DNA of 64,000 bases, taken from positions 1 through 64,000 of the IMG/VR virus record IMGVR_UViG_3300042516_001464. One strand, 5' to 3'. The position numbers were made by a program, and so were the translations under genes. How positions within the stretch are numbered: position 1 is the stretch's first letter; the number at the start of each line of letters is the position of its first letter. This DNA comes from a virus. This document shows positions 1-64,000 of the stretch, in pieces. The notes below the pieces were generated by a model. That model did not search any database and was not told the DNA's origin. It worked only from the letters and a program-made list of their open reading frames with translations.

Positions 1-165
1 ACGATCAGACCAGTCTTCTTCTACTCCCTGTGGGAATCCATTGTATCCAACTGATGCGATAGAATGATCTTCTCGTAGGATTACAGCACCAACCTGATGC
101 CATGGGTCTTTGCTTTTTTTGGCTACAGCTTCTGCAATACCAATAGCATATTCTTCCCAGTTCAT
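1..165 (-). CDS. dCMP/cytidine deaminase-like protein, 5' part only
   Basis: Only the first 55 codons lie in the window; the rest runs off the left edge. The visible N-terminus has the pattern of phage and bacterial deoxycytidylate deaminases: K-S-K-D-P-W followed by V-G-A-V-I, then G-Y-N-G-F-P-x-G-V. The zinc-binding HAE and PCxxC motifs would lie in the missing part, so activity cannot be judged. In this family dCMP is converted to dUMP for thymidylate synthesis. The ATG overlaps the TGA of the upstream small gene as ATGA. With the neighbouring MazG-like gene it suggests a nucleotide-pool module. Confidence 0.8.
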   Translation of the reverse strand, partial: MNWEEYAIGIAEAVAKKSKDPWHQVGAVILREDHSIASVGYNGFPQGVEEDWSDR

Positions 166-404
166 TTGTTTCCCTTATGTATTTCAATAATGTCTTTGAG
201 TGACTTGTTCTCGTCGTGTAATTCTTGAAGTCTATTTGCAGCCTCAAGAACTACAGCATTCGCAACTCCATCATCAGACCAAATCTCATTTGATAGAATG
301 CGTAGTGCGCTAATAAGTATATGTATGTCGCTCTTCATTATTATTAGATGTGCGTAGTCTTTTATTATTAGATGCGTGGCCTTTTTGCTCAGAGTGCATG
401 GCAT
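162..404 (-). CDS. Small hypothetical protein
   Basis: This 80-codon frame precedes the deaminase and overlaps it by ATGA. The start at 404 has a GAGG element five bases upstream. A second possible ATG at 338 would give 58 residues but has no such element. The stretch between the two starts contains a short direct repeat, giving T-H-L-I-I-K and A-H-L-I-I-M-K. The C-terminal 55 residues are mostly helical in character. No family recognised; the tight coupling is the main support. Confidence 0.5.
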   Translation of the reverse strand: MPCTLSKKATHLIIKDYAHLIIMKSDIHILISALRILSNEIWSDDGVANAVVLEAANRLQELHDENKSLKDIIEIHKGNK

Positions 405-443
405 TGTATCCTCACCACTACCACAAAACTGTTGGAGAGATGT

Positions 444-911
444 TTATTGGCAAGACTCACACTCTTCTCCGAGCGTGCAAGCTACTTGTTCAATTTTAAC
501 ATCCTCAAAATCGTCTTCAATATTAATCAATGTTGTAACATCGCTTGGTTGATTATTTTTATCAGCCCGTGCGATTGCTGCTGCGTTCGTATATGTCCCG
601 TTAGGATATCGCTTGGACAACTTGTCCATGTTTGCTTGGATGCATTGCTCAATCGTCATGTCCAACTCATTAAGGATTCCTGTAAGGTAAAACAGGATGT
701 CTCCAGCTTCTTCCATGACATTCTCCATGTTGATTTGCTTCTGATACACACAATGCTTCTTAATTGCGTCCAGAAGCTCTCCAGCTTCTCCTGACACACC
801 TACAGCCATATGGAGTAGGTGAGCTTGTTGTGGTGTTAATTGCCGGATGATTTCGTCTCCTGGTTTAACGATTGAATTTACGAATTGTTGATATGGTGTT
901 GTATTGCTCAT
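444..911 (-). CDS. MazG-like nucleotide pyrophosphohydrolase
   Basis: A 155-residue protein with the MazG/all-alpha NTP pyrophosphohydrolase signature ExxE(12-28)ExxD: E42-A-G-E45 and E68-A-G-D71. A later K-R-Y-P-N-G-T-Y segment is typical of phage members. Such enzymes hydrolyse (d)NTPs to monophosphates, and in phages are thought to adjust nucleotide pools or ppGpp. The C-terminal 35 residues are acidic and not part of the domain. It sits six bases downstream of the glycosyltransferase stop and upstream of the deaminase operon end. No Shine-Dalgarno is visible. Confidence 0.8.
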   Translation of the reverse strand: MSNTTPYQQFVNSIVKPGDEIIRQLTPQQAHLLHMAVGVSGEAGELLDAIKKHCVYQKQINMENVMEEAGDILFYLTGILNELDMTIEQCIQANMDKLSKRYPNGTYTNAAAIARADKNNQPSDVTTLINIEDDFEDVKIEQVACTLGEECESCQ

Positions 912-917
912 TTTGTG

Positions 918-2039
918 TTATTGAATGCTGGGGTAGAATCGTGTCATTGCGTCAATGTCATTTCCATCTGCATACCAGCCCTTACCAGTATACACATTCA
1001 TAACATCGTTGAAATACTTTTCGTACATCGGAGCTACTTTTTCCAATGTGAAGTTCTCGCCAAACTTGCGGCAATCGTATGGGTTGATCCGATCAATGTT
1101 TTTGACCGCATCTACAAAGTCACCCATAGTCCGGCAGCGATAGCCGGTGATGCCATGCAGGTTGTTTTCAGCAAATGATCCCCAGTCTGTAGTAATCGTT
1201 GGAGTGCCGGATAGTAGGTTCTCGATCTGAACTCCACCGAATGGTTCGACATACATACTTGGCAAGAACGATGCTTTAGCATTTGCCATGAGTTTCTTTC
1301 TAGTTGGAACGTCAGCGTATCCGACATACTCAACATGAGCAGGCAGCTTGTATCCTTCTTCCTTCTGTCCAGCGATGACCAGCTTCACTCCTGCTCGCTC
1401 TGTGGCTTGTATAGCTACATCAACTCCCTTTCCGCTGTACACACGGCCAAGGTAGAGGAAGTAATCTTCTTTTGCAGAATTGAAGTCGAAATCCTCGACA
1501 TCAAAATAGTTTGGAATAACAACGTCATACCAATCCTGATTGCAGTTACCAACATTCTTCAGCCCGCAATATGCGTGGTAGATTGCGTAGCTTTCCCAAA
1601 CTTTCCACCTAGCCCAGTGTCCACCTGCATATCCAATACCAGGCTCAACGCAAATCAAGTCTTTGTGGGCATCACAAATGGGGCGTACGCCAGAACCCCA
1701 GAAGGGCAAGATAAACTCGTTACTCCGTTTCCGTACGGATATTTCACGGATAGCGTTGTCGTAAAACTTACGATACGCATGGTCGTTGGTATTGAACTTA
1801 AAAAAGGTCTTGCGCCAGTCATGTGACCCATAGCTCTCTCGAAAGTCGTCATTGGTGAGTACGGTGACGTGTTCGCTACATTGTAAATCAGAGTCTTCAT
1901 GTCCGTAGTGGATAACTGTATGACCCCTTTCAGTCATCATTTTTGCGAACTTGACTACTTTTTGTGTGTACGCACAGGCGTTAAATTCTTTTGAAGAGAC
2001 TGTATGCGGAAGTCCCAAAACGTGGAATGTGTGTTTCAT
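918..2039 (-). CDS. Glycosyltransferase family 4-like protein
   Basis: A 373-residue GT-B glycosyltransferase. The C-terminal Rossmann domain begins near Y-L-G-R-V (residues 196-200) with G-K-G following. The retaining-GT E-x7-E motif is E265 to E273, inside E-P-F-G-G-V-Q-I-E, followed by S-G-T-P-T-I. It would move an activated sugar onto an unknown acceptor. It is the first gene of the leftward operon, with a sigma70-like promoter only ten bases upstream of the ATG. Five glycosyltransferase-like genes lie in this window. The acceptor, such as virion protein, DNA or host envelope, cannot be told from sequence. Confidence 0.85.
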   Translation of the reverse strand: MKHTFHVLGLPHTVSSKEFNACAYTQKVVKFAKMMTERGHTVIHYGHEDSDLQCSEHVTVLTNDDFRESYGSHDWRKTFFKFNTNDHAYRKFYDNAIREISVRKRSNEFILPFWGSGVRPICDAHKDLICVEPGIGYAGGHWARWKVWESYAIYHAYCGLKNVGNCNQDWYDVVIPNYFDVEDFDFNSAKEDYFLYLGRVYSGKGVDVAIQATERAGVKLVIAGQKEEGYKLPAHVEYVGYADVPTRKKLMANAKASFLPSMYVEPFGGVQIENLLSGTPTITTDWGSFAENNLHGITGYRCRTMGDFVDAVKNIDRINPYDCRKFGENFTLEKVAPMYEKYFNDVMNVYTGKGWYADGNDIDAMTRFYPSIQ

Positions 2040-2049
2040 TTCGGTAATA

Positions 2050-2077
2050 ATTGTATCATATTCCCTATATCAGACAA
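2050..2077 (-). promoter_or_regulatory. Sigma70-like promoter for the GT4 operon
   Basis: On the minus strand TTGTCT (2077-2072) is followed after 16 bases by TACAAT (2055-2050). The start codon at 2039 is only ten bases beyond the -10 box, so the transcript would have almost no leader. Confidence 0.45.
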
Positions 2078-2194
2078 GGTATATCTTAATCGGATATATC
2101 GTATATTATGCTTGATATGGTATATTAATATCTCCCAGTTGGCTTGAGGTAAAGGCTTCAGGATGCACTTCGCCTATTGCGTAGATGAAGGGCA

Positions 2195-2368
2195 TCAATT
2201 GACATTAAACCTCCCATATAGGAATCGGCAAATGGCACTATCAGCAGTAATGCTACTATCTTTAACGGGCTGCACTAACACTCTATATTCACCCTTAGTA
2301 GCACCTTCGCCCACATCTCTGTGGCGTGTATCCAATTTCTTGGTGACTGGTTGGCATGGCTTCATCAT
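2195..2368 (-). CDS. Small hypothetical protein (57 aa)
   Basis: A short minus-strand frame starting at a double ATG, giving a 57-residue, charged and soluble-looking protein rich in Lys, Arg and Asp. No family recognised and no clear ribosome site. A plus-strand frame covers the same DNA with an apparent lipobox but looks less convincing. It lies downstream of the candidate small RNA and terminator at 2498-2587, so expression would need readthrough. Confidence 0.3.
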   Translation of the reverse strand: MMKPCQPVTKKLDTRHRDVGEGATKGEYRVLVQPVKDSSITADSAICRFLYGRFNVN

Positions 2369-2399
2369 TCCAGTCTGTGCATATACTTGGTGAGTGCGA

Positions 2400-2489
2400 T
2401 TAAATTCTCGTCACCATTTTCTCGGTCATATGTCGCTTACCGATACAGCTTCTTATAGGCTCTATTAGGGAACTGCCGTTAGGCTTCAT
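2400..2489 (-). CDS. Possible micro-ORF (29 aa)
   Basis: A minus-strand frame of 29 codons, basic in composition, directly downstream of the terminator hairpin. Nothing but frame and composition supports it. Confidence 0.2.
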   Translation of the reverse strand: MKPNGSSLIEPIRSCIGKRHMTEKMVTRI

Positions 2490-2497
2490 GCTAATGG

Positions 2498-2532
2498 AAA
2501 AACCCGCCTTGATAGTCGGATATCAAGACGGG
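2498..2532 (-). terminator. Rho-independent terminator
   Basis: Twelve-base-pair stem between 2521-2532 and 2503-2514, with one G-U pair and a six-base loop. On the minus strand it is followed by TTTTT (2502-2498). The U-tract side shows it acts on leftward transcription. Confidence 0.7.
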
Positions 2533-2587
2533 CTTTGACCATGAGGAAAATTTACCATCTCAAATCTCCGACGATTCAAGTAAGATG
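2498..2587 (-). ncRNA. Candidate small RNA or attenuated leader
   Basis: A predicted promoter at 2594-2621 is followed on the minus strand by about 90 bases and then a strong intrinsic terminator. That is the layout of a bacterial small RNA. The transcript also holds an 11-codon frame (start near 2552) with GGAG upstream, whose stop codon lies in the 5' arm of the terminator stem, so a leader-peptide attenuator is an alternative. No known RNA family was recognised. Confidence 0.4.
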
Positions 2588-2593
2588 TGGAAA

Positions 2594-2621
2594 ATATTAT
2601 ACACTTCTTTCAACAGGTCAA
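2594..2621 (-). promoter_or_regulatory. Leftward sigma70-like promoter
   Basis: On the minus strand TTGACC (2621-2616) is followed after 16 bases by TAATAT (2599-2594). An overlapping TATAAT lies at 14 bases spacing. It would drive the candidate small RNA and stands back to back with the rightward promoter of the structural operon. Confidence 0.5.
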
Positions 2622-2662
2622 ATTCTTTTTGAAAGAAAAAGTAAATTGAATTTCTTTCATAA

Positions 2663-2708
2663 TTGACGGAAAAAGTGGCTTGAATTTCCGTCAAGATTGT
2701 TTAACAAT
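2663..2708 (+). promoter_or_regulatory. Rightward promoter with two inverted repeats
   Basis: A perfect ten-base inverted repeat, TTGACGGAAA (2663-2672) and TTTCCGTCAA (2685-2694), overlaps the -35 TTGAAT (2680-2685). After 17 bases comes AACAAT (2703-2708) as a -10-like box, which is also the right arm of the palindrome ATTGTTTAACAAT (2696-2708). The ATG follows six bases later. This looks like a repressible promoter for the rightward virion genes. Confidence 0.5.
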
Positions 2709-2714
2709 AAAAGC

Positions 2715-3578
2715 ATGAACGCATTTCATTCCGGCTGCATCGGAGATATTATTTATTCGTTGCCTACTATGCAGGCATTGGGAGTCACGAATCTCTACAT
2801 TGATGATCGTCCGTGGACTAAACCTATCGTCAATAGGATTGGCGCATTTGCAAGGCTAATAGAAGCTCAGGGAATATCCGTGAAGAAGCATGAGGGCGAG
2901 AGCATCAATGTTGATCTGTCAACATATCGGAATGGTGGGATGTTGTATGGTGACAATATAGCTAATCGAGTGGCAAGGTGGGTTGGAGCTAAGATTGATT
3001 TGAGTAAGCCGTGGATCAAATCTGGCAAGAACAACTACGCATCCGGCAAGATCATTGTTAGCCGAGGCGCAAGGTGGCATGGTGAGTTTTTCCCGTGGAA
3101 AGAAATCGTAGATACATTCTCGGAAGACATAATGTTTGTTGGGCATAAAGAAGAGCATGAAGACTTCTGCAAGAAATTCGGTGAGGTTGAGCATTTGCAC
3201 ACAATCGACCTATACGATGTCGCGGAGGCTATAGCTGGTGCATCCCTATTCATTGGGAATCAAAGCTCGCCTAACGCCATTGCGAACGCGCTACGCGCCC
3301 CAAGCATAGTTGAAACCTGTCTATATGCGTTTGATTGCATATATGAACGAGACAATGCGACATACTGCCATGATGGGAATCTTAAGGCAATTATCTCAGA
3401 AAAAAGTATACAAGTTTCTGACAAAAAGCCATTGTCTGGATATAGTATAAAAATAGAAGGAAAAACACTTTGCGCTAAAGATGAGCATATTTGCATTGCG
3501 CTTGCGCGAGCAGATTGCTATTTACGGAAACTCAAGTATAACGTAGATCAACTTACGCAACTGGTAGAAAGATATTAA
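2715..3578 (+). CDS. Glycosyltransferase family 9-like protein
   Basis: A heptosyltransferase-like (GT9, GT-B fold) protein of 287 residues. It opens with H-S-G-C-I-G-D-I-I-Y-S-L-P, the usual N-terminal loop of GT9 enzymes, and has a late G-N-Q-S-S-P-N-A-I-A-N-A segment typical of the nucleotide-sugar site. The ATG at 2715 is chosen over an in-frame TTG at 2697 because it follows the promoter. It is clearly paralogous to 26631-27584: both share D-L-S-K-P-W, F-V-G-H and F-I-G-N-Q-S-S. Its stop overlaps the next start (TAATG). The substrate is unknown. Confidence 0.8.
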   Translation: MNAFHSGCIGDIIYSLPTMQALGVTNLYIDDRPWTKPIVNRIGAFARLIEAQGISVKKHEGESINVDLSTYRNGGMLYGDNIANRVARWVGAKIDLSKPWIKSGKNNYASGKIIVSRGARWHGEFFPWKEIVDTFSEDIMFVGHKEEHEDFCKKFGEVEHLHTIDLYDVAEAIAGASLFIGNQSSPNAIANALRAPSIVETCLYAFDCIYERDNATYCHDGNLKAIISEKSIQVSDKKPLSGYSIKIEGKTLCAKDEHICIALARADCYLRKLKYNVDQLTQLVERY

Positions 3579-4078
3579 TGGCTACGATTAAACTAAAGGA
3601 TGGCAATGTTATTTTAAAAGGAGGGAAAGTAAGCTGCACTTGCTGTGAGCCTCCAATTTGCGGGGGGTGTGGTTCGATTTCACAAAACACTGGCGGCGCG
3701 ACAGACTTGTCTATTTCATTAACAGCAAAATATATGTGGTATGGGCAAGAAATCAATATAAGCCAAAGTGATCTTTTTACTTTTTATATAAATCCATGCC
3801 GAATGGATGCAATTGGTGGAAGCGTCAGTCCCTACGGATGCACAGAAGTCTTGTTTAGTTTAAAAATTGTGAAAAATAGCGAAAATATTTGTGTGGCTGA
3901 AATGGGTGCATCTGCTGGTACGGGTATATTGGTGGCTGGAGATTACTGCGAATTAGATGACTCTATTGAAGGAAATAAAATAGTTCCGGTTAACCAAATT
4001 TTAGGAACTCATAGCATGACCAACTTGAGCGGTTTAAATGGAGCGGAACCAATCTCACTTATTGTTACCATATCGTGA
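3578..4078 (+). CDS. Hypothetical cysteine-rich N-terminus protein
   Basis: A 166-residue protein whose first 35 residues hold a cysteine cluster, C-T-C-C-E-P-P-I-C-G-G-C-G, after a short K-L-K-D-G-N-V-I-L-K beta segment. The rest is beta-rich with few charges. It is translationally coupled on both sides (TAATG upstream, GTGA downstream). No family recognised; position suggests a minor virion or accessory protein. Confidence 0.65.
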   Translation: MATIKLKDGNVILKGGKVSCTCCEPPICGGCGSISQNTGGATDLSISLTAKYMWYGQEINISQSDLFTFYINPCRMDAIGGSVSPYGCTEVLFSLKIVKNSENICVAEMGASAGTGILVAGDYCELDDSIEGNKIVPVNQILGTHSMTNLSGLNGAEPISLIVTIS

Positions 4079-4485
4079 CCTGCCCGCACGCCACACCGAT
4101 TTCCGAGCGGGTCAATTCATGCGGCCTCGGCCTGCACGGAGGGCGTCCCAGCGCAGGCGTGTGTGTTTACTGCATTTCGCGGGGCGAGAACACGCCCAAT
4201 CATGCCGCGAAGATCAAAGCCTCACCGCCTAACCTCCCGCAACAAGCCGCAAACCTTGGCAAGGCATTCGTCAATTGGACATCCTATGGTTTTTCCGCTA
4301 CCCCGCCAGAAATCCTCGCCGCCCGCGAAGCGACATGCCGCTCCTGTATTGAGTGGGACTCCACCGCGCTGAACAACACTGGCCGCTGTGTAAAGTGTGG
4401 ATGTAGTACCTGGGCTAAACTGCGCATGGCAAGCGAGCGTTGTCCTATTGGAAAATGGGAAGCTGTTGAAAAAACACTTGAATAA
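4075..4485 (+). CDS. Zinc-ribbon-like hypothetical protein, GC-rich
   Basis: A 136-residue protein starting at GTG, overlapping the previous stop as GTGA. The C-terminal half has C-R-S-C, then C-V-K-C-G-C and a later Cys-Pro, a likely metal-binding cluster resembling that of 26008-26634. Both genes sit next to a GT9 paralogue, so the pair may have been duplicated together. The first 270 bases are markedly richer in G and C than the flanking AT-rich genes, suggesting separate origin. Function unknown. Confidence 0.65.
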   Translation: MTCPHATPISERVNSCGLGLHGGRPSAGVCVYCISRGENTPNHAAKIKASPPNLPQQAANLGKAFVNWTSYGFSATPPEILAAREATCRSCIEWDSTALNNTGRCVKCGCSTWAKLRMASERCPIGKWEAVEKTLE

Positions 4486-4506
4486 CATAATTGTTAACAA
4501 TATATT
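4478..4506 (+). promoter_or_regulatory. Promoter with palindromic spacer
   Basis: TTGAAT (4478-4483), 17 bases, then TATATT (4501-4506), then nine bases to the ATG at 4516. The spacer contains the perfect palindrome ATTGTTAACAAT (4490-4501), a probable operator. Confidence 0.5.
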
Positions 4507-4515
4507 TCAATATTT

Positions 4516-5799
4516 ATGCAGCCAATCAAAACAACTAACGCAATGAATCCAGCCCCAGCAAAGGGGATTCAAACACTACCAACTCCGGTAATAGATGATG
4601 TCATTATTACTGAAGTAGTGAATGCGTGGAAAGGCGACTATCAGAAGCTGGAGTATGGTACGATGTGGGATAGCGTTCCTCACGGATCACAGCAAGGTAG
4701 CTTTCCAGAGCATAAGCTGGTCTTCCAACAGGTATCAAGTGAAGATGGTCAGTGGGTCAAGCGTATCTGGGTCAATGATCGAGTTAACCAAGACAGCTAT
4801 AACTACGCAATCAAGTATAGTGCTGGATCACAGCAGCACCCAATCTACACAAGAACATACATTGTCCCAAGAGAGGGTTATGCTCCTCTTCCAGACGGAA
4901 CTCCAGACCCATTATTTCCGGGTGCTGTTTTGGTTGATGAGGAAGTAAATAGGTCGGAAGGAGAACTTGATTCAAAGTATATTAGTGTAACAAGGGTTTA
5001 CGAAACGCTTCCTGGCCCAATACTTGCGGGGAAACAGATGGTTACCCAGTTTGGCGGTGGTGTAGTTGATGTTACGCAGCAAACAGTATTTACTGGAACT
5101 GGAGCAACAGGAATTGAGATATCTCCAAATTTCAGAACGATACAATCTTCAATTACTCCAGAGGACGTTAGCAAAGCAACGATTAAAACAGCGGAGCTTC
5201 CAAGTGGTGAAGAGTGGCCAGTATTGACAACGTATAAGGATGGGCCGTTCAATGAGAGAATCATTATTGAAAGCCAAGTTGTTCCAATAGGTACTCCGTT
5301 ACCGGACAATTCTGGAGCAATTATATGGGAAGCTGAAGATGCGGATAAGTGGAGGAGTATACACACTTCGCGAAATTGTTCTGCATTGCTTGATAAGCAG
5401 TTCATTGAATATCAAACAACATCGTTTACATTTCCAGCTCTGCTTAAAATAAGAGGAAGGACATTGAGTGATCGGTCAAATATATCATTTCAAAGGCCAT
5501 CTCAGTCTGGAATATTTATAGCAAAAATAATTACAGAATACACGGAAGACTTGCCGGATTTCTTTGAAGAACCATATATAATTTCTACTGTTAGTTTTTC
5601 ATCCGATGCTGGAACATTTTCGGGTGTGCTTCACAATTGCTATAATTATGTTTCAGATGACCAGACAATTAGAGCACCGCAAAGCTTTCCAAATTCAATA
5701 AATTATGCAATTGGAGACGAAGTTTTAATAAGACAATCAACAGAAAAAGAACAAATTGGTTTGTATAAAACAGTTAAAACATATATTGAATTGATATGA
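4516..5799 (+). CDS. Putative virion structural protein
   Basis: A 427-residue, beta-rich protein with no signal peptide or membrane segment. It has its own promoter and starts a run of coupled genes (next start overlaps by ATGA) leading to the tail-fibre genes. There is no recognised domain. By position just before the tail and fibre genes it is likely a tail or baseplate-like component, but this is inference only. Confidence 0.6.
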   Translation: MQPIKTTNAMNPAPAKGIQTLPTPVIDDVIITEVVNAWKGDYQKLEYGTMWDSVPHGSQQGSFPEHKLVFQQVSSEDGQWVKRIWVNDRVNQDSYNYAIKYSAGSQQHPIYTRTYIVPREGYAPLPDGTPDPLFPGAVLVDEEVNRSEGELDSKYISVTRVYETLPGPILAGKQMVTQFGGGVVDVTQQTVFTGTGATGIEISPNFRTIQSSITPEDVSKATIKTAELPSGEEWPVLTTYKDGPFNERIIIESQVVPIGTPLPDNSGAIIWEAEDADKWRSIHTSRNCSALLDKQFIEYQTTSFTFPALLKIRGRTLSDRSNISFQRPSQSGIFIAKIITEYTEDLPDFFEEPYIISTVSFSSDAGTFSGVLHNCYNYVSDDQTIRAPQSFPNSINYAIGDEVLIRQSTEKEQIGLYKTVKTYIELI

Positions 5800-6647
5800 A
5801 TAATTATTTATCACTAAATTTAGTAAACGGAAGACTTAGTAGATTTTCTGGTGGAGGTAGACCAACATTCACCTTGAATGAACTAAATGATGTTCAAATT
5901 TACCTCCTTGATTATCCAATTCCAGTAACATATCCAGTCGAAGCATTGGGTGATGCATTCTCAGAAATAACAACAAGAGATTTTAATAACCAAGTTTTAA
6001 CAATAAATGTAGGCGCAAGAGGTCAAAATAAAATAATATCAACAACTTCCTTTTTTAACCTTCCTACAAATATTATATCATCAACAACATCTAATGTTTT
6101 TTATATTAATCTTGCTGAAGGCACAAGTACAATAAGGGCAAATTATGATGTTAAATTTTCCGTTTCACCAACTCCAATTATTGGATCTTTGTTTTCATTT
6201 ACAGCAACATTTGGATATGGTGGAAGTATATTCAGTAATACAAGTGCTGTGTTCTCATTTGAAAATACAATATCTGAAATAAAAAACATTCTTTCAACTG
6301 TAATCTACGACACTGCGGTTAGTTTTTACACTAATTATGATAGCGGCGGTAGTTTTATCAACGAATTTACAACAAATCTTTATCAAACATCAGATTATTC
6401 TTTTTCTTTTATTGGAAACCACACTATGTCGTTTGTTACTTTACCTCCAACAGTATCTTTTAATGTAACATTAAATAATGTAAGTGCGTCTTCAAATCCA
6501 GGCAAGTATGGCAGTCTTGATTTTTCATCATTAAACTGGAACTCCGTTATAGGAACAAAAAAAGAAGTTCCAATCTGGATGGAAGCAATGATAGACAATG
6601 AAACAATAGCTCAAGGAAACGCTATTTTGTGTCGGAAGATGACTTGA
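5796..6647 (+). CDS. Hypothetical beta-rich protein, probable virion component
   Basis: A 283-residue protein very rich in Ser, Thr, Asn and Phe with many alternating hydrophobic stretches, as in phage spike and fibre proteins. Low in charged residues. It overlaps the upstream gene by ATGA and ends one base before the next start. No family recognised. Confidence 0.6.
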   Translation: MNNYLSLNLVNGRLSRFSGGGRPTFTLNELNDVQIYLLDYPIPVTYPVEALGDAFSEITTRDFNNQVLTINVGARGQNKIISTTSFFNLPTNIISSTTSNVFYINLAEGTSTIRANYDVKFSVSPTPIIGSLFSFTATFGYGGSIFSNTSAVFSFENTISEIKNILSTVIYDTAVSFYTNYDSGGSFINEFTTNLYQTSDYSFSFIGNHTMSFVTLPPTVSFNVTLNNVSASSNPGKYGSLDFSSLNWNSVIGTKKEVPIWMEAMIDNETIAQGNAILCRKMT

Positions 6648-6648
6648 T

Positions 6649-6942
<294 letters not shown>

Positions 6943-6985
6943 AAAAACATTGCATTAAAATAATTTGTAATATAACTTTCGCTAA

Positions 6986-7963
6986 ATGAGAATAACACTT
7001 GGAGAAGCGAGGCAACAACTTTACGCCTCAATAGTTCCATCGATTGATAACCAATCGAACATAGATCGCTTTAACTCGTATCTTAATCTTGCACAAGAAA
7101 GATTGATTAATAGTGGAAAGTGGAACGGAACTATTCTTCCTGTTAGATTTTATTCTCCGAGTGGAATGATTACACTGCCAAGGCGATTTACTTCAGCCCT
7201 TGCTGCAAAGTGGAGCAAAGATTCCGGGAATGGAAACAACGCCACTGGTCCAATTAAGATTCGCAATGGATGGTTTACATACCTTACTCCTATCTCTGAC
7301 TTGTGGACAGCTTCCTATTGGCCGAGGTATGGATATAACGAGACATTCTTTGATGACCTTGGTGATGGATTTGTTACATTTGCGAATCCAACATATGAAA
7401 CATTTACTCTAAAGGTTGAGATTGAAAATGCAGCTGATGCAAATAAACAAGTTGTTATTAAAGGTAAGGACGAAAACAACAATGATGTGACAATTAATGT
7501 TGTGTTGAATAATCCAAGCACAACTACAACTCAAGTTTTTAAGAGTATAAACTTCCTTCAAAAATCAATTACAAATGGTGCAGTCAATCTTTATGCTGTA
7601 AGTGGAGCTAATGAGGAGCAAATCGGCGCATACGAGACAACGGAGACGACTGTGAGCTATCATCGATATGCAGTTCCAAACGAACCTACCATTGATCATC
7701 TTGATGTTCTTTGCAAGATTAGGTTTGTTCCATGCGTATATGATACTGACGAAGTTATTGTTTCTAATCTTGGCGCGTTGAAGAATATGCTTACATCTCT
7801 ACGATTTGAAGATGAGGCAGACTTAGAAAGATCAGAAATGTTTTTTATGAAAGCATTGCAACTACTAAACGGAGAGAGTCGAGAAATCCGTGGTGGTTCG
7901 CAATGGAAACTAAACATTGATAGAGCATCAATGCAATTTGAAAACCTTTGGCCGGGAAGATAA
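6986..7963 (+). CDS. Putative tail or head-tail adaptor protein
   Basis: A 325-residue protein. The first 60 residues are helical, with L-N-L-A-Q-E-R-L-I-N-S-G-K-W, a pattern seen at the start of phage head-to-tail adaptor/tubular proteins. The middle is a beta-rich domain (residues about 130-220) and the C-terminus returns to helices with P-N-E-P-T-I. The family call rests on this layout and on position before the fibres. Confidence 0.5.
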   Translation: MRITLGEARQQLYASIVPSIDNQSNIDRFNSYLNLAQERLINSGKWNGTILPVRFYSPSGMITLPRRFTSALAAKWSKDSGNGNNATGPIKIRNGWFTYLTPISDLWTASYWPRYGYNETFFDDLGDGFVTFANPTYETFTLKVEIENAADANKQVVIKGKDENNNDVTINVVLNNPSTTTTQVFKSINFLQKSITNGAVNLYAVSGANEEQIGAYETTETTVSYHRYAVPNEPTIDHLDVLCKIRFVPCVYDTDEVIVSNLGALKNMLTSLRFEDEADLERSEMFFMKALQLLNGESREIRGGSQWKLNIDRASMQFENLWPGR

Positions 7964-7966
7964 ATT

Positions 7967-9190
7967 ATGGCAATATTTTCACAAACACCAGGAGAGCTTG
8001 AAGTAAAAGCAGTTTTAGGAAACGACTTTCTATGCAACTTAAACTTTGATGTTGCAATTTCAAACTATGAATTTGAGGCAGGAATCATTCTTCAAGAGTT
8101 CCCAAGCAAAACAATCTTTCCAATTTCAGTAATAGAAGAATCGGCAAATAAAATCAGTCTTCAATTATCAGCATTAGAAACCGAGACTATTGGAGTTATT
8201 TCTAATAGGAAGTGGTTTTTGAATTGGTCTATTGGCGGTTCAGTTCAGACAATTCTTAGTGGGATGTTTCAGATTTCGGATGTTCCAATTGGATTAAATC
8301 AAGGTCAAGATGTTGATGTGTCTGTTAATTTTGATGATGTAAATATCACAATTTCATCAATTGCAGCGGTTGGAGCCACTGGCGCAACCGGTATCACTGG
8401 CGCAACTGGAGTACCCGGAGCCACTGGTTCTGGCGCGACTGGTGCTACTGGACTAGGAACTATTTTTTCTCCCACACCTCCCATTCCAGTAAATGGACTA
8501 AACTGGGTTGATACAACAACAATGCGATATTATCAGTATTATGCTGATGGAACAAGTAGTGCATGGGTTGAGGTGTCAAGTGCTTTTGTTGGCTTGCCTG
8601 GAGCGATTGGCGCGACTGGAGCTACTGGACTTATTGGCGCAACTGGTTCAACTGGACCTATTGGCGCAACTGGATTTATTGGAAATACTGGCGCAACCGG
8701 AGCTACAGGCGTACAAGGCGCAACTGGTCCACAAGGAACTCCGGGTGGCGCAACTGGAGCTTCTGGTGCAACAGGCGCAACTGGGGCAACTGGTGTTGTC
8801 CCTGATAACGCTAGTTTTACAACGATGACAATTACTGGTGAAGCCGCACTTGGAATACCAGTAGAAACAAAACAAAGTCCATCTATTGTAAGCAATGAAG
8901 TATCTTTTGATTTAACAACAGCAACTTTTTTTGTTGTTTATCTTGATCAAGATGTAACAATAGCATTTGAAAACTCACCATCATCTCCCAAGGTGTTTTC
9001 CTTTACGCTTCAGATTGATGCTAATGGAACCCCATATATTATAACTTGGCCCGCATCTGTTAGGTGGGCTGGCGGGGTTGATCCAGTTATAACATCAGCA
9101 AACGGAAAAAGTGATATATTTGAATTTGTTACACATGATGGTGGTGCAAAATGGTTTGGATTTATTAGTGGTCAAAATTTTTTAAACTAA
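7967..9190 (+). CDS. Collagen-like tail fibre protein
   Basis: 407 residues: an N-terminal beta domain (1-130), two blocks of Gly-X-Y triplets, many of them G-A-T (about 138-163 and 205-275), and a C-terminal beta domain (280-407). Collagen-like triplets form trimeric fibres in phage tails. Threonine fills most Y positions, as in collagen-like proteins known to be O-glycosylated elsewhere. It starts three bases after the upstream stop and its own stop overlaps the next start (TAATG). Likely receptor-binding fibre. Confidence 0.8.
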
Positions 9191-9384
9191 TGAGTTATAC
9201 TGGTGGAAAATTAATAAACCCATCTTCTAATGGTGGCTTATATAGATATGTAACGCCTTGGGACAATTCATATAGATTTGCTCTTCCAACAAACTTGACT
9301 TCTATAGCATATGTGGATAGTACTTCATTTGCATCCGGCACAAGATATAAAAGAAAAATTACGATTAAAAACAATATACCATAA
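9190..9384 (+). CDS. Small hypothetical protein between fibres
   Basis: A 64-residue protein starting within the stop of the preceding fibre gene (TAATG) and ending three bases before the next fibre. Aromatic and Ser/Thr-rich, with a basic C-terminus. No family recognised; its position suggests a fibre-associated adaptor or cap. Confidence 0.55.
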   Translation: MSYTGGKLINPSSNGGLYRYVTPWDNSYRFALPTNLTSIAYVDSTSFASGTRYKRKITIKNNIP

Positions 9385-9387
9385 CAT

Positions 9388-11088
9388 ATGCCAATAGACT
9401 TTCCAAATTCTCCAACATTAAATCAAGAATTTACCGCAGCTGGTAAAACGTGGAAATGGAATGGATTTGCATGGAATTCAATTACCGTTGCGACAATAGG
9501 AGCAACTGGGGCGACTGGTTTGATTGGAGCTACGGGTGCGCAAGGAACTCCAGGTGGCGCGACTGGCGCAACTGGAGCTTCTGGTGCAACAGGCGCAACT
9601 GGAAGCATTGGAATTCAAGGAGAAATCGGATCGACGGGAGCTACTGGGATACAAGGCATACAAGGTGTTCAAGGAGCCACTGGCTCTACAGGGTTGACTG
9701 GATCGCAAGGTTCCACAGGTGCGACTGGTGTCCAAGGTGTAGAAGGAAGTACTGGAGCTACCGGATTAACTGGCGCGACAGGATTAACATCTCCAGCAGG
9801 TGGTATTCGTTGGGCATATACTGGAAATGGAACTCAAACTAATTTTAATATTGTTGGGTCAATTTCTACTCTTGCAACTGCATTCCTTGTAGCAATTGAT
9901 GGAGTAGTTCAAGACCCTAACAATTATACTATTTCTGGGACTGATCTTATAATGTCAGACCCGGTTCCCAATGGTAGTATTATTGTAATTGTTTCTTTAA
10001 ATGGACTTACTGGCGCAACTGGGCCGAGCGGAGGTCCAACTGGAGCAACTGGAGCTACTGGTGTAAACGGCATTGATGGAGCAACAGGAGCAACGGGCGT
10101 TCAAGGTGATGTTGGCGCAACAGGTGCTACTGGATTGAGCGGCAACGATGGTGCAACGGGTAGCACAGGTGCTACTGGAGTTGGAGCTACTGGAGCTACA
10201 GGAGTCGGAACGCAAGGTGCAACTGGCGCAACTGGTGCAACGCTTTCTCCTCAAATTGATATTTACGCTGGCTCAACTACTTGGACAAAACCAGCAAATG
10301 CAAAGCAAGTAGTTATCGAATGCGTTGCTGGTGGCGGTGGTGGTGGATATGGCGGCAAAGGCGCAGCAGGAACTGCTTTGTATGGTGGTGCTGGTGGAGG
10401 CGCAGGAGGATATAGTCGAGTTTCTATTGACGCATCTCAACTTACTGAAGCAAGTTATACTGTAACAGTTGGAATTGGTGGAACTGGTGGAATTGGCGCG
10501 ACTTTAACTAATGCTGGACTTGGAACATTTACTCGTTTTATAGGAGCAGTTCAGGGGCAATTAGCTGGTGCAAACTCTGGCGGCGCGCTTGCAGGAAATG
10601 GTGGGGTTAATTTACCTGCAACAGGTTCTGGTGGTGCGCCTACACCAAATTCAGGAGGCATAGCAAATATAACGGGAACTGCTGGAACAGGAACTGGTTC
10701 TGGATTTGCGCCTACATCCGGAGGTGCTGGAGGTGGACTAACAGCAGCAGCAGTTGTTGGATCACCAACTGGTGTATTTAATGGTGGTTCTGGAGGGAAT
10801 AACGCAATTGTTACACTCATAAGCTCTGGTGGCGCAGCGAGTTCAGTCGCAAATGGAGTTTCCGCAACATCAACTGCTGCCAGAACATTATCATCGCTCG
10901 TAATCAACGGGTCTGGCGGCGGAGGTGGTGGTGCTTGCTCGTTCGCTACTGGTTCTGGAGGCAATGGAGCCAATGGTTCTGGATATGGTTCTGGAGGTGG
11001 TGGAGGTGGATCAACCATTGGTTCTGGAGAAAGAAGTAATGGCGGCAATGGCGCACCCGGAGTCATGGTAATCACAACATACTTTTAA
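9388..11088 (+). CDS. Collagen-like and glycine-rich tail fibre
   Basis: 566 residues. The N-terminal 30 residues include [15 protein letters not shown], a frequent phage fibre head motif. Long Gly-X-Y triplets run over about residues 37-130 and 210-285, separated by a beta domain with W-A-Y-T-G-N-G. The C-terminal 270 residues are a glycine-rich domain like polyglycine-helix tips of some phage adhesins. The last 280 residues are paralogous to 38882-40573. Likely host-recognition fibre. Confidence 0.8.
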
Positions 11089-11200
11089 TTATGGAAATTG
11101 ACGACTGGCTTATTGTTAACTCTGAAACGCATGAAATTGAAATGGGAATCCGTTGGGATGGGAAAACCAATTGGCCTTTGCCAGAAGGAACATATGCTGT
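11083..11200 (+). repeat. 118-base exact repeat, copy 1
   Basis: Identical over 118 bases to 40568-40685. It spans the end of a glycine-rich fibre gene and the first 36 codons of the small gene behind it. Confidence 0.95.
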
Positions 11201-11258
11201 GAAACGAAACGAAGCAGATTTTTCAAAAATCAAATACAAACAACAAGAAGATGAATGA
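11091..11258 (+). CDS. Small fibre-associated protein, copy 1
   Basis: A 55-residue acidic protein too short for routine calling. Its first 36 residues are identical, also at DNA level, to the protein at 40576-40746. In both places it directly follows a collagen-like, glycine-rich fibre, so it may be a fibre chaperone or assembly factor. No family recognised. Confidence 0.7.
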   Translation: MEIDDWLIVNSETHEIEMGIRWDGKTNWPLPEGTYAVKRNEADFSKIKYKQQEDE

Positions 11259-11376
11259 TAACGCTACGCTCACAAGCATTTTGGGAACCACCACAAGTTT
11301 CACGGGCTTTATGGTTAGCATGATGCCGCATATAATTTCGTTTTCAACACAACAATTCCGAATCTTTCAAAATTAA
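11251..11376 (+). CDS. Short holin-like remnant
   Basis: 41 codons, overlapping the upstream gene by eight bases. The N-terminus resembles that of the membrane protein at 40736-40915 (N-x-x-x-x-T-x-I-x-x-T-x-T-S), but the frame ends before the second hydrophobic segment. It looks like a truncated copy left by duplication of the fibre-lysis junction. Confidence 0.4.
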   Translation: MNDNATLTSILGTTTSFTGFMVSMMPHIISFSTQQFRIFQN

Positions 11377-11408
11377 TAATCGTAGGATGAACCTCAAAAA
11401 ATAATATT

Positions 11409-12350
11409 ATGCCTATAACGAAAGCAAAAACAGCAGTAGTAAATCTTGACCAAGATACACTTATAAATGGAATTACGATTGGAAGAGGTGGAGGCAATGT
11501 TTTTTTCAATACAGCCAACGGTGCAGGCGCACTCTTCTCAAACACAACAACAGGAACCAACAACACAGCCAGTGGTAGAAACGCACTCTACTCCAACACA
11601 ACTGGATTCAACAACACAGCCAGCGGTACAGGCGCACTCTTCTCAAACACAACTGGAAGCAACAACACAGCCAGCGGTGTAAACGCACTCAGCTCAAACA
11701 CAACAGGAAGCAGCAACACAGCCAGTGGTAGAAACGCACTCCAAACCAACACAATATTCTCAAATGTTGGAGGATTCGGAAACAACGCTCAAGTATCTGG
11801 CTCAAATCAAATCAGAATTGGCGATGCAAATATTACCAGTGTTACTTGCCAAACTAATGCTTGGTCTGATGAACGAGACAAATCTGATATTCGTGATACT
11901 GTTCTTGGCCTTGATTTCATCAAAGAACTTCGTCCAGTTGATTATAAATGGGACTACCGCGAAGATTATCGCCCAGAAGCACCTGTTTATGTAGGGAAAC
12001 CAGCAGAACCAAAAGAAGATGCTTCTGACGAAGACAAGGCTAAATACGCTCAAGAACTTGCTGAATACAATGCTTATGTTGTTTTGAAAGACAAGTGGCT
12101 TGAAGACTGCAAGTGGTCTAACCTTGTTCACGATGGAACACACAAGCGCACTCGCTTCCATCATGGTTTGATTGCCCAAGAAGTTAAATCAGTTATTGAG
12201 AAAACTGGAGTTGATTTTGGAGGATTCCAAGATCACACAATCAAAGGTGGCGATGAGGTTATGACGATTGGTTACACCGAATTAATTGGGCCACTTATCA
12301 AGGCAGTCCAAGAACTTTCAGCTAAAGTTGAAGAATTAGAGTCAAAATAA
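11409..12350 (+). CDS. Tail fibre with S74 intramolecular chaperone
   Basis: 313 residues. Residues about 36-115 are four to five copies of a 20-residue repeat built on N-N-T-A-S-G-x-x-A-L-x-S-N-T, as in the head repeats of trimeric adhesins. Residues 152-313 form a peptidase S74 domain with W-S-D-E-R-D-K-S-D-I, the segment holding the self-cleaving Ser/Lys, and L-R-P-V-D-Y-K-W. S74 domains help fold trimeric fibres and then cut themselves off. The last 15 residues are a coiled coil. Confidence 0.85.
   Translation: MPITKAKTAVVNLDQDTLINGITIGRGGGNVFFNTANGAGALFSNTTTGTNNTASGRNALYSNTTGFNNTASGTGALFSNTTGSNNTASGVNALSSNTTGSSNTASGRNALQTNTIFSNVGGFGNNAQVSGSNQIRIGDANITSVTCQTNAWSDERDKSDIRDTVLGLDFIKELRPVDYKWDYREDYRPEAPVYVGKPAEPKEDASDEDKAKYAQELAEYNAYVVLKDKWLEDCKWSNLVHDGTHKRTRFHHGLIAQEVKSVIEKTGVDFGGFQDHTIKGGDEVMTIGYTELIGPLIKAVQELSAKVEELESK
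11525..11756 (+). repeat. 60-base tandem repeats in fibre gene
   Basis: About four copies of a roughly 60-base unit centred on AACACAGCCAG(T/C)GGT inside the S74 fibre gene. Recombination between units could change fibre length. Confidence 0.8.
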
Positions 12351-12365
12351 TATTTTATTACAAAA

Positions 12366-12743
12366 ATGAAATACCTTCTCGCCATTGCTATCGTTGCTCT
12401 TGCTGGATGCACTACGCTTCCAGTCGAGCAACCTGCGTTCGCAGGACGATACAAAAACGCCTGTCTTCCAGAAGCTATTGCAATGACGCAAGGTTTGAAG
12501 CAGGCAGGAATACAAGCTCGCGTTTTAAGAATATCAACAAACAAATGGAATCATGCCATCTGCGTGTACCTTTATCCTTCTGGATCAAATACCCTATGGG
12601 GCTGGGATAGTTATTGGAAATCAAATAGGCTGCGGGCATTTTCAGATGAACCTAATTCAATTGCCAAGGCATGGATAAACACAACGCTATCTGATGTTAT
12701 ATTTTTGAATTCACAATTTTTGGATAGCAATTCATTTAAATAG
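12366..12743 (+). CDS. Lipoprotein, possible transglutaminase-like fold
   Basis: 125 residues with a lipoprotein signal: M-K-Y, a hydrophobic stretch, then L-A-G-C with Cys15 as the lipid site. After it come C-L-P-E-A, N-H-A-I-C and W-G-W-D, giving Cys, His and Asp in the order of transglutaminase-like cysteine peptidases. That reading is tentative. Phage-encoded lipoproteins often block superinfection or act at the outer membrane. It lies between fibre and internal-protein genes. Confidence 0.6.
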   Translation: MKYLLAIAIVALAGCTTLPVEQPAFAGRYKNACLPEAIAMTQGLKQAGIQARVLRISTNKWNHAICVYLYPSGSNTLWGWDSYWKSNRLRAFSDEPNSIAKAWINTTLSDVIFLNSQFLDSNSFK

Positions 12744-12762
12744 TGCTATACATCAAACAATA

Positions 12763-12775
12763 ATCGTTTAACAAT
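12763..12775 (+). promoter_or_regulatory. ATTGTT-type palindrome upstream of 12783
   Basis: ATCGTTTAACAAT, one mismatch from the palindrome at 2696-2708, ending seven bases before the ATG at 12783. Confidence 0.4.
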
Positions 12776-12782
12776 AAAACCT

Positions 12783-13295
12783 ATGGCTACATCAATTGAA
12801 AAATTCGTAAAGTTCCAACCTATTCAGAGTGGATTCCAACGCTTCATGCGTGAGCGCAATCAAGAAGGTCGCCCTAAAGTAGATGAAACGCTTCGTGAGC
12901 GAGTTAATAAATATCGAAATCAAGAGTTCCTTGATAAAGAACTTGAAGACGAAGATAAATACAAACAAGAATACATTGAGGAAGGAGATCAGCTCCCAGA
13001 GACAGATGTTAGGCCAAAGGCAAGTGAGCCTGCTAAACCTCGTAGTGAAGGCGTTCAGCGTATGCAGCGCCGGATGCGTGAATCTCTCGGAGAGAAAGAC
13101 GATACTCCTACTATTACCGTTTCCAAGAAGGCTAAAGAGTCGGAAGAGAGAAAACCTCGATACATTTCTGGTTTTGAGAAAGCTGGAAAGCCATCTCGTA
13201 TTCGCGTTGGTGGAAGCAAACCATCAACCAGCCCAGAGCGACTTGAAGCTCGTAAGAAAATGCTTCGCAGGAACGCTATCTTTGGAAGGAAGTAA
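12783..13295 (+). CDS. Charged, probably disordered virion protein
   Basis: 170 residues, about 40 percent Lys, Arg and Glu, with no hydrophobic core apparent. It starts a coupled set (12783-26011) ending in the giant polyvalent protein, and is two bases from the next gene. Likely an internal or DNA-binding virion protein; no family recognised. Confidence 0.6.
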   Translation: MATSIEKFVKFQPIQSGFQRFMRERNQEGRPKVDETLRERVNKYRNQEFLDKELEDEDKYKQEYIEEGDQLPETDVRPKASEPAKPRSEGVQRMQRRMRESLGEKDDTPTITVSKKAKESEERKPRYISGFEKAGKPSRIRVGGSKPSTSPERLEARKKMLRRNAIFGRK

Positions 13296-13297
13296 TT

Positions 13298-14662
13298 ATG
13301 GCAATCACTGCTTCCAAAAATACCAAACTAAGCAAAGAGCAAGAAGCATTGAATGCATTTGTGGCTAGAAATAGAAACCCACAATACGAATCTCCATTGC
13401 AGGAAACAGTTACTAAAACAGAAATAAAGACTCCAAGTGGTGGCACTGTTAAATACGGAATAGATACATTGGCAAGAATGCGTGAAACAGAAGCGCAAAA
13501 TAAGGAAAAAGAAGTTGCTCGTAGAGAGAAATTTAATACATCACTTGCGTCAATGCAGCAGAATGCAGCTAATACTTTAAAGAAAAGATACGAAGATGAA
13601 TTGGCTTCCCGTGGATTTGCCCCACCTCAAAACAGGCAGGAACAAGAGGCTATCGATAAAGCGAGGATGGAAGATTTTAGGGCTACTAGAAAAGCTAATA
13701 TCGCAGCAGAAAGAGCTGAAAAAACAGCCTTAACAGATTACTCAAATTACAAAGCAGCCGCTAAGCAAGCTAGATTGAATAATGACTTTGGTGGAGTTGC
13801 TTATTATGAAAGCGAAGCATCAAAAGTAAATAATTATGTTGGTGGAGATATAACAAATGTAACGGCAAGAAGATCATTTTTTAAAGATCAAGCAAACAAA
13901 GATTTAATGCGTGAAGTTAATGCCCGTGTTGAAGCGAGGAAGCAAAAAACACAACAACAACAAACATCAAACCCTGAAGCTTCTTCATTTATTCCCAAAT
14001 CAACAAGTGCGCCAATGGGGGTTGGAATTGATTCACTTTCATATCAGTCTCAATACAAGAAGCCGCTTGAAGCAACAGAGCAGCCATTTGGTTTGGTTGC
14101 TCCAAGAAAGCAAGATTATGGCGTGGATTTTTCAAGTATAAGCGAATACAATCCAGCTCAATCAAATACAAGTAAATTTACTTCCGAAAGAGCGATTCAA
14201 GGAAATGCGGAAAATGTAAATCCACAAACTCCATTCCCGCGATATACAGAAGAAAATCAATTCCCAGGTATTTCTAAAATTCCAAGAGTTCAAATAAACC
14301 CAGATGAATCTGCATCGGAATACAACGCCAGAGTTATTCAGGAATACAATAAAAATGTAATTATTCCATCGTTTAATAAGGAAACACAAGAAGCCGTAAC
14401 TTCTGCAATTGAACTTAATAAAATAGAGCCATCACTATTTAGGAAGAGGCTTAGTTCTCCTGAAAACCTAAAAGAACATACCAAAGTTTCTACAAAATTA
14501 AAATCAGATAGAAAAGTAATTGTTCAAACAATGAAAGAATTGAAGTCTAAATTCCGCGACTATAATAAATATCCAGCAAATAGTAAGGAGAGAGCGCTTC
14601 TTGAAAATCAAATTGGCGTTCTTAATGAACAGCTTGGATTCTTTGATAGTTTACTAAATTAA
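13298..14662 (+). CDS. Hypothetical helical internal protein
   Basis: 454 residues. The first 220 are helical and rich in Ala, Lys, Glu and Gln, the middle (220-330) is Ser/Pro/Asn-rich and probably disordered, and the last 110 are helical again. Layout and position before the giant gene suggest an internal (ejection-type) virion protein. No recognised domain. Confidence 0.6.
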   Translation: MAITASKNTKLSKEQEALNAFVARNRNPQYESPLQETVTKTEIKTPSGGTVKYGIDTLARMRETEAQNKEKEVARREKFNTSLASMQQNAANTLKKRYEDELASRGFAPPQNRQEQEAIDKARMEDFRATRKANIAAERAEKTALTDYSNYKAAAKQARLNNDFGGVAYYESEASKVNNYVGGDITNVTARRSFFKDQANKDLMREVNARVEARKQKTQQQQTSNPEASSFIPKSTSAPMGVGIDSLSYQSQYKKPLEATEQPFGLVAPRKQDYGVDFSSISEYNPAQSNTSKFTSERAIQGNAENVNPQTPFPRYTEENQFPGISKIPRVQINPDESASEYNARVIQEYNKNVIIPSFNKETQEAVTSAIELNKIEPSLFRKRLSSPENLKEHTKVSTKLKSDRKVIVQTMKELKSKFRDYNKYPANSKERALLENQIGVLNEQLGFFDSLLN

Positions 14663-14663
14663 A

Positions 14664-15518
14664 ATGGCAAAGAGAAAATACAATAGGCCTCAAACAATTT
14701 ATGAGGAGGAAATGAGTCCAGAAGAAAAGTATGGAACATCAAGATTTTTTGAATCATTAATTAGGTCTGATCCAGATTCACAATCAAGTTTTGATTATTC
14801 TCAACTTGATGAGAAGTATCCAATTAAATCTATTGGAGGAAGAATGCAACTTGAAGAGCAAAGGCGCAATGAAAATCCTTTTCTTGAAGAAGACATTGCT
14901 TATAGAACAAATATCATAAAGCAACGCGAATCAGAACTTGGGCTTAAAAAGGCTGCAAGAGATTTGGATATGTATGAATCGCAAATCAATCGCGAGGACG
15001 CAATACTTGAGCAAATTCCAGTTGCAAGGCAAAAACTATCCGATCTAGATGTTCGTGACCCTAATTTCATAAATAAGGCATACGATATTCAAGAACAGCA
15101 TCCATTAGCGTTTGAGAGTGATAAATTTCAAAAGTATATCTTTCAACCAATGCTTAATCGTAATTCGCGTTTGATTAGCCGAAAGCAGGATGGAGTAATA
15201 ACGCAAGAAGGGTTATCTAAAGCGATGGCAGAAATTTCAAAATATAACGAACTAATTGACGCTAGGGGCGAGGGGGTTGGTGCTTCAACGGAAGAGGATC
15301 GTTATCTTGGGTATTTGCAAAACCAAATTGACCAATTCTACGCGCAGAGGGGAATGGAGAATCCTAATGCAACTATGCCAATGCAAACACAACAAATGAA
15401 CCGACCAGAATCATTTTCATTTAACACTCCAGAAGAAGCGGAAGAGGCTAAAAGAAATAATATCTTGAAAGTAGGAGATAAAGTAATTATAGGTGGGAAG
15501 ACATACATTACTGAATAA
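14664..15518 (+). CDS. Hypothetical helical internal protein
   Basis: 284 residues, highly charged and helical over residues 45-230. It ends with a small K-V-G-D-K-V-I-I-G-G-K-T-Y beta element that resembles the end of an SH3-like strand pair. Its stop overlaps the giant gene start (TAATG), implying joint translation. Function unknown; probably delivered or assembled with the giant protein. Confidence 0.6.
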   Translation: MAKRKYNRPQTIYEEEMSPEEKYGTSRFFESLIRSDPDSQSSFDYSQLDEKYPIKSIGGRMQLEEQRRNENPFLEEDIAYRTNIIKQRESELGLKKAARDLDMYESQINREDAILEQIPVARQKLSDLDVRDPNFINKAYDIQEQHPLAFESDKFQKYIFQPMLNRNSRLISRKQDGVITQEGLSKAMAEISKYNELIDARGEGVGASTEEDRYLGYLQNQIDQFYAQRGMENPNATMPMQTQQMNRPESFSFNTPEEAEEAKRNNILKVGDKVIIGGKTYITE

Positions 15519-18500
15519 TGCCTTTCCGACTTTTAGATGAAGAGCCTAAAAAACTCGAAACAGAAATTACGCCTCAACAAACGCCAAGGATTGGGAGCTT
15601 TCGTCTTTTGGAAGACGAGCCAGCATTTGCTCAATCATCGCAACCTGCATACAAGTATGATGCTTCTCGTTTTCGCCCCAAGGGATTAACATCTACAAAA
15701 TCAACGCAAGAAGCCCCGGAAGAACAAAGTATCTTCCGTCAAGTAGCAGATATCCCACTTGGCATTGCCCGTGGCGGTGTGACTGGTATCAAGATGATGA
15801 CTGATATTCTTGGTGCTGATAATCCAGTATCAAAGTCATTAGCTGGAGTTGAGGGATACATGGCAGATTTGATGTCCGCTCAAGCAAAGGAAGATCAACA
15901 AGAGATTTCTCGCATTATGAAAGATGCCGAGGACAAGGGATTCGGCGAGCAGGTTAAGGCTGGTATTAAAGCGTTCAGCATTGCTCCAGTTGATATCATG
16001 TCTCAAGCGTTGGGAACAATGGCTCCTGTGCTTGCAACTGGTCTTGCTGGAAGCGCAGCAAAACTTGGAGCATTGGGGATTAGAGCGGTTCAAACTGGTG
16101 TTGGTGCTGGCATGGGTGCTGGCATGATTAAAGGCGAGATTTACAATGAGGTTAAAAACGAACTCATTAATTCTGGAACTCCAGAGGAGCTTGCCGAGAA
16201 AGCTGCTGTTGAAGCGCAATCTTACGGAGGAAAGAACCTAGATCAGATTTTACTTGGAGCAGGACTGGGTGCGGCATCTACATTGGGAGCAGAGCAAATC
16301 CTTACGAGGCTTATAACAAAACAAGGCGTTGCTCCATCTGCTGGTATTATATCTCGCACATTAAAGGGAGGTTTTACAGAAGCTATTCCAGAAGGCGTTC
16401 AAGCTGCACAGGAACAATTGGCAAAGAACGTTGCATTGCAGAGAGAGGGATTTGATGTTGACCCATCCCGTGGTGTTGTTGCTGCCGCTACGATGGAAGC
16501 TATTGCTGGCGCACCATTGGGTGGTCTTGCTGGAGCTGTTGAGCAGCCAGCTAAAGTTAAGACTCTTGAAGAGGAGAAATTTGAGCAGACCAATGAGATT
16601 GCAAGGAATGCTGCTGAAAATGGCGCACCACTTACTGCATCCGCACTTCAAGACAAAGCCGCCGCTAATCTAAATCAAGATGAGCTTGCAAGAAAACTTG
16701 AAGAAGAACTTTCGATTTCTGCCGTTAAACCATCTGTAGCCGCACCTATAGCTATTCCTACAAAAGATGAGTATGTCGCAAGGTATTCGGCTATTGCACA
16801 GGCAGCACCAGAAGAACTTACAAGAGCAGAGCAATCGTTCACAAACGAACTCACTACTGCCGATACAGAAGAGAAACGCATCAATGCACAGAACGCATTA
16901 GACGCAATTAAAGAAGTAAAAGCAGCAGCCGCTGCGCAACCACCAACAACATATGCCACTCAAGAAATCATCCAGCAACAAGGCGTTCGTGAAGAACCTC
17001 AAGACAGAACTCAAGTTGGGGCGACCACAGAAACAGGCGTTAGCGATAGCATACTCGACGCAACGAGAAGCAAAGAAGAAAGGCAAGTAGCCAGAGACAT
17101 CGTAAGCGAACTGCAAGCTGTAGCGAACAATACCGCCACAGGCGAGCAGATTGCCCGTCTATCGATGGAAGGACTCGTAGATGTCCGTAGAGGCCAAGCC
17201 ATCATTAACGAAGACGGTGAGGGCATTCTCGCGCAAGCACAAGCCCCATTGCCAAAGCTCACGCCAGAAGCAAGGGCTGCTGAAGTTGAAACTGCCCCAG
17301 CTACTCCGACTCCATCAGAACTTATCATTGGAGAAAAACCGCAAGTTTCTCCGATAGTAGGCGAGCAAGTTGCAGAGGCTACTCCAGCAGAACCAACTGT
17401 TAAGGAATCCTTGACAGTTCAGCCTGCACAAGCTGCACCCGTAGCTGCACCAGTAGAACAAGTAGTCACGCCACCAGTAGAGGTTGCACCAACCATTGCG
17501 GAGGCCGCTCCAGTTGAGCCGATTGCTCTTGCACCAGAAACTGCTGCTGTTGATAGATACACAGAGCTATCTCGCAATCCAAAAATCGGAACAGCTAAAG
17601 AACGAAAGGCTTTAGAACCAACTGTAGCAACAACAACATTCAAAACAAGTCGTGGCAGCACTTATTATATTTTGCCAGATGGGAAGATACGCCGAGACAA
17701 ATACTCTGGAACAACAAGTTACTCTGACCAGATTGCTTTTGTTTCTCCCGAAAACGCAGAAAAAATAAAAGAGATTCGGAATGAATATGAAGAAGGCAAG
17801 AATACTTCGGTTGAAATTACTCCAGAAGTAATCCGTTTTCGATTTAACGAAAAGATCGCAGAAGTTCCAATTGCTTCACAGTCACCGCAAGAAGGGCTTT
17901 CTCCCTTTGAACTATCTGGTGGAAGATACCCGCATTTAGGTGATCCGGTAGTATCTCCCGCACCAGTCACCGAGCAAGCTGCACCAGCAGAAGCTCCCGC
18001 GCCAGAGGGTGCGCCTGCCCCACAAGTTGAACAAGAAATTGAAGTAGGTGATGAAGCGTCTGTTAATCTCGCTGGAAGAAATGAAACTGTAACCATTGCT
18101 CGTATAGAAGACATCAACGGGGTTCCAACGGCATACTTTGATTATTTTGGATACAAGTCTCGACCATTAGCTGAAATGCAATTGGTTAAAAAATCAAAAC
18201 AAAACATAGCAAAGGCTGAAAGAAAAGCAAAAGAGGCAAAGGCATCTCAAATAGAAATTACTCCACCTAAACCAGAAGACTTTTTTTCAAATGAAGAAAT
18301 AGCAAGTCTTGTATCTGGAAAAGCTCCTGATGGATGGAAGTCCGACACATCTACACGCGATGATTTTTTTCTAACAGATACAAATGGGAAGCGTTGGAGT
18401 TTTAAGCCACAGTATGAAAATGGTGAAATTACATCAATTCTTATGCGTGCTGAAGGGCAAGTTACAGGCGTTACAATTACTAAAGCGCCCACTCCAGCAG

Positions 18501-21500
18501 TATCTGAAGCTCCAACTCAGCCAGAGGGCATCGCAGTAGGCAACCGCATCAAGTTAGGCAAGAGTCCACAGACATACACCATTGAAGAAGTAATTCCGCA
18601 GACAGCAACAGAGAGAGATTTGGGCGAGCAGTATTACTCTGTGAAGAACGAACGCACTGGAGAGGTGCAAGTAGTAGAGGCAATGGACATGAAGAAAGTT
18701 GGTGGGAAGAGAGCGCGGAAGATGGCAATTTCAGATGGAACGATTTCATACAATCAACTCCCAAGCAACATCCAGAAAGAAGCCGATTTTGTTCCTAACA
18801 AAGAATCAACATTGTGGAAGTTGGAGCAAGTATCCGTTGAAGACTTGATGGAGAATAGCCCCGCTGGAATGACTGGAGATATTTCTGAAATTGAAGGCTA
18901 TGATATAGATTCATTAATTAAAAGCATTAGGAAAGATGGAGTCAAGCAACCCATCGTGATGGTTCGCAATGCAGATGGATCAATTGATATTGAAGGTAAT
19001 CATCGAGTATATGCTGCGTATGAAGCTGGGCTTGATACAATCCCGGCTTATGTCCTACAAAAACAAGGCATTCTTAAACAGGCAGTCGAAGAGAAGATTT
19101 CTAAAACAGCATTGATTGATAAAGATGGAAGCATCATTAGCGCACCAGACAAAAATCACGCAATGCTAATGGAGGAGAGCCAGTTTAATTTGGATGCTGG
19201 CGAGTATCCTCCAATGGAGAACTATGGGTTTGTTACAAACTTTGGAAGATTCGTTGGTCAGAAGGAAGCGCAGGAGATCGCTCGTAATTCGCAGCAAGTT
19301 ATAGGAGGGCAGCAAATCAGCGGAGAGCTTGTTACTGCAATCAACGAAGAAGAGAGTGCGAATATTTTGAGGCTCAATGTCCAAGGTGCTTCTGGAAACA
19401 AATTCAATGAAGCAGGGTTCAAGAGATTCCCCGGCATTGCTGTTACGAGAACTAATTCTGAAACACTAACATCGCATCCGCTATACAATGCTGCCAAACG
19501 ATTCAACAATGTAGAGGCTGCTAAAATCATTGTTGATGAATTTGTAGACGATCAAATGGTGTTTGATGTGTTTACCAACATTGATCCAAACAAGCCAGCG
19601 TATATTGTGCCTGTTCTTAAAGGTGAAGCTGATTCAATGAATATGCTTCCAGTCGCATTGGCTGAAAAACTTTCCAATGCAAGCGGAGTCCCCGTGTGGG
19701 GTAACTTGATTCAAGCAACTTCAGAGCAAAGCACAGGCGCTGGGGTGAATGAAAAGACAGAGATATCAAGGCAATTCATGGGTGAAGCTCCTCCAGCCGG
19801 ATCGCAGATAATTATCGTTGATGACTATCTTGCTACTGGCAGAACAATTGCATCGCTTGAAAACATGACTGGAACAGCATCTTCTGTTGCGACAATAGCT
19901 TCTGGAAGATACGGAAATCAATATGGCTTAACTACTCAACGAGCAGAAAAACTCCTTGAGAAGGCAGGCATTACAAGAGAGAGATTTTATGAAATATATG
20001 GACTACAACCAGAACAAGCAATCACAGGAATCGAGGCCCAGGCTTACATCCTCAATGGGGCCGCTGGCGAAGGTGGACTCACAAGTAGATTCCCTGTCGA
20101 AAAAATTTCACCAAGCAATGAAGGAATTAAAAACATTGCGAATGTCCCAGAATCAGTAGTTCTATTTGCTGGTGGTGGGCTTACAGAGCTTGGACTTGTT
20201 GGGATTGTAAGAAATGGATATGTTGTTGAGGCCAATCAACGGATAGCTGAATTCTACGAGGAAGCTCATGGCGTTCCTGTAATTCAAGACTATGTCCAGA
20301 ATGTAAAGTTTTATGGTATTAATGGAGGTCATCTACACGCATCCCCCGTTTGCAAAAACTTCTCTACTGCTAAAAACAAACAACAAGTTACAGAGCAAGA
20401 TAAGATTATTGACAGAGAAGCTGCTGGCGCTGTAGCTCAAGCAATTAGGGACATACAACCAAATACTGTTTCTATTGAAAATGTAACTGGATACAAAGAT
20501 ACAGAATCATACAATTCCATTATCTCTGCGCTTGAGGAGAATGGTTATATTTATGATGCGAATTTTTACAACGCAAATGATTTTGGAGCGCCAACATCTC
20601 GCAAGCGTTTGATTGTTAGAGCAGTTAAAAAGGGTGGAGTTCTTCCAGAAATACGCAAGAAAAAGAAAAGAATGTCTTGGTATGATGCCGTTAAGGACAT
20701 CGTAAATGATTTGCCGGATCACGATATCAATGCCGCGAGGTATCCAGCCAGAATGATGTCCTACTTGGCTGCAAAGGGAATTGATATTTATAATGTTGAT
20801 CAACCGCTTTTGATTAGCGGAACTGATGGCAAAACATTCCGCAATGCAGATCAGCCAGCAATGACATTCTTGGCTACTCCAAGGGCGCTTAATATTATTG
20901 CTCTTCCTGGTGGCATCATTAAGAAGGTCACAGCACGGGCAATGGCAAGAATGACTGGCGTTCCAGATTCATTCCCGCTACCAGCAGATGAGGCTCTTGC
21001 AAAAACTATTATTGGAAACGGAATTCCTCCTGCGCTTACAAGATCGGTAATTGGCGACTTGATTCAGAAGAATGAAAAGCCAGAAGTTGCCGTTCCAAAA
21101 GTAGCAGCTGAAAAGAATCAATATACATTTGATGCAGCTGAAAAAGAAGTTACAAATTTCTTCGGTGAAATGCCGGAAGGAATTGTTATTGTAAACAATA
21201 CAACCGATCCAGACTTGCAATTTAAAGCCGGATACGATGTGAAGACAGGTGAAATTATTATTAACCTTGCATACATCGATAAGAAGGAAAATATCGGAGA
21301 CATTATCTCTCACGAACTTGGGCATTATATCTTTGGTGATCCGCAATTCCGGGCAGACTTCCAAGAGTTTTGGGACATGATGACTCCAGAAGAACAGGCT
21401 GAAGCTGATAGGATTATCAACCAATTTTACAACAACGAGACTAACGAAACCAAAATTGAAGAGAAACAGATTCGCGCATTCATGCAGTTGATCTCTGACT

Positions 21501-24500
21501 CTAAAGCTCAACCACAATGGAAGCAATTGCTAGATAGCATCAAGCGTTGGATGAACAAATACTTTGGAACTAAATTCCAAACAACAGATAGGACTGCATT
21601 GGCTATCCTTTCTACTGCAATGAATCGCTTTGCAAGCGGGGAGCGAATCATCCGTGAGATTGATTCTGGCGTGCTGAAGATGGCAGCAGAGCCAAAGCGT
21701 GAGAAGGTAGCAGGCAAAGAGCGTGGAGAGATCATCACCACTCCAGAAGGGATTATTAAGCAAACGCAAGAGGTGCTACGAAACAAGTTCTTTGATGGAA
21801 CGGAAGTTTCAGATAATGCAACTCAACAAGCGTGGAACTATATAGAGCAGTTGTTGGATATTAAATCCGGCGCGGCCAATGCGCTTGCAGGACAGATTAA
21901 CGATGTAGTTGATCAAGAGACGAATTCTGACTCCAGAATGGGGGCAAGTTTGTTTTCTGTATCTTTGGCTAACTATGCCGCGAAGCTCGCTGCTCAAGGT
22001 GACATGACAATGCTTCCATACATTATCCGCAGGATCAATCGTATGCCAGTTGATAACCTTGCTGGGGGCAGAAGCGAAGCTGGTGAAGCGTTGAGAGCTG
22101 CAAGGGAATATCAAATCGATGGATTCAATACGCTCAAGACAGAAGACAAGGCGAAGGTTGAAAGAACAGCAGCTACATTGTTTGGAACTGATAAGCCAAG
22201 CAAAGATCAAGTAAAGGTTGTTGAAGATGCTATTAAGGCTTCCGAGGATGAAACAATTGGTAATCCAGAGGATGTTGCCGCTGAAATTGAGAAGGTTGAG
22301 AATAGAACTGGCAGAAGGGTTGTTGACAAGGTCGAAGGTAAGATCAAGGAATCAACAGAACCAAAAAAAGAAGAGCTTCTTATTTCATTTGAGAATTTAG
22401 ATGCAGACAAAAAGATCAAAGGCATCACGCTTAAATACAGCCCACAGAAAGTAAATGTAGTCAAAAACATTCAGAACCTCATCATCGGCAAGATGGTTGA
22501 TTATCGAAAAGCACTTGTTAATCAAGGCGCAGGTGGACTTGAATCTACATTCTGGCAGACGATGAGCAGTCTGGAAAACAAGCCCGGACCATTGGGTGAG
22601 ATTGACCAGGCTCAAAACAACGAGCTTGCAAGAATTGTTAAGAACACGCTTATCAAACTTGGGCTTCAAGGTGAGCCTAAGAATACAAAAATGACGGACA
22701 TTGAGAAGGTTGCGTCCATCTTGAACGAGAATAAGTTGAGTGATGAGAAGAGACTTGAAGCTGATCAACGGATTGTTCAAGAGATTGAGCGTAGAAGGCA
22801 GAGTGAACTTGCATCCGGCTCAAGCCCAGAAGCTGTAAATGCAAAATACGATGTCATTCTCGATGCTTGGAATGAAGCGATGAGCAGGCAGTTGAATATG
22901 CCGATTAGCGATAATATGCTTCAGCGTTTGCTGAAATCGGAAATAAAACAACGCAATACTCAGATTAGCGAACTCATCAATGAGAATGACGGAAGAGTTG
23001 TTGAGGAAGTTAAGAACGACATTGTTGATTCTATTATTCGCAGAATCTATGGTGTTTCTAAAGAGTCCGAAACAGGAATTGAGATGGATGAGGATTACAG
23101 CAATCTTCAGTCATATCTCAAGCAGACGATCAACAATATGTATGCAACAGCTATCCAGAAGAAGAATGCTGCATACGCAAAGCGTCAAGCTGAGAGAAGC
23201 CTCAAAAATAATGTTGATGCACAAGCGCAATCAATCATCAATCAACTCTCAACGGAGTTAAGTGATACCCCATCATTCTCGCCGCAAATAGAAAACAAGG
23301 TTAAGGTTATTGTTCAACAAGACTTGAGGCAAAATCCAAACATGGGACGTAAGCAACCATGGACAAGCCAGCTTACAGCAAAGCTCATTGACGCTGGTGT
23401 GGACGAGACACAGGCTCAAACAATCTCTGAACTAACCTGGAGACAGCATGAGATTAAGAAGATGGATCGTGATCTTAAGGAACTCAAGACAGCAGCTGAA
23501 AAAGGATCGCTTGCCGTTATCATTGATCGAATCAAAACAACGCCATTAGAGAAGCAGCAAGAGCCTAACTGGATGCAAGGCGTGATTCGTGAATACTTGG
23601 TTGAAGCCGGACTATCTGATAAAGCTGCTGAAACTGCCGCGAAACTATACGAAAGCGTAATCTCTGAAAAGTTCGCAGAAGCGAAACAAAAAGCATTTGA
23701 AACAACACTTAATAAATCCGCTCCGTGGCAAAACTATCTTTCAAGAAATAGCCGACTTGGCAAGGACGCATTGAAGAGAATTCAAGACGCGATTAGAACT
23801 GGAGTTCTTGATCCAACGCAAAATGTCGAAAGCATTATTGCAAGAGAGAATGGGTGGTCTGGTTTTACTAAAGAACAATTCCAACGCATTGTTCAATTGG
23901 ACAATGTTATATCCAGTCCAGATACAGACCAAGTTACAAAAGCGGAGGCAATGGACGAGCTTAACAAGATCATCGTTAAGGCGAAGATTCCAGTAAGATT
24001 CAAGGATGCCATCGGCGCATATTATGTTGGTCAGGCGCTTATGGGTATTCCAACGCTAACCGTTAACATTGCGTCACCTATTGGGTTCTCTGTCAGAAAT
24101 CTTATCACAGATATCGGACGCTATGCGTTTACTGAACCATCGAGAATTCCAATGGCATTTGAAACATTCTTGGATAGTATGAAGTCTTGGTATAACCAAA
24201 GCTCATACGCATTCAGAAACCAAATCTACATGAATGATGTGGTTGAGTATTTGAATGGTCAGAATGTTCTTCGTGAATTGTTTGACAAAGGAAAAGCTCA
24301 ATGGGCTAAAGGTGAGTATGCGAACGGCATGGCAAATATGCTTGTTGGCATGACGCAAATTACTGGTCGAGTTCTGTCGGCTTTGGATCAAGGCGCTATC
24401 TCTATGTTGGAGAATCAAAACATTACGAGATATGCGATGGAGGCAATGAAGCAAAGAAACATTCCGCAATCAAAGCGGAAGGAGATTGCCAACATGATCT

Positions 24501-26011
24501 TTGATACACGCAGAAGGACATATGCAGAAAATGTTGCTGCTGGCATGGAGAAAGATCGCGCTGGTGTGCTGGCTGATTTGGCAGTCAGAAGCGAGATTAT
24601 CAATGCGCTTTCTCCAGAAGGAATTGATTTCAAGGATGTATTGGATTCTGCTATTAACGACTCATTGCAATCTGTTGGTAGAAACAAGACAATTAATGTT
24701 GATGGAATTGTTAAGGAGAATGAAAGGCTATCTGATGCGGGTGTGCTGTCTTATCTTCCAATTGAATTCCTCCAAAAGATAGCATCCGGCGCGGCAAGTA
24801 GTGGGCCATTGATGCAGGTATTCTCCAAGATGGTTTATGGATTTGCTCTTGTCCCAGCCAGAGTATTCCATACAACAGCCTGGTATTCTCCATATGGATT
24901 CATTCGACTTGGTATTGATGCTTATAAAAAGAATAAGGGCGAAGATTCGCCATATGCGATGAGTTTGCAAACAGACCTGCAATACAAGCAAAGGCTTACA
25001 GACGCTATCGCCGGATCAATTGTCATGCTTGGACTCGCCGCTCTTGCAAGTGGATCAGCTGATGATGACGAAGAGAAGAAGTTTAAGATTGTTATTACAG
25101 GTAATGGTCCAAGTTATTCAGCAGACAGGCAGTTCTTTGATGCGTGGCATAAAAAGTATAAGCCATACAGCATTAATATTGTTATGGGCGATACCGTTAT
25201 TCCAATCAACATTGGACGAGGCGGCGAGGCATTGTTCTTCCCAATTATGCTTGCTGGCGCATTGGACGATTGGGGAATTAAAAAGAAACTTAATCTTACC
25301 AAAAAAGAACCAGAAGACTTGAACCTCGCTGTGGAAGTGTTGGGGTCATCATTCTTTGCCTTGGCTCAAAGAGGGCCATATGCTGCGTTTACCAAACCAT
25401 TGTTTGATGCATCTAAAGAAGGCAAGATTACAGAAGAACTTGTTAGCCAAGCCGGGTTCTTTGGTAAAACATTTGTTCCGATATTAGGTTCATCTCTTTC
25501 AAGGAATATTTCTGACTTTATTAACGATCCAATTGATAGGTCTTCATTGGAGGGAGCTATCTACGCTAATACACCTATTGTTGGTCCGTGGATGGGCGCT
25601 AAAGCTCTTAATGCATTGGGGCAACCAATTAGGGCGGACGATTGGGGAGATAGGCTATTTAAGCTCGGAGTGCCAGTTGTATTCTCATTCCCTAAAAATA
25701 CTCCAGAGAATGAACTCAATGAGCTTATCCTTCAGAAAGGAAGTGGACCATCAATCCCAACAAGAGCCAATGCGCAGAAACGATTTGGTGATGTTCTGAC
25801 AGATAAAGAGTTTGAAACATATGTGCGTGAATATGGACGAGTTGTGTCTGACAAGATGTTCAAGAACAGGAAACAACTTGAAAAGATGTCTGTCAAAGAT
25901 TACGATGATGAACTTCAAAGATATGTCACGGGATACTCAATCGATGGAATTAAAATTACTGGGGCATCAGATATGGCAGTTCGTGCTGTAAGAAGGATGC
26001 GAGGCGAATGA
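15518..26011 (+). CDS. Giant polyvalent protein: ParB-like, PRTase, C5 methylase and Zn-peptidase domains
   Basis: 3497 residues. The N-terminus repeats F-R-L-L-x-x-E-P twice, then has an Ala/Gly-rich hydrophobic part (about 165-320) and a long Ala/Pro/Glu linker. Domains seen: ParB/sulfiredoxin-like (1100-1185, with E-G-N-H-R); phosphoribosyltransferase (1300-1490, PRPP loop I-I-I-V-D-D-Y-L-A-T-G-R-T); cytosine-C5 methylase (1540-1850, F-A-G-G-G, S-P-V-C-K-N-F-S with Cys1612, E-N-V, R-K-R-L); zinc peptidase (HELGH at 1932-1936). A long helical part follows, then a C-terminal domain with hydrophobic patches (about 2820-3190). This matches the known class of phage polyvalent proteins injected with DNA. 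The methylase motif has Val and Lys where PCQ is usual. Confidence 0.85.
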   Translation: MPFRLLDEEPKKLETEITPQQTPRIGSFRLLEDEPAFAQSSQPAYKYDASRFRPKGLTSTKSTQEAPEEQSIFRQVADIPLGIARGGVTGIKMMTDILGADNPVSKSLAGVEGYMADLMSAQAKEDQQEISRIMKDAEDKGFGEQVKAGIKAFSIAPVDIMSQALGTMAPVLATGLAGSAAKLGALGIRAVQTGVGAGMGAGMIKGEIYNEVKNELINSGTPEELAEKAAVEAQSYGGKNLDQILLGAGLGAASTLGAEQILTRLITKQGVAPSAGIISRTLKGGFTEAIPEGVQAAQEQLAKNVALQREGFDVDPSRGVVAAATMEAIAGAPLGGLAGAVEQPAKVKTLEEEKFEQTNEIARNAAENGAPLTASALQDKAAANLNQDELARKLEEELSISAVKPSVAAPIAIPTKDEYVARYSAIAQAAPEELTRAEQSFTNELTTADTEEKRINAQNALDAIKEVKAAAAAQPPTTYATQEIIQQQGVREEPQDRTQVGATTETGVSDSILDATRSKEERQVARDIVSELQAVANNTATGEQIARLSMEGLVDVRRGQAIINEDGEGILAQAQAPLPKLTPEARAAEVETAPATPTPSELIIGEKPQVSPIVGEQVAEATPAEPTVKESLTVQPAQAAPVAAPVEQVVTPPVEVAPTIAEAAPVEPIALAPETAAVDRYTELSRNPKIGTAKERKALEPTVATTTFKTSRGSTYYILPDGKIRRDKYSGTTSYSDQIAFVSPENAEKIKEIRNEYEEGKNTSVEITPEVIRFRFNEKIAEVPIASQSPQEGLSPFELSGGRYPHLGDPVVSPAPVTEQAAPAEAPAPEGAPAPQVEQEIEVGDEASVNLAGRNETVTIARIEDINGVPTAYFDYFGYKSRPLAEMQLVKKSKQNIAKAERKAKEAKASQIEITPPKPEDFFSNEEIASLVSGKAPDGWKSDTSTRDDFFLTDTNGKRWSFKPQYENGEITSILMRAEGQVTGVTITKAPTPAVSEAPTQPEGIAVGNRIKLGKSPQTYTIEEVIPQTATERDLGEQYYSVKNERTGEVQVVEAMDMKKVGGKRARKMAISDGTISYNQLPSNIQKEADFVPNKESTLWKLEQVSVEDLMENSPAGMTGDISEIEGYDIDSLIKSIRKDGVKQPIVMVRNADGSIDIEGNHRVYAAYEAGLDTIPAYVLQKQGILKQAVEEKISKTALIDKDGSIISAPDKNHAMLMEESQFNLDAGEYPPMENYGFVTNFGRFVGQKEAQEIARNSQQVIGGQQISGELVTAINEEESANILRLNVQGASGNKFNEAGFKRFPGIAVTRTNSETLTSHPLYNAAKRFNNVEAAKIIVDEFVDDQMVFDVFTNIDPNKPAYIVPVLKGEADSMNMLPVALAEKLSNASGVPVWGNLIQATSEQSTGAGVNEKTEISRQFMGEAPPAGSQIIIVDDYLATGRTIASLENMTGTASSVATIASGRYGNQYGLTTQRAEKLLEKAGITRERFYEIYGLQPEQAITGIEAQAYILNGAAGEGGLTSRFPVEKISPSNEGIKNIANVPESVVLFAGGGLTELGLVGIVRNGYVVEANQRIAEFYEEAHGVPVIQDYVQNVKFYGINGGHLHASPVCKNFSTAKNKQQVTEQDKIIDREAAGAVAQAIRDIQPNTVSIENVTGYKDTESYNSIISALEENGYIYDANFYNANDFGAPTSRKRLIVRAVKKGGVLPEIRKKKKRMSWYDAVKDIVNDLPDHDINAARYPARMMSYLAAKGIDIYNVDQPLLISGTDGKTFRNADQPAMTFLATPRALNIIALPGGIIKKVTARAMARMTGVPDSFPLPADEALAKTIIGNGIPPALTRSVIGDLIQKNEKPEVAVPKVAAEKNQYTFDAAEKEVTNFFGEMPEGIVIVNNTTDPDLQFKAGYDVKTGEIIINLAYIDKKENIGDIISHELGHYIFGDPQFRADFQEFWDMMTPEEQAEADRIINQFYNNETNETKIEEKQIRAFMQLISDSKAQPQWKQLLDSIKRWMNKYFGTKFQTTDRTALAILSTAMNRFASGERIIREIDSGVLKMAAEPKREKVAGKERGEIITTPEGIIKQTQEVLRNKFFDGTEVSDNATQQAWNYIEQLLDIKSGAANALAGQINDVVDQETNSDSRMGASLFSVSLANYAAKLAAQGDMTMLPYIIRRINRMPVDNLAGGRSEAGEALRAAREYQIDGFNTLKTEDKAKVERTAATLFGTDKPSKDQVKVVEDAIKASEDETIGNPEDVAAEIEKVENRTGRRVVDKVEGKIKESTEPKKEELLISFENLDADKKIKGITLKYSPQKVNVVKNIQNLIIGKMVDYRKALVNQGAGGLESTFWQTMSSLENKPGPLGEIDQAQNNELARIVKNTLIKLGLQGEPKNTKMTDIEKVASILNENKLSDEKRLEADQRIVQEIERRRQSELASGSSPEAVNAKYDVILDAWNEAMSRQLNMPISDNMLQRLLKSEIKQRNTQISELINENDGRVVEEVKNDIVDSIIRRIYGVSKESETGIEMDEDYSNLQSYLKQTINNMYATAIQKKNAAYAKRQAERSLKNNVDAQAQSIINQLSTELSDTPSFSPQIENKVKVIVQQDLRQNPNMGRKQPWTSQLTAKLIDAGVDETQAQTISELTWRQHEIKKMDRDLKELKTAAEKGSLAVIIDRIKTTPLEKQQEPNWMQGVIREYLVEAGLSDKAAETAAKLYESVISEKFAEAKQKAFETTLNKSAPWQNYLSRNSRLGKDALKRIQDAIRTGVLDPTQNVESIIARENGWSGFTKEQFQRIVQLDNVISSPDTDQVTKAEAMDELNKIIVKAKIPVRFKDAIGAYYVGQALMGIPTLTVNIASPIGFSVRNLITDIGRYAFTEPSRIPMAFETFLDSMKSWYNQSSYAFRNQIYMNDVVEYLNGQNVLRELFDKGKAQWAKGEYANGMANMLVGMTQITGRVLSALDQGAISMLENQNITRYAMEAMKQRNIPQSKRKEIANMIFDTRRRTYAENVAAGMEKDRAGVLADLAVRSEIINALSPEGIDFKDVLDSAINDSLQSVGRNKTINVDGIVKENERLSDAGVLSYLPIEFLQKIASGAASSGPLMQVFSKMVYGFALVPARVFHTTAWYSPYGFIRLGIDAYKKNKGEDSPYAMSLQTDLQYKQRLTDAIAGSIVMLGLAALASGSADDDEEKKFKIVITGNGPSYSADRQFFDAWHKKYKPYSINIVMGDTVIPINIGRGGEALFFPIMLAGALDDWGIKKKLNLTKKEPEDLNLAVEVLGSSFFALAQRGPYAAFTKPLFDASKEGKITEELVSQAGFFGKTFVPILGSSLSRNISDFINDPIDRSSLEGAIYANTPIVGPWMGAKALNALGQPIRADDWGDRLFKLGVPVVFSFPKNTPENELNELILQKGSGPSIPTRANAQKRFGDVLTDKEFETYVREYGRVVSDKMFKNRKQLEKMSVKDYDDELQRYVTGYSIDGIKITGASDMAVRAVRRMRGE

Positions 26012-26634
26012 TTGAATACGAGTATATTGACAAGTCAACCTCCCCTCCCGGCGGGTGGAAGATAAAAGTTCCACAAACTGGAGTTGAGTTTAAACATTAT
26101 GACTATCGATCAATATGTAAGTCATACAAGAATCATTGCGCTGCAAATGATATATTCTTAACTCCTACATGGGAGGAAGAGTTTATTTCAGAGATGTGTA
26201 AACAGAATACGCATTGGGGCAGAATGTGCGTGAATGTAGATATGAAGAAAATACCAAGACGAAGACTTTCACTAACATCTGTTCTTTCATTCTTGAACAT
26301 GATGAAAACATGGGCTGAATCAACTTTGTCTGGAAAGGCTGCATTTGTTAGCCGAGAAGAAGCTGAGAAACGGGCTACAATTTGCGCAACATGCCCAATG
26401 AATACTACGCTCCAATTCTCATGCGGAGCGTGTATGGGGGCGGTTATAACGCTATTAAGCTCTATCCTTGGAAATAGGAAGACAGAACGAGACAACGAAC
26501 TGGGTGCTTGCTTAGTATGTAGTTGCTCGTTGAAAGCTGCCGTCCATGTCCCGCTAAATGTGCAGAGGGATGGATTGAGTGAAGAAATTAAACAAGACTT
26601 TGAGAAAATAAAACATTGCTGGAAACATATATGA
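26008..26634 (+). CDS. Hypothetical protein with cysteine cluster
   Basis: 208 residues, coupled to the giant gene by ATGA. Begins with a short S-P-P-G-G-W-K segment that also occurs near the C-terminus of the next gene. The second half has C-A-T-C-P, C-G-A-C and C-L-V-C-S-C, a likely zinc site like that of 4075-4485. Both genes are next to a GT9 paralogue, so a role in the sugar pathway is possible but not shown. Confidence 0.6.
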   Translation: MIEYEYIDKSTSPPGGWKIKVPQTGVEFKHYDYRSICKSYKNHCAANDIFLTPTWEEEFISEMCKQNTHWGRMCVNVDMKKIPRRRLSLTSVLSFLNMMKTWAESTLSGKAAFVSREEAEKRATICATCPMNTTLQFSCGACMGAVITLLSSILGNRKTERDNELGACLVCSCSLKAAVHVPLNVQRDGLSEEIKQDFEKIKHCWKHI

Positions 26635-27584
26635 ACTTCTTACACGAAAGAGACTTTGGTGATATTATTTTAAGCTTGGCAGTTGTTAGGTCTGCAACAA
26701 AAAGCAAGTCAAACTACTACATTCAAAACAACCCTAATGCCGTTAAGTTACTATCGCCACTTATTGAGTTTCAGACATATATAGATAAGTGCTGTAGCTA
26801 TAAAAATCAAAACATTGACGAGTCATTTGTTGACTTTAGAAAAGGTGGTTTAGAGTGGGGAAAACCGCTTATAGTAAATCATGCAAGTTGGGTTAAACGA
26901 GAAGTGGACTTGTCTAAACCTTGGCTAACTGCTCCTGTGGATAAGAAATACAAGGGGGCAATTATTGTTAACAAGACACAAAGATATGCGAATCCGCTAT
27001 TCCCATGGGGTCAGCTTGTTAAGATACTTGGTAACAAGATGCTATTCGTTGGGCATGAGAATGAATATGATATTTTTTGCAAGAAATATGGCAAGGTAGA
27101 GCGGTTGATAATCAATGATTACCTTGAACTTGCAACTGCTATAAATAGCTCTGATTGTTTTATTGGGAATCAGAGTTCTGCAAATTGTGTGGCTGAAGGA
27201 TTAAAACACAAAACAATTCAAGAGGTTTGTTTATGGCAACCAGATTGTATCTATAAACGAGACAATGCTGCATTTTGTTACGATGGAACAATAGACACAA
27301 CAATATCTGGAATTGATATTGAGATAACAAGAGAGATACAGAAGCTTGATAGGCATGAATCCCCTCCTGGTGGATGGAAGTTAACGACAAATGTTAAAAC
27401 GCTTAGAAGTTATGCAATTGATGTTTTAATAAACGAGGCGAGAAACAATGGTGTTGTTGGGAAAAATAAAGAGATAGAGGAGATGATTATTTCGGAAACA
27501 TCTAATGATCGTAAGTATGATCCAATTGTCGAAAGATTCATGCATGATATAAAGCGTGTTGAGGAATTACTACAGAAAGCATGA
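26631..27584 (+). CDS. Glycosyltransferase family 9-like protein, second copy
   Basis: 317 residues, paralogue of 2715-3578. Shared segments include F-G-D-I-I-L-S-L near the N-terminus, D-L-S-K-P-W, F-V-G-H, F-C-K-K and F-I-G-N-Q-S-S. The ATG at 26631 is preferred since it overlaps the previous stop (ATGA). It adds a C-terminal helical tail with S-P-P-G-G-W-K, as in the upstream gene. It would transfer a sugar to an unknown acceptor. It leads a sugar-related set with the methyltransferase and the next transferase. Confidence 0.75.
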   Translation: MNFLHERDFGDIILSLAVVRSATKSKSNYYIQNNPNAVKLLSPLIEFQTYIDKCCSYKNQNIDESFVDFRKGGLEWGKPLIVNHASWVKREVDLSKPWLTAPVDKKYKGAIIVNKTQRYANPLFPWGQLVKILGNKMLFVGHENEYDIFCKKYGKVERLIINDYLELATAINSSDCFIGNQSSANCVAEGLKHKTIQEVCLWQPDCIYKRDNAAFCYDGTIDTTISGIDIEITREIQKLDRHESPPGGWKLTTNVKTLRSYAIDVLINEARNNGVVGKNKEIEEMIISETSNDRKYDPIVERFMHDIKRVEELLQKA

Positions 27585-28159
27585 ACGAGACAAGTAAAGC
27601 AATGCGGCGAAGAATGATTGAAGATGAGCTTGGAATCTTCAATTGGAGTAAAATTATCAAAGGCAAGGGGATTGATGTTGGATGTGGTCCGGACAAGGTG
27701 TGGGATGACAACTGCATAGCATTCGATCAAGAGCAGGGTGACGCAAATAAAATATCTGAATACTTTGGGGATGGGTTTGATTACTTGCACGCCTCGCAAT
27801 GCTTGGAACATATGCATGATCCATATGCGGCGATGGTTGAGTGGTTAAAAATAATCAAGAGTGGTGGACACGCAATTATATCAATACCAGACTGGACGCT
27901 TTACGAGGGATGGGTTTGGCCGTCTCGCTATAATCCAGACCACAAAAGCACATGGAGTTTTACATTTGAGCAAAGTCCATCAAAGCATCATGTGAATATC
28001 TATAAATTCCTAGATAAGTTATCTCCTTATTGTTACGCTAAGAGGGTAATGCTGATAGATAATAATTATAACTACAGCGCATCTACGAGTATTGATCAGA
28101 CATTTGAAGAATCAAATGGAGTTGAGGCATTTATTGAAATGGTTTTATGCAAGCTGTAA
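27581..28159 (+). CDS. SAM-dependent methyltransferase (class I)
   Basis: 192 residues with a Rossmann methyltransferase core: motif I G-I-D-V-G-C-G-P near residue 31, an acidic D at the second strand (A-F-D), and a later S-Q-C-L-E-H-M-H-D-P typical of the Methyltransf_11 group. It is coupled on both sides by overlaps (ATGA before, 13 bases after). Placed between glycosyltransferases, it may methylate a sugar or lipid carrier, though small-molecule or protein targets are possible. Confidence 0.75.
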   Translation: MNETSKAMRRRMIEDELGIFNWSKIIKGKGIDVGCGPDKVWDDNCIAFDQEQGDANKISEYFGDGFDYLHASQCLEHMHDPYAAMVEWLKIIKSGGHAIISIPDWTLYEGWVWPSRYNPDHKSTWSFTFEQSPSKHHVNIYKFLDKLSPYCYAKRVMLIDNNYNYSASTSIDQTFEESNGVEAFIEMVLCKL

Positions 28160-28710
28160 TCGTTAAAGCAAAATTACAAATAGCAGAAGTTGATAAACTT
28201 GTTCAATACTGCAAACAGTTAGACGGAACTGTCGTCAAAATTATCCAGAATGACGAGAAGGTTACGAGCTATCCAGAACGCAATAATCATGCGTTACAGC
28301 AGGCGTTTAACGCAATGGGTGACGAGCCTTTCATTTGGCTTGAACCTGATAGCATTCCGTTGAAGGAGGGGTGGGTTGCTGCACTTGAGGAAGAGTATCG
28401 TAAGCTTGGGAAACATATAATGTTATCAAGTGACACTCACCCTCCGCACGATATTGTCGGAGGAATAGGTGTGTATGGAGGTTTAGCCAAAAAGCTAATA
28501 CCGGCAGGGATTAAGGCAGATGGATGGGATGGATGGACAATAAAGAACATCAAGCCATTAGTTTCCTTCACTCCGTTAATTCAACACACATACGGAGACT
28601 ATTCAAAAGGGGGATGTGACCAGCATATCTTTCCAAGAGACAATCACATTATCCGCGAAGATGCCGTGATATTCCACAGAGACAAACAGCAGGGATTAAT
28701 CAATAGATAG
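28147..28710 (+). CDS. GT-A glycosyltransferase-like protein
   Basis: 187 residues. F-I-W-L-E-P-D-S-I-P-L-K-E-G-W fits the metal-binding acidic motif and following segment of GT-A glycosyltransferases, with Glu-Pro-Asp in place of DxD. Short for the family, so perhaps a minimal domain. It overlaps the methyltransferase by 13 bases and, tail to tail, the terminase gene by 11 bases. Confidence 0.6.
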   Translation: MQAVIVKAKLQIAEVDKLVQYCKQLDGTVVKIIQNDEKVTSYPERNNHALQQAFNAMGDEPFIWLEPDSIPLKEGWVAALEEEYRKLGKHIMLSSDTHPPHDIVGGIGVYGGLAKKLIPAGIKADGWDGWTIKNIKPLVSFTPLIQHTYGDYSKGGCDQHIFPRDNHIIREDAVIFHRDKQQGLINR

Positions 28711-30493
28711 AACGGAACTTGCTGAACGCTTGCTTCCATCCGCTGCTTACAACCTTATTGTTCGCATTTAACGCCTTTGTTGCCTTTCCGCTATCAAGGT
28801 TCAGCCTCTCCCTCGCAAGAGCTAATAGACCCATCCCTGCGTCAGCAATGTCAGGGGATATTCCAAACCTTGATTTCATTTCCGACTTAGGCAGAACTTT
28901 AATGCGGAGAGCCAGATTCTTTTCTCCATTAGGATCAAGCTTCCTCATGCACATTTCCCGCAGCAAGTCATCGCTTATGCCCTTGATCTGACCAGTGCGC
29001 ATATACTCTTTGGCTGAATACCAAATTTCAGATACAGAGTTTACATACCTTTCGTGTGATGGAGTTGGATCATAAGCTGACACTGGATTTTCAGATGCTC
29101 GCCCACCAAATTGAAGGCCATATACATCTTTTGACCATGCTACGGAGATAAAATCTCCTAGCGGACCACCAGCGCCGGACTTATCGTATCCAGCATTCTT
29201 AGGCTGAACGCCTCTCGCCAAGCACTCATTACGAAACCACTGCACTACCTGCTGTGATCTCGTCATGGATTTGTCAGTAACATCCTCACTGAATACAAGA
29301 AACTCGTCATACTGAAGTCCTCGATAACCATGCGGTTCAGCAAGCTTCCCAACAGTTCCGAAATAAAGCACCGTTCTATCTCCACCATTGGTAAATGAAG
29401 GATCAAGGAACGCAACCTTCGCCTTATCATTATCAAGCCATACAGCTTTATCTGTAGCCTTTGAATTTAATATTTCAATCTCTGAGTAGATTTGATCCGT
29501 AATTCCAGCCGGACACCAAAATCCACGATACATACGCCAGAATGACGATGTGTTCTTTGCATCTTCTGGAATCTTGTCAAAGTCTTGTGGACCCTCCATC
29601 CATGGATAAATCTTCTTTCGTGCGATCATGTTTGGATTCTTCAACCCGTCAAAGTGCAAGCACACTCCACGATCTGTTTTCCACTCCTCATCGTCGACAT
29701 CAATAGAATCCCATCCTCCGCTTGGCTTGGCGAACTTACCAAACGCATCAACATAGGAAGCCGGGTTTGAAATGCCGATAAACTGAAAGCGTTCGCAACC
29801 TTTGGACAAGTTAAAGAACGCAACTTCAGTAATAGCTTCAGATAACTCTGAAAGTTCGTCAGCAACAAAGATTACATTTTTGTTGTGGATACCTTGCATC
29901 TTGCCAGTAGCGTCACGCTCTTTCTTTTTCTCACCAGGAATAAGCACAATTCCAGAAAGGTCTGATCGCTTTCCGTCTCTTCCGACATAGCTAATCTTAT
30001 TCTCCGAATCTACGAGATGCCCTGGTAATCCAAGTTGTTCACACACTCCCCAATACCTTGTGATCTTTCCCCATATACGCTGCTTGGATGCTTTGATCGT
30101 GGTGGATGTGGCAAGAACAGTTGTATTCTCTGGATCGCAAAGGTAGTTGATGATAGCCCAAATTGCGTATGCTTCAGACTTACCACAACCGCCAGACCCG
30201 GCTATAGCGAGATACTCATGGTCACAAGCTGCGCGAATCATTCGTTCAGCCCATGGATGCCAAATGAAATTTACAGCAGCCTTCGCGTCTCTTTCCGGCC
30301 AAAACGCTTTTGCTATCCTTTGGAAGTGGTGAAATGTATCAACGCCACCAGTGTCTTTAGGTATTCTGTTTTTAATCTTCTCACGAAACATAGCCAGCTC
30401 AATAGCTATTTGGTGAGTATTCTTGCGCCAGTTAAATCCATATTGATGCAAGTAGCCATCCATTGGATCGCCAAAAATAGGAGCGAAATTCAT
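28700..30493 (-). CDS. terL: Terminase large subunit
   Basis: 597 residues. Walker A is G-S-G-G-C-G-K-S (99-106), Walker B V-I-F-V-A-D-E-L (207-214), coupling motif F-I-G-I-S-N-P (238-244). The RNase H-like nuclease has candidate acids D364 (F-L-D-P), D437 (G-Y-D-K) and D548/D551. It pumps DNA into the capsid with ATP and cuts it. Unusually it is the only minus-strand gene among the virion genes, 25 kb from the small subunit, with its own promoter. Confidence 0.92.
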   Translation of the reverse strand: MNFAPIFGDPMDGYLHQYGFNWRKNTHQIAIELAMFREKIKNRIPKDTGGVDTFHHFQRIAKAFWPERDAKAAVNFIWHPWAERMIRAACDHEYLAIAGSGGCGKSEAYAIWAIINYLCDPENTTVLATSTTIKASKQRIWGKITRYWGVCEQLGLPGHLVDSENKISYVGRDGKRSDLSGIVLIPGEKKKERDATGKMQGIHNKNVIFVADELSELSEAITEVAFFNLSKGCERFQFIGISNPASYVDAFGKFAKPSGGWDSIDVDDEEWKTDRGVCLHFDGLKNPNMIARKKIYPWMEGPQDFDKIPEDAKNTSSFWRMYRGFWCPAGITDQIYSEIEILNSKATDKAVWLDNDKAKVAFLDPSFTNGGDRTVLYFGTVGKLAEPHGYRGLQYDEFLVFSEDVTDKSMTRSQQVVQWFRNECLARGVQPKNAGYDKSGAGGPLGDFISVAWSKDVYGLQFGGRASENPVSAYDPTPSHERYVNSVSEIWYSAKEYMRTGQIKGISDDLLREMCMRKLDPNGEKNLALRIKVLPKSEMKSRFGISPDIADAGMGLLALARERLNLDSGKATKALNANNKVVSSGWKQAFSKFRSIY

Positions 30494-30499
30494 AAAAAT

Positions 30500-30527
30500 A
30501 TATTACAAGAAATTTGAATTATCACAA
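30500..30527 (-). promoter_or_regulatory. Promoter of the large terminase gene
   Basis: On the minus strand TTGTGA (30527-30522), 16 bases, TAATAT (30505-30500), then only six bases to the ATG at 30493: another near-leaderless arrangement. Confidence 0.5.
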
Positions 30528-30571
30528 ATTATTATTGCAATGAAATCACAATATGTTATCTTCCATACGCC

Positions 30572-30928
30572 ATGACACTCCTACAAGCATTGGGAATACA
30601 CAAAACAAAGTCAGAGATTTTCATTGACGAAAAGCGTCCAGACATTGATTTTGAAATTATTGTTAAACCAGAAGATTATGTTAATGGAATTAAACACGAC
30701 CTTACAAAGTCTCCACTTGCTCTTGCGGTATCACGCGCAATCGATGGAAGCGGATTCGTGCTTGATAGGGCAGGCTTTAAAGTTATCATTATTTCTCGCG
30801 GCATTTACGAGTATGCTTTCTTTATGCCTCGGAGGGTGTGGAGGAAGGTGAATTGCCAAGAGTTCGTTGATGAACGATATCCATCGTCTCCGATAAAGTT
30901 CACGGCAACATTTACAATGTTATTTTAA
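30572..30928 (+). CDS. Hypothetical protein upstream of the portal operon
   Basis: 118 residues, mixed alpha/beta, no signal or membrane segment. First gene of the rightward capsid operon, 78 bases from the divergent terminase gene, and one base before the next start. No family recognised. Confidence 0.55.
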   Translation: MTLLQALGIHKTKSEIFIDEKRPDIDFEIIVKPEDYVNGIKHDLTKSPLALAVSRAIDGSGFVLDRAGFKVIIISRGIYEYAFFMPRRVWRKVNCQEFVDERYPSSPIKFTATFTMLF

Positions 30929-30929
30929 T

Positions 30930-31880
30930 ATGAAGCTAGTAATACCAGTATCTCGGCATGATCGTCATTTGATCCCCGCCCTCTTGAAATCAATCGAAAC
31001 ATTCAACCCAGGCTCTGAGCATGAACTGCTTGTATTTGGATCACGCGAAGTTGAATCTGATGTGTTAGAGATTGAGGCAAAAATTAAACATTTATTTAAT
31101 CTGTCTGAAACCTTGATCATAGATGACACGATGCTTGGATGGCCTATGTCGTGTAACTTTTATTTCCAGCAATTGTGTAGATATATTTCTGGCAAAAAAG
31201 ATATCGATTCATTTATGTGGTTTGAACTTGATACCACAATTATGAAGGATAACTGGCTGGATATAATTTCTGATGAATACTATTCAGACACAACAAAAGC
31301 GGTAAAAGAGAAGCGTGAGCCTGCTATTTATCTTGGATCGCGGGAAAGAGTTTACGAGGGAAGGAATGGAGAGCTTTTGCCGGAATCTCTTGCTGGTCAA
31401 CGAATGGCTCCAGTTGGAGTGTATTCCAGAGAAATATGTCTTTCGCATGTATTGAATTCCTTGTCTATGGTTAATAGGCATTGGACGCATGTAATCCAAT
31501 GGTATGTTGTTAAGAGATTAAAAAACTCTTCATTGATTCAAAATAACTGGCGCACAAAAAACTATCGCCATGAAGATAAAAACATTGTATGTGATTCTGA
31601 TGCCAATTTAGCTTGGGATGTTCACTGGAATAAACCAGTTGATGAAGGTGCTGTCCTTGTGCATGGATGCAAGGACGGTTCTCTTTTCAAGTTATTGTTG
31701 GACAATAATAATAACGATATGAAAATGGTTAAAAATTTATCAGTTGAGGATGCTGAAGACATCTTGGATGACATCGAAGATGTTACGGATTCTGATGTAG
31801 AAAAACATTCTAAATTGCATAGACAACGCATATCAAACATCAAGTCCCTTAAAAAGAAACAAAAGGAAAAAGAAGAATGA
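30930..31880 (+). CDS. Glycosyltransferase-like protein with charged C-terminal tail
   Basis: 316 residues. The N-terminus (L-V-I-P-V-S-R-H-D, then L-L-K-S-I) and W-F-E-L-D-T-T-I-M-K-D-N-W-L-D fit a GT-A glycosyltransferase of the GT2 type, with E-L-D as the metal motif. The last 55 residues are an acidic then Lys-rich tail, unlike the core. It overlaps the portal start by ATGA. Together with the other transferases it hints at a phage-borne glycan pathway. Confidence 0.6.
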   Translation: MKLVIPVSRHDRHLIPALLKSIETFNPGSEHELLVFGSREVESDVLEIEAKIKHLFNLSETLIIDDTMLGWPMSCNFYFQQLCRYISGKKDIDSFMWFELDTTIMKDNWLDIISDEYYSDTTKAVKEKREPAIYLGSRERVYEGRNGELLPESLAGQRMAPVGVYSREICLSHVLNSLSMVNRHWTHVIQWYVVKRLKNSSLIQNNWRTKNYRHEDKNIVCDSDANLAWDVHWNKPVDEGAVLVHGCKDGSLFKLLLDNNNNDMKMVKNLSVEDAEDILDDIEDVTDSDVEKHSKLHRQRISNIKSLKKKQKEKEE

Positions 31881-34177
31881 GCGATGTATTAGCAACACTT
31901 TCTAAAGATGGAACGCCTCCCGGTTCAAGAATCAAAGATGCAAGATCAGCCTATGAGATTTGGGAGACACTACGACGAGCGGATGCCGTTTCGTCTTTTG
32001 ACCGCAGTAAGATTGACGCTGCGTATGATAACGAGCGACCATACGATGAGAGGGCGTTGATTAACGCAGGACAGGCATATCGCGTAAATGTATCTTGGGG
32101 ATTCGCGAAACAAGTCCTCGATACAGCACTTGCTGGATATACAGACATTATCAATGCACCGCAAACATTCTTCTCATGCCCTACGCTTCACGGATCGCAA
32201 ACAGAGAATGATGAACTTTCACAGGTAGTCGCTCAAGAGGTTACTGCCGCAATTCGTTCTTGGCGCAATTTCTTCCCAACATACCTAAAGCTGTGCAATA
32301 GCTTTATTAAGCATGGCGTTGGAGTTGTTATGTTCAACGATGAGTGGGATTGGCGTTGGAAGGCAACAGATATGTCTGACTTCAAAATCCCTCGCAAAAC
32401 GGAGATTGGTCAAGACAACATTGATGTTGCTGCCTGCCTCCGTTTCTATAGCCCAACGCAACTCTATCAGTTGATTAAAGATGAGGAGACTGCAAGAATC
32501 CACGGGTTCAATATTGAGGCTTGCCGTAGAGCAATCATCCAATCTGTAAATAATAACAACAACTATTATAACTTTAGGCAGTATGATTGGGAGAAGTTGG
32601 AGATGGAGTTGAGGAACAATGATTTGTTCTTCACTACTCAAGCAGCCAACCAACAATCAATTCGCGTGGTTCATTTGTGGGTCACAGAGTTTGATAATCG
32701 TGTATCACACTTTATGATAAATGATGACAATTCTGTCCAAGATTTCTTGTTCAAGAAGATTGGAAGATTTGAGAATAGTTATCAGGCATACACTGTGTTT
32801 ACTTATGGCGTTGGGACTAATGGATACTACCATGGCGTTCGTGGGCAGGGATACGATGTGTTCGCAATCAATGGCGCATTGAATCGAGCATATTGCTCTT
32901 TGCTTGAGATCGCATCGTTTGGTTCTGCTCCAACATTCCAGCCAAAAGATGAGACTGCTTTGCAAGAAATGCAGTTTATCCCAAATGGAATTTATAATTT
33001 GCTTTCACCCGGAATTGATGTCATTAAGGATACTATAGTTCCCAATGTATCAAATGGAACTCTTCCAATTGTAAGCGCATTTACGCAGCTATTCCGTGAA
33101 AGAACATCTGCTTATAATACGGAGTCTTTGGTTAATACTTCTGTTGAGAAGTCAGCTACACAAGTACGCGCTGAACTTAGCAATATTGCTAAAATGAGCG
33201 TGTCAAGTTTGAATCTATTCTTTGATCCATGGGAATCATTGGTTCGTGAAATGGTTCGTCGCATGAAGCGTAAAGACTACGATGCCCGTGAACCCGGAGG
33301 GAAGCAAGTTATTGAGCTACACAAGCGTCTCCTTCGTCGTGGCTCTGAATCATTTGGCGCAAAGGATCGGTATCTTCAAGCATTCTTCAACCTCGATGTT
33401 GATAGGCTGCGTGTAACAAAACCGGTGGGCGCAGGTTCTGAAGCCGCTCGTATGGTTTCGTTTGATCGACTCATGGGAATATTTGGTAGCTTGCCAGATT
33501 TCGGCAAACAGAATCTTATTTGGGACATTGCATCTGAAACAGCAGGATATGAGAATGCTGCTCGTTATGCAGTTCAGCCTGGTGAGTCTGATCGTCCTAC
33601 GGTTGACGCATCTATCGCTCAAGTTGAGAACAACCAACTTATCGCTGGTGGTAGCATCCAAGTTCTTGATGGTCAGAATAACCTTGTTCATGCCAAGGTT
33701 CACACAGAAGCACTCAATCCGCTTGTGTCACAGGCTCAAGAGTTGCTTGAGCTTGACCCAATGCAGCTTGCTCCTATGCTTGGAGGAATCAATGCGCTTA
33801 ATGCACACGTTGCACAACACGTTGAGCTTCTATCTCAAGACCCGCAAATGCGTAGTGAGTCTGCTATGTTCCGACAAGTATTGCAGAATGCAGATGAGAT
33901 TTTGCACAATGGAACTCTGAAGGTTCAGAAGTTAATGGGAGAACAAGAGCGGCAATCAATGATGCAGGGAGAAGAAGAGCAACCTCAACCACAAATTGAT
34001 CCCGCTATATTGGCAAAGATTGATTCTGAAAGAGCAGTTCGCCAAGCCAAACTTGAGATGGATATGCAGTCCCATCAACAGAAAATGATTATGCGTCAGC
34101 AAGAAGCATCGCAAAAACTTGCCTTGCGTGATGCAGAGGTAGCGAGTAAGATTCAACGCGAAGGTATTAGGGCATGA
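31877..34177 (+). CDS. Portal protein
   Basis: 766 residues. Size and organisation fit podovirus-type portals: a helical N-terminus, a beta-rich wing with L-W-V-T-E-F, a long stem and crown region with many Met/Gln-rich helices after residue 560, and a Gln-rich C-terminal coil. It lies upstream of the scaffold-like and capsid genes, the usual order. The portal forms the dodecameric DNA gate at one capsid vertex. Its identity rests on size, composition and gene order rather than one motif. Confidence 0.75.
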   Translation: MSDVLATLSKDGTPPGSRIKDARSAYEIWETLRRADAVSSFDRSKIDAAYDNERPYDERALINAGQAYRVNVSWGFAKQVLDTALAGYTDIINAPQTFFSCPTLHGSQTENDELSQVVAQEVTAAIRSWRNFFPTYLKLCNSFIKHGVGVVMFNDEWDWRWKATDMSDFKIPRKTEIGQDNIDVAACLRFYSPTQLYQLIKDEETARIHGFNIEACRRAIIQSVNNNNNYYNFRQYDWEKLEMELRNNDLFFTTQAANQQSIRVVHLWVTEFDNRVSHFMINDDNSVQDFLFKKIGRFENSYQAYTVFTYGVGTNGYYHGVRGQGYDVFAINGALNRAYCSLLEIASFGSAPTFQPKDETALQEMQFIPNGIYNLLSPGIDVIKDTIVPNVSNGTLPIVSAFTQLFRERTSAYNTESLVNTSVEKSATQVRAELSNIAKMSVSSLNLFFDPWESLVREMVRRMKRKDYDAREPGGKQVIELHKRLLRRGSESFGAKDRYLQAFFNLDVDRLRVTKPVGAGSEAARMVSFDRLMGIFGSLPDFGKQNLIWDIASETAGYENAARYAVQPGESDRPTVDASIAQVENNQLIAGGSIQVLDGQNNLVHAKVHTEALNPLVSQAQELLELDPMQLAPMLGGINALNAHVAQHVELLSQDPQMRSESAMFRQVLQNADEILHNGTLKVQKLMGEQERQSMMQGEEEQPQPQIDPAILAKIDSERAVRQAKLEMDMQSHQQKMIMRQQEASQKLALRDAEVASKIQREGIRA

Positions 34178-34512
34178 CACAAAGACAACTATTCCAACTA
34201 AACTCTGACAAAGTATCTCAACTAACTTTACTTCTGGAGTCTCCGCTTCTTAAAGAAGCATTTACTATTGTTAGACTAGAATGCGCTCCAAAAGCTCCAA
34301 CTGATATTGAAGCAGCCAAGTCTATTGGTGCAGAAGATTTCTTGAACAAGCTAACGCTACTTACTAAAGTATCTCAAAAGAAATTGAATGACTTAGATAA
34401 GGAGTATATCGTTCAAGCGAGGAAAAAACTTTTGTCCACTGGATTATACACAGAGGATGAAATATTGGAGGCAGAACGCCTTTCAATGCAAACAAACAAT
34501 CAACAGGAGTAA
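34174..34512 (+). CDS. Hypothetical small capsid-operon protein
   Basis: 112 residues, helical, with no recognised domain. Overlaps the portal stop by ATGA and precedes two more small genes before the scaffold. Possibly a head assembly factor. Confidence 0.55.
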   Translation: MTQRQLFQLNSDKVSQLTLLLESPLLKEAFTIVRLECAPKAPTDIEAAKSIGAEDFLNKLTLLTKVSQKKLNDLDKEYIVQARKKLLSTGLYTEDEILEAERLSMQTNNQQE

Positions 34513-34516
34513 TAAC

Positions 34517-34633
34517 ATGAAAGCAACAGAAACTACTAAAGCAGTAACTAAAGCAACTTCCGGCAAGAAAACGAGCGTTGGAACTAAGAACAAATCTTGG
34601 GGCGACCGTCATCGTGCAGTAATCAAAAAATAA
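34517..34633 (+). CDS. Small basic protein (38 aa)
   Basis: 38 residues, rich in Lys and Thr, with W-G-D-R-H. A good AGGAG site lies eight bases before the ATG, unusual in this window. Composition suggests nucleic-acid or capsid binding. Too short for family assignment. Confidence 0.55.
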   Translation: MKATETTKAVTKATSGKKTSVGTKNKSWGDRHRAVIKK

Positions 34634-34639
34634 ATAACT

Positions 34640-35800
34640 ATGTCTGAACAAACACAAGAAGCACCAGTATCCACAGATTCAGCAATCTCCAATCTACGGA
34701 GTGCGCTAACATCCATTGCAAACAATGACCTATCGATCCAGCCGCCGAAGGAGAGTAAGCCAATTGAACCTACTCCAACTTCACCAGGAACGGAGGCAAA
34801 GCAAGAAGCGCCGAATAACTCCAATGGAGGAGTTGAGGAAAATAAAACTGAAGTTACTGCAAAAGATGTTCAGCCGGAAGCAGAGCCTACTGAAGACAAA
34901 GCAAAGATTCGGTGGAAAGAGCTAAAGCAAGCTGAGTCTGATCTAAAGAATGCACAGCGAGAACTCGCTGAACTAAAAGCTATGGGGGAAGAAAGTCAGC
35001 AAGCCGCAAGGGAAGTTGCTGAACTTAAAGAACAGCTTGAAGCAATCCAGAAAGAACGAGAAGAACTCGATGGTGAACTCTATATGTCTAGGGTTCAATC
35101 AACCCGTGAATGGAAGCAGTATATTACTGAGCCATTGAATCAAATAATTCAAGATGCTGAATTCTTTTCGCAAAGAAACAAGGCTGATACGGGTGAGCTT
35201 ATTGACGCGCTTCAGGCTGATACGAATGGTGATCCAGCTAAACTTGAAAACCTCATTGCTGATTGGTCTGAGCGTGACAAGACAAAGGTGTGGGCGTTAG
35301 CTGATAACCTTCTGCAAATTGAGAAGCGCAAGTCTGATCTTGAATCCAATTCAAAGGCTGCATACGAGGCTTCTATGGAGCGTAATAGTATGGAGCAGCA
35401 AGAACAATATAAACAATATATTGCACAGCGCGAAACCGCTGTGAGCGAAGTCTTGCCAAAGATTAGTGAAAAAGTATTTAGCCTATTGCCGGAAGACAAG
35501 CGACCAGACATCAATAAACTTCAACAAGAAGTAATGGGTTATGATGAGTGGCCTGAGAACTTGAAGGTTTATGGAATCCTTGGAGCAACAGTTCTTCCAG
35601 ACTTGGTTGATCAAATCTCTTCATTGCAAAAAGAACTGAGCGAGGCTAGGGACAATAATGTAAAACTCCGTGGTGGCGCTCCAGCCGCTGCTGGTGGTAA
35701 TTCTCCTAGGTCTCCTGCTGATACAGCAAAGCAAGTTGACTATACAAAGGTAGACACAGATGACTTTGTTAAGAGCTTAGTAAGTAGGATTTCTGTATAA
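34640..35800 (+). CDS. Scaffold-like protein
   Basis: 386 residues, acidic, with a disordered Pro/Glu-rich first 90 residues, a long coiled coil (about 90-155) and further helices to residue 340, then a Gly/Ala/Pro linker and a short C-terminal segment. This is the usual design of phage scaffolding proteins, and it sits directly before the capsid gene. It would guide procapsid assembly. Confidence 0.7.
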   Translation: MSEQTQEAPVSTDSAISNLRSALTSIANNDLSIQPPKESKPIEPTPTSPGTEAKQEAPNNSNGGVEENKTEVTAKDVQPEAEPTEDKAKIRWKELKQAESDLKNAQRELAELKAMGEESQQAAREVAELKEQLEAIQKEREELDGELYMSRVQSTREWKQYITEPLNQIIQDAEFFSQRNKADTGELIDALQADTNGDPAKLENLIADWSERDKTKVWALADNLLQIEKRKSDLESNSKAAYEASMERNSMEQQEQYKQYIAQRETAVSEVLPKISEKVFSLLPEDKRPDINKLQQEVMGYDEWPENLKVYGILGATVLPDLVDQISSLQKELSEARDNNVKLRGGAPAAAGGNSPRSPADTAKQVDYTKVDTDDFVKSLVSRISV

Positions 35801-35824
35801 CATTTGCGTCTGGTGTAGATGCTG

Positions 35825-35860
35825 AATAGAGTGGGATTAAAACCCCACTCTATTTTTTTT
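35825..35860 (+). terminator. Rho-independent terminator after the scaffold gene
   Basis: Perfect 11-base-pair stem AATAGAGTGGG (35825-35835) with CCCACTCTATT (35844-35854), followed by a run of T. It separates the portal-scaffold unit from the capsid gene. Confidence 0.85.
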
Positions 35861-36109
35861 AATTATTATTAAAAATAATGCTTGCATATTTAAACAACTT
35901 AAATTATTTCTCGCAATGCAAGTTGTAAGGCTTGTTTAAAAATCTTACACGGATCGCTGATTCCTTAACATCAGTAAATAAAACTGAGCTTAATAAATCC
36001 GAAAGGTCTTTGAAGTGGCTCAACAAAGAAAAACTAAACAGAATTGCATTCGGTAACTCAAACACTTTTGCAGTTCACAAATTAAACTTAAATTTAGAAA
36101 GATAAAATT
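35861..36109 (+). promoter_or_regulatory. Long leader and probable promoter region of the capsid gene
   Basis: No convincing gene. It contains CTTGCAT and its reverse complement ATGCAAG framing an AT-rich stretch, and TTGCAT with TATTTC 17 bases later as a possible promoter. The leader would be well over 100 bases, unlike the near-leaderless promoters elsewhere, and ends with GAAAG eight bases before the ATG. Confidence 0.4.
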
Positions 36110-37297
36110 ATGGCACAATATGATCTCGCTGATGTAAACAATCAGCTCCAACAAGAAGCAGGCCGAATCGGTGAAATGATTTCGGCAAAACTTATCGCAA
36201 CTGACCCTTGGAATCGTCTTGTCAAACAAGACACCTTCCCTGCCGGAATGGGCGAATCTATCCAGACCCTCATCCAAGAGCGTACAACCGTTCCTAACGC
36301 ATCCTCAACTGCGTGGGAAGATGTTGGCACTAACGATGGAACTGGCAACACCTGTAACCCAACTCCTCAAGTTGTTGAGTTTGCTCGCACACTCAAGAGC
36401 TACAACCTCCAGCAGTCCGCTATCCGTTCGCCTGGTTTCTGCGTGAACGATCTCCGCACTGCATGGAAGGCTGAAGAGCAGCTTGCTGGTGAAGTCAAAG
36501 TTCTTAAAGAGAACTCTCAGTGGTTCTGGGGCAACCGTTATCGCGATGAGTTCTCTCGTCTCGCTGGCAACAAGGTTGTGACTGATGTGAATGATACTCT
36601 GGCTATGTCCACAAGTGGATCGAATCAGGCGTTCCCTGCTTCTGCTCCAGCTTTTGCTCTCGACCAAGGTATCCTTGATCAGTTCTATCTTGACCTCTCC
36701 CGTGATGCGGCTGAAGGTAACTACGCGATTGTTGATGGCGAGCCTCAGTATGCTCTCATCTGCTCTCCTGAAACGAGCAACTACCTCAAGAAACAGAACG
36801 CTGATATCCGTCAGGATTTGCGCTTCTCTTCGCAGGTTGATGAGCTTATCAAGCCATTCGGAGCAGCATTCAGCTACAGCGGATTCGTCCACTTGGTTGA
36901 TCGCCAAGCCCCTCGTTACACCTTCACTGATGGCGCGTTCGTTCGTGTGCCGTTCTTCACTACTTCCCCTGCCGGAACCGGCAACAAGGCAGTTGTGAAC
37001 CCAGCATACCGCACTGCTCCGTATGAAGTGAGCTTCATCTACAACCCACATGTCTACACCTCGCGTGTTGCACAGGTCATCACAAGCCCAGGCTCTGGTC
37101 TGAAGTTTGATCCTGTCAACTATCGTGGTGAGTTCATGTGGATCAACAACAAGGATAACGCCAACAACATCCTCGGTGTTAATGGCTACTTCTATGCCTT
37201 GTTCATGCAGGGTTCTCAGCCTAAGCGCACCGAATGGGGTTATGCTATCATGCACCTTCGTTGCAATCCTGCTACGCTGTATCAATCCTGCTCGTAA
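36110..37297 (+). CDS. Major capsid protein
   Basis: 395 residues. It is isolated between two strong terminators, follows the scaffold, and has clearly different codon use (more C-ending codons) than its neighbours, as expected for the most abundant virion protein. Mixed alpha/beta composition with an N-terminal helix and long beta-rich middle fits an HK97-type shell protein, though no single motif proves it. Confidence 0.8.
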   Translation: MAQYDLADVNNQLQQEAGRIGEMISAKLIATDPWNRLVKQDTFPAGMGESIQTLIQERTTVPNASSTAWEDVGTNDGTGNTCNPTPQVVEFARTLKSYNLQQSAIRSPGFCVNDLRTAWKAEEQLAGEVKVLKENSQWFWGNRYRDEFSRLAGNKVVTDVNDTLAMSTSGSNQAFPASAPAFALDQGILDQFYLDLSRDAAEGNYAIVDGEPQYALICSPETSNYLKKQNADIRQDLRFSSQVDELIKPFGAAFSYSGFVHLVDRQAPRYTFTDGAFVRVPFFTTSPAGTGNKAVVNPAYRTAPYEVSFIYNPHVYTSRVAQVITSPGSGLKFDPVNYRGEFMWINNKDNANNILGVNGYFYALFMQGSQPKRTEWGYAIMHLRCNPATLYQSCS

Positions 37298-37311
37298 GAG
37301 CTAACCAATCT

Positions 37312-37347
37312 AATGCGGGGAGGCGAAAATCTCCCCGCATTATTTTT
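37312..37347 (+). terminator. Rho-independent terminator after the capsid gene
   Basis: Ten-base-pair stem AATGCGGGGA (37312-37321) with TCCCCGCATT (37332-37341), then ATTTTTAT. Confidence 0.85.
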
Positions 37348-37369
37348 ATAATTTAACAAAGGATTTACT

Positions 37370-37675
37370 ATGGAAGAAAAAGAAAAAGGTGGTCTTGCTG
37401 TAATGATTGGTATGGGAGCAGCTTCTAATGAAGTTACATTTACCGCTCCAGAAGGAATGGATGTTTCCGAACTAAAAGAAGGCGAAGAGAAAGAAATTCT
37501 CGCCATGGTTCGTTATGATGGTGATGGAGAGTTTACATTGGTTTCAGTCGATGGATTTCCATTGGGTGAAGAGGAAGAAGAGATGCCGGAAGGATACGAA
37601 GAAGAGGGCGAAGAAGTTAAAGAAGAGGAAGAGTCCTATCCACAACGGCTTCAGTCTCGCGCAGGACTAGCTTGA
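37370..37675 (+). CDS. Small acidic protein
   Basis: 101 residues: a beta-rich first half and a strongly acidic stretch (residues about 63-87, nearly all Glu). It follows the capsid terminator with AAAGGA nine bases upstream of the ATG. Possibly a capsid decoration or assembly partner; no family recognised. Confidence 0.6.
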   Translation: MEEKEKGGLAVMIGMGAASNEVTFTAPEGMDVSELKEGEEKEILAMVRYDGDGEFTLVSVDGFPLGEEEEEMPEGYEEEGEEVKEEEESYPQRLQSRAGLA

Positions 37676-37676
37676 T

Positions 37677-38615
37677 ATGGCGCAGACTCCACAATACGGT
37701 GATTCTGAACATAACCTTCTGCTAAAGATAGCAGAGAACTTTGGTGTTGCTGCTAATTCGGGGGATTCCAAAAATAGCATTCTGTATAAGATTGCAAATA
37801 CGACATATCAGAGTGCAGTAACCCCGCCATCTCCTTCATATGATCCAGATGCATTAGCATATGTTCAAGCGTCTGGAGCTACCGACATACAGAATATCAA
37901 TGCGTTTGTTGTTGGGATTAAAGCGTTAGGATTGTGGAATAGCATGGTATGTTGGCCTCTTCGTTCCTCGCAGAACGCAGGAACGGGATCAACTGCATAC
38001 TCGCTTGGTGGACTTGGAAGTTACAATGGAACCCTTGTTAATGGACCGACTTGGGGTGCGGACGGGGTGACAAGCGTGGGGGGGATATCAACCCCTCACA
38101 TCAGCACACTAGGACGCAATAGAACATCTTATACAAACCGCTCAATTTTAATTATAGTTAAACCAATAGGCTACAGCTTTGATGATTCGTTTTTTGGAAC
38201 ATCAAATTATGGGCTTAATTATTCTGGTTCTGGCGGTGGAATATATATGTATAGGATCAGACCTTCTAATGTTGTTGGATTTCAAGCTGGAGCTGTTTCA
38301 GCATTTAAATTTATAAATGCTATAACAGCAATACCTAATGGGAGTTTTGCTCTGTTTACATCAGTTGTCGATGCAGGCTTGGCAAAATCAAAAACAAACG
38401 CCGATACATTCGCGGTTAATGCCAACACGATCGCTCCTATAACAGATACCAACTCTCTTAAATTACTATCTAATGGAAGCGCCGAAACATTAAGGGGTCT
38501 TGTCGGAACAATGGCATTTGCTATGGATTGCAATACAGCATTTTCTCAAACTCAGGCAGACTCCATACGCTCACTTTACAAATCTACCCTCGGCCAAGGA
38601 CTCGGACTACCATGA
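37677..38615 (+). CDS. Putative fibre or decoration protein with lectin-like fold
   Basis: 312 residues. The N-terminal 45 residues contain two related segments ending L-L-L-K-I-A-E-N and I-L-Y-K-I-A-N, which also resemble the N-terminus of the fibre at 38882-40573; they likely anchor both to the virion. The rest is a beta-sandwich-like domain resembling LamG/concanavalin-type folds. It may bind carbohydrate. The gene overlaps the next by ATGA. Confidence 0.55.
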   Translation: MAQTPQYGDSEHNLLLKIAENFGVAANSGDSKNSILYKIANTTYQSAVTPPSPSYDPDALAYVQASGATDIQNINAFVVGIKALGLWNSMVCWPLRSSQNAGTGSTAYSLGGLGSYNGTLVNGPTWGADGVTSVGGISTPHISTLGRNRTSYTNRSILIIVKPIGYSFDDSFFGTSNYGLNYSGSGGGIYMYRIRPSNVVGFQAGAVSAFKFINAITAIPNGSFALFTSVVDAGLAKSKTNADTFAVNANTIAPITDTNSLKLLSNGSAETLRGLVGTMAFAMDCNTAFSQTQADSIRSLYKSTLGQGLGLP

Positions 38616-38839
38616 GTGAACATCCTCCAATGACACGTTACAGAGCTACAGAGCTTCACGACAATGATCTTCCATGGTTCTGTTGGGATCAAACCGCAAC
38701 AGATAAGACTCGTTCCATGCAGTGGGGTGTAACGCTTGTGCCAATTCCAGACGATTTTGAGAACCCTACAGAGTGGACATGGAGTGCGATGCTTCCAGAA
38801 GGAACGCAATTGCCAGATTGGATTCAACAAATTTCTTAA
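38612..38839 (+). CDS. Small hypothetical protein
   Basis: 75 residues, rich in Trp, Pro and Asp, starting inside the previous stop (ATGA). It sits between two fibre genes in the same place that a small gene occupies after other fibres here. No family recognised. Confidence 0.55.
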   Translation: MSEHPPMTRYRATELHDNDLPWFCWDQTATDKTRSMQWGVTLVPIPDDFENPTEWTWSAMLPEGTQLPDWIQQIS

Positions 38840-38881
38840 CAAAATTCTTGCAAAACAAAACTAACAACTTATAAAAAATAT

Positions 38882-40573
38882 ATGGCTCAACAACCAATAC
38901 ATGGAGACGGAAATTTAAATCTGCTATATAAGATTGCAGATAACACCTATGATATTTCGCAAGGTGGTGGTGGCACTGGTGGTAATGGGGCGACTGGTGC
39001 AACTGGAGCTACAGGATTAACTGGAGCTACAGGAAGCACAGGTGCAACAGGCGTTGCTGGTGGGCAAGGTTCCACAGGTGCTACCGGAATCGCTGGAGGT
39101 CAAGGTTCGACGGGGGCAACCGGAACTGCTGGAGTTGATGGTGCTACAGGAGCTACAGGGGTAGGGGCAAGCGGTTCTACTGGAGCAACAGGTTTGCAAG
39201 GCGCAACTGGATTGACTGGCGCAGGTGGAGCATCTGGATATTGGGGTTCCTTCTGGTCAAACCAAGACCAAAGTGCAGCTAACACAACTACGGCCTATCC
39301 AGTTACCTTTAACAATACAGACCCAGACTCAATTGGGGTTAGCGTTGTTTCAAATAGTCAGATTACTTTTGCAAATGCTGGCGTGTATAACATTCAATTT
39401 TCCGCGCAAGCAGACAGGGTTTCCGGTTCTGGCTCGGACAGCATTGATATTTGGTTCAGGAAAAATGGAACAGATATTCCAGAAAGCAATGGTGTTATAA
39501 CAGTTGCAGGTGGTGCAGCGGCGGCAAAAACAATTGCGTCTTGGAATTATATGCTGAAGCTGTCAGCGGCAGATTATGTAGAATTGGTGTGGAGAACATC
39601 AGATACTAATTTACAATTCATTCACGAGGCTTCCGCAACAAGCCCAACAAGACCAGCAATTCCAAGTGTAATAGTTACTGCTCAACAAGTAATGAACACG
39701 CAACTTGGGCCTCAAGGGGCAACTGGTGCTACTGGAGTTCCACTTTCTCCTCAAATTGACAGATTCATTGGTTCTGACACATGGACAAAACCAGTAGGCG
39801 CAAAGCAAGTTTTGTTTGAATGCGTTGCAGGTGGTGGCGGTGGTGGTGCAGGATTGAAAGTTGCCGCTGGAACTGCGGTTTCTGGTGGCGGCGGCGGCGG
39901 TAGCGGCGGATACTCACGCGCACTAATAAATGCCGCAGACTTGCCTGATACTGATGTATATACAGTTACAGTTGGTTCTGGCGGGTCTGGAGGTGTCGCT
40001 GGAGGAACTGCGGCTACCCCCGGCGGAATTTCAAGGGTGTCTGGTTCAACCATTGGAATATTTATCAACGCAGCAGTAGGCTCGGCTGGTGGCGTTGGCG
40101 TATCAGGAGCAAATAGCGCGGTAGGAATTGCTGGCGCACCTGCTGGTAATTCTGGTGGTGCTGGAAACATAACTGGATCAGGCGGAAATGGAACGGGGCA
40201 AAATTATGCTCCATCATCTGGCGGTGCTGGAGGCGGATGCTCAACGACAACGCCATTTCCCGGAGGGGTTGGTGGGGCGGCATGGTTTATTAGTGGCGGC
40301 GCGGGAAGTGCTGGAACGGCATCAACACTTGCTAATGGAGGAAACGGAGGAACTATAGCAACGCGGGCAATACCATCACTTGTTATGAATGGCGGTGGTG
40401 GTGGCGGCGGTGGCGCGACAACTGCAAGCGGATTTAGCGGTGGTAACGGAGGAAGCGGAACTGGCTACGGAACTAGCGGAGGAGGCGGGGGATCATGTTC
40501 TGCGGCATCTGGAACTGGTGGTAATGGAGGTAATGGCGCACCCGGTATTGTAATGATCACAACTTATTTTTAA
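38882..40573 (+). CDS. Collagen-like and glycine-rich tail fibre, second copy
   Basis: 563 residues. An N-terminal anchor like that of 37677-38615 (G-D-x-x-x-N-L-L-x-K-I-A) is followed by G-A-T type triplets (about 35-115), a C1q/TNF-like beta domain (about 120-270), and a glycine-rich C-terminal domain. The last part is paralogous to 9388-11088, for example T-W-T-K-P, A-K-Q-V, and the final I-T-T-Y-F. Two such fibres with different middles suggest a modular adhesin set. Confidence 0.8.
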
Positions 40574-40685
40574 TTATGGAAATTGACGACTGGCTTATTG
40601 TTAACTCTGAAACGCATGAAATTGAAATGGGAATCCGTTGGGATGGGAAAACCAATTGGCCTTTGCCAGAAGGAACATATGCTGT
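40568..40685 (+). repeat. 118-base exact repeat, copy 2
   Basis: Identical to 11083-11200; the remainder of the flanking genes is only similar. Confidence 0.95.
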
Positions 40686-40746
40686 TAAACGGAGCGAAGC
40701 AGACTATTCAATCATAAAAGAAAAACCACAAAACGATGGATACTAA
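40576..40746 (+). CDS. Small fibre-associated protein, copy 2
   Basis: 56 residues; the first 36 equal those of 11091-11258, the tail differs. Follows a collagen-like fibre in both places and overlaps the downstream membrane-protein gene by 11 bases. No family recognised. Confidence 0.7.
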   Translation: MEIDDWLIVNSETHEIEMGIRWDGKTNWPLPEGTYAVKRSEADYSIIKEKPQNDGY

Positions 40747-40915
40747 TTCATTTAACGCAGGTATGGCAGGAATTTTCGCAACTGCAACATCAGTTGGCAT
40801 TTCATTACTGCCAGAAATTGAAACATGGCTGCGAATTGGTTCTCTTTGTATTGGTATTGTTGTTGGCATTGCATCTCTTGCTGTAATTATTAGAAACTGG
40901 AACAAGCCAAAATGA
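40736..40915 (+). CDS. Small membrane protein, holin-like
   Basis: 59 residues with one clear transmembrane segment (about 36-52) and a weaker one (about 9-24), ending in a basic tail R-N-W-N-K-P-K. Overlaps the lipoprotein gene by ATGA. Position at the head of the lysis cassette suggests a holin or antiholin. Confidence 0.6.
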   Translation: MDTNSFNAGMAGIFATATSVGISLLPEIETWLRIGSLCIGIVVGIASLAVIIRNWNKPK

Positions 40916-41082
40916 AAACCATTTCACTCATCACGCTTCTATCTATGGCGCTATTGACTGGGTGCGCTGTAACATATCCAATAAAAGATGGTAGTGTTAC
41001 TTTGTCATTTACCCCTCCACCAGAACTTCTAAACAAATACGGAATCAACTACGAGTTTCCTAAACCGAAAGGCACAAAATGA
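40912..41082 (+). CDS. Small lipoprotein, outer-membrane spanin-like
   Basis: 56 residues: M-K-T, a hydrophobic stretch, then lipobox L-T-G-C with Cys18. The mature part is short, with T-P-P-P. Location between two holin-like genes and the endolysin fits an Rz1-type outer spanin subunit, which would imply a Gram-negative host. No inner spanin partner was found. Confidence 0.6.
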   Translation: MKTISLITLLSMALLTGCAVTYPIKDGSVTLSFTPPPELLNKYGINYEFPKPKGTK

Positions 41083-41249
41083 AAATTGTAAATCTACTGC
41101 TTGAAAAATTGAGTGAGAATTCTACCTGGAGAGGTATTATCCTAATCGCCACAGCGGTTGGCGTGCAGCTTGAGCCAGAGCTTCAAGAGTCAATCATCGT
41201 TGCTGGTCTTGGGTTGGTTGGTTTGATCAATGTTATTCGTAAAGGTTAA
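41079..41249 (+). CDS. Holin-like protein
   Basis: 56 residues: W-R-G-I-I-L-I-A-T-A-V-G-V, an acidic turn E-P-E-L-Q-E, then a second hydrophobic segment and a basic end. This is the pattern of small two-segment holins that precede endolysins. Overlaps the lipoprotein gene by ATGA and is 11 bases from the endolysin. Confidence 0.7.
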   Translation: MKIVNLLLEKLSENSTWRGIILIATAVGVQLEPELQESIIVAGLGLVGLINVIRKG

Positions 41250-41260
41250 TACCTTTCTTT

Positions 41261-41815
41261 ATGCCAAGCAGAATTGACATGGCTAAATTCATTCTGGACT
41301 CTGAAGCCAGAAGGGATAAGCAGGGTAATTTGAGAGTGTATGATCTACCTGCCGCTGATGGCGGGGGATCGTATGAGGTAGCCGGAATCAATGATCTCTA
41401 TCATCCAGAAGCTGCAAGGAAATTAAAGAACCTTATTCAAGAAGGGAAGCATTTTGAAGCGGAAGAGTATGCCAAGGCGTATCTGTTGGACTACACGAAT
41501 GTAGTTTCTAACTGGACCCGCAACCCTGCTGTTGAAGCATTCCTTCGTGACACTGCATTTAATCGAGGTCCAAAGGGTGCGCTGCGTGTATTGCAGATCG
41601 CATTAGGTGTGCCGGACGATGGCAAGTGGGGTCCAGTTACTCAAGCGGCTATGGGGAAAGGAACTCCAGAAGAACTCTTACAGAAACTCCGCAAGGCAAG
41701 AGAGACATATGAGCTTCGTATCGCACCTCCGATTGGAGCAAGAAAACAATTTTGGGTTGGACTACAAAACAGGTGGAACAAAGCATTTTATTTTAGCAAA
41801 GAATTTATTGTTTAA
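41261..41815 (+). CDS. Endolysin, GH108-type
   Basis: 184 residues. The N-terminal S-E-A-R-R-D with G-N-L-R-V-Y and G-G-G-S-Y-E-V-A-G-I-N is the glycoside hydrolase 108 (N-acetylmuramidase) signature; E in S-E-A-R is the probable catalytic acid. The C-terminal part has G-V-P-D-D-G-K-W-G-P, a peptidoglycan-binding repeat. It would cut the cell wall for release. No signal peptide, so a holin is needed. Confidence 0.85.
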   Translation: MPSRIDMAKFILDSEARRDKQGNLRVYDLPAADGGGSYEVAGINDLYHPEAARKLKNLIQEGKHFEAEEYAKAYLLDYTNVVSNWTRNPAVEAFLRDTAFNRGPKGALRVLQIALGVPDDGKWGPVTQAAMGKGTPEELLQKLRKARETYELRIAPPIGARKQFWVGLQNRWNKAFYFSKEFIV

Positions 41816-41818
41816 CAT

Positions 41819-41968
41819 ATGAGTGAACCAAGTAAACCCAACGAAGATGTGTTGTATCTGCATAAAGAAAATCTCAAGCTAAAAGAGATATTGAGGCAGT
41901 GCTTAAAGGCAAGGCAGATTGCTCATGTGAAACAGATCATTAGGGAGGCATTAACTAATGAGCGATAA
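41819..41968 (+). CDS. Small helical protein (49 aa)
   Basis: 49 residues, one amphipathic coiled-coil helix rich in Lys, Leu and Glu. Follows the endolysin by three bases and overlaps the next gene by 11. No family recognised. Confidence 0.5.
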   Translation: MSEPSKPNEDVLYLHKENLKLKEILRQCLKARQIAHVKQIIREALTNER

Positions 41969-42902
41969 AAAAGACTGGAAGACAAAGGCGCTTGAAATGA
42001 TTGGCGTTGAGGGCGAGCCTCCTCGGCAACGTAAAACATTTTCCACGGAAAAGAAAACAATACAAGCGAGTGGAGATGAGAATATCCCTAAAGAAGTATT
42101 GGATAAATACAATGAGCTTTATAGGTCTGGAGTTAAGAACATATCGCTTGAGGACTTGATTGCAGATTACTATGGAGGATCAGAAAACCTTCAAACGGAA
42201 ATATCAAAAGCAAAGGAAGCAAGGGCAAATCGTAATCCCAAATCATTTGAAGATAAATCAATGGAGATGTATTACGATAAGATTTCAGAGAAGATTCCAG
42301 TTCGTTCAAGTAAAACAATGGCTTCTCATTATATTCCAGATGAGAAAAAGGCCGTTGTATCAGACCCTGAATCATACACTAAATTCCTTTCACGAATTGC
42401 GGAGAAGGGATTAAGCGGATCAAAAAAAGACGAGGAAGAGTTTGACAAATTTCTTGAAAAAAACAGATACACCCGTGGCGACTATGCGGAAATGATGGGG
42501 AATCCATTAAGTCAATACATGGGAGCTGTTGAACATGAAGTTGGGCATCATGCGACTGGGCCAATGGAGGGAAACCTTGGTATGACATTTACTCATATAT
42601 CAGATAAGGGCGAGCTTTCTAATCAGCTTGGAAGAATCCAGCGAGAAGCATATCAGTTGTATGGAGAAAGATTCACTCCAGAAACTCTTGAAGATTTTAT
42701 GGTTCAACAAGAAAGTATTCCAGAAAAAGAAAGATTCAAGAACTTCTCACCAGATACAAGGCGCGGGCTTCGTGAATTGTATGATTCATACAAGGGGGAG
42801 AATCCAATGCTTAAAGAGAATCAAAGAATTTGGCCTGCTGCCAAGGCGAGGATTCCAGAATTCGTTAAAAACAAACAATCTGAAAAAACAAAATTAGTAT
42901 AA
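41958..42902 (+). CDS. Zincin-like metallopeptidase
   Basis: 314 residues. H-E-V-G-H-H (within V-E-H-E-V-G-H-H) near residue 195 fits the HExxH zinc-binding motif. The first 150 residues are charged and helical and may be a virion or substrate-binding part. Three proteins in this window carry HExxH motifs. The target is unknown; it may mature a virion protein or act on host proteins. Confidence 0.6.
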   Translation: MSDKKDWKTKALEMIGVEGEPPRQRKTFSTEKKTIQASGDENIPKEVLDKYNELYRSGVKNISLEDLIADYYGGSENLQTEISKAKEARANRNPKSFEDKSMEMYYDKISEKIPVRSSKTMASHYIPDEKKAVVSDPESYTKFLSRIAEKGLSGSKKDEEEFDKFLEKNRYTRGDYAEMMGNPLSQYMGAVEHEVGHHATGPMEGNLGMTFTHISDKGELSNQLGRIQREAYQLYGERFTPETLEDFMVQQESIPEKERFKNFSPDTRRGLRELYDSYKGENPMLKENQRIWPAAKARIPEFVKNKQSEKTKLV

Positions 42903-42952
42903 TTCAAAAATATTTTTGACTTATTAACATTTCCTGCTAACTTATTCACAAC

Positions 42953-43240
42953 ATGAAGAGAATCTCTGTTAAGATTGATGGAGCAAAATGGAAGGTTCTT
43001 TTCAAGAAGCCAACGCCAAATGATTACATCGGAATCGAGGAAGACGATATTGGCCTTTGCGTAGCTGAAGAGAAGAAGATATTTGTGACACCTAATCCAG
43101 ATAGCGTTCTTGGAACAGCAATACATGAAGTCTTACACGCAGTCTTCCCGCAACTAAACGAAGATGCAATCATAGCTGGCGAGGAAGCGTTAATTGATTT
43201 GTTAGATAAATTCCCTAAAGAACTTTTGAATGAGTCTTGA
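42953..43240 (+). CDS. SprT-like small metallopeptidase
   Basis: 95 residues with H-E-V-L-H-A (about 58-63), HExxH motif, after a beta-rich N-terminus, followed by an acidic helix G-E-E-A-L-I-D-L-L-D. This is the layout of small phage SprT/WSS1-like proteins. The same reading frame stays open after its TGA for 83 codons to the next protein. Confidence 0.65.
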   Translation: MKRISVKIDGAKWKVLFKKPTPNDYIGIEEDDIGLCVAEEKKIFVTPNPDSVLGTAIHEVLHAVFPQLNEDAIIAGEEALIDLLDKFPKELLNES

Positions 43241-43288
43241 GAAAGGACGGGTAATCCAATCAGCTTAAAATACGAACAGTATAATTCA

Positions 43289-43489
43289 TTGGTTAAAACA
43301 CAGAAGTTTCTTCGTGACCTTCTATACACGGATACTCGTCCAAAGAAAGTATCTGAACTAAAGGAAAGGGCATATCGTTGCCTTCGTCACTTCCCTCACC
43401 TAAAGGAGAATGGTGAACCAATGTTTAGCCAGGATGACTTTCCATGTCCTAAAATTCAATTCACACAAGAATATGGCAGCAATAAATAA
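43289..43489 (+). CDS. Hypothetical protein with uncertain start
   Basis: 66 residues from a TTG start. The frame is open back to the TGA at 43238, and the residues before the TTG (S-L-K-Y-E-Q-Y-N-S) look like part of the protein, so a natural start may have been lost or may use a weaker codon. An ATG at 43230 opens a short different frame that could feed in by a -1 shift. No family recognised; C-rich end has P-C-P-K. Confidence 0.45.
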   Translation: MVKTQKFLRDLLYTDTRPKKVSELKERAYRCLRHFPHLKENGEPMFSQDDFPCPKIQFTQEYGSNK

Positions 43490-44207
43490 ACAATGGAAGA
43501 AGTGGATGGCTGTTAGCTGTTCACATGGAGATCATATTGATCCAGAAGCGAGGGATGCTGTATTGCGGTTCAAGGAGCAATTTCGCCCACATACTATAGT
43601 CCATTTGGGAGACTTCATTGATGCGGCAGCTGCCCGTTCTGGAGCCATGAATGATCCTAACGCTTCGGATCGTGCAGCATCGGTAGCTGAAGACCTTTCA
43701 GCGGGTGTTGATTTTTTACAGGAGCTTCGGCCAAATCATATCCTATATGGAAACCATGAGGACAGATTGTTCCGGCTTGCAAATTCGCCTAATGCATTAG
43801 CCGCTCATGCTGCAACATTAGTTATCCAAGAGATCGAGAAGACAGCAAAAAGTCTTAAAGCTGCTACATATTCCTACGATATGCAGTCTCATCCTATCAT
43901 TGGCGGGGCAAAGTTTATCCACGGGTTCATGTATAATGTCGCCAGTATCAGAGATCACGCAGAGACATTTGGAACTTGCGTCATGGGACATATTCACAGA
44001 ACCGGCATAGAACAAGCCAGAACATTGAATGGGGCTACCGGATACTCCGTTGGTATGCTAATGCGTTTTAACGCCGATTATGCGAAAGCAAAGAGGCAAA
44101 CTCTGGCATGGACACAAGGGTTTGGTTACGGATTTTACACTGACACACAAATAACAATAAACTTATGCGAAAGAAAACGGGGAGTTCCGTGGATGTTGCC
44201 GCTATAA
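43473..44207 (+). CDS. Calcineurin-like metallophosphoesterase
   Basis: 244 residues. Metal-site motifs in order: S-C-S-H-G-D-H-I-D, H-L-G-D-F-I-D, Y-G-N-H-E-D, H-G-F-M-Y and G-H-I-H. That matches the calcineurin superfamily (D-x-H, GDxxD, GNHE, GHxH), though D-x-H appears as S-H-G-D-H. It may be a nuclease, phosphatase or cyclic-nucleotide enzyme; the specific substrate is not evident. It overlaps the previous gene by 17 bases. Confidence 0.8.
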   Translation: MAAINKQWKKWMAVSCSHGDHIDPEARDAVLRFKEQFRPHTIVHLGDFIDAAAARSGAMNDPNASDRAASVAEDLSAGVDFLQELRPNHILYGNHEDRLFRLANSPNALAAHAATLVIQEIEKTAKSLKAATYSYDMQSHPIIGGAKFIHGFMYNVASIRDHAETFGTCVMGHIHRTGIEQARTLNGATGYSVGMLMRFNADYAKAKRQTLAWTQGFGYGFYTDTQITINLCERKRGVPWMLPL

Positions 44208-44428
44208 ATTCAGCCTGGTCTGATTTATTTAATCAAAACAAGGCGAGAACAATTGAAGAACTACGAGAAGAAGGGTGGCTATCTATTCCAGAGATTGCAT
44301 CCAGATTAAATAAAGGGCGGTGTGCAGCCAAAGCTACAATGGATAGACTTGGTGCAGAGCATAAAAACATTTATGTTCTTATTGATGGCATTGTAAGAAA
44401 AGTTGGATTCTTTAGGTTAAAAGAATGA
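44165..44428 (+). CDS. Small winged-helix-like DNA-binding protein
   Basis: 87 residues. E-E-G-W-L-S-I-P-E-I-A-S-R-L-N-K-G is a helix-turn-helix (wHTH) pattern in the middle, followed by I-Y-V-L-I-D as a likely wing. It is the last plus-strand gene of the cluster, with a terminator directly behind. A transcriptional regulator is the likely role. Confidence 0.6.
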   Translation: MRKKTGSSVDVAAINSAWSDLFNQNKARTIEELREEGWLSIPEIASRLNKGRCAAKATMDRLGAEHKNIYVLIDGIVRKVGFFRLKE

Positions 44429-44429
44429 A

Positions 44430-44455
44430 GGGGGAGGAGATTTCTCCCCTCCCCC
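44430..44455. terminator. Bidirectional terminator-like hairpin
   Basis: GGGGGAGGAGA pairs with TCTCCCCTCCCCC through a two-base bulge, between converging genes ending at 44428 (+) and 44502 (-). It has no T-tract, so it may only pause or block readthrough. Confidence 0.5.
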
Positions 44456-44501
44456 ACCAATGAACACACAAGCTAGGCAACACAAACCCAGCAAGTTCAA
44501 G

Positions 44502-44906
44502 TTATTTTATTGTTTCCCAATAGTCAATTGGATAATTAATTTCTATTTCTGTTTTCTCGTTGTCGAATCCTTTGACTTTTTCTTGTTCGACTTGGAGCTT
44601 GATTGTCCATGGGTTGTCTTCAGGTAGGAGTTTAGCGTGTCGCAAGCCATCGAGTAGATTCTTTGTAGAGGCTGCTGCGTTGTCTGGATCAAGGCATCTG
44701 ACCCGGAACAGAGTGAAGCGGACTTCAATGCGTCCAGTAGCGCGTCCCAAGCTAACTTCTTTTCTTTGTATTGAACTGCCCAGTGCTGGCGCATGGTCTT
44801 GTTTAGCGATGGTGTTCTGTATAGGACTGTGAGCTTTAGTTGCATTGGCTTGGATAAATGATTTAGATGCGTTTGGAAATGCGAGTAGGAGTTCTTTCTC
44901 TGTCAT
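44502..44906 (-). CDS. RusA-like Holliday-junction resolvase
   Basis: 134 residues. R-C-L-D-P-D-N-A-A-A-S-T-K-N-L-L-D-G-L-R-H-A is the RusA metal-binding signature (D-x-D-N, K and D). The end L-P-E-D-N-P-W matches the family. The ATG overlaps the upstream stop as ATGA. In phages RusA resolves recombination and replication branches before packaging. The N-terminal 45 residues are longer than usual. Confidence 0.75.
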   Translation of the reverse strand: MTEKELLLAFPNASKSFIQANATKAHSPIQNTIAKQDHAPALGSSIQRKEVSLGRATGRIEVRFTLFRVRCLDPDNAAASTKNLLDGLRHAKLLPEDNPWTIKLQVEQEKVKGFDNEKTEIEINYPIDYWETIK

Positions 44907-45190
44907 AGAATATATCCATTTTCTTTTGCCCACTTGGGATTGTCATGCACCTCGCAATGGCATCTGCGGCATAGCGATAAGAATGTATCCTTGTTGCATA
45001 GATTCTTTCCTCGCTTCGCCATGTGATGGATGTCATCAGCGCCGAAACCGCAAATAGCACAGAATGGGTTCAATGCGAAGTGTTCCTTCTTTGCTTGCTG
45101 GTATAGCGTAAGCTCTTTTGCGTGTCGTTTAGAAACCTTATTCATAGGTTTCTTTGATGTTAGTCTACTTCTTCTTTTTAGCAGGGGCAT
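44903..45190 (-). CDS. HNH nuclease-like protein (NinG-like)
   Basis: 95 residues: basic N-terminus with repeated Lys/Arg, then C-A-I-C-G, D-I-H-H-M, C-R-R-C-H and a final H-D-N-P-K-W. This is the HNH-with-cysteine-pairs fold of the NinG/recombination family. Next to a RusA-like gene, it fits a recombination role. Confidence 0.7.
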   Translation of the reverse strand: MPLLKRRSRLTSKKPMNKVSKRHAKELTLYQQAKKEHFALNPFCAICGFGADDIHHMAKRGKNLCNKDTFLSLCRRCHCEVHDNPKWAKENGYIL

Positions 45191-45371
45191 AGTATGACTC
45201 CATGGATGTTAATACTTCAAGGCATTCGCTATTCGTGATTGGCGATTTAACACATTTAGGAAAGTCTTTTCCGCGCATATGCATATCACCTAACTTGTTT
45301 AACTTAAACGGAGAGACGAATACTTTCATCTCTCCATTCTCCAATCCAATAAATGGTATCAACTCATTCAT
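45165..45371 (-). CDS. Hypothetical small protein
   Basis: 68 residues with a Lys-rich C-terminus; overlaps both neighbours (26 and 8 bases). No recognised domain. Confidence 0.55.
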   Translation of the reverse strand: MNELIPFIGLENGEMKVFVSPFKLNKLGDMHMRGKDFPKCVKSPITNSECLEVLTSMESYYAPAKKKK

Positions 45372-45630
45372 CTAATTTAGCGAGAACATTTTTAAGCCAG
45401 GCATCTTTCTTCTTAGGCTTTTTCTTTGGCTTCTTTTTGATTGGCTTCCTAACTCTCTTGAGTCTGTAGATGTCAGGTATTGTACTGCTATCTGTATAAA
45501 TTTCATGTGTTATTGTTTTATGTTTCTTTTTACAATACCTCAACCTACGAACGAAAGATATATCATCATCTGTTGTTAGCGTTCTTGAGTCTGTGACATC
45601 TGTATCCAATCCGCAAATACTACACTTCAT
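45364..45630 (-). CDS. NrdR-type zinc-ribbon protein with Lys-rich tail
   Basis: 88 residues. C-S-I-C-G, D-S-R-T, and F-V-R-R-L-R-Y-C-K-K-K resemble the N-terminal zinc ribbon of NrdR-like regulators (C-x2-C, D-S-R, R-R-R, C). The ATP-cone of NrdR is missing; a poly-Lys stretch follows instead. It may bind DNA as a phage regulator, perhaps of ribonucleotide reductase-type sites, but that is inference. Confidence 0.55.
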   Translation of the reverse strand: MKCSICGLDTDVTDSRTLTTDDDISFVRRLRYCKKKHKTITHEIYTDSSTIPDIYRLKRVRKPIKKKPKKKPKKKDAWLKNVLAKLDE

Positions 45631-46010
45631 TTTATAAACTTCTTAGCTTCGTCCATTAGAAACATTTTTTCAACAGCTTCATCTACTCCATATGCTGGAT
45701 ATTCAATTTGTTTTATTAGTAACTTAATTAATTCAACTGATTTAGTTAACTTGTCATACAGATTCTCAAGTTCACCAACCATTTTGTCATGGTGCTCGGC
45801 TTCTTTCTGCGAGTCAATACGCAGGACATCGCGTTCGTTGCACAATTTATTAACCGCAAGCATATGCTCGGTGGCGAGTGCATCGTATTTCTCCATTGCC
45901 TCGTCTCGCTCCCCCTCTAATCTCTTGATTACTTTCATCGCTAAATCCCGTTGGTCTTGCAGATTTATTATATCAGAACGAAGAGAATCAATCTCAGAAA
46001 TTTCACTCAT
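45627..46010 (-). CDS. Coiled-coil hypothetical protein
   Basis: 127 residues, almost entirely a heptad-repeat coiled coil (residues 1-95). Coupled at both ends by ATGA overlaps. No enzymatic motif. Confidence 0.6.
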   Translation of the reverse strand: MSEISEIDSLRSDIINLQDQRDLAMKVIKRLEGERDEAMEKYDALATEHMLAVNKLCNERDVLRIDSQKEAEHHDKMVGELENLYDKLTKSVELIKLLIKQIEYPAYGVDEAVEKMFLMDEAKKFIK

Positions 46011-46339
46011 TTCGTATCCTTCCCATGAATCGCATTGAGTAGCGCATCATATTCTTTACAGACAAAGCTATATGATCCAATTGGCAATTGTTTGTTTATT
46101 GCTACAAGCAAGCGGCTGGCTGCATCGTGAACTTTTTTGTGGTCATCATATGATACCCACTCTCCATCTGGAACAATCTTCCTCAATGTGTCGCGCTCTA
46201 AACGTAGGCTCAATACCTCTGCTCGTAGGGAATCAATTTCACATTGCGCCAATAGACTGCGATTGTATTCCAACAAATCGTCAGCTCGCCTTGGGCATCT
46301 GATGGAGAACTCTTCTTCGTGGTGTGGCGTATATTCCAT
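46007..46339 (-). CDS. Hypothetical helical protein
   Basis: 110 residues with a central coiled coil (about 30-58) and a beta-rich C-terminus. Overlaps the next gene by ATGA and follows the previous one by one base. Confidence 0.55.
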   Translation of the reverse strand: MEYTPHHEEEFSIRCPRRADDLLEYNRSLLAQCEIDSLRAEVLSLRLERDTLRKIVPDGEWVSYDDHKKVHDAASRLLVAINKQLPIGSYSFVCKEYDALLNAIHGKDTK

Positions 46340-46340
46340 A

Positions 46341-46739
46341 TCAATCTTTCTTCAAGAGTTCCTCAATGATCTTTTCCGTTACTTCATGCAGCGATGGATA
46401 ACATAGAACATGGAACGATGCGCCATGCTTCTTGATAAATGCCGTCCAATCTTTATGCTCTTCTTTAGTGAGCTTGATCTTCTGAGGTCTTGCCTCGCCT
46501 GCCTTACGGACGATTTCCATCAGCTTGTCTTGCTTCTTGTGCGCGGCAGCTTGGATTTCAGCCCGGTCTGGATAGACGCACTGCCGGATGCTGGTGCAGC
46601 CTGGTGCTACCTTGACGAGCCAGTAGCCTTCATCAAGCCCGTGGTATGCGTTAGGATCATTGATTGGGATATATCGCTTCCCGACCTTGCGGTAGAGTAT
46701 ATCTGACTCTACTTGTGCTATGCGTTGTTGTGCGTTCAT
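46341..46739 (-). CDS. Hypothetical protein, first gene of the leftward operon
   Basis: 132 residues from the ATG at 46739, chosen because a promoter ends nine bases before it; an in-frame upstream start at 46802 would run into the divergent promoter. Mixed alpha/beta with Cys pairs C-T-S-I-R-Q-C. No family recognised. Confidence 0.55.
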   Translation of the reverse strand: MNAQQRIAQVESDILYRKVGKRYIPINDPNAYHGLDEGYWLVKVAPGCTSIRQCVYPDRAEIQAAAHKKQDKLMEIVRKAGEARPQKIKLTKEEHKDWTAFIKKHGASFHVLCYPSLHEVTEKIIEELLKKD

Positions 46740-46748
46740 GCAAAAAAT

Positions 46749-46780
46749 ATCTTGCACTAAATACAGTGTTGCGTCAATAT
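46749..46780. promoter_or_regulatory. Overlapping divergent promoters
   Basis: Rightward TTGCAC (46752-46757), 17 bases, CAATAT (46775-46780), nine bases to the ATG at 46790. Leftward TTGACG (46777-46772), 17 bases, CAAGAT (46754-46749), nine bases to the ATG at 46739. The -35 and -10 boxes interlock, so the two operons probably compete for polymerase. Both transcripts would be nearly leaderless. Confidence 0.5.
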
Positions 46781-46789
46781 CTGATTTCC

Positions 46790-46963
46790 ATGAAACACAC
46801 ATTCATTCACCTTGGCTGCGAGGTTAAGATCGCAGGTAACGATGTCACAATTTATCGGAAAGACGGAGGTATTGATAAGATGAAATTAAAAGTAATCTCA
46901 GATCAAGACACCGCTGAAGAGTTCATCAAGGACTACATCACGCTCACTATTGTTAAACAATAA
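46790..46963 (+). CDS. Small hypothetical protein (57 aa)
   Basis: 57 residues, mixed alpha/beta, start at the ATG behind the rightward promoter. Its end overlaps the ATTGTTAAACAAT palindrome (46949-46961). No family recognised. Confidence 0.55.
   Translation: MKHTFIHLGCEVKIAGNDVTIYRKDGGIDKMKLKVISDQDTAEEFIKDYITLTIVKQ
46949..46961 (+). promoter_or_regulatory. ATTGTT-type palindrome
   Basis: ATTGTTAAACAAT, a 13-base palindrome covering the last codons of the small gene and upstream of a consensus-like TTGACA (46977-46982) that could start transcription of 47011-47433. Confidence 0.4.
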
Positions 46964-47010
46964 ACCAGAAAAACGATTGACAAATGACAATTGTTTTTTA
47001 GGCTTATTGC

Positions 47011-47433
47011 ATGAGTTGCATACCAGACATTCAAACCACAAACGAAATGTATAATCTATATCTAAAAGGATATAGTATTTCTCAAGTTGGAAAAGCGTTT
47101 CAAGTATCAAGGCAAACCGTATTCCAGAGATTTAAAAGAGCGGGAATGGAACTTCGATCAAAAGCGCTTTTGCCATTCATGGTTTTTAATGGGAAAAAAT
47201 ATACATTAAGAAATAATGGATATTTAGCCTGCACAGGTGGAGTTCGCTCTTCAATGCATCGCGATGTTTGGTGTTTTCACAATGGGGAAATACCAGAAAA
47301 TTATGACATTCATCACATCAATGGAAACAAAACAGACAATCGTTTAGAGAATCTACAAATTTTACCTAAATCAGAGCATACAAAACTGCACGGATTTAGG
47401 GGAAACCAACACACAAAAAATAGAAACAAATGA
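47011..47433 (+). CDS. HNH homing-type endonuclease with N-terminal HTH
   Basis: 140 residues: a helix-turn-helix (about 20-42, S-Q-V-G-K-A-F-Q-V-S-R-Q-T-V) for DNA recognition and an HNH_3 part with D-I-H-H-I-N-G-N-K-T-D-N-R-L-E-N-L. The order is HTH then HNH. Its stop overlaps the start of the WPTP-repeat gene by ATGA. A second HNH module lies inside that gene, so this region has probably received two separate nuclease genes. Confidence 0.8.
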   Translation: MSCIPDIQTTNEMYNLYLKGYSISQVGKAFQVSRQTVFQRFKRAGMELRSKALLPFMVFNGKKYTLRNNGYLACTGGVRSSMHRDVWCFHNGEIPENYDIHHINGNKTDNRLENLQILPKSEHTKLHGFRGNQHTKNRNK

Positions 47434-49724
47434 AACCATGCACAATAATAATACCATCGTCCCTTACATCAGTCTTTGTTCCGGCTATGAAGGCATCGGA
47501 ATTGGACTCCACCGCTGTATCCGAAATCTTCGCTGCATCTCTTACTGCGAGAGGGAATCATTCGCCATCGCAAACTTGGTTGCGAAAATGGAAAAAGGAT
47601 TACTGGACTCAGCTCCTGTTTTCACAGATGTCACAAATTTCCCATGGGGAGACTTCACTCCATACATGGCTAAAGGAATTTTGTCCTTTGGATGGCCGTG
47701 TCAACCAGTCTCAAGCGCAGGAAAGCGAAAAGCAACAGAAGATGAGCGATGGTTATTCGACATCATCGCAGATGGAATTTCAATTATGCAACCCGGAATG
47801 CTCTTCGCAGAAAATGTCGAAGGACTCTTATCAGCAAAAATGCCAGACGGATCAAGCGTCTTCGGACACTGCATCGAGAGATTGGAGAAGCTACATTATA
47901 AAGTTGAGGCAGGAATATTCAGTGCGAGCGAAACAGGCGCTCCGCACCAACGCAAAAGAATCTTTATCCTGGCCTACCGCGAGGAGCAGGGATTGGAAGG
48001 ACTCAGGGAACTTGAGTCAAACTTCCTATGGAATGACATTGGGCAGGATGGCGCAGCAGAATGCGAATTGGCCTACGCCAGCGGTGATGGATACAACGGG
48101 AGGCAGCTACAAGACGGAATGGGTAGATGGAAGGGCGGTCAGCTACCACAATCACAAAGAGGAGAATCCGGTAGCTTACGGGGCCAAACTTTCGGATGCA
48201 GTGGCGAATTGGCCTACAGCGAGAACATCGGATTGCAAGAATCCATCAATACAGAGAATGAAAGTTGGATCGGATGGTGGAAACAAAATCCAGCTGCGGG
48301 AAGCAGTAGCGAAGGAGGAGATGAGTTGTTCCAATACGGAGGAATTAGTGTGGTTAACCCCAACGACAACACAAATACAGAGGCGGGATATGCAGAAGCG
48401 GATAGACTATCGGGAGAGCATAGGCCGGAAGTATGTGCCGGGTTCATTGGAGGAACAGATGCAGCATCACTCAAACGAACCAGTGAATTGGCCGACACCT
48501 ACAACAGCGGAAGCTGGGAAGATATCAAACCAGCCGAATTACGGACAGATATGCTTGAGCAATCATCCGGCAATTGTTGGAACTCCCAATCGTCCGAAGG
48601 GGATCAAAGATGGCCTTCTCGCCCAGGACAAACACAATACGCATGGGAACCACCCAGAACTATTGGAAAAATGGAAAATGGTTCCTGGTTGGGGCGACAA
48701 ATATCAAGTCAGCAATCACGGAAGAATGCAGTCCAAGGCGAGTGGGGATTGGAGAGAGATGACCTTAACAATCAAGGACACGGGATATCTGAATGCGAGC
48801 TTGAGGCACGAAGGAAAACAGAAAAAAGTAACGATCCACATTCTGGTTGCGATGCTGTTTCTTGGGGAAAGGCCAAGTGGATTGGTGATAAATCACATAG
48901 ACGGCAACAAGTTGAACAACTGCATTTGGAATCTGGAATATGTGACAGCAGCAGAGAACAACCGCCATGCTCAAATGATGGGTTTGAATTGCACGAAAGG
49001 AGAATCCAATCCAATGGCGAAGCTCAATACAGACCAGGTAGAGGAGATACTACAATCAACGGAATCGCAGTTAGTAATAGCGAAGCGGATGAATGTATGC
49101 CAACAAACCATATCGTTGATTCGTTCTGGAAAAAGGTGGAAAGGTTTGAAGCAAGAGTCATGGCCGACACCAACGATGCAGGACGGCAAGCAGGGAGGGA
49201 TAACTCCATCTCAGATGGTGGAAGGAGCTGGTCACACGGGACTGCTTCACATTGCAGCAATAAAGCAAGAGCAATGGAGGACACCATCTGTAGCGGAAGC
49301 AAAGAATCAAAATACATCAACACAAGTTTATCTTCAGAACCAAGTCGGAGCTACTCCGAAACAATGGGCGACTCCTCAAGCGAGCGACCACGTGGAGGGA
49401 CGCAGGACGGACTTGGACAGCAATCAGAAATGTTTGGGGAGAGACATGAAGAAGTGGGCGACTCCGAGTGCGTTCGACTTCAAGGATGGGGAGAGCAGGG
49501 AACAATGGGAGAAGAGAGCTGCATTCCAAGCGGAGAAGGGCGTGAGTCTTCAACTTCCGCTCAAGAGCCAATCGATACAGGAGGCGGGAACGATGAGTCC
49601 CAGTTCAGCAAAATTGAATGCGAGATGGGTCGAAACTCTCATGTCGCTTCCAATGGGATGGGTATGCCCGTCATGTCCAGCCTCTGTGATTCAGAACTGG
49701 AAGAAATTTATGAGTGGATGGTGA
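47430..49724 (+). CDS. WPTP-repeat protein overlapping the methyltransferase, with embedded HNH endonuclease
   Basis: 764 residues in the frame -1 to the methyltransferase. Nine repeats start at W181, W214, W261, W308, W354, W578, W616, W646 and W676; the pattern is W-P-T-P-x-x-x-D-x-K or close to it. Between the fifth and sixth repeat (about 412-576) lies an HNH endonuclease: a NUMOD4-like start (V-P-G-W, Y-Q-V-S-N-H-G-R), HNH with V-I-N-H-I-D-G-N and N-L-E-Y-V-T, and an HTH tail. The C-terminus L-N-A-R-W-V-E-T-L-M-S-L-P-M-G-W looks like a conserved ending. I recall similar (W/L)PTP-rich proteins close to methylases in other phages, but could not check. Function unknown. Confidence 0.6.
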   Translation: MKPCTIIIPSSLTSVFVPAMKASELDSTAVSEIFAASLTARGNHSPSQTWLRKWKKDYWTQLLFSQMSQISHGETSLHTWLKEFCPLDGRVNQSQAQESEKQQKMSDGYSTSSQMEFQLCNPECSSQKMSKDSYQQKCQTDQASSDTASRDWRSYIIKLRQEYSVRAKQALRTNAKESLSWPTARSRDWKDSGNLSQTSYGMTLGRMAQQNANWPTPAVMDTTGGSYKTEWVDGRAVSYHNHKEENPVAYGAKLSDAVANWPTARTSDCKNPSIQRMKVGSDGGNKIQLREAVAKEEMSCSNTEELVWLTPTTTQIQRRDMQKRIDYRESIGRKYVPGSLEEQMQHHSNEPVNWPTPTTAEAGKISNQPNYGQICLSNHPAIVGTPNRPKGIKDGLLAQDKHNTHGNHPELLEKWKMVPGWGDKYQVSNHGRMQSKASGDWREMTLTIKDTGYLNASLRHEGKQKKVTIHILVAMLFLGERPSGLVINHIDGNKLNNCIWNLEYVTAAENNRHAQMMGLNCTKGESNPMAKLNTDQVEEILQSTESQLVIAKRMNVCQQTISLIRSGKRWKGLKQESWPTPTMQDGKQGGITPSQMVEGAGHTGLLHIAAIKQEQWRTPSVAEAKNQNTSTQVYLQNQVGATPKQWATPQASDHVEGRRTDLDSNQKCLGRDMKKWATPSAFDFKDGESREQWEKRAAFQAEKGVSLQLPLKSQSIQEAGTMSPSSAKLNARWVETLMSLPMGWVCPSCPASVIQNWKKFMSGW

Positions 49725-49825
49725 AGTGTGAGAATCGCACGGATGAATTACGCTTGCTGGGTAATGGCGTGGTTCCGGCAACAGCAACGAAAGCATTCAT
49801 AACTTTATTCAACAAACTCAAATGA
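47438..49825 (+). CDS. Cytosine-C5 DNA methyltransferase with very long spacer
   Basis: 795 residues. Motif I S-L-C-S-G-Y-E-G-I-G (12-21), motif IV F-G-W-P-C-Q-P-V-S with catalytic Cys88, motif VI E-N-V-E-G (125-129), motif VIII H-Q-R-K-R-I-F-I-L (170-178), motif X L-L-G-N-G-V-V-P-A-T (773-782). The gap between VIII and X is about 595 residues, far more than the usual target-recognition region, and has short repeats such as E-L-A-Y, E-L-A-D-T, M-A-D-T and V-G-D-S, produced by the same DNA that encodes WPTP in the other frame. The start is eight bases inside the overlapping gene. Likely protects phage DNA from restriction. Confidence 0.8.
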   Translation: MHNNNTIVPYISLCSGYEGIGIGLHRCIRNLRCISYCERESFAIANLVAKMEKGLLDSAPVFTDVTNFPWGDFTPYMAKGILSFGWPCQPVSSAGKRKATEDERWLFDIIADGISIMQPGMLFAENVEGLLSAKMPDGSSVFGHCIERLEKLHYKVEAGIFSASETGAPHQRKRIFILAYREEQGLEGLRELESNFLWNDIGQDGAAECELAYASGDGYNGRQLQDGMGRWKGGQLPQSQRGESGSLRGQTFGCSGELAYSENIGLQESINTENESWIGWWKQNPAAGSSSEGGDELFQYGGISVVNPNDNTNTEAGYAEADRLSGEHRPEVCAGFIGGTDAASLKRTSELADTYNSGSWEDIKPAELRTDMLEQSSGNCWNSQSSEGDQRWPSRPGQTQYAWEPPRTIGKMENGSWLGRQISSQQSRKNAVQGEWGLERDDLNNQGHGISECELEARRKTEKSNDPHSGCDAVSWGKAKWIGDKSHRRQQVEQLHLESGICDSSREQPPCSNDGFELHERRIQSNGEAQYRPGRGDTTINGIAVSNSEADECMPTNHIVDSFWKKVERFEARVMADTNDAGRQAGRDNSISDGGRSWSHGTASHCSNKARAMEDTICSGSKESKYINTSLSSEPSRSYSETMGDSSSERPRGGTQDGLGQQSEMFGERHEEVGDSECVRLQGWGEQGTMGEESCIPSGEGRESSTSAQEPIDTGGGNDESQFSKIECEMGRNSHVASNGMGMPVMSSLCDSELEEIYEWMVKCENRTDELRLLGNGVVPATATKAFITLFNKLK
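48663..49157 (+). mobile_element. HNH endonuclease module inserted in the dual-frame gene
   Basis: About 495 bases encoding NUMOD4-like, HNH and HTH segments, in frame with the WPTP gene and flanked by WPTP repeats on both sides. The methyltransferase frame stays open across it. No target duplication was seen. Boundaries are approximate. Confidence 0.6.
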
Positions 49826-50004
49826 CAAACGAACAGAAGGTTTGGCTTGCACTCCAGTCTGCAAAGACTGATATTATTCTTGCGATTTCTGATTACAAAA
49901 AACCAGATCGCGCAGCTTGCATGGATTGGGTAGACCAAGCCACAGCAAAGTTAATGGAGGTTTACGCAATACTGCGAGACGACAAAGGAGGATACGAGCT
50001 TTAA
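49822..50004 (+). CDS. Small helical hypothetical protein
   Basis: 60 residues, amphipathic helices, coupled to the methyltransferase by ATGA. Ends tail-to-tail with the minus gene, the two stops overlapping at 50002-50003. No family recognised. Confidence 0.55.
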   Translation: MTNEQKVWLALQSAKTDIILAISDYKKPDRAACMDWVDQATAKLMEVYAILRDDKGGYEL

Positions 50005-50267
50005 TATTTCGGAGCAATAATGTGGTAATGTGGCGGGTGTTCAAACCTTGGCGGGTCTGCATCTGGTAAACAAGTAGCCATTCCCGTAACCACATAAAAC
50101 GGGAACTCCAAAGTATCGTTAAACAATACTTGAACACTACAATCGCTTAGTGTATTGTCCAAATTTGCTGTAGAGATACAGTCATTCGCGTGAGAACGAA
50201 TGCAACGCAAGATTAAATTGAAACCATATATATCGACTACCTCTCGTAGATCATTCTCACCCGTCAT
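50001..50267 (-). CDS. Hypothetical protein, minus-strand insert
   Basis: 88 residues, mixed alpha/beta, soluble. It is the only minus gene inside this plus-strand stretch, so it is probably a separately acquired moron-type gene. A palindrome-like ATCGTTAAACAAT (50115-50127) lies inside it. No family recognised; confidence comes from length and context only. Confidence 0.45.
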   Translation of the reverse strand: MTGENDLREVVDIYGFNLILRCIRSHANDCISTANLDNTLSDCSVQVLFNDTLEFPFYVVTGMATCLPDADPPRFEHPPHYHIIAPKY

Positions 50268-50309
50268 TTCAACGGTCTTGCGCTACGAGGGGGGTCGGCC
50301 CCATTTATT

Positions 50310-51137
50310 ATGAATGAATTGAAGAAGGAATTTAGAGGCGTGTGGATTCGCGCCAGTCTATGGAGACGACAAGACTTAACATGGTTTGAGAAATGCCTAA
50401 TCGCTGAGATTGATTGCTTCGCTGGAAATTGTTTTGCAAGCAACGCATACTTAGCGGAGATGATGGGAACAACTGAGTCTCGTTTAGCAAATGCTCTGAG
50501 CAAATTGAGAGGCATGGGATTGATCATTGATGGAAGTTTCAATGGTAGAGTTCGCCAGATTTTAGTGTCAAATGAAGTATCATCTGACCCAACGGCAGGG
50601 TTCACACAGGAGTTAAAGCAGGGTTCACCTATATGTGAAGGCAGACTTAACCCCAGTGTGAACATAGATACTACTATAGAACAAAGCATAGAACATACTC
50701 CTTCGGAGTTTGAAAAATTCTATTCTGCATACCCTCGTAAAATTTCAAAAGCAAACGCTGAGAAGGCATGGAAAAAACAGAAGTGTGTCCTTGCCGAAGT
50801 AATGCCAGCACTTCAGAAACAAATGAAGCTATGGAACGATCCTCAATACATTCCTCATCCAGCTTCATGGCTCAATGGCAGAAGGTGGGAGGACGAATTA
50901 CCGAGCGGTAATAAATCTGCCTCAACGCAATCAAATGTACGAGCAGTCATACCGAGCGGTAACATTGATCCGTCAACCAAGAAGAAGCAATGGTATACAC
51001 TCTGCGAGGAGCGTGGAGAGAAGCAAGCATTCAAGGATTGGCTAATGGAAACCCGGCCTGAAGAATGGAGTGATTTCCTGCCGTCAATGGATGTCCGCTG
51101 GTGGGTTGAATTTTGTAATAGACCAGTTGAGTTTTAG
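50310..51137 (+). CDS. Phage replication initiator-like protein (replisome organiser)
   Basis: 275 residues. An N-terminal winged-helix region (about 25-75, with F-A-S-N-A-Y-L-A-E-M-M-G-T-T) is followed by a linker. The C-terminal domain carries F-Y-S-A-Y-P-R-K, A-W-K-K, and I-P-H-P-A-S-W-L-N-G-R-R-W-E-D-E, the hallmark of phage replication initiator/replisome-organiser C-termini. It would bind the origin and recruit helicase. A candidate origin lies at 60030-60830. Confidence 0.75.
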   Translation: MNELKKEFRGVWIRASLWRRQDLTWFEKCLIAEIDCFAGNCFASNAYLAEMMGTTESRLANALSKLRGMGLIIDGSFNGRVRQILVSNEVSSDPTAGFTQELKQGSPICEGRLNPSVNIDTTIEQSIEHTPSEFEKFYSAYPRKISKANAEKAWKKQKCVLAEVMPALQKQMKLWNDPQYIPHPASWLNGRRWEDELPSGNKSASTQSNVRAVIPSGNIDPSTKKKQWYTLCEERGEKQAFKDWLMETRPEEWSDFLPSMDVRWWVEFCNRPVEF

Positions 51138-51159
51138 TGGATACAATCAAACCGAACAC

Positions 51160-51267
51160 ATGAGATACGCGAGACTTCTTTGGCTCTACATCAAGCGCGA
51201 ATACTACATCGCGCAGCTGGTATGGCTTGAATTCAAAGTCGCAATCATCAAGTCACTCTCCAAATGA
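51160..51267 (+). CDS. Small hydrophobic protein (35 aa)
   Basis: 35 residues, aromatic and hydrophobic with Arg/Lys ends; possible membrane helix. Overlaps the next gene by ATGA. Confidence 0.45.
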   Translation: MRYARLLWLYIKREYYIAQLVWLEFKVAIIKSLSK

Positions 51268-51392
51268 AAGAATTATTATTTATGATAGCATTAGCTATCG
51301 CATTTATCATCACAATTTCCGCTTGGCAACGGGCAACCAAGCCGGACTTCACAATATGCCCACTCTGCAATCAACACACAAACACACAATGA
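51264..51392 (+). CDS. Small membrane protein with C-P-L-C motif
   Basis: 42 residues: one transmembrane segment (about 4-19), then a short tail with C-P-L-C. Overlaps both neighbours by ATGA. Unknown function. Confidence 0.5.
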   Translation: MKELLFMIALAIAFIITISAWQRATKPDFTICPLCNQHTNTQ

Positions 51393-52150
51393 AAGAATCA
51401 GGACATTATTACGATCTCACAGGCAAAGCAGTCTTTGAGGTTCCAAACAAATCAAAAGGTGGAATGCGCGGAACAACTCTCCGAGACGCGAAAGCACTTG
51501 GACTCCTTCCGTCAGTAACAACAATCTTCAAATGCCTCGCTGCTCCAGAACTTGATAAGTGGAAGCAACAACAGGTTCTAATGGCAAGTCTCACACTTCC
51601 TCGTAACGAAGGCGAAAGCGATGAAGATTATTGCTCGCGTATTATGACGGATGCCTTCAAGCAAGTGGAGGATGCAGCTGATCTTGGAACACAAATCCAC
51701 AAGGCGCTTGAGTTACACTTCCAAGGTCAACCATACGATCCAATCATGGAAGAGTATGTCGCGCCGGTTAAGAAGTGGGTGGATCATAATCGAGTCAAAT
51801 TTCTACAGCATGAACTTCGCCTGGTTAACCCGGAGGTTGGCTATGCTGGAACTACAGACGCGCTCATTGAGAAAGATGGTGTGCTGTATGTCTTGGACTA
51901 CAAGAGCCGGAAGACCAAATCGGAATACGAGATCAAGCCATGGAGTAAGGAGCCAATGCAGATCGCTGCTTATGCCCATGTTGCAAAGGCAACCCGTGGT
52001 GTGAACCTTTACATCAGCACAACAGAACCAGGGCGTATCGGCGAGGCTTGGTATGATGAGAAGACTCTCAAGGAAAACTATGAGGCATTCACTCATGTCT
52101 GCAAATACTGGCAGTTCGCAAACAATTATGTGCCTCCAGTAAGTTTCTAA
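51389..52150 (+). CDS. PD-(D/E)XK nuclease, RecB/Cas4-like
   Basis: 253 residues. G-T-x-I-H at 100-104, a conserved E142, D157 (G-T-T-D-A-L-I), D170-Y-K172 and Q191-x3-Y195 make the PD-(D/E)XK exonuclease site with the Q-x3-Y helix of the RecB family. Next to ERF it likely provides the 5'-to-3' resection partner for single-strand annealing recombination. Coupled to the upstream gene by ATGA. Confidence 0.8.
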   Translation: MKESGHYYDLTGKAVFEVPNKSKGGMRGTTLRDAKALGLLPSVTTIFKCLAAPELDKWKQQQVLMASLTLPRNEGESDEDYCSRIMTDAFKQVEDAADLGTQIHKALELHFQGQPYDPIMEEYVAPVKKWVDHNRVKFLQHELRLVNPEVGYAGTTDALIEKDGVLYVLDYKSRKTKSEYEIKPWSKEPMQIAAYAHVAKATRGVNLYISTTEPGRIGEAWYDEKTLKENYEAFTHVCKYWQFANNYVPPVSF

Positions 52151-52169
52151 AAAAAATAAAAACTTTTTA

Positions 52170-52197
52170 TTGACCGCATAGGAAAAGCAAATATAAT
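52170..52197 (+). promoter_or_regulatory. Strong sigma70-like promoter of the ERF operon
   Basis: TTGACC (52170-52175), 16 bases, TATAAT (52192-52197), nine bases to the ATG at 52207. The best consensus match in the window; an almost leaderless arrangement. Confidence 0.7.
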
Positions 52198-52206
52198 AAG
52201 AGCCGC

Positions 52207-52911
52207 ATGAACACACAAAGCGAAAACATCGGCGAGCTTGCAGCCGCATTAGCAAAGGCGCAGGCCGAAGTCGGAACCGTAACCAAGGATTCAGCGAATC
52301 CATACTTCCGCTCAAATTACGCGAGTCTTGCAGCAGTATGGGAAGCTACGCGTCCAATCCTATCCAAACACCAGTTGAGTGTTGTCCAGATGCCGTCACA
52401 CGACGAGGCTGGATACTATGTAGAGACTCAATTGATGCACTCATCTGGTCAATGGATTCGTAGCCGGACTTACATGAAGCCAGCGAAGGACGATCCACAA
52501 GGCATCGGTTCGCTGATTAGCTACGCTCGACGCTATGCTCTCCAAGCAGTCACCATGATTTGCCCTGACGACGATGACGGTGAAGCTGCAATGGGACGCA
52601 CTGCTCCACAAAAGGCAGCGCCAAGGGTGGAGACACCTAAAGCTATCGCAAAACGCGATACAGAGGCAACCAATAGCGAAGAACCAAAGCAGAAGTTTAA
52701 TGGCGCGAAGCATCAGGAACTCTTCCAAGAGTTGATGAAGGCAGGTATCACGCAGGATGATTTCATGTCGGCGCTCCGTCATGCTGGAACTATTCCAGAG
52801 AACGCTAAAGATTTCTTTCTTATGAAGGAAGCAACTGCCCAAAAATTCTTGGGCGAATTAACAACAACAATCGGTGTGGTTCGTGAATGGATCGCACTCT
52901 ACAAAAAATAA
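52207..52911 (+). CDS. ERF-family single-strand annealing protein
   Basis: 234 residues. G-S-L-I-S-Y-A-R-R-Y-A-L near residue 100 is the ERF superfamily signature, preceded by Y-A-S-L-A-A-V and P-I-L. The C-terminal 90 residues are a linker and helical part. ERF anneals single strands in phage recombination; the nuclease upstream and the small protein downstream fit. Confidence 0.85.
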   Translation: MNTQSENIGELAAALAKAQAEVGTVTKDSANPYFRSNYASLAAVWEATRPILSKHQLSVVQMPSHDEAGYYVETQLMHSSGQWIRSRTYMKPAKDDPQGIGSLISYARRYALQAVTMICPDDDDGEAAMGRTAPQKAAPRVETPKAIAKRDTEATNSEEPKQKFNGAKHQELFQELMKAGITQDDFMSALRHAGTIPENAKDFFLMKEATAQKFLGELTTTIGVVREWIALYKK

Positions 52912-52915
52912 TAGT

Positions 52916-53137
52916 ATGGCTAAAGAAAACACAGGAACACTAAGTAAAAACAAATACAAAAAAGAGGACAAGCACCCAGACATCAAGGGTAAAATCAATG
53001 TTGCTGGAAAAGAATACGAGCTTGCTGGATGGCAGAACACAAATGAGAATGGTTCGTATTATTCGCTAAAGATTTCAGAGCCTCGCGCTAAGGAAGACTT
53101 CAAGCCAAAAGATACAGACTTGAACGAGGACTTCTAA
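52916..53137 (+). CDS. Small protein with K-x-Y-E-L-A-G-W motif
   Basis: 73 residues, Lys-rich N-terminus, then N-V-A-G-K-E-Y-E-L-A-G-W and Y-S-L-K-I-S, a beta-rich pattern seen in small phage proteins next to annealing genes (DUF736-like). Possibly a nucleic-acid-binding accessory to ERF. Confidence 0.55.
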   Translation: MAKENTGTLSKNKYKKEDKHPDIKGKINVAGKEYELAGWQNTNENGSYYSLKISEPRAKEDFKPKDTDLNEDF

Positions 53138-53147
53138 TTACTCGGCC

Positions 53148-53186
53148 TTGGGGAGGTGGGGTTTTTGCATTTCCCTACCTCCCCAA
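53148..53186 (+). terminator. Hairpin, terminator or attenuator
   Basis: TTGGGGAGGTGGG (53148-53160) pairs with CCCTACCTCCCCAA (53173-53186) in a 13-14 bp stem with G-T pairing. The U-tract is weak, so this may be an attenuator before 53200. Confidence 0.5.
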
Positions 53187-53199
53187 ACATTTTAAATAT

Positions 53200-53346
53200 A
53201 TGAAAAAGTATCCAGTTCTCGGAGTTATCTTGCCGGATGCGGTAAAGAAAGAGCTAAAGAAACGAGCCGTTAAGAACGGACGATCTATGTCAACAGAAGC
53301 TGCGCGAATCATTGCCAAGGAAGTTGGCATGGAAGATGCTGAATAA
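53200..53346 (+). CDS. Ribbon-helix-helix (Arc/CopG-like) protein
   Basis: 48 residues: a beta strand followed by two helices (L-P-D-A-V-K-K-E-L-K-K-R-A, then S-T-E-A-A-R-I-I-A-K-E-V), the Arc/CopG fold. A small transcriptional repressor, located right after an attenuator-like hairpin. Confidence 0.6.
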   Translation: MKKYPVLGVILPDAVKKELKKRAVKNGRSMSTEAARIIAKEVGMEDAE

Positions 53347-53355
53347 GCATTCGCA

Positions 53356-54423
53356 ATGAACACACACACACTGAAGGGTTCTTTCTCTACCCCAAAGGGA
53401 ATCATAACGCGCCAGCAACTTGCTGAAATGCTTTCTGGCAAGCATAAAACCGACATCAAGACGGCACTCAAACTCATCTCAATCTGTGAGCGAGAGCTTG
53501 AGCTTGAAGAAGATGCGCCAAACAATCACTTCGCATTATTGGAAGAGGCTTGTGCTATCATTCAGTTTGATCGAGGTGAGATTGACGCAAGGGAGCTGAA
53601 GATGACTATTGTTAAACAAGAACTTGAGGTTGGAACTGAAGAGTCAATTCTCAATGCGGCATTGAATACACGATTGGATAACGGATATTCCAAGTTGTCT
53701 GAACGATATGATTTCGGTGAGTTTATGACGCAATTCCGTCCAAAGGAAGGGGTTATTCCTACTCCAGAGGACTACGCTGCGGCTATTGGAATGGGCGTTG
53801 ATATGTCATCCAAGGGAATGTGGCTTGCAGGTGATGGCATCCGTTACCTTTATGCTACTAGGCATGAGAATGTTCTTACGCAAATCGCGGCAAGCCTCAA
53901 GCTATCGTATAGCCATGTAAGTAATTGGCATCGAGCCGCATCGAGGATTCCTTCTCACCTGCGTAATGAGATTAGCCCAACTGTTGCTGTTGAGATTGCT
54001 ACGGCAAAGTTCTCCGACGATGAGCAAGAGAACAACCGCAAAGTGTTGCAACTTGTTGATCAAGCCAGGAAAGAGAAGTGGTCCTGCCAAGAAGCTCGCT
54101 CCCATGTGCGAGCAGAGAAAGGTGGAGTAATTGAGAAACCGGTAAAACTATCTTGGGTTCAAGAGTTTGGTGGAAACGAAGACCTTCTTGTTATCGCTTG
54201 CCAATGGTCGATTGGTGGTGGTGCTGGAGAATTGGATCAGTTTCATTTCATTGGTAAGTTGGTTAAAATTTTCCATCGTCTGTCTATAAATACACAGGGA
54301 GCAATCCGATTGATCATCAATGATAGGTTAAAGGAGCATGATGCTCTTGAACTTCGCGATTCTGCTGGATTGTTTGACGAAGACACGCTGCAAGAGTTGA
54401 GGAAATTGCGAAATGACAATTGA
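53356..54423 (+). CDS. Hypothetical DNA-binding-like protein
   Basis: 355 residues. Residues about 180-215 (A-S-L-K-L-S-Y-S-H-V-S-N-W-H-R-A) fit a helix-turn-helix. The first 90 residues are helical, the last 90 mixed alpha/beta. No enzymatic motif. Overlaps the next gene by 11 bases. It could be a regulator or replication factor. Confidence 0.55.
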   Translation: MNTHTLKGSFSTPKGIITRQQLAEMLSGKHKTDIKTALKLISICERELELEEDAPNNHFALLEEACAIIQFDRGEIDARELKMTIVKQELEVGTEESILNAALNTRLDNGYSKLSERYDFGEFMTQFRPKEGVIPTPEDYAAAIGMGVDMSSKGMWLAGDGIRYLYATRHENVLTQIAASLKLSYSHVSNWHRAASRIPSHLRNEISPTVAVEIATAKFSDDEQENNRKVLQLVDQARKEKWSCQEARSHVRAEKGGVIEKPVKLSWVQEFGGNEDLLVIACQWSIGGGAGELDQFHFIGKLVKIFHRLSINTQGAIRLIINDRLKEHDALELRDSAGLFDEDTLQELRKLRNDN

Positions 54424-54721
54424 AATTATTAAAGGCAGTGATAATCCTGTATCGGATTTTTTCTCATCGCCATCCAACACACCAGAGACGAATGCACTAA
54501 CATCGGTTGGATTGGAAAATGCCGACCGAGAATGTGTGCCAGCAGATTTTGCACGAAAACTAGAGCGAGAGCGCGACGAGGCGCGGGAGCAAATCAAAGA
54601 GCTGATTTATATTTCAGAACGGGCTATCGCTTTGGCTGAAATAGATTTTGAAAACGACAAGTTTGGAATCGTGTCTGAACTCTGGGATGGGGTGGAACGG
54701 ATAAAGGAGGGCGCGAAATGA
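54413..54721 (+). CDS. Hypothetical coiled-coil protein
   Basis: 102 residues: a Ser/Thr-rich N-terminus and a charged coiled coil (about 45-75). Coupled to the next gene by ATGA. Confidence 0.5.
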   Translation: MTIEIIKGSDNPVSDFFSSPSNTPETNALTSVGLENADRECVPADFARKLERERDEAREQIKELIYISERAIALAEIDFENDKFGIVSELWDGVERIKEGAK

Positions 54722-54960
54722 AAGAGTATAAACGATGCAGAGAGATAGGAGTGACTATAATCCAAGAACCAATGAATCATGTAAACAGGAATAATTTACA
54801 TGAGTGCTTAACGAAAGCTGGGATGAGTTCAGAATTATACTCCAAGTTGTATGGAGTCCAGACGCAATACATCGGAGGACCATACGCCTGGGATGTTGAA
54901 GCCGTTCTTGAGCGCATGATGTCCGGCAAACTAACTGGAACTCAACTCTTGATGGACTAA
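54718..54960 (+). CDS. Hypothetical small protein
   Basis: 80 residues, mixed alpha/beta, no recognised motif. Next gene begins one base inside its stop (TAATG). Confidence 0.5.
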   Translation: MKEYKRCREIGVTIIQEPMNHVNRNNLHECLTKAGMSSELYSKLYGVQTQYIGGPYAWDVEAVLERMMSGKLTGTQLLMD

Positions 54961-55574
54961 TGCACTACGCACTAAACGCACCAGTTCCGCAGCACATCTA
55001 CGGATATGTTGAGAAGAGAATCCTATTCGGTCTTGATGATGTTGAAGGATACGAACCTTGCGTAATTACTGGCGTGACATCTATCCCAGGGCGAGCATTG
55101 CACTTCTCTATTCTCTGCGAAAGCGGGGCGCAATGGGCAAGGATTCCGATACATTGCTTATTCCACAAGCTACCATGCGGTGATCAGAAGCCCGTGTATG
55201 AGGTTTTTGACCTTCAGATGTGGGACTGCATGGGTCTGGAGTTTAGCGTTGTTCAATACACATATTTTCGAGAGATGTCTTGCACCTTCCGAAATAGGGA
55301 AGGCGTGTGTGTTCCAGCTCAATATTGGTTCACGCTGGATCATACCGACAACGGATATAGTCTGTCTCCAACACAACACAAATGCTTTCACTTATTGAAA
55401 TGTTGTGATGGGTCCGGGCAGATCGCAGCCATGCCGAATAATAGAATCGTGTGGCATGATCCATCGTTTGTTAAGCTTGGTGATGTTCCTAAATATAAAG
55501 TGATGGCAGATGTGACATGGCACTGCGAGCAACAAGCTCTTGACAATCCGCACGATACAGCATTTACTGAATAA
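54960..55574 (+). CDS. Hypothetical cysteine- and aromatic-rich protein
   Basis: 204 residues with many Cys, His, Tyr and Trp and beta-rich character, coupled by TAATG to the previous gene. No domain recognised; six bases before the next small gene. Confidence 0.55.
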   Translation: MHYALNAPVPQHIYGYVEKRILFGLDDVEGYEPCVITGVTSIPGRALHFSILCESGAQWARIPIHCLFHKLPCGDQKPVYEVFDLQMWDCMGLEFSVVQYTYFREMSCTFRNREGVCVPAQYWFTLDHTDNGYSLSPTQHKCFHLLKCCDGSGQIAAMPNNRIVWHDPSFVKLGDVPKYKVMADVTWHCEQQALDNPHDTAFTE

Positions 55575-55579
55575 AAATT

Positions 55580-55729
55580 ATGGCTAAATCAGACTACTAC
55601 GATGACCCTGAGTCCTATTGGGAAGATAAACGATGGGCCGAAGAACAAGACGCGAGGGATAAATTAGCTCGATGGGAGAGCCAGAATCCTAATCATGTAT
55701 ATGGTCAACGAGAACCAGAGGAAAATTAA
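55580..55729 (+). CDS. Small acidic protein (49 aa)
   Basis: 49 residues rich in Asp, Glu and Trp; overlaps the small terminase start by one base (TAATG). May be involved in packaging or be a small regulator; no family recognised. Confidence 0.5.
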   Translation: MAKSDYYDDPESYWEDKRWAEEQDARDKLARWESQNPNHVYGQREPEEN

Positions 55730-56226
55730 TGGCACGGGCTAAAGGACAGGACTTGACTCCAAAGGAGCGTGAGTTTTGCAAGTTTCTTGCAACCGGCATT
55801 CCAGTCTATCGTGCATTCTTCCAAGCAGGATACAAGGCAACGAATAACAAGTATGCCAGCATGAAGGGGTCTGCTATTTCTGCTCGTCCTAATTGCGCTA
55901 AGTATATTGCTGAACTGAAGGAGGCTCAGTGGCTATCGAGTGTGATGAGCATCGCTGAGAAGCGTTCTCTCATGGCTGAGATCGCCCGGTCTAAACCATC
56001 AGACATCACCGAGGATTCGCCAGTTGCCTCTATATCGATAGATGGTGAGGGAAATAGGTCGATACAAGGACCGAAAGTTTCCGACAAGCTAAAGGCCATT
56101 GAGCTTGATGCTCGTATCTCCGGCGAACTAACCCAGGAGAATGATTCCAGAACTCAGATCGCGATCCAGTTGGTGAATGATCGTCTTGAGATTCCATCTC
56201 TTGAGGTTAAAGAGATAGAAGAGTAA
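55729..56226 (+). CDS. terS: Terminase small subunit
   Basis: 165 residues. N-terminal helix-turn-helix pattern: L-T-P-K-E-R-E-F-C, A-F-F-Q-A-G-Y, A-R-P-N, Y-I-A-E-L, the typical order of the Terminase_2-type DNA-recognition domain. The helical C-terminal half would oligomerise and contact the large subunit. Last gene of the rightward operon; a strong bidirectional terminator follows. It lies 25 kb from the large subunit and on the other strand. Confidence 0.8.
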   Translation: MARAKGQDLTPKEREFCKFLATGIPVYRAFFQAGYKATNNKYASMKGSAISARPNCAKYIAELKEAQWLSSVMSIAEKRSLMAEIARSKPSDITEDSPVASISIDGEGNRSIQGPKVSDKLKAIELDARISGELTQENDSRTQIAIQLVNDRLEIPSLEVKEIEE

Positions 56227-56233
56227 ACAAAAA

Positions 56234-56266
56234 ACCCGCTCCGATTAAAGAGCGGGTGTTTTGTTT
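56234..56266. terminator. Bidirectional rho-independent terminator
   Basis: ACCCGCTC (56234-56241) pairs with GAGCGGGT (56250-56257); T-tracts follow on both strands. It separates the rightward operon from the leftward accessory genes. Confidence 0.85.
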
Positions 56267-56291
56267 AGCTTGTATTTAGCTTGCGTTTAGC

Positions 56292-56486
56292 TTACTCGCA
56301 GATGTCTGCTCGCTTTGTGATGCGCGTGAATGCTGCGTCTCCTTTGCGTTTGAATGACAGAACTTTGCCGCACTTTGATACGATACAGCAGTTCTGCTTG
56401 ATGTTTTCCATCCCATAAATCTCTGCCATTGCGAGGGATTCAAATGTGATGTCCTGCGATGCCGTTGAGAGCTTGACGAATGTCAT
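56292..56486 (-). CDS. Hypothetical small protein
   Basis: 64 residues from the ATG at 56486, which has an AAGGAGG site eight bases upstream and overlaps the preceding stop (TAATG). Mixed beta/alpha with C-C-I-V. The SD decides the start over an upstream in-frame codon. Confidence 0.55.
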   Translation of the reverse strand: MTFVKLSTASQDITFESLAMAEIYGMENIKQNCCIVSKCGKVLSFKRKGDAAFTRITKRADICE

Positions 56487-56674
56487 TATCCGTTCCTCCT
56501 TGCGCGATTGAGTGCTGCGCGACATTGCATCATCAACAATGTGTCACCGTCACCATAGGCATCGAGGACTGCTTCCAGTGCCTCCATCATTTCTCGCCTT
56601 GAAGACTCGCCGGATAGTGGTGAATCTTTGAATCTGAATAGTGGTTTCTGTTTATGTAATGCGTGTGTTCTCAT
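56486..56674 (-). CDS. Hypothetical small protein (62 aa)
   Basis: 62 residues. It starts M-R-T-H-A-L, as does the protein at 58170-58382 (M-R-T-H-T-I), so both may share an N-terminal motif. Helical second half with an Asp/Glu stretch. Coupled on both sides. Confidence 0.5.
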   Translation of the reverse strand: MRTHALHKQKPLFRFKDSPLSGESSRREMMEALEAVLDAYGDGDTLLMMQCRAALNRARRNG

Positions 56675-56835
56675 TTTTTCTTTGGGTTGTATGTTGATTG
56701 GAATCTTGGTGTTTGCTGAGTGTTGGCTGATGCGTTCCAGAGTCTCATGTAGGCTTCTGGAGGCAGGCAATGGCTTCCGATGGTTGTTTTGCTTGGTATT
56801 GTTTTCATTGTGTGTTTTGTGTTTGTTTCTGTCAT
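56671..56835 (-). CDS. Hypothetical small protein (54 aa)
   Basis: 54 residues, Thr/Lys/Asn-rich, overlapping the next start by ATGA. No family recognised. Confidence 0.45.
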   Translation of the reverse strand: MTETNTKHTMKTIPSKTTIGSHCLPPEAYMRLWNASANTQQTPRFQSTYNPKKK

Positions 56836-56901
56836 AATCTGACAGCTTCCGGCATGATTGCCAGACTGCTGCACACTCCGTAGAATGTGCAGAGTGTCTG
56901 A

Positions 56902-57090
56902 CTATTCCCCTCGCGCCTCTGATATAGCTTTGTGACAGATTGCGATGATGTCTGCTCGGCAGTCATTCTTTTCGCAGGCTAATACCGCGATCTGCATTAG
57001 TGCTTCTAACATCATTGGCGCTGATGCCTTAACAGGGTCGAATTTGCGTTTGCGTTTCACTTTTGTCCATGAGTATGGTGTGTTTTTCAT
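56902..57090 (-). CDS. Hypothetical small protein (62 aa)
   Basis: 62 residues: basic N-terminus and a helical C-terminus with paired Cys. Starts within the preceding stop (ATGA). A stem at 56869-56892 follows its stop. Confidence 0.5.
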   Translation of the reverse strand: MKNTPYSWTKVKRKRKFDPVKASAPMMLEALMQIAVLACEKNDCRADIIAICHKAISEARGE

Positions 57091-57257
57091 TTTGAGAATG
57101 TTGCTTTTACTTGGTGAGGTGAAATGTATGGGTGTGCAGCAAGGAATTTAGCTTTCGCTTCCTTACAGGTCTTGCTCCATGTTGTTGAGCATTCGTAGAC
57201 CCAACCGGAATTTGGTAGGCCGCGCAAGAATCGGCGTGTGTAGATGTCTATTTTCAC
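57087..57257 (-). CDS. Hypothetical small protein, GTG start
   Basis: 56 residues from GTG at 57257, which overlaps the upstream stop (GTGA); a longer frame upstream would overlap the previous gene. Contains W-V-Y-E-C-S-T-T-W. No family recognised. Confidence 0.5.
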   Translation of the reverse strand: MKIDIYTRRFLRGLPNSGWVYECSTTWSKTCKEAKAKFLAAHPYISPHQVKATFSK

Positions 57258-57505
57258 TTGTAAACCTTTCCAAGGCGCTCCATTTCGCGCCACATCGCTT
57301 TGTATCGAGGAACATTTCGGCGTTGACCATCCCGGCGAATCCATTCCGCATCGTGGAGTGTTCCGTCCGGCCAATACCAAGCCGTGCATTTTCCGGTCCA
57401 ACATGGTGATGTGATGTCCCGCAGGACGAATTCACCGGCAGCGAATATGCCTCCGGATAGTATTTGTTTTCTTATCTTCATTTGGCGTTTGTAGCAGTCA
57501 ATCAT
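57254..57505 (-). CDS. Hypothetical small protein (83 aa)
   Basis: 83 residues, mixed alpha/beta with an aromatic-rich stretch, starting within the upstream stop by ATGA. No family recognised. Confidence 0.5.
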   Translation of the reverse strand: MIDCYKRQMKIRKQILSGGIFAAGEFVLRDITSPCWTGKCTAWYWPDGTLHDAEWIRRDGQRRNVPRYKAMWREMERLGKVYK

Positions 57506-57759
57506 ATTTCGCGTGTTTTGTATTCAAAATGCGCCCAAATGGCTTGATTGATGCGCTCCAGATCAGTAGCGCCGGACAAGTGTGATTCGACTGCAATGAA
57601 GAATGCGGTCAAATCCTCATCGATTGGCTGATCGTAAAGACCATTCGCATCATCGCCCTGGAAATAATTCAAGCCGACAATCATTTCATTTTCTGTAGTG
57701 ACAACGATGTGCCTGTCGTGATCGGCACACCAGTATAGTTCTTTGCTTTTTATTCTCAT
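57502..57759 (-). CDS. Hypothetical small protein (85 aa)
   Basis: 85 residues, acidic, helical second half. Begins a new unit: a terminator-like structure and the palindrome 57776-57787 lie directly upstream. Confidence 0.55.
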   Translation of the reverse strand: MRIKSKELYWCADHDRHIVVTTENEMIVGLNYFQGDDANGLYDQPIDEDLTAFFIAVESHLSGATDLERINQAIWAHFEYKTREI

Positions 57760-57775
57760 GGTGTTGTATGTGTTT

Positions 57776-57787
57776 ATTGTTAACGAT
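57776..57787 (-). promoter_or_regulatory. ATTGTT-type palindrome
   Basis: ATTGTTAACGAT, one mismatch from the perfect 12-base palindrome at 4490-4501, 16 bases upstream of the ATG at 57759. Confidence 0.4.
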
Positions 57788-57794
57788 TGCGGAA

Positions 57795-57841
57795 AGGCTT
57801 TAGCCTCTCCCTGCTGCCTCCCCCGATGTTGAGAGAGGCAG
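57795..57841 (-). terminator. Double hairpin, terminator-like
   Basis: CTGCCTC (57814-57820) with GAGGCAG (57835-57841) and AGGCT (57795-57799) with AGCCT (57802-57806). On the minus strand they are followed by TTTCC. They separate 57853-58173 from 57502-57759. Confidence 0.45.
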
Positions 57842-57852
57842 TATGGGAGCGT

Positions 57853-58173
57853 CTAAATCTTCCCTAATGCGCTTTCTAAATCGCGCCTTAGTGTGTTTCT
57901 GATTAGATCAGCCTGCTTCCGGGCATGTTCCATTATTTTGCCTGCCTCCTCGTTTGCATCTTTTATGGTGTATTTTGCCTGCTCCCGTGCGGTGTTGAGC
58001 ATTCCATCATGCAATCGGCGTGTTTCACTCCATGAGGATGTCGGAAGGATGTCGCACTTCATGTCATGCTCAATGAAGGGGATTTGATCTCGCAGCCATT
58101 CACCGCAATAGGAGTCGATTCCAAGTGTGTTGACGGCTTCTAGGAGGATTTGGATTTCTTGTGCTTTGGTCAT
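57853..58173 (-). CDS. Coiled-coil hypothetical protein
   Basis: 106 residues; the second half is a long charged helix with heptads. The ATG at 58173 overlaps the preceding stop (ATGA). Confidence 0.55.
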   Translation of the reverse strand: MTKAQEIQILLEAVNTLGIDSYCGEWLRDQIPFIEHDMKCDILPTSSWSETRRLHDGMLNTAREQAKYTIKDANEEAGKIMEHARKQADLIRNTLRRDLESALGKI

Positions 58174-58382
58174 GTGTTTGGGTTTTGTTGAGGGTTGGAT
58201 TTTTGCGTAGCATGATTCATGCCAGTGAATGTTTGCGTTTGCGTGTGTTCCCATCCGGCGAGGAGAGAGTGAATCAGACTAGCCTCTCGTTTTGAGATGC
58301 GTTGCCTCGATGTGTTGATGCATTGCTGGACAGCCTCCCGCGAATATAGTGGACGCTGAGTGTGGATCGTGTGTGTTCTCAT
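58170..58382 (-). CDS. Hypothetical small protein (70 aa)
   Basis: 70 residues with Thr/Gln-rich ends and a central helix; the N-terminus M-R-T-H-T resembles 56486-56674. Coupled downstream by ATGA. Confidence 0.5.
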   Translation of the reverse strand: MRTHTIHTQRPLYSREAVQQCINTSRQRISKREASLIHSLLAGWEHTQTQTFTGMNHATQKSNPQQNPNT

Positions 58383-58386
58383 GTTT

Positions 58387-58650
58387 TTAGTTTTGTTTAC
58401 TGTTAACCTCGAAAGAATATCCCAGCTTGTCGCAATAGTGTGTTGTGAGCGTGAATCGCGAAGGATCGTCCCATCCTTGTCGTGTCATGTGTTTTTCAAC
58501 CCATGCCCAGGCCGCTTTTTTGTGGACCTCCTCGCCCGATAGCTCGTATGGGTATGGGATTGACTTTGTTTTTCCTCCGAATGTTGCTTTGATTCGAGAG
58601 CCTGTCGTATCGGTGGCCGGAATGTATTTGGTGCGTATTAGGATTAGCAT
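58387..58650 (-). CDS. Hypothetical small protein (87 aa)
   Basis: 87 residues, alpha/beta, no recognised motif. Overlaps the upstream small membrane gene by seven bases. Confidence 0.5.
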   Translation of the reverse strand: MLILIRTKYIPATDTTGSRIKATFGGKTKSIPYPYELSGEEVHKKAAWAWVEKHMTRQGWDDPSRFTLTTHYCDKLGYSFEVNSKQN

Positions 58651-58754
58651 AAGATGAAAATGAGTGTTGATGTGATGAGTGATAGTGTGAGGAGCAGGTG
58701 AAAGAAACGGGCCTTTGCTAGTGTGTTTTGCTTGTGAGAGTTAAGTTTATTCAT
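58644..58754 (-). CDS. Small membrane protein (36 aa)
   Basis: 36 residues: a basic N-terminus and one transmembrane helix (about 17-35). A clear AAGGAG site lies eight bases before the ATG. Type of toxin-like or inhibitor membrane peptide cannot be told. Confidence 0.5.
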   Translation of the reverse strand: MNKLNSHKQNTLAKARFFHLLLTLSLITSTLIFILC

Positions 58755-58766
58755 GTGTTTTTCTCC

Positions 58767-59021
58767 TTATTTCATTCCACAGATTGTTTTAAGTTCGGCT
58801 TTTAATGCTTTCGCCTTTTCGCCTCGATAGGATGAAGCGTTGCATAGAAAGTATCGGACGATACTTTCGCCGGAATCATAGCCATAACTATCCTGGAGCG
58901 TGTTCAGTTCCATCATGGCAGCGAGGTAGGGTCTTGCCGCAAAGTTAACTTTGCTTCCCCAGTCTGAGCGGATATCGCGGGCAATTGCACTTAGTGTGCG
59001 TGTGTGTGTTTTGTCTGACAT
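58767..59021 (-). CDS. Conserved phage small protein (84 aa)
   Basis: 84 residues with A-R-D-I-R-S-D-W, P-Y-L-A-A-M and Y-F-L-C-N-A-S-S-Y-R-G, a pattern I recognise from many unrelated phage genomes without known function. All-helical. Begins a sub-unit of the leftward run. Confidence 0.6.
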   Translation of the reverse strand: MSDKTHTRTLSAIARDIRSDWGSKVNFAARPYLAAMMELNTLQDSYGYDSGESIVRYFLCNASSYRGEKAKALKAELKTICGMK

Positions 59022-59054
59022 AGTTTTTGGTGTTTGGTGTTTGGTGTTTGGTTT

Positions 59055-59243
59055 TTATTTGAAGCGGGCTTTTTGTTCATCCGTTCCATGTTTGGCAACG
59101 GTTTCCTTTACTTTTTCCAATGTATATAGTTTGCGAAAAACCCGGCTAGGGTAAAACCCGCCGAACATGTTCGGAGACCCTGGGAAGATTAATGTCACTG
59201 GGTATTTTCCATCACGCCTGGGTTGAGATATTTGAATTGTCAT
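59055..59243 (-). CDS. Hypothetical small protein (62 aa)
   Basis: 62 residues, beta-rich N-terminus and a basic helix. No family recognised; a double hairpin precedes it (59282-59317). Confidence 0.5.
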   Translation of the reverse strand: MTIQISQPRRDGKYPVTLIFPGSPNMFGGFYPSRVFRKLYTLEKVKETVAKHGTDEQKARFK

Positions 59244-59281
59244 ATATTTAGTGTGTTTAATGTGTTTAATTCTGGCAATCC

Positions 59282-59317
59282 CGCCAGACTACGCCCGCCC
59301 ATTAAAGAGCGGGCGCT
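59282..59317 (-). terminator. Hairpins between two leftward genes
   Basis: CGCCCGC with GCGGGCG forms a seven-base-pair stem downstream of the minus gene ending at 59325, and a CTGGCGGGATTGCCAG stem follows beside it. They probably end or attenuate transcription of 59325-59999. Confidence 0.5.
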
Positions 59318-59324
59318 TGTCTGA

Positions 59325-59999
59325 TTAGATTACAAAACCGGATGTGTCTTTTTTCGCTTTGCCTTTAGCCTTTAATGCGACAACAACGCCCCTAGGGTCC
59401 AAGAATCGCAAATCAGACTCGTCTCCATTAAAGCAGACTTTGCCTTTCCATGTTTTAGGGATGTCAGAAAATACCGCCGCAATGTTCCCTCCTCTTTCCA
59501 TGATCTCATCACAGGCAGCCTCGTTATCCTCTTTTCTGGAAAATGTGAGAGAGTAATTTTGGGGAAGCTTCCCATCTAAAAAATCAAGCATCCTTTGCTT
59601 GTTAGGTGTATAGTCATAAAATGGGACATCTGGAAAGGATTCCATTAATCCCATTTTGTGCCATGGAATATCGCTAGTCCCATTTAAACGCACGCAAGGC
59701 AACATCCCGGCTTTTTCCGCCTTCTTTACTAAAGCTTGAATATCCTTTTTGAGATCATTTAAAAATGCATTTTTATCCTTAAAAAATGCTAGCGTCTTGC
59801 GGAGACGAGCAGATTTGACATTATCAAACGCCCCCCGCCCTGCGGAGAAAAGACAAGCGGCGCGACATCCGGCGCTTGCGTGCGGACAAACATTCCGTCC
59901 GCTAATGTCTGCAGGAGTCAAATAAAGGATGCCGGTCATGTAGCCTTTAGCCTGGCCTTTTTTAGTTTTTGCGTTTGTATCAATAGATAGTAATTTCAT
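59325..59999 (-). CDS. GP88-family phage protein
   Basis: 224 residues from the ATG at 59999; an upstream in-frame ATG at 60029 would add ten residues, but family members usually begin M-K-L-L. P-A-D-I-S-G-R-N-V-C-P-H-A-S-A-G-C-R-A-A-C matches the phage gene-product-88 family signature, with clustered Cys suggesting a metal site. Function of the family is not known. Last gene before the noncoding block. Confidence 0.75.
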   Translation of the reverse strand: MKLLSIDTNAKTKKGQAKGYMTGILYLTPADISGRNVCPHASAGCRAACLFSAGRGAFDNVKSARLRKTLAFFKDKNAFLNDLKKDIQALVKKAEKAGMLPCVRLNGTSDIPWHKMGLMESFPDVPFYDYTPNKQRMLDFLDGKLPQNYSLTFSRKEDNEAACDEIMERGGNIAAVFSDIPKTWKGKVCFNGDESDLRFLDPRGVVVALKAKGKAKKDTSGFVI

Positions 60000-60029
60000 G
60001 GGATTTGATTTGAATTGATTTGATGCCAT

Positions 60030-60605
60030 TGCGGCATCTCATGACATAGCAAAGCCCGTGCCAGCTTTTCAGTGTATTTTCTCCAATGGTTTACGCGAAA
60101 AAATACGTAGCACATTCCATGCCAAGGCATTTTTTGCCGCTTTTCTAGGCAATTCTTGCCGGTAGCAGGCAACATTTGCCCAGGTCATTTGACTCGATTC
60201 TTGCAAGTGGAAAATATCCAGGGCTTTGCGCGGAATCGCAGCAGATAGTGTGCCAATATTGGAAAGAATAAGGGGAAAAGGATTAATCGCTGTATCGCTG
60301 TACAGCGATATTTGCTAGGATGCATTGGCAAGGCGTCCGTCATTCATTCCGGCGACATCATGCCGACATCGCATCCGGCGATATCATGCGGATCATTGGC
60401 AAGCTATCGCATCCGGTGGCCTGCCATCCGGCTTTCAATTTTGGGCAATGGTGACATAGCAGCCAATCAAACAAAACGATTCTTGCGCCCTCCTCACTCG
60501 ATTATTCTTGCAAGCTACTTGCAACAAAGGGGATGCGTCCACTATCTACTACCCATCTTATCGGAAGTTATAGAATTAAATCATTGCAATGCAACACGAT
60601 ACAAC
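60030..60605. other. Noncoding block with iteron-like repeats, candidate replication origin
   Basis: No convincing gene in about 575 bases. It holds CCGGCGAYATCATGC twice (60349-60363 and 60375-60389), CATTGGCAAG twice (60323-60332 and 60394-60403), GCATCCGG twice (60371, 60409), an ACTCGATT...CTTGCAAG pair (60192, 60496), and the palindrome group at 60286-60309. Such clusters are typical of origins and partition or packaging sites. A replication-initiator-like gene is at 50310-51137. Confidence 0.45.
60286..60309. promoter_or_regulatory. ATCGCTGT repeats with a perfect 16-base palindrome
   Basis: ATCGCTGT (60286-60293) is directly followed by ATCGCTGTACAGCGAT (60294-60309), a perfect palindrome. 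The arrangement of two direct and one inverted arm is typical of dimeric protein binding sites. Confidence 0.6.
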
Positions 60606-60772
60606 GCAAGCGGCACAGCGCAGCGGCGCAGCACAGCGGAGCGGAGCGGATGACATAAGAGCGGAGGGACGGCGCAGCGGCACAGCACAGCACAGCGGAG
60701 GGTGGCACAGCGTAGGGGTGGCACAGCGTAGAGCGGAGGGCGGCAGGGGTGACGGGGCGGGGGGGTACGCAG
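60606..60772 (+). repeat. GC-rich, T-poor repeat block
   Basis: Degenerate repeats built from CAGCGG, GCACAG and GGTGGCACAGCGTAG, the last twice in tandem. The plus strand has almost no T and is much richer in G and C than the window average. Frames through it give only low-complexity peptides. Confidence 0.75.
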
Positions 60773-60834
60773 CCGGTGCGTGGCACGGAAACTATGCCCC
60801 AAATAAAAATATAAAAATATAAAAATAAAAAACT

Positions 60835-60908
60835 TACCCTCGGCTGGGATCGAACCAGCAACCATCGAATTAGAAGTACGATACTCTATCCTATTGAGCT
60901 ACGAGGGT
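60835..60908 (-). tRNA. tRNA-Arg (anticodon UCU)
   Basis: 74 bases on the minus strand. Acceptor stem ACCCTCG with CGAGGGT (seven pairs), D-arm with AGCTCAATAGGAT, anticodon loop CTTCTAA (anticodon TCT) with a stem containing one T-T mismatch, and T-arm with GGTTCGATCC. A discriminator A follows; CCA is not encoded. It decodes AGA codons, which are common in these AT-rich genes. Confidence 0.9.
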
Positions 60909-61083
60909 GTAATGTTCTGTATGTGGGGCGTTACGCTGGTTAATGTTGCGTATATGGTGTGTTAAGTGTTGTTTTGTTGTTTAATGCGTCAAATTTGAGT
61001 CGTTATGCTATGACGGATGATTTATATGTCATAGAGATAAAAACGCGATATAGGGCATCCTCGCGCAATTGTGGGTATATATT

Positions 61084-61395
61084 TTAAGCGTTGTTGCTAC
61101 TGGTATCTGAATCGGTGGATTCTTCTTTGCGGACTATATAGGACATATCGATTCCTTGGGTTTGCATGAATTGAAGGATTATTTCTTGGTCCCTTTCGAG
61201 TTCTTCTACCTTTTCGATGAGTTCCTCTGTGTCTTCTATGAGTTCTGCTCTTTCTTCTTTGAGTTGTTCTATGATTGATCCGAGGAATCTTACGCCTTCT
61301 GTCATGGCCTGGGCTATCTTTACTGGATCACCCTTGCCTTTAGATAGGGAGGCGATTGCTTCGTCTATGGCTACGAGTTGTGGGAATGGGGTCAT
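61084..61395 (-). CDS. Coiled-coil hypothetical protein
   Basis: 103 residues: residues 45-85 form a strongly charged heptad coil, then an acidic Ser/Asp tail. The first codons (M-T-P-F) are repeated 276 bases upstream, at the start of 61411-61671. No family recognised. Confidence 0.6.
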   Translation of the reverse strand: MTPFPQLVAIDEAIASLSKGKGDPVKIAQAMTEGVRFLGSIIEQLKEERAELIEDTEELIEKVEELERDQEIILQFMQTQGIDMSYIVRKEESTDSDTSSNNA

Positions 61396-61673
61396 ATGAG
61401 AGATAGTTTATCACACTTGTCCAGTACACACCCTCTGGAATATGTGTGAGGAAAATTGATTTTTATTGAGTGTTTCCCTACACAGCATTTCAGAAACCCC
61501 TATAATGTGTGGGGAGCGTGGGGAGCGTGGAGAACCATACCACATATTCAGCACTCCTCTCTCCTTTAGGTGTGCGACAAATTGGTTTTTAAATGAAATC
61601 TCCCTACACAGGCGTTTCAAAATCCCTATAATGTGTGTGACACTTTTGTGTATCGCGTGGAATGGGGTCATAT
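61382..61673 (-). mobile_element. Possible insertion with 15-base direct repeats and two internal 126-base-spaced copies
   Basis: GGAATGGGGTCATAT occurs at 61383-61397 and 61659-61673. Between them two related blocks of about 75 bases (about 61441-61515 and 61568-61642) share CCCTACACAG, a TTTCA block and CCCTATAATGTGTG, spaced by 126 bases. The flanking repeat overlaps a start codon, so the element appears to have entered at the ATG of 61084-61395 and copied it. Confidence 0.5.
61411..61671 (-). CDS. Frame inside the repeated element (86 aa)
   Basis: 86 residues with an internal duplication (H-I-I-G-x-x-x-x-L-C-R-E and K-N-Q-F twice), caused by the 126-base repeat. It starts with the duplicated M-T-P-F and overlaps the upstream stop by ATGA, so it may be translated, but the composition looks like repeat DNA read through. 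Confidence 0.3.
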   Translation of the reverse strand: MTPFHAIHKSVTHIIGILKRLCREISFKNQFVAHLKERGVLNMWYGSPRSPRSPHIIGVSEMLCRETLNKNQFSSHIFQRVCTGQV

Positions 61674-61847
61674 TGGGATAGCAGTGATGCGGGACTTTAG
61701 TTCTTCTCCGTTGTATTTAAAGGTTACTACATCGTATCCTTGCTCGTCTTCCTCGATGTTTATGAACTCTACCTCTCGCATGGGGATGAACTCACCATTA
61801 GTTAGGTGAAGGCAGGGTTCACTTAACATTTGTGGTTTAGCCTTCAT
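61668..61847 (-). CDS. Hypothetical small protein (59 aa)
   Basis: 59 residues, beta-rich and acidic, with ATG at 61847 overlapping the preceding stop (ATGA). No family recognised. Confidence 0.5.
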   Translation of the reverse strand: MKAKPQMLSEPCLHLTNGEFIPMREVEFINIEEDEQGYDVVTFKYNGEELKSRITAIPI

Positions 61848-62038
61848 TTGGCAGCTATTACCTTTAGGATAAAAACGCATACCAAAAGTAGAAATATAAG
61901 TGCAAAATTAACCAATAGAGGCGATAACACCAACCACCAACTCCAGTCAATCACGCTCGTTAGCTTCAGCGTAATGAATATCAAGGTAAGATAATTACAG
62001 AAGCTGCCTCCAATATATATTGTTTTTTTGTCGCTCAT
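61844..62038 (-). CDS. Two-helix membrane protein
   Basis: 64 residues with two transmembrane segments (about 13-30 and 37-60) and D-W-S-W-W between. Similar small proteins occur in many phages and resemble Fragile-X-F-type transmembrane proteins; role unknown. Confidence 0.6.
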   Translation of the reverse strand: MSDKKTIYIGGSFCNYLTLIFITLKLTSVIDWSWWLVLSPLLVNFALIFLLLVCVFILKVIAAK

Positions 62039-62130
62039 AGTGTTAAAAGTAATCCCCGCTGTAGTAGTCCCCCGCTACGCAGAGGCATTGCCCCACTACA
62101 CTTTCGTCCGGCATAAGAACGGGGAAATTG

Positions 62131-62352
62131 TTACTTTGCGTTATTTATAATTTTCTTTAGTCCATCCTTTAGATTAAACAGAGTGCATTGATCTCCGTCT
62201 GCCAAATGTGCGTTTTCCTTTAGGCAGGCTTTAACCAACTTGATTAACTCATTCCTTTGATGTTCCATCATTCGTGAAACATCAGCCAACCTAAAACTCC
62301 ATTGTCCTTTGCTATCAAGAATAGCCTGGTCGGTTTCTGGCGTTTTAATCAT
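62131..62352 (-). CDS. Hypothetical helical protein
   Basis: 73 residues, helical with a short coiled coil. ATGA overlap with the preceding gene. No family recognised. Confidence 0.5.
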   Translation of the reverse strand: MIKTPETDQAILDSKGQWSFRLADVSRMMEHQRNELIKLVKACLKENAHLADGDQCTLFNLKDGLKKIINNAK

Positions 62353-62591
62353 TTCATGGATTTACTTCCCCGGCATTTCCATTTTTTCCTCGACAGGCGG
62401 TTTGGGCTATTCGGATCATTCTTCCAGTCACCCTTGATCTTAGCGGATCGAGCGCAATACGCATCACCACGCTTTGAGCCTGGATCAACATTTGCTCCTT
62501 TTTGTCCGTAAGAAACCTTACGAGTTCTTCCTGTCTGTGGATTTTTTACTATTTTAACTGACGCTTTGCCAGTTGCAGGTTTTGATTTCAT
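62349..62591 (-). CDS. DUF6321-like basic protein
   Basis: 80 residues, very Lys/Arg/Ser-rich, with C-A-R-S and N-D-P-N-S-P-N-R-L-S-R-K-K-W-K-C, a signature I associate with DUF6321 phage proteins. Likely nucleic-acid or virion binding. Overlaps the next gene by ATGA. Confidence 0.6.
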   Translation of the reverse strand: MKSKPATGKASVKIVKNPQTGRTRKVSYGQKGANVDPGSKRGDAYCARSAKIKGDWKNDPNSPNRLSRKKWKCRGSKSMK

Positions 62592-62743
62592 TTCTTCTTT
62601 GCAGTTTTTGCTGATTGTTTGAATGCTTGTGCTGTAGGAGCGCCCTTGCTACCCGGCTTCCTCATCTTCTCGCCACTTCCGGCAGCGATGCGATTGCGTT
62701 TAGCGTGAATTGCGGCATAAAGCCCTTGTGGTTTCTTATTCAT
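62588..62743 (-). CDS. Small basic conserved protein (51 aa)
   Basis: 51 residues, Lys-rich: G-L-Y-A-A-I-H-A-K-R, G-S-G-E-K-M-R-K-P-G-S-K-G-A-P-T, a pattern frequent in phage genomes next to DUF6321-like genes. Starts at the ATG at 62743; overlaps both neighbours. Confidence 0.6.
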   Translation of the reverse strand: MNKKPQGLYAAIHAKRNRIAAGSGEKMRKPGSKGAPTAQAFKQSAKTAKKK

Positions 62744-62930
62744 ATTTTTTGTGTGGTTTGTGAAAGTAGCCTTGAACTAAATCGCCGTTTCTACGATATA
62801 TGTAGCCATTAAAAAGTTCTTTGATTGCTCGGAAAAGGTCTTTGGTTAGGCATTTTTTATGAATGCGAACAGGCGTGTCTTCTACTTTTGCTGGAGATTT
62901 AAGCTCCATATCGCATACAGCGCATTTCAT
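62736..62930 (-). CDS. Small protein with C-x2-C and H-x3-C
   Basis: 64 residues. C-A-V-C near the N-terminus and H-K-K-C later may bind zinc. Coupled to the next gene by ATGA. Confidence 0.5.
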   Translation of the reverse strand: MKCAVCDMELKSPAKVEDTPVRIHKKCLTKDLFRAIKELFNGYIYRRNGDLVQGYFHKPHKKYE

Positions 62931-63172
62931 TTCTTCACCTTCCCTGCTGTTGTAACATAAAACCTTATGTTTTGTCCATCTGTTAAATCTTTTTTCAAGA
63001 AAACATGAGCGGATTCAACTATTGTCCCCTCATCATTTGACCTATTTATGACATTCTTAAGAGCAGTGTTGATGTCTTCCACTATCATTTCAAAAAGCGC
63101 AGAGTTCTCATTATGCTTTTCTGTATTGATCCATTCAGTTAAAACTGCATGACACTTAACATTTTGCTCCAT
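62927..63172 (-). CDS. Hypothetical protein (81 aa)
   Basis: 81 residues from the ATG at 63172; the frame continues upstream over the next gene, so the internal start was taken. Helical N-terminus and a beta-rich end. No family recognised. Confidence 0.55.
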   Translation of the reverse strand: MEQNVKCHAVLTEWINTEKHNENSALFEMIVEDINTALKNVINRSNDEGTIVESAHVFLKKDLTDGQNIRFYVTTAGKVKK

Positions 63173-63173
63173 A

Positions 63174-63320
63174 CTATTTCTTCTTCCAGTCAATTTCGTC
63201 GTAGTTGTCCCAATACTTCTTTGTGATTGGTCTTGGTTTATCGCCCTTGCCAGCTCCATCAGTTTTGGATTTCAACGCCTTGATTCTGGCTTTCCTATCA
63301 TCGTCGTGTTTTAGTTTCAT
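63174..63320 (-). CDS. Small basic protein (48 aa)
   Basis: 48 residues with G-A-G-K-G-D-K-P-R-P and Y-W-D-N-Y-D-E-I-D-W, a pattern I recognise from many phages without function. First gene of this leftward group; the structured leader at 63372-63443 lies upstream. Confidence 0.6.
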   Translation of the reverse strand: MKLKHDDDRKARIKALKSKTDGAGKGDKPRPITKKYWDNYDEIDWKKK

Positions 63321-63371
63321 TGTGGTTTTTTTAAAGTTTCGCAGGAACGAGTATGCATCCTCTTTTCAGGT

Positions 63372-63443
63372 GTTGGGTTGCCAAGGTTACGCCTCCTACC
63401 CCGCTATGCAGCGGATCGGTGACTCGGTAATATACCTCCCAAC
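63372..63443 (-). ncRNA. Candidate structured leader RNA
   Basis: Outer pairing GTTGGG (63372-63377) with CCCAAC (63438-63443) encloses two short hairpins: CCGCT-ATGC-AGCGG (63401-63414) and GGTA-ATA-TACC (63426-63436). It would fold upstream of 63174-63320. No known riboswitch was recognised. Confidence 0.3.
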
Positions 63444-63523
63444 CTCGATGTGGCAGTGGCTAGAAATCCCTAACCTAACCGCTCATCCGGCAATTATTAC
63501 ACCTGCCTGCTATATTAGTCTCC

Positions 63524-63643
63524 TCAACTATAGCGTCCTATAGTCTCATCTGTTAATTCAGATTCGGGCGATGCCAGAACAGGTCTGACAGAGCGGTAAC
63601 CGGAAGTAGTTTTGATACGGGTTGGCGCGTTACTACCAATCAT
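63524..63643 (-). CDS. Possible small ORF (39 aa)
   Basis: 39 codons, Ser/Thr/Arg-rich and soluble-looking, no ribosome site seen. The same frame continues upstream from a TAG-TAA pair without an ATG. Support is weak. Confidence 0.25.
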   Translation of the reverse strand: MIGSNAPTRIKTTSGYRSVRPVLASPESELTDETIGRYS

Positions 63644-63818
63644 GGTTTCAGTTTCGGCCCCATGTAATGCCGATAGGCTGTTGATGCCAGTTAAACAAGG
63701 TTGCTTCAAAGCTCGCAACTTAGCTGCATGACTCCATGCTTCCCGTAAAGTTTACTACCAAGACCTTTCATTACCTTTCGGTGAAAAGTTCCCTACAGAG
63801 TAAATGTTGATTCTAGAC

Positions 63819-63911
63819 TCATTGCATTGTCTTCTGTCGCGGATATAGCTTTGCAGGCTTATGCGCTTGGTAGTTTGCAATCCAGTTAATGTTAGCTCTT
63901 GTCGCATCCAT
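63819..63911 (-). CDS. Possible small ORF (30 aa)
   Basis: 30 codons with a helical N-terminus and basic end (Y-P-R-Q-K). Its stop overlaps an ATG of a nine-codon frame. Weak support. Confidence 0.25.
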   Translation of the reverse strand: MDATRANINWIANYQAHKPAKLYPRQKTMQ

Positions 63912-64000
63912 GGGGCTTACGAGACGAGGGCATGAACCCCGTTTCCATTAACCAGATTAAATATATCAAAGATCATTACCACTGATTCGCATCGCTGGCT

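What the first reader, a model, noticed from the sequence alone, without database searches (positions are those of the whole stretch)
47430..49825. Two long overlapping frames: C5 methyltransferase and WPTP-repeat protein
Two frames offset by -1 stay open together for about 2.29 kb. Frame 47438 shows C5 methyltransferase motifs I, IV, VI, VIII and X. Frame 47430 encodes nine W-P-T-P-like repeats and a conserved-looking ending. The same DNA unit reads as WPTP in one frame and as LAY/LADT/ADT in the other, so repeat expansion shaped both proteins at once. This looks like true dual coding rather than a chance shadow.
Basis: partly seen in the sequence, partly recalled or inferred. Interest (0 to 1): 0.95.

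Follow-up and report, generated by a model that had tools for sequence, protein, structure and literature searches.

The report
Two-frame split phage DNA cytosine methyltransferase
A phage stores the two halves of one DNA-marking enzyme in two overlapping reading frames of the same DNA, the catalytic half in one frame and the half that most likely recognises DNA in the other, and the same arrangement recurs in many unrelated phages where annotation usually shows a single gene.

Summary
Frame M (47438-49825) is a C5 methyltransferase with motifs I-VIII and X but no motif IX. Shuffling synonymous codons of either protein never leaves the other frame open. Of 73 non-redundant relatives, 65 keep M open through the WPTP region (81 stops over all 73, 517 expected). 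Substitutions show selection on M in motifs I-VIII, on W in the WPTP modules and IX-like segment, and on M again at motif X; flanking control genes look ordinary. Other phages split the enzyme as M(I-VIII) + W(PTP-IX-X) or fuse it into one chain, which indicates that W supplies the methyltransferase's missing half. Best explanation: a dual-coded, two-polypeptide C5 methyltransferase, M the large catalytic domain and W the small DNA-recognition domain; the WPTP modules are probably exchangeable target-recognition units. Two-polypeptide C5 enzymes (M.AquI, M.EcoHK31I) are precedents. The breadth (including lab phage N15), the module arrays and a homing endonuclease open in both frames are the new part. 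No protein evidence exists yet.

The parts
47438..49825 (+). Frame M: C5 methyltransferase large-domain polypeptide, 795 aa, motifs I-VIII and X, long linker, no motif IX
   Evidence: ORF; Pfam DNA_methylase 1.2e-27; phrog_363; AF2 of the compact relative L007 folds as large domain plus motif X helix with a low-confidence linker, M.HhaI best match by VIA-align 2, Z 19.0, 214 aligned, rmsd 4.2
47430..49724 (+). Frame W: WPTP-module / motif-IX-like polypeptide, 764 aa, M+1 frame; start codon forms ATGA overlap with upstream ORF
   Evidence: ORF; phrog_1008 6.8e-22; the frame pair is conserved: 65 of 73 non-redundant loci have no M-frame stop in the W-selected region and 59 of 73 no W-frame stop in the M-selected region
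47480..47494 (+). C5 motif I region (SGYEG), frame M
47696..47707 (+). C5 motif IV (PCQP, catalytic Cys), frame M
47810..47818 (+). C5 motif VI (ENV), frame M
47948..47959 (+). C5 motif VIII (QRKR), frame M
47970..49613 (+). Variable region: nine WPTP-like modules in W (starts 47970, 48069, 48210, 48351, 48489, 49161, 49275, 49365, 49455), interrupted by the HNH insert
   Evidence: substitutions follow frame W here
48663..49157 (+). NUMOD4 + HNH_3 homing-endonuclease insert (165 aa) in frame W, also open in frame M
   Evidence: Pfam HNH_3 1.2e-12, NUMOD4 3.8e-8; 0 M-frame stops against 14.9 expected, 0 of 20000 shuffles; present in L044, 22 differences in 495 nt of which 16 at W wobble sites
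49614..49661 (+). Motif-IX-like segment LNARWVETLMSLPMGW, frame W
   Evidence: profile of 93 such segments hits single-chain methyltransferases just before motif X at E 4e-11 to 1e-6; substitution rate 0.274 at W wobble sites against 0.022 at W second positions
49751..49777 (+). C5 motif X (RLLGNGVVP), frame M
   Evidence: selection follows M here
47011..47433 (+). Free-standing HNH endonuclease ORF (HTH + HNH_3); its stop codon overlaps the W start codon (ATGA)

Best explanation
The locus encodes one C5-cytosine DNA methyltransferase as two polypeptides read from the same DNA in two frames. M is the large, catalytic domain (motifs I-VIII plus the C-terminal motif X helix) with an unstructured linker where the small domain should be. 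W, begun from its own ATG 8 nt upstream of the M ATG, carries the small domain: an array of WPTP modules followed by the motif-IX-like segment. The two would associate to form the active enzyme, as two-polypeptide C5 enzymes do. The WPTP modules most likely act as exchangeable target-recognition units, so that the phage's DNA is marked at several sequences and escapes several host restriction enzymes. An HNH homing endonuclease has inserted between modules in frame W while staying open in frame M. Shown here: dual coding, region-specific selection, homology of the W end to the C-terminal half of single-chain relatives. Inferred: translation of W, assembly of M with W, and the target-recognition role of the modules.
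For: Codon shuffles reject chance in both directions. In 73 non-redundant loci M-frame stops in the W-selected region are 81 against 517 expected and 65 loci have none; the 8 loci that have stops hold about the neutral number (e.g. 11 vs 11.2, 17 vs 20.1), an internal control that W coding alone does not keep M open. Substitution rates at M codon positions 1/2/3: IV-VIII .084/.050/.183; WPTP region .160/.088/.097; IX-like .269/.066/.023; to motif X .093/.044/.253; 34 flanking control genes .083/.048/.201; bootstrap p3/p1 0.60 (0.48-0.75) in the variable region and 0.08 (0.04-0.12) at the IX-like segment. The same switch is seen between the window and L044. W is M+1 in every locus where motif IV was found. 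Natural fused chains have I-VIII, PTP modules, the IX-like segment and X in one frame, with split members in the same family (L168, L171, L174); in Peaches, Heather, L089, L137, L141 and L144 motif X itself is in W. The fused chain L183 aligns to M.HhaI end to end, Z 21.6, 251 aligned, rmsd 5.1. In M.HhaI-type enzymes the small domain holds the variable region and motif IX, and the specific DNA contacts are made there (PMC3404938): the parts found in W.
Against: No transcript, ribosome or mass-spectrometry evidence. AF2 gave low confidence (<50) for the module region of the fused relative, so a target-recognition fold is not shown. The IX-like segment does not match motif IX of ordinary phage C5 enzymes by sequence; the link is through position and the fused chains. 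The part of W opposite motifs IV-VIII shows little or no W constraint. No strong Shine-Dalgarno sequence is visible at either start.
Confidence: 0.8

Rival explanations
1. The ribosome switches frame: the active enzyme is a single chimeric chain made by programmed frameshifting from M into W after motif VIII and back into M before motif X.
For: Selection follows M, then W, then M along the gene, as one chimeric chain would. Split forms (M I-VIII, W PTP-IX-X) would need only one shift.
Against: It does not explain why both full-length frames are kept free of stops far beyond chance, nor why W is constrained in a patch upstream of motif IV (p3/p1 1.09, 0.85-1.39). In split loci the M stop lies at varying distances after motif VIII (9-60 codons) with no obvious shared slippery context.
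Confidence: 0.1
2. M is a complete methyltransferase by itself and W is an independent phage protein of another function (for example a DNA-binding or anti-restriction protein) that overlaps it.
For: M keeps motifs I-VIII and X and stays open as a continuous protein; W has its own start and a constrained N-terminal patch.
Against: M lacks motif IX and a conserved target-recognition region (alignment A2; the linker has pLDDT <50 in a compact relative). The W end occurs as the C-terminal half of single-chain methyltransferases and carries motif X in several loci.
Confidence: 0.08
3. W is only an open shadow of M; nothing is made from it.
For: Over motifs IV-VIII the substitution pattern is close to that of M alone (p3/p1 about 2.2).
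Against: Shuffles, W-type substitution pattern over the modules and IX-like segment, a recognisable HNH endonuclease in frame W, and loci where M is closed but W stays open.
Confidence: 0.02

Closest known systems
M.EcoHK31I (two-polypeptide C5 methyltransferase, YGGCCR)
   Same: Motif IX sits in a second, smaller polypeptide while the larger one has I-VIII and X (PMC3404938). From memory, not checked here, the small ORF lies out of frame within the large one.
   Different: There the predicted target-recognition domain is on the large subunit; here the variable region is selected in W. The window version is far larger, with nine WPTP modules and an HNH insert.
M.AquI (two-polypeptide C5 methyltransferase)
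   Same: Catalytic half (I-VIII) and recognition half (distal variable part, IX, X) on two polypeptides, like the split loci Peaches gp77/gp76 and Heather gp35/gp36.
   Different: In the window motif X is in the catalytic frame, and the two frames overlap over almost the whole gene.
Multispecific C5 methyltransferases of Bacillus phages (SPR, SPbeta, phi3T)
   Same: Several target-recognition domains in tandem in a phage C5 enzyme (PMC8936443).
   Different: As far as known to me those are single chains in one frame; no recognition specificity has been tested here, and the module sequences were not compared.
[quoted passage not shown]
   Same: HNH homing endonuclease inside a phage C5 methylase, in another frame than the methylase, with the methylase frame left open (PMC11855218).
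   Different: Here the HNH is in frame with a conserved full-length second protein (W), which the parts of the ShiLan paper read here do not describe; the insertion sites and HNH types were not compared.

Membership tests
C5-cytosine DNA methyltransferase (frame M) | Motifs I, IV, VI, VIII and X with large-domain fold | tested here: met
   Motifs located; Pfam 1.2e-27; relative L007 aligns to M.HhaI Z 19.0
C5-cytosine DNA methyltransferase, complete single chain (frame M alone) | Motif IX and a conserved target-recognition region in the same chain | tested here: not met
   No motif IX seen in M; the IX-like segment is selected in W
Two-polypeptide C5 methyltransferase (M.EcoHK31I / M.AquI kind) | Motif IX on a second polypeptide encoded at the same locus | tested here: met
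   IX-like segment in W; its profile matches the fused relatives at the motif IX position
Two-polypeptide C5 methyltransferase (M.EcoHK31I / M.AquI kind) | Both polypeptides needed for activity | not testable with these tools
   No biochemistry available
M.EcoHK31I itself | Sequence relationship of W to the EcoHK31I small subunit | not tested
   Sequence not fetched; the original paper is not held
Multispecific methyltransferase | Tandem exchangeable modules between VIII and IX | tested here: met
   393 modules, 1-8 per W by this split, module types shared among distant loci; nine units in the window
Multispecific methyltransferase | Each module confers a separate target sequence | not testable with these tools
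   Needs methylation assays
Intein | Self-splicing domain motifs around the endonuclease | tested here: inconclusive
   Pfam found only NUMOD4 and HNH_3 (plus a sub-threshold CENP-B_N) in W; no dedicated intein search was run

The most novel reading that the evidence does not exclude
A large and mostly unrecognised class of phage and prophage C5 methyltransferases stores its two structural domains in two overlapping frames of one gene, collinear with a single-chain ancestor or descendant, so that selection changes frame at the domain boundaries; the recognition frame carries shuffled target-recognition cassettes, and homing endonucleases have adapted to be open in both frames so as to invade it.
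Probability: 0.65. Interest if true: 0.88.

Novelty: new variant of a known kind. Interest (0 to 1): 0.82.

Why it matters
Long same-strand overlaps where both frames are under measurable selection are rare, and here a reason for the overlap is visible: one enzyme's two domains, encoded in two frames. What databases list as one methyltransferase, or as 'DNA methylase (x2)' or a hypothetical protein, is probably a two-part enzyme in many phages, and expressing the annotated ORF alone may give an inactive or unspecific protein. It offers a ready test in the laboratory phage N15, a natural series of fused, split and nested forms for studying how overlapping genes arise, and a possible background for the puzzling out-of-frame HNH insertions in mycobacteriophage methylases.

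Tried and rejected
Chance shadow: rejected by shuffles and substitution patterns. Stop-linked programmed frameshifting: M stops in split loci vary in place and context. W as an unrelated protein: judged unlikely after fused single-chain relatives were found. A first search of the phage collection with the N-terminal half of W found only one record, probably because most annotated phages are too distant; searches with the Paenibacillus and Comamonadaceae W sequences found about 100 each. AF2 on the natural fused chain L183 left the module region below 50. The phrog_1008 search of relatives could not be run for a virus record. The 1995 EcoHK31I paper is not held, so its nested frame is cited from memory. 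Ten literature searches found no description of this conserved second frame; subscription journals are mostly missing from that library.

Full report
Observation. The window is part of a 67,811-base virus record. Frame W (47430-49724, 764 aa) and frame M (47438-49825, 795 aa) are both open; W is M+1. M matches the C5 DNA methylase family over motifs I-VIII and has motif X at 49751, but no motif IX was seen in it. W holds nine W-x-T-[P/A] units, matches phrog_1008, and contains an in-frame NUMOD4 + HNH_3 endonuclease in an insert of 495 nt at 48663-49157. The W start codon overlaps the stop of an upstream free-standing HNH ORF (ATGA).

Not chance. Re-drawing synonymous codons of M gives 15-17 W-frame stops on average and never fewer than 4 in 5000; re-drawing W gives 34-56 M-frame stops and never fewer than 17; there are none over the shared stretch. 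Other genes of the window show many stops in both other frames.

Relatives. M relatives in viral contigs keep the same second frame open, while the third frame has many stops. A W profile found 80 viral loci (out of at least 366 candidates) and 24 genome loci. In every one of these loci where motif IV was found, W is M+1. Genome loci include Verrucomicrobiota, Bacilli, Pseudodesulfovibrio, Comamonadaceae, Thiothrix and Actinoplanes. Annotated phages include Paenibacillus phages (Tadhana gp54/gp55; Lily gp62 with gp63 noted as 'g62 internal gene'), laboratory phage N15 gene 58, Salmonella phage SEN4 and a Xanthomonas phage annotated in two overlapping frames. For N15, the Xanthomonas phage and SEN4, single-gene shuffles for the length of the +1 open stretch give P of 0.01, 0.003 and 0.017.

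Selection by region. With 38 disjoint pairs of loci (those with little similarity dropped in later runs), substitution at M codon positions 1/2/3 is ordinary for a gene read in M over motifs IV-VIII, switches to a W pattern in the WPTP region and most strongly at the IX-like segment, and returns to M at motif X; 34 flanking genes give the baseline. The bootstrap confirms this and adds a W-constrained patch upstream of motif IV. Between the window and L044 the counts of differences at positions 1/2/3 are 19/12/42 in the N half, 16/5/1 in the HNH, 25/6/7 after it, 8/2/2 at the IX-like segment and 2/0/4 at X. The synonymous-in-both class is small and biased to transitions, so ratios using it are given little weight.

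Internal control. Over 73 non-redundant loci, M-frame stops in the W-selected region total 81 against 517 expected; 65 loci have none, and the other 8 have about the neutral number. So W coding alone does not keep M open. For W over the M-selected half the totals are 53 against 266, with 59 loci having none. In two loci, L031 and L064, M is closed in the middle and motif X lies in a separate M-frame stretch that contains a possible ATG start.

What W is. In Peaches, Heather, L089, L137, L141 and L144, M ends after motif VIII and W continues through PTP modules and the IX-like segment to motif X. In a mycobacteriophage family (DLane gp65 and about 20 relatives) all parts are in one frame, and the same family includes split members. 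A profile of 93 W-end segments hits these fused chains at the motif IX position with E 4e-11 to 1e-6, and does not hit ordinary phage C5 enzymes. AF2 of the fused chain L183 gives a confident large domain and motif X helix and an uncertain middle; it aligns along M.HhaI 12-325 with Z 21.6, 251 aligned, rmsd 5.1. AF2 of the compact nested M (L007) gives the large domain and motif X helix with an uncertain linker (Z 19.0, 214 aligned). The small domain of M.HhaI-like enzymes comprises the variable region and motif IX, the parts missing from M and present in W.

Modules. By a simple split, 393 WPTP modules occur, 1-8 per W; several module types recur in distant loci. Phage enzymes with tandem target-recognition domains are a precedent. 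That the modules recognise DNA is inferred.

The HNH insert. It lies between modules (GNHPEL, insert, SWPTP) and is nearly the same in L044 (22 differences in 495 nt), although the two W proteins differ more elsewhere (65% in the best matching segment), which points to recent mobility. Its M frame has 0 stops where 14.9 are expected. It resembles the ShiLan case in kind.

Known or new. Two-polypeptide C5 enzymes are known. No paper found describes this conserved second frame in phages (calls listed under tried and rejected), though GenBank records annotate it here and there. Hence new variant of a known kind.

Noticed in passing
window 47011-47433: Free-standing HNH endonuclease ORF (resolvase-type HTH + HNH_3) directly upstream; its stop overlaps the W start as ATGA. 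PMC11855218 reports HNH-like genes upstream of methylases in two other phages.
   Followed up: partly
L031 and L064: Three-part arrangement: M closed after motif VIII, W complete, and motif X in a separate M-frame stretch with an in-frame ATG.
   Followed up: partly
L185 512-1507 (Escherichia phage N15 gene 58): The laboratory phage N15 cytosine methyltransferase carries the same +1 frame with WxTPTAS-like modules and LNPHHSRWLMGLPVEW; annotated as one gene.
   Followed up: partly
L023 3966-5513 and L029 4023-5309: W continues past motif X with further TP-type modules downstream of the methyltransferase end, which may be spare or silent cassettes.
   Followed up: no
window 15518-26011: ORF of 3497 aa; its first 994 aa had no PHROG match.
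   Followed up: no
window 28700-30493, minus strand: 597-aa ORF on the minus strand between plus-strand genes, no Pfam match.
   Followed up: no
window 9388-11088 and 7967-9190: Two genes with collagen triple-helix repeats, one also with a glycine-rich domain, probably tail or fibre parts.
   Followed up: no

Follow-up and report, generated by a model that had tools for sequence, protein, structure and literature searches.

An HNH endonuclease module inserted without a stop in either frame of a dual-coding phage gene that may encode a two-polypeptide C5-methyltransferase

The closest published counterpart of the locus considered here is the ShiLan domain of mycobacteriophage ShiLan gp65, an HNH endonuclease hidden in a phage DNA methylase and read in a frame other than that of the methylase, whose own frame stays open (Arsenault et al., 2025; PMC11855218). 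The passages of that report that characterize the domain give it a GTG start, a TAA stop and flanking zinc fingers of its own. In contrast, the insert described below is a NUMOD4-HNH-HTH module that contains no stop and lies in frame with a second conserved, full-length ORF. ShiLan gp65, in which a DPPYGL motif is found (the locus is cut at its start), looks like a methylase of a different type. Other relevant systems are C5-methyltransferases divided between two polypeptides. For M.EcoHK31I, the part of PMC3404938 dealing with this enzyme assigns motifs I-VIII and X, together with a predicted recognition domain, to the large subunit and motif IX alone to the small one; M.AquI is described in the same part as a split enzyme with motifs I-VIII on one chain and motifs IX and X on the other. 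Single-frame phage C5-methyltransferases, in contrast, have all of these elements in one frame, and their alternative frames contain stops. The small subunit of EcoHK31I is encoded in an alternative frame within the large one. Finally, free-standing phage NUMOD4-HNH endonucleases (phrog_59) share the domain order of the insert, with about 31-41% identity among the HNH rows listed, and differ from it in being separate genes.

The window, a stretch of 64,000 nucleotides, forms part of IMG/VR virus record IMGVR_UViG_3300042516_001464 (67811 bases). On its plus strand two ORFs, here called frames A and B, overlap almost fully (Table 1). Frame B is recognizable as a C5-methyltransferase frame, with PF00145 in its N-terminal region (Pfam, E 1.2e-27) and a sequence match to M.HhaI (E 2.6e-9). 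Frame A encodes a protein with WPTP repeats and matches the PHROG profile phrog_1008, annotated as 'DNA methyltransferase', the best stretch being residues 67-275. Pfam and NCBIfam searches of the WPTP frames without the HNH module returned just PAG (E 0.069) and ZmpA (E 0.037), both far below cut-off. Inspection by eye revealed no strong ribosome-binding site upstream of 47430.

Table 1. Coordinates of the overlapping frames, the insert and neighboring features in the window.
Feature	Position	Strand	Size or basis
Frame A ORF: WPTP protein, proposed beta subunit, with HNH inside	47430..49724	+	764 aa
Frame B ORF: C5-methyltransferase frame, proposed alpha subunit, motifs I-VIII and X	47438..49825	+	795 aa
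Paired start codons ATGAAACCATG: frame A ATG and frame B ATG, 8 nt apart	47430..47440	+	sequence
Catalytic large domain, motifs I-VIII, frame B residues 11-187	47468..47998	+	PF00145
WPTP modules 5' of the insert	about 47970-48600	+	frame A
Conserved frame B anchor WPSRPGQTQYAWEPPR, bordering the insertion on its 5' side	48611..48658	+	
HNH module inserted in frame A (498 bp); frame B open throughout	about 48659-49156	+	comparison with relatives
NUMOD4, frame A residues 413-459	48666..48806	+	Pfam E 3.8e-8
HNH_3 nuclease domain, frame A residues 469-512	48834..48965	+	Pfam E 1.2e-12
Helix-turn-helix-like stretch, C-terminal in the HNH module	49056..49130	+	Pfam match below cut-off
WPTP modules 3' of the insert	49161..49592	+	frame A
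Motif IX-like stretch KLNARWVETLMSLPMGW, frame A residues 723-749	49596..49676	+	profile match; none in frame B
Motif X RTDELRLLGNGVVPATATKAF, frame B; RLLGNGVVP at the frame B end	49736..49798	+	sequence
Separate free-standing HNH gene directly upstream, its stop overlapping the frame A ATG (ATGA)	47011..47433	+	

A first-pass annotation of this DNA had placed a complete HNH module in frame with the WPTP protein, with repeats before and after it. This arrangement is confirmed: the domains and the WPTP units on both sides are located as claimed, and the NUMOD4-HNH-HTH module adds no stop to frame B. Frame A matches the phrog_59 HNH endonuclease profile at E 1e-49. Pfam gives the HTH a weak match (CENP-B_N, E 0.093, below cut-off), but the stretch aligns with its counterpart in the free-standing homologues. 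A Pfam search of the virus record itself for HNH PF01844 gave no match; the domain of the insert is HNH_3. Relatives lacking the module, for which a comparison of the joint had been proposed, were found, and this comparison sets the insert boundaries given in Table 1. The 5' flank ends in ...CCCAGA and the 3' flank restarts as AGAGTCATGGCCGACACC, at a point where many insert-free relatives read CC(A/C)AGAGTCGTGG. Because AGA stands at both ends of the insert, these ends may shift by up to 3 nt. Six of nine free-standing homologues terminate within ~20 residues of the end point of the insert, and the other three continue with further sequence. Two features of an HNH homing endonuclease are thus found here, namely the NUMOD4 and HNH domains in the insert and sites empty of HNH in relatives.

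Frame B shows 0 stops over the module, as first annotated, and this openness is not due to chance. With the HNH residues fixed, 8.1 frame-B stops are expected when the module's own codons are shuffled synonymously and 14.6 when phage codon usage is applied; in each case 0 of 5000 shuffles equaled the observed absence of stops. In the suggested check against composition-matched simulations, 20000 of each kind, the proportion free of stops was 0 for the mononucleotide model, 0.00015 for the dinucleotide Markov model and 0 for codon order. The original estimate of (61/64)^165 is crude, but the conclusion drawn from it stands on these shuffles and simulations and on a codon test. In that test, a stop-prone HNH codon is one that would create a frame-B stop if it ended in T; none of the 52 stop-prone codons ends in T, compared with 29 of 112 other codons (Fisher p 5e-6). 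Among 1664 segments of 166 codons, overlapping each other and drawn from 25 other genes of the phage, the equivalent frame is never open and the other alternative frame is open once. Counted along their full length, the nine free-standing homologues contain 4-32 equivalent-frame stops; the one with just 4 is a gene of 75% G+C, compared with 44% here. The signal weakens when the test is turned round and frame B residues are kept constant: the insert would then be predicted to contain about 3 frame-A stops (no-stop fraction 0.008-0.018). Since the two known carriers of the insert share ancestry, the stop-free insert counts as one event, not two.

The second carrier is contig 3300020048_000987. 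In relatives, the frame B anchor WPSRPG..QY.WEPPR usually runs straight into a WPTP unit or the C-terminal motif, and it is followed by HNH in the window and in this contig (locus L001, also represented by L007 and L008). Among loci L001-L094, the best HNH match falls inside the gene in these three entries alone (best 80 of 489 relatives); none of the genes in the set selected by frame B (best 80 of 588 relatives) contains an HNH, and a close search of IMG/VR for HNH relatives returned nothing beyond the one other carrier. Between window and carrier, 22 of 513 nucleotides of the insert region differ. Twenty of these differences are silent in the HNH frame (20/22, compared with about 23% expected) and 20 change the methyltransferase frame, so that residues differ at 3 of 171 positions in frame A and at 19 of 170 in frame B. 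The predominance of silent differences points to purifying selection that holds the HNH sequence, whereas frame B over the insert seems held only to being open. The earlier statement that the host methyltransferase had been kept intact can be retained in the sense that its frame is open beyond what composition predicts, but not in the sense of a conserved sequence. Likewise, the view that a nuclease colonized the gene agrees with insert-free relatives that keep both frames, since the module entered an already dual-coding gene; the nuclease may be active and may be spreading, two carriers being known. Identity between the two carriers is patchy along the entire gene, with nothing special at the insert: the N-terminal methyltransferase domain differs at 86 of 564 positions, and the window and L001 cannot be aligned over about 48010-48600, with well-matching flanks. 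Low divergence of the insert was considered as a sign of homing and dropped, other stretches of the gene being equally close.

Frames A and B are both conserved in the family, in keeping with dual coding. In a first scan, the frame A profile was used and the loci (best 80 of 489 relatives) were hence chosen on frame A; nearly all of them have long ORFs in both frames. A second scan used frame B alone (best 80 of 588 relatives, including near-repeats and contigs of the first scan). In this set, frame A is open in 79 of 80 loci over the 219-461 codons that separate the beginning of the domain from the motif match or the ORF end, and the third frame contains 7-30 stops in all 80. When only distinct loci are counted, frame A is open over the catalytic domain in 58/58 (<95% identity), 42/42 (<90%) and 17/17 (<80%), and the third frame in none at any of these levels. 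Frame A is interrupted by 2 stops in L179, the one exception, and in L186 and L187 frame B itself stops after codon 179. For a single gene, an open frame A over the catalytic domain is just mildly unlikely (no-stop fraction 0.028 or 0.006), so the strength of the dual-coding case comes from the many loci. Over 100 comparisons of divergent loci, some pairs being repeated, frame A similarity exceeds that of synonymous shuffles of frame B (mean z 4.5, compared with 2.3 for the third frame), and frame A scores above the third frame in 97%. Because the third frame also lies above the shuffles, part of the frame A signal may reflect shared descent. Near the start, ATGTGG or ATGTGA, in which a frame A ATG overlaps a frame B GTG, occurs in 63 of the 80 loci of the second scan (best 80 of 588); the first scan gave 79 distinct loci, 21 of which have ATGs of both frames no more than 12 nt apart. 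The WPTP modules differ in number and order and recur between phages, as judged from a loose clustering of 341 modules from 78 loci into 41 clusters (18 singletons, 15 clusters in at least three loci). Single linkage puts 173 of these modules in one cluster, and the clustering therefore backs module shuffling loosely only.

The labels I-X used here follow the motif numbering of C5-methyltransferases, including motif IX of M.HhaI. Frame B contains motifs I-VIII and X, and motif IX was not found in the same polypeptide: a motif IX profile does not match frame B of the window (-5.8 bits). Frame A ends in a KLNPRWVETLMGLPVGWT-like sequence. The profile was built from 17 frame A tails including that of the window, whose own score is thus given by construction. 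Single-frame intermediates link this tail to motif IX. ShiLan gp70 has motifs I-VIII, LLPTP..DGDGG units, a motif IX-like stretch (RLAPAFSEWMMGWPAGWVT) and motif X in one frame, the same order as in the window, and JKSyngboy gp4 resembles it at its end; the profile matches both proteins directly before motif X (16.7 and 21.8 bits). In the best 80 of 588 loci, it matches frame A in 76 and frame B in none; three loci have no match above 10 bits, and in L179 the match lies in the third frame. An independent profile, phrog_1008, matches the frame A proteins of the window, L005, L045 and Ssp-JY39 and also the C-terminal half of ShiLan gp70 (E 2e-61). A PDB profile search with the motif IX alignment gave no C5-methyltransferase up to E 10, and Pfam did not recognize motif IX in the frame A pieces. 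The link to motif IX is based on the two single-frame intermediates and on phrog_1008.

Some loci divide the motifs differently. Frame A carries both motif IX and motif X in L020 (and L087, identical in sequence at the start) and in L037, and frame B of these loci terminates upstream of X; L079 has motif X in frame A and an IX-like motif in the third frame. The split in L020/L087 and L037 is similar to that described for M.AquI in the part of PMC3404938 mentioned above, with the difference that the chains of these loci overlap in different frames. The window, in contrast, has a large chain with motifs I-VIII and X and a small chain with motif IX, as assigned through the intermediates, which is the division that the same part of PMC3404938 gives for M.EcoHK31I. 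The likeness is one of description, and the placement of the predicted recognition domain differs: on the large subunit in M.EcoHK31I, whereas in the window a variable WPTP array shares its frame with motif IX.

Structure models were obtained for the proteins of L045. The frame B model is confident over most of residues 4-180, where most catalytic-domain blocks exceed pLDDT 85, and at 347-366, and it matches M.HhaI by fold (E 4e-13). Residues 182-303 and 323-346 fall below pLDDT 50, and no ordered small domain appears between motifs VIII and X. A recognition domain on the large chain, as in M.EcoHK31I, is thus not seen in this model, and frame B alone seems to lack the DNA-recognizing part of C5-methyltransferases. 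For frame A the model has a mean pLDDT of 54.7 and is of low quality outside islands of high confidence, among them a helix that covers the motif IX stretch (block mean pLDDT 87); a PDB fold search with this model gave nothing better than E 2.4. The lack of motif IX in frame B, together with its modeled disorder, suggests that the frame B product, which the first-pass annotation had called the host methyltransferase, is probably not the enzyme by itself, and that the WPTP protein is probably the second half of the same methyltransferase.

By analogy, the gene is best read as an M.EcoHK31I-like C5-methyltransferase made of two polypeptides from overlapping frames. We infer that both frames are translated, from starts a few nucleotides apart, and that their products assemble. 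Frame B (alpha) would supply the catalytic large domain, and frame A (beta) would supply motif IX and the WPTP modules, probably the DNA-recognition modules. The modules are variable and recur between phages, and the carriers cannot be aligned over part of the array, as suits exchangeable recognition modules, the role we propose for them. A homing-type endonuclease gene would then have inserted at a module boundary, directly after the anchor. Being in frame with beta and without a stop of its own, the nuclease would be made within beta or from an internal start, and the alpha reading of the insert would add about 166 unconserved residues to a linker that varies in length and is modeled as disordered. 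Because the insert lengthens a variable array in one polypeptide and a disordered linker in the other, both may tolerate it as long as stops are absent. That such a module entered the beta frame of a two-frame C5-methyltransferase and was tolerated by alpha while stop-free is the account we consider probable. Since the homologues are full of stops in the equivalent frame, stops may have been purged later, at a time when alpha was not needed or came from another source, or the element may have arrived from another two-frame host. A broader version, in which a widespread family of interlocked two-subunit methyltransferases, read from paired start codons, offers its module array as an entry site for mobile DNA readable in two frames, with this stop-purged HNH as the first lineage seen, has in our judgment an even chance of being right.

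Other explanations differ mainly in how the insert or the frames are expressed. The HNH could be a hidden element translated independently from an internal start at TTG 48663 or ATG 48678, as proposed for the ShiLan domain in the corresponding part of PMC11855218. Of these, TTG 48663 stands 4 nt into the insert, and translation from it gives residues that align near the N-termini of the free-standing homologues. However, the insert has no stop of its own, the next in frame A being 49722-49724, so that an internal product would continue through the WPTP modules, whereas the ShiLan HNH has its own stop both in the description of the domain (PMC11855218) and in L110. We regard independent translation as unlikely, although a credible variant. 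Domestication of the HNH as a working part of the methyltransferase or the phage, for example as a nuclease guided by WPTP modules, would agree with an in-frame fusion lacking a stop and with purifying selection on the HNH frame, as seen when the carriers are compared, but no other dual-coding locus in the two scans (best 80 of 489 and best 80 of 588) has the module, which makes this reading rather improbable.

Programmed frameshifting, by which frames A and B would be joined into one methyltransferase instead of being translated from two starts, fits L020/L087 and L037, where frame A holds motifs IX and X and frame B terminates before X. Paired starts in the two frames are common, however, and with motif X in frame B a single ribosome would need two shifts in the window; this possibility appears very improbable. 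That one frame is spurious and its openness a matter of chance or composition can draw on the reverse test across the insert, weak by itself, and is contradicted by the shuffles, the simulations and the open frame A of 79/80 and 58/58 loci, which leaves it scarcely credible. Splicing of the insert as an intron or intein would suit its clean position between two units, but it is unneeded with both frames open and has next to no probability. In Rfam, searched with positions 46500-50500 at E up to 1, the three matches were weak, well short of cut-off and to families other than introns, and the Pfam search gave no intein domain.

A hidden HNH in a phage methylase with an open host frame has thus already been published, and what is new here is an HNH of another type, without a stop, that lies in frame with a second conserved protein. 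No account of an overlapping-frame phage C5-methyltransferase family was found in the open-licence literature, among the matches listed. If the favored account, a two-frame methyltransferase with the nuclease in its beta frame, is true, a mobile gene has been accommodated by two proteins simultaneously, and how fully overlapping genes stay functional becomes directly testable. The same account would explain phage WPTP proteins (phrog_1008, 'DNA methyltransferase') as the missing half of overlapping-frame methyltransferases. The stop-avoidance signal, no T before AAN, AGN or GAN codons, is clean and could be used to find other hidden nucleases. In the five public phage records examined, one of the two frames only is annotated.

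Between the window and L001, the contig 3300020048_000987, which alone among the other loci examined carries the HNH insert, the array of putative DNA-recognition modules (WPTP units) could not be aligned, its flanks being well matched. Judged from this pattern of sequence similarity, it is as if the array had been swapped as one block.

A second, free-standing HNH_3 gene lies immediately 5' of frame A, the WPTP ORF, and its stop overlaps the frame A start within a shared ATGA. At the equivalent upstream position, seven relatives (L002, L004, L009, L010, L011, L014, and L021) have an ORF that matches HNH weakly.

Features and their coordinates (window unless another locus is named)
Feature	Position	Strand
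HNH_3 gene	47011-47433	+
Module array	48010-48600	
Frame B, stop after codon 179	L186:2504-3043; L187:2504-3043	
Longest background ORF	15518-26008	

In L186 and L187, motif X, the last methyltransferase motif, lies downstream of the stop in frame B, the C5-methyltransferase ORF, yet still in that frame; in the L020, L037, and L079 variants, frame B ends short of motif X, which is in the WPTP frame.

Read in the +1 frame, the C-terminal half of five more distant phage C5-methyltransferases (L096-L100) also shows WPTP units, together with an LNPxxVEWLMGxP-like or similar stretch. In the four for which stops were counted (L096, L097, L098, and L100), the +1 frame contains 2-5 of them each across the first 180 codons.

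Five public records annotate one frame alone: WPTP in L095 (Ssp-JY39) and L099 (Cr-LKS3), and the methyltransferase in L006 (C75C1), L096 (RcBigEagle), and L097 (a Klebsiella phage).

Among the 25 listed background genes, the longest by far encodes 3497 residues.

Follow-up and report, generated by a model that had tools for sequence, protein, structure and literature searches.

The start region of a small phage gene is present here in two identical copies separated by a short segment of DNA. How did this segment come to lie there, and is it a mobile element? The locus was studied in a window of 64,000 bases, which forms part of a metagenomic virus record of 67,811 bases. A first-pass annotation of the window had likened the segment to a miniature mobile element, inserted at a start codon with a target-like duplication.

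Direct repeats at a stop/start overlap

The genes around the segment all lie on the minus strand and form an operon of small genes. The 15 bp sequence GGAATGGGGTCATAT occurs exactly twice in the 67,811-base record, at 61383–61397 and 61659–61673; the start-to-start distance is 276 bp and 15 of 15 positions are identical. The inserted segment occupies the 261 bp between the two copies (61398–61658). The direct repeats around some 260 bases that the first-pass annotation reported are thus real, although its start for the repeat, 61382, is off by one base. Nine exact repeats of at least 15 bases lying no more than 400 bp apart were located in the window, the other eight being in tandem or low-complexity arrays. 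When windows with matched dinucleotides were simulated, only 2 of 60 held any such repeat.

On the minus strand the downstream copy (61383–61397) reads ATATGACCCCATTCC and holds the start codon of a 103-residue gene (61084–61395), whose first bases are ATGACC. The upstream copy (61659–61673, also minus) carries the identical ATGACC, in line with the copied start that the first-pass annotation described. Here it begins an 86-residue open frame (61411–61671) and, in an ATGA overlap, contains the TGA stop of the upstream small ORF, which encodes 53 residues from an inner ATG (61668–61829, minus) or 70 residues (61668–61880). The sequence CTATC is found 5′ of both copies on the minus strand (CTATC-CCA-ATATGACCCCATTCC and CTATC-TCTC-ATATGACCCCATTCC), a five-base match with a chance probability of about 1.6%. 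With CTATC at almost the same distance from each copy, the flanking duplication may be longer than 15 bp, at around 24 bp.

Removal of 276 bp (one repeat and the insert) restores a four-base ATGA stop/start overlap. Further four-base overlaps, ATGA or ATGG, are observed in the same operon at 62349–62352, 62588–62591 and 62927–62930. A tandem duplication of the start of the 103-residue gene was considered and rejected, because nothing in the insert resembles the body of that gene. Farther downstream, short GC-rich repeats of the GGCACAGCG type lie at 60611–60733, between a GP88-like gene (59325–60029) and tRNA-Arg (60835–60908).

The start site in related phages

The 103-residue protein is conserved, with relatives at 87% (L003), 64% (L004/L005), 61% (L007) and 61% (L016) identity. 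The insert was found in none of these four lineages; the outcome that the first-pass annotation said would refute its reading, all relatives carrying the element with the same spacing, was therefore not observed. The ATG of the homologous gene in L004/L005, L007 and L016, which is this same start codon, lies in an ATGA overlap whose upstream ORF is different from, and unrelated to, the one in the window. In L003 only around 21 bp separate a conserved hairpin from the start codon; the body of the 53/70-residue ORF and the insert are both missing. The hairpin, GTTAGGTGAAGGCAGGGTTCACTTAAC (27 bp, 61801–61827 in the window), also marks the edge at which similarity to L003 stops on the upstream side. 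It was examined as an integron attC site and rejected on reading the sequence; its GTTRRRY/RYYYAAC boxes are misordered and it is too short for such a site.

Because the start site is uninterrupted in relatives and excision of one repeat with the insert restores the stop/start overlap, insertion with duplication of the start region is supported, as the first-pass annotation had proposed. The uninterrupted junction that it proposed to look for in relatives was found for the start codon, in three lineages, but not with the same ORF upstream. A strict empty site, with the 53/70-residue ORF joined directly to the 103-residue gene, was not found among the relatives. We infer such a site, since the 53/70-residue ORF has no relative that we could find beyond a 27-residue fragment at the L003 hairpin.

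The interval between the 64-residue gene (61844–62038, minus strand) and the 103-residue gene is different in every relative lineage. It contains only the hairpin in L003, one or two ORFs in L016 and L004, and a longer stretch in L007; in the window it contains the small ORF and the insert. As the interval differs in each relative it is, judging from this comparison, a variable site with turnover of small cassettes. Cellular genomes, searched for the 103-residue family, yielded no prophage relative.

Two other differences from L003 are noted nearby. An additional ORF of up to 244 residues is present in L003 (positions 1516–2250 of L003), next to the region homologous to 62580–62600 of the window; by eye it looks like a GIY-YIG-type endonuclease, with no Pfam match at 1e-3. 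Conversely, L003 lacks some 330 bp that the window has near 62810–63160. Both would count as more evidence of cassette turnover.

Content of the insert

The insert is largely made up of two related blocks in the same orientation, at 61414–61511 (around 98 bp) and 61541–61637 (around 97 bp) on the plus strand. Their alignment spans 100 columns at 74% identity and includes indels, with five gap positions (BLAST E 1e-10 in a search of the whole window), and their 37 bp cores lie 126 bp apart and are 81% identical. The relatedness and the 126-base spacing had been recognised in the first-pass annotation, but at around 100 bp the blocks are longer than the 75 bases it gave them. On reading, the spacer (61512–61540), together with the base preceding it, holds a doubled GGGGAGCGTG. 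No further copies of the blocks were found in the 67.8 kb record. The insert itself is apparently an old head-to-tail duplication of a sequence of about 100 bp, and apparently non-coding.

The two duplications appear to differ in age. Two copies that had diverged by 26% would match at 15 of 15 positions with a probability of around 1% (0.74 raised to the power 15). As the flanking copies are identical and the blocks have diverged by 26%, the insertion is probably younger than the inner duplication, and the segment probably arrived already dimeric. This order of events carries the caveat that the flanking copies contain start and stop codons that may be under selection; such constraint could preserve their likeness without recent duplication.

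We considered whether the 86-residue frame (61411–61671, minus strand), which the insertion created, could be a real gene cassette with an internal protein repeat in an ATGA-coupled operon. The frame stays open through 86 codons, its start sits in the ATGA overlap and, 126 being a multiple of three, the two blocks share a reading frame. Its codon log-odds are however −0.14 per codon, when most neighbouring small ORFs score between +0.07 and +0.47 (one conserved, membrane-like neighbouring ORF is also negative, at −0.15). Over 28 codons, changes between the blocks number 12, 8 and 8 at codon positions 1, 2 and 3; there is no excess at third positions, and the frequency of silent changes is close to the chance expectation. 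The blocks therefore appear to have diverged as DNA and not as protein, and these changes, indels included, fit an absence of coding constraint. No homologue was found in Pfam, PHROGs, NCBIfam, PDB or the phage and plasmid collections. A gene cassette is thus quite improbable. The earlier remark that the inserted frame and the old gene both keep a start is correct for the two ATGs, but the inserted frame has no coding signal.

An RNA role was similarly examined. Folding of the insert is unremarkable (z of −0.66 and −1.67 for the two strands), and strong RNA structure was rejected on these values. A known RNA family was also rejected, Rfam giving no match over the insert; its sole credible match nearby is the tRNA-Arg.

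Each block does contain a putative promoter-like match, TACACA-16-TATAAT, on the plus strand and antisense to the operon (61479–61506 in the first block and 61605–61632 in the second). Both agree with the consensus at 10 of 12 positions and lie in the most conserved part of the repeat. With the terminator-like hairpin at 61801–61827 lying downstream, the insert could be a regulatory cassette in which two promoter-like blocks face the hairpin and would direct an antisense RNA over the small ORF. The layout appears similar to the promoter–stem-loop (PeSL) cassettes of T4-like phages (Arbiol et al. 2010 and Comeau et al. 2014, as cited in PMC4503421). Like these, the insert is short and apparently non-coding, lies in a variable region with small phage genes on either side and has promoter-like sequence near a hairpin. 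A PeSL, however, unites an early promoter with a stem-loop terminator; here the matches are inside the insert, and the hairpin is outside it and is present in L003, which has no insert. PeSLs are described in PMC4503421 as dense in regions of shuffling, whereas the block here is confined to this insert. The core motifs exceed chance only in its two blocks and do not recur elsewhere in the window, in contrast to the recurrence of PeSLs at many intergenic sites. Moreover, the region holds five promoter-like matches, close to the chance mean of 3.9. Given the predicted promoter-like sequence in each block a regulatory role is conceivable, although we give little credence to a regulatory cassette of this kind.

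Origin of the insert

A miniature non-autonomous transposable element, arriving by transposition with a 15 bp target site duplication, would account for the exact flanking direct repeats and for the absence of the insert in relatives. The insert does resemble a MITE in being short and apparently non-coding (its open 86-residue frame shows no coding signal) and in having flanks that look like a target site duplication. This duplication is exact over 15 bp, which is longer than usual; target duplications of 15 bp are unusually long for bacterial elements, and this speaks against transposition. MITEs also have terminal inverted repeats, and here the 30 bp ends of the insert match no better than chance (64% of shuffles equal the best match, p = 0.64).

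Dispersed copies, a further feature of MITEs, were sought widely. The insert is single copy in the 67.8 kb record, and no second copy was found in related phages, IMG/VR, GTDB, or the phage and plasmid searches; the IMG/VR and GTDB scans were pattern scans that required exact short matches, so diverged copies could escape them. No parent element or relative of the insert was found in these searches. Three sets of candidates were rejected. The tblastn match H21 (E 0.9) is unrelated GC-rich DNA sharing only short chance words, plasmid and phage blastn matches (E 0.8–10, none covering more than 14% of the query) are no better than chance, and five viral loci obtained with a relaxed pattern have nothing in common beyond the pattern itself.

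The first-pass suggestion of a miniature mobile element, to be sought in other phages and bacteria, consequently finds no backing. A transposable element is not established, because inverted repeats or further copies would be expected and neither was found. Transposition is a possible source of the insert, though in our view an unlikely one. We regard as most improbable a short phage-borne mobile element of a novel kind that lacks inverted repeats, targets stop/start overlaps, duplicates around 15–24 bp and spares both genes. Were the same segment found dispersed at other ATGA junctions, the finding would matter much more.

The explanation we consider reasonably likely is a lineage-specific insertion, in which a preformed and apparently non-coding segment of around 261 bp entered the ATGA overlap and the junction was duplicated, most probably by illegitimate recombination or template switching. 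The dimeric segment would have formed first, as an old head-to-tail duplication, and would then have inserted at the stop/start overlap between the small ORF and the 103-residue gene. Duplication of the junction sequence (15 bp, possibly around 24 bp) at insertion would leave the upstream ORF with its stop and the downstream gene with its start. On its own, a duplication of this size that lacks inverted repeats points to no particular mechanism. No further assumptions are needed if the insertion arose by illegitimate recombination, or by template switching during replication, at a site where small cassettes turn over often.

Acquisition of foreign DNA by illegitimate recombination has been proposed for the ORFan region of cyanophage S-PM2 (PMC4503421). 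There, as here, lineage-specific segments are gained or lost between conserved genes, and the present interval differs in every relative; the piece inserted here differs in being apparently non-coding and in having a clear flanking duplication. The insert thus looks like ordinary phage genome turnover in a variable region, with a neat junction. If accidental, the insertion gives a snapshot of non-coding sequence entering a tightly packed phage operon with both neighbours unharmed, since the duplicated junction keeps the stop and the start. The insertion would probably uncouple the small ORF and the 103-residue gene in translation; it perhaps also adds candidate promoter-like or binding sequences.

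Elsewhere in the window, two copies of a 239 bp stretch, 86% identical and separated by 29.5 kb (11023–11261 and 40508–40746), lie near arrays of collagen-like GXY repeats (8344–10250 and 38959–39246). The copies probably belong to two fibre-like genes that have an end module in common. The window also contains a very large ORF of 3497 residues (15518–26011) and a 795-residue ORF (47438–49825), whose N-terminal part matches the C-5 cytosine-specific DNA methylases (PF00145) and whose long C-terminal part lies outside this match.
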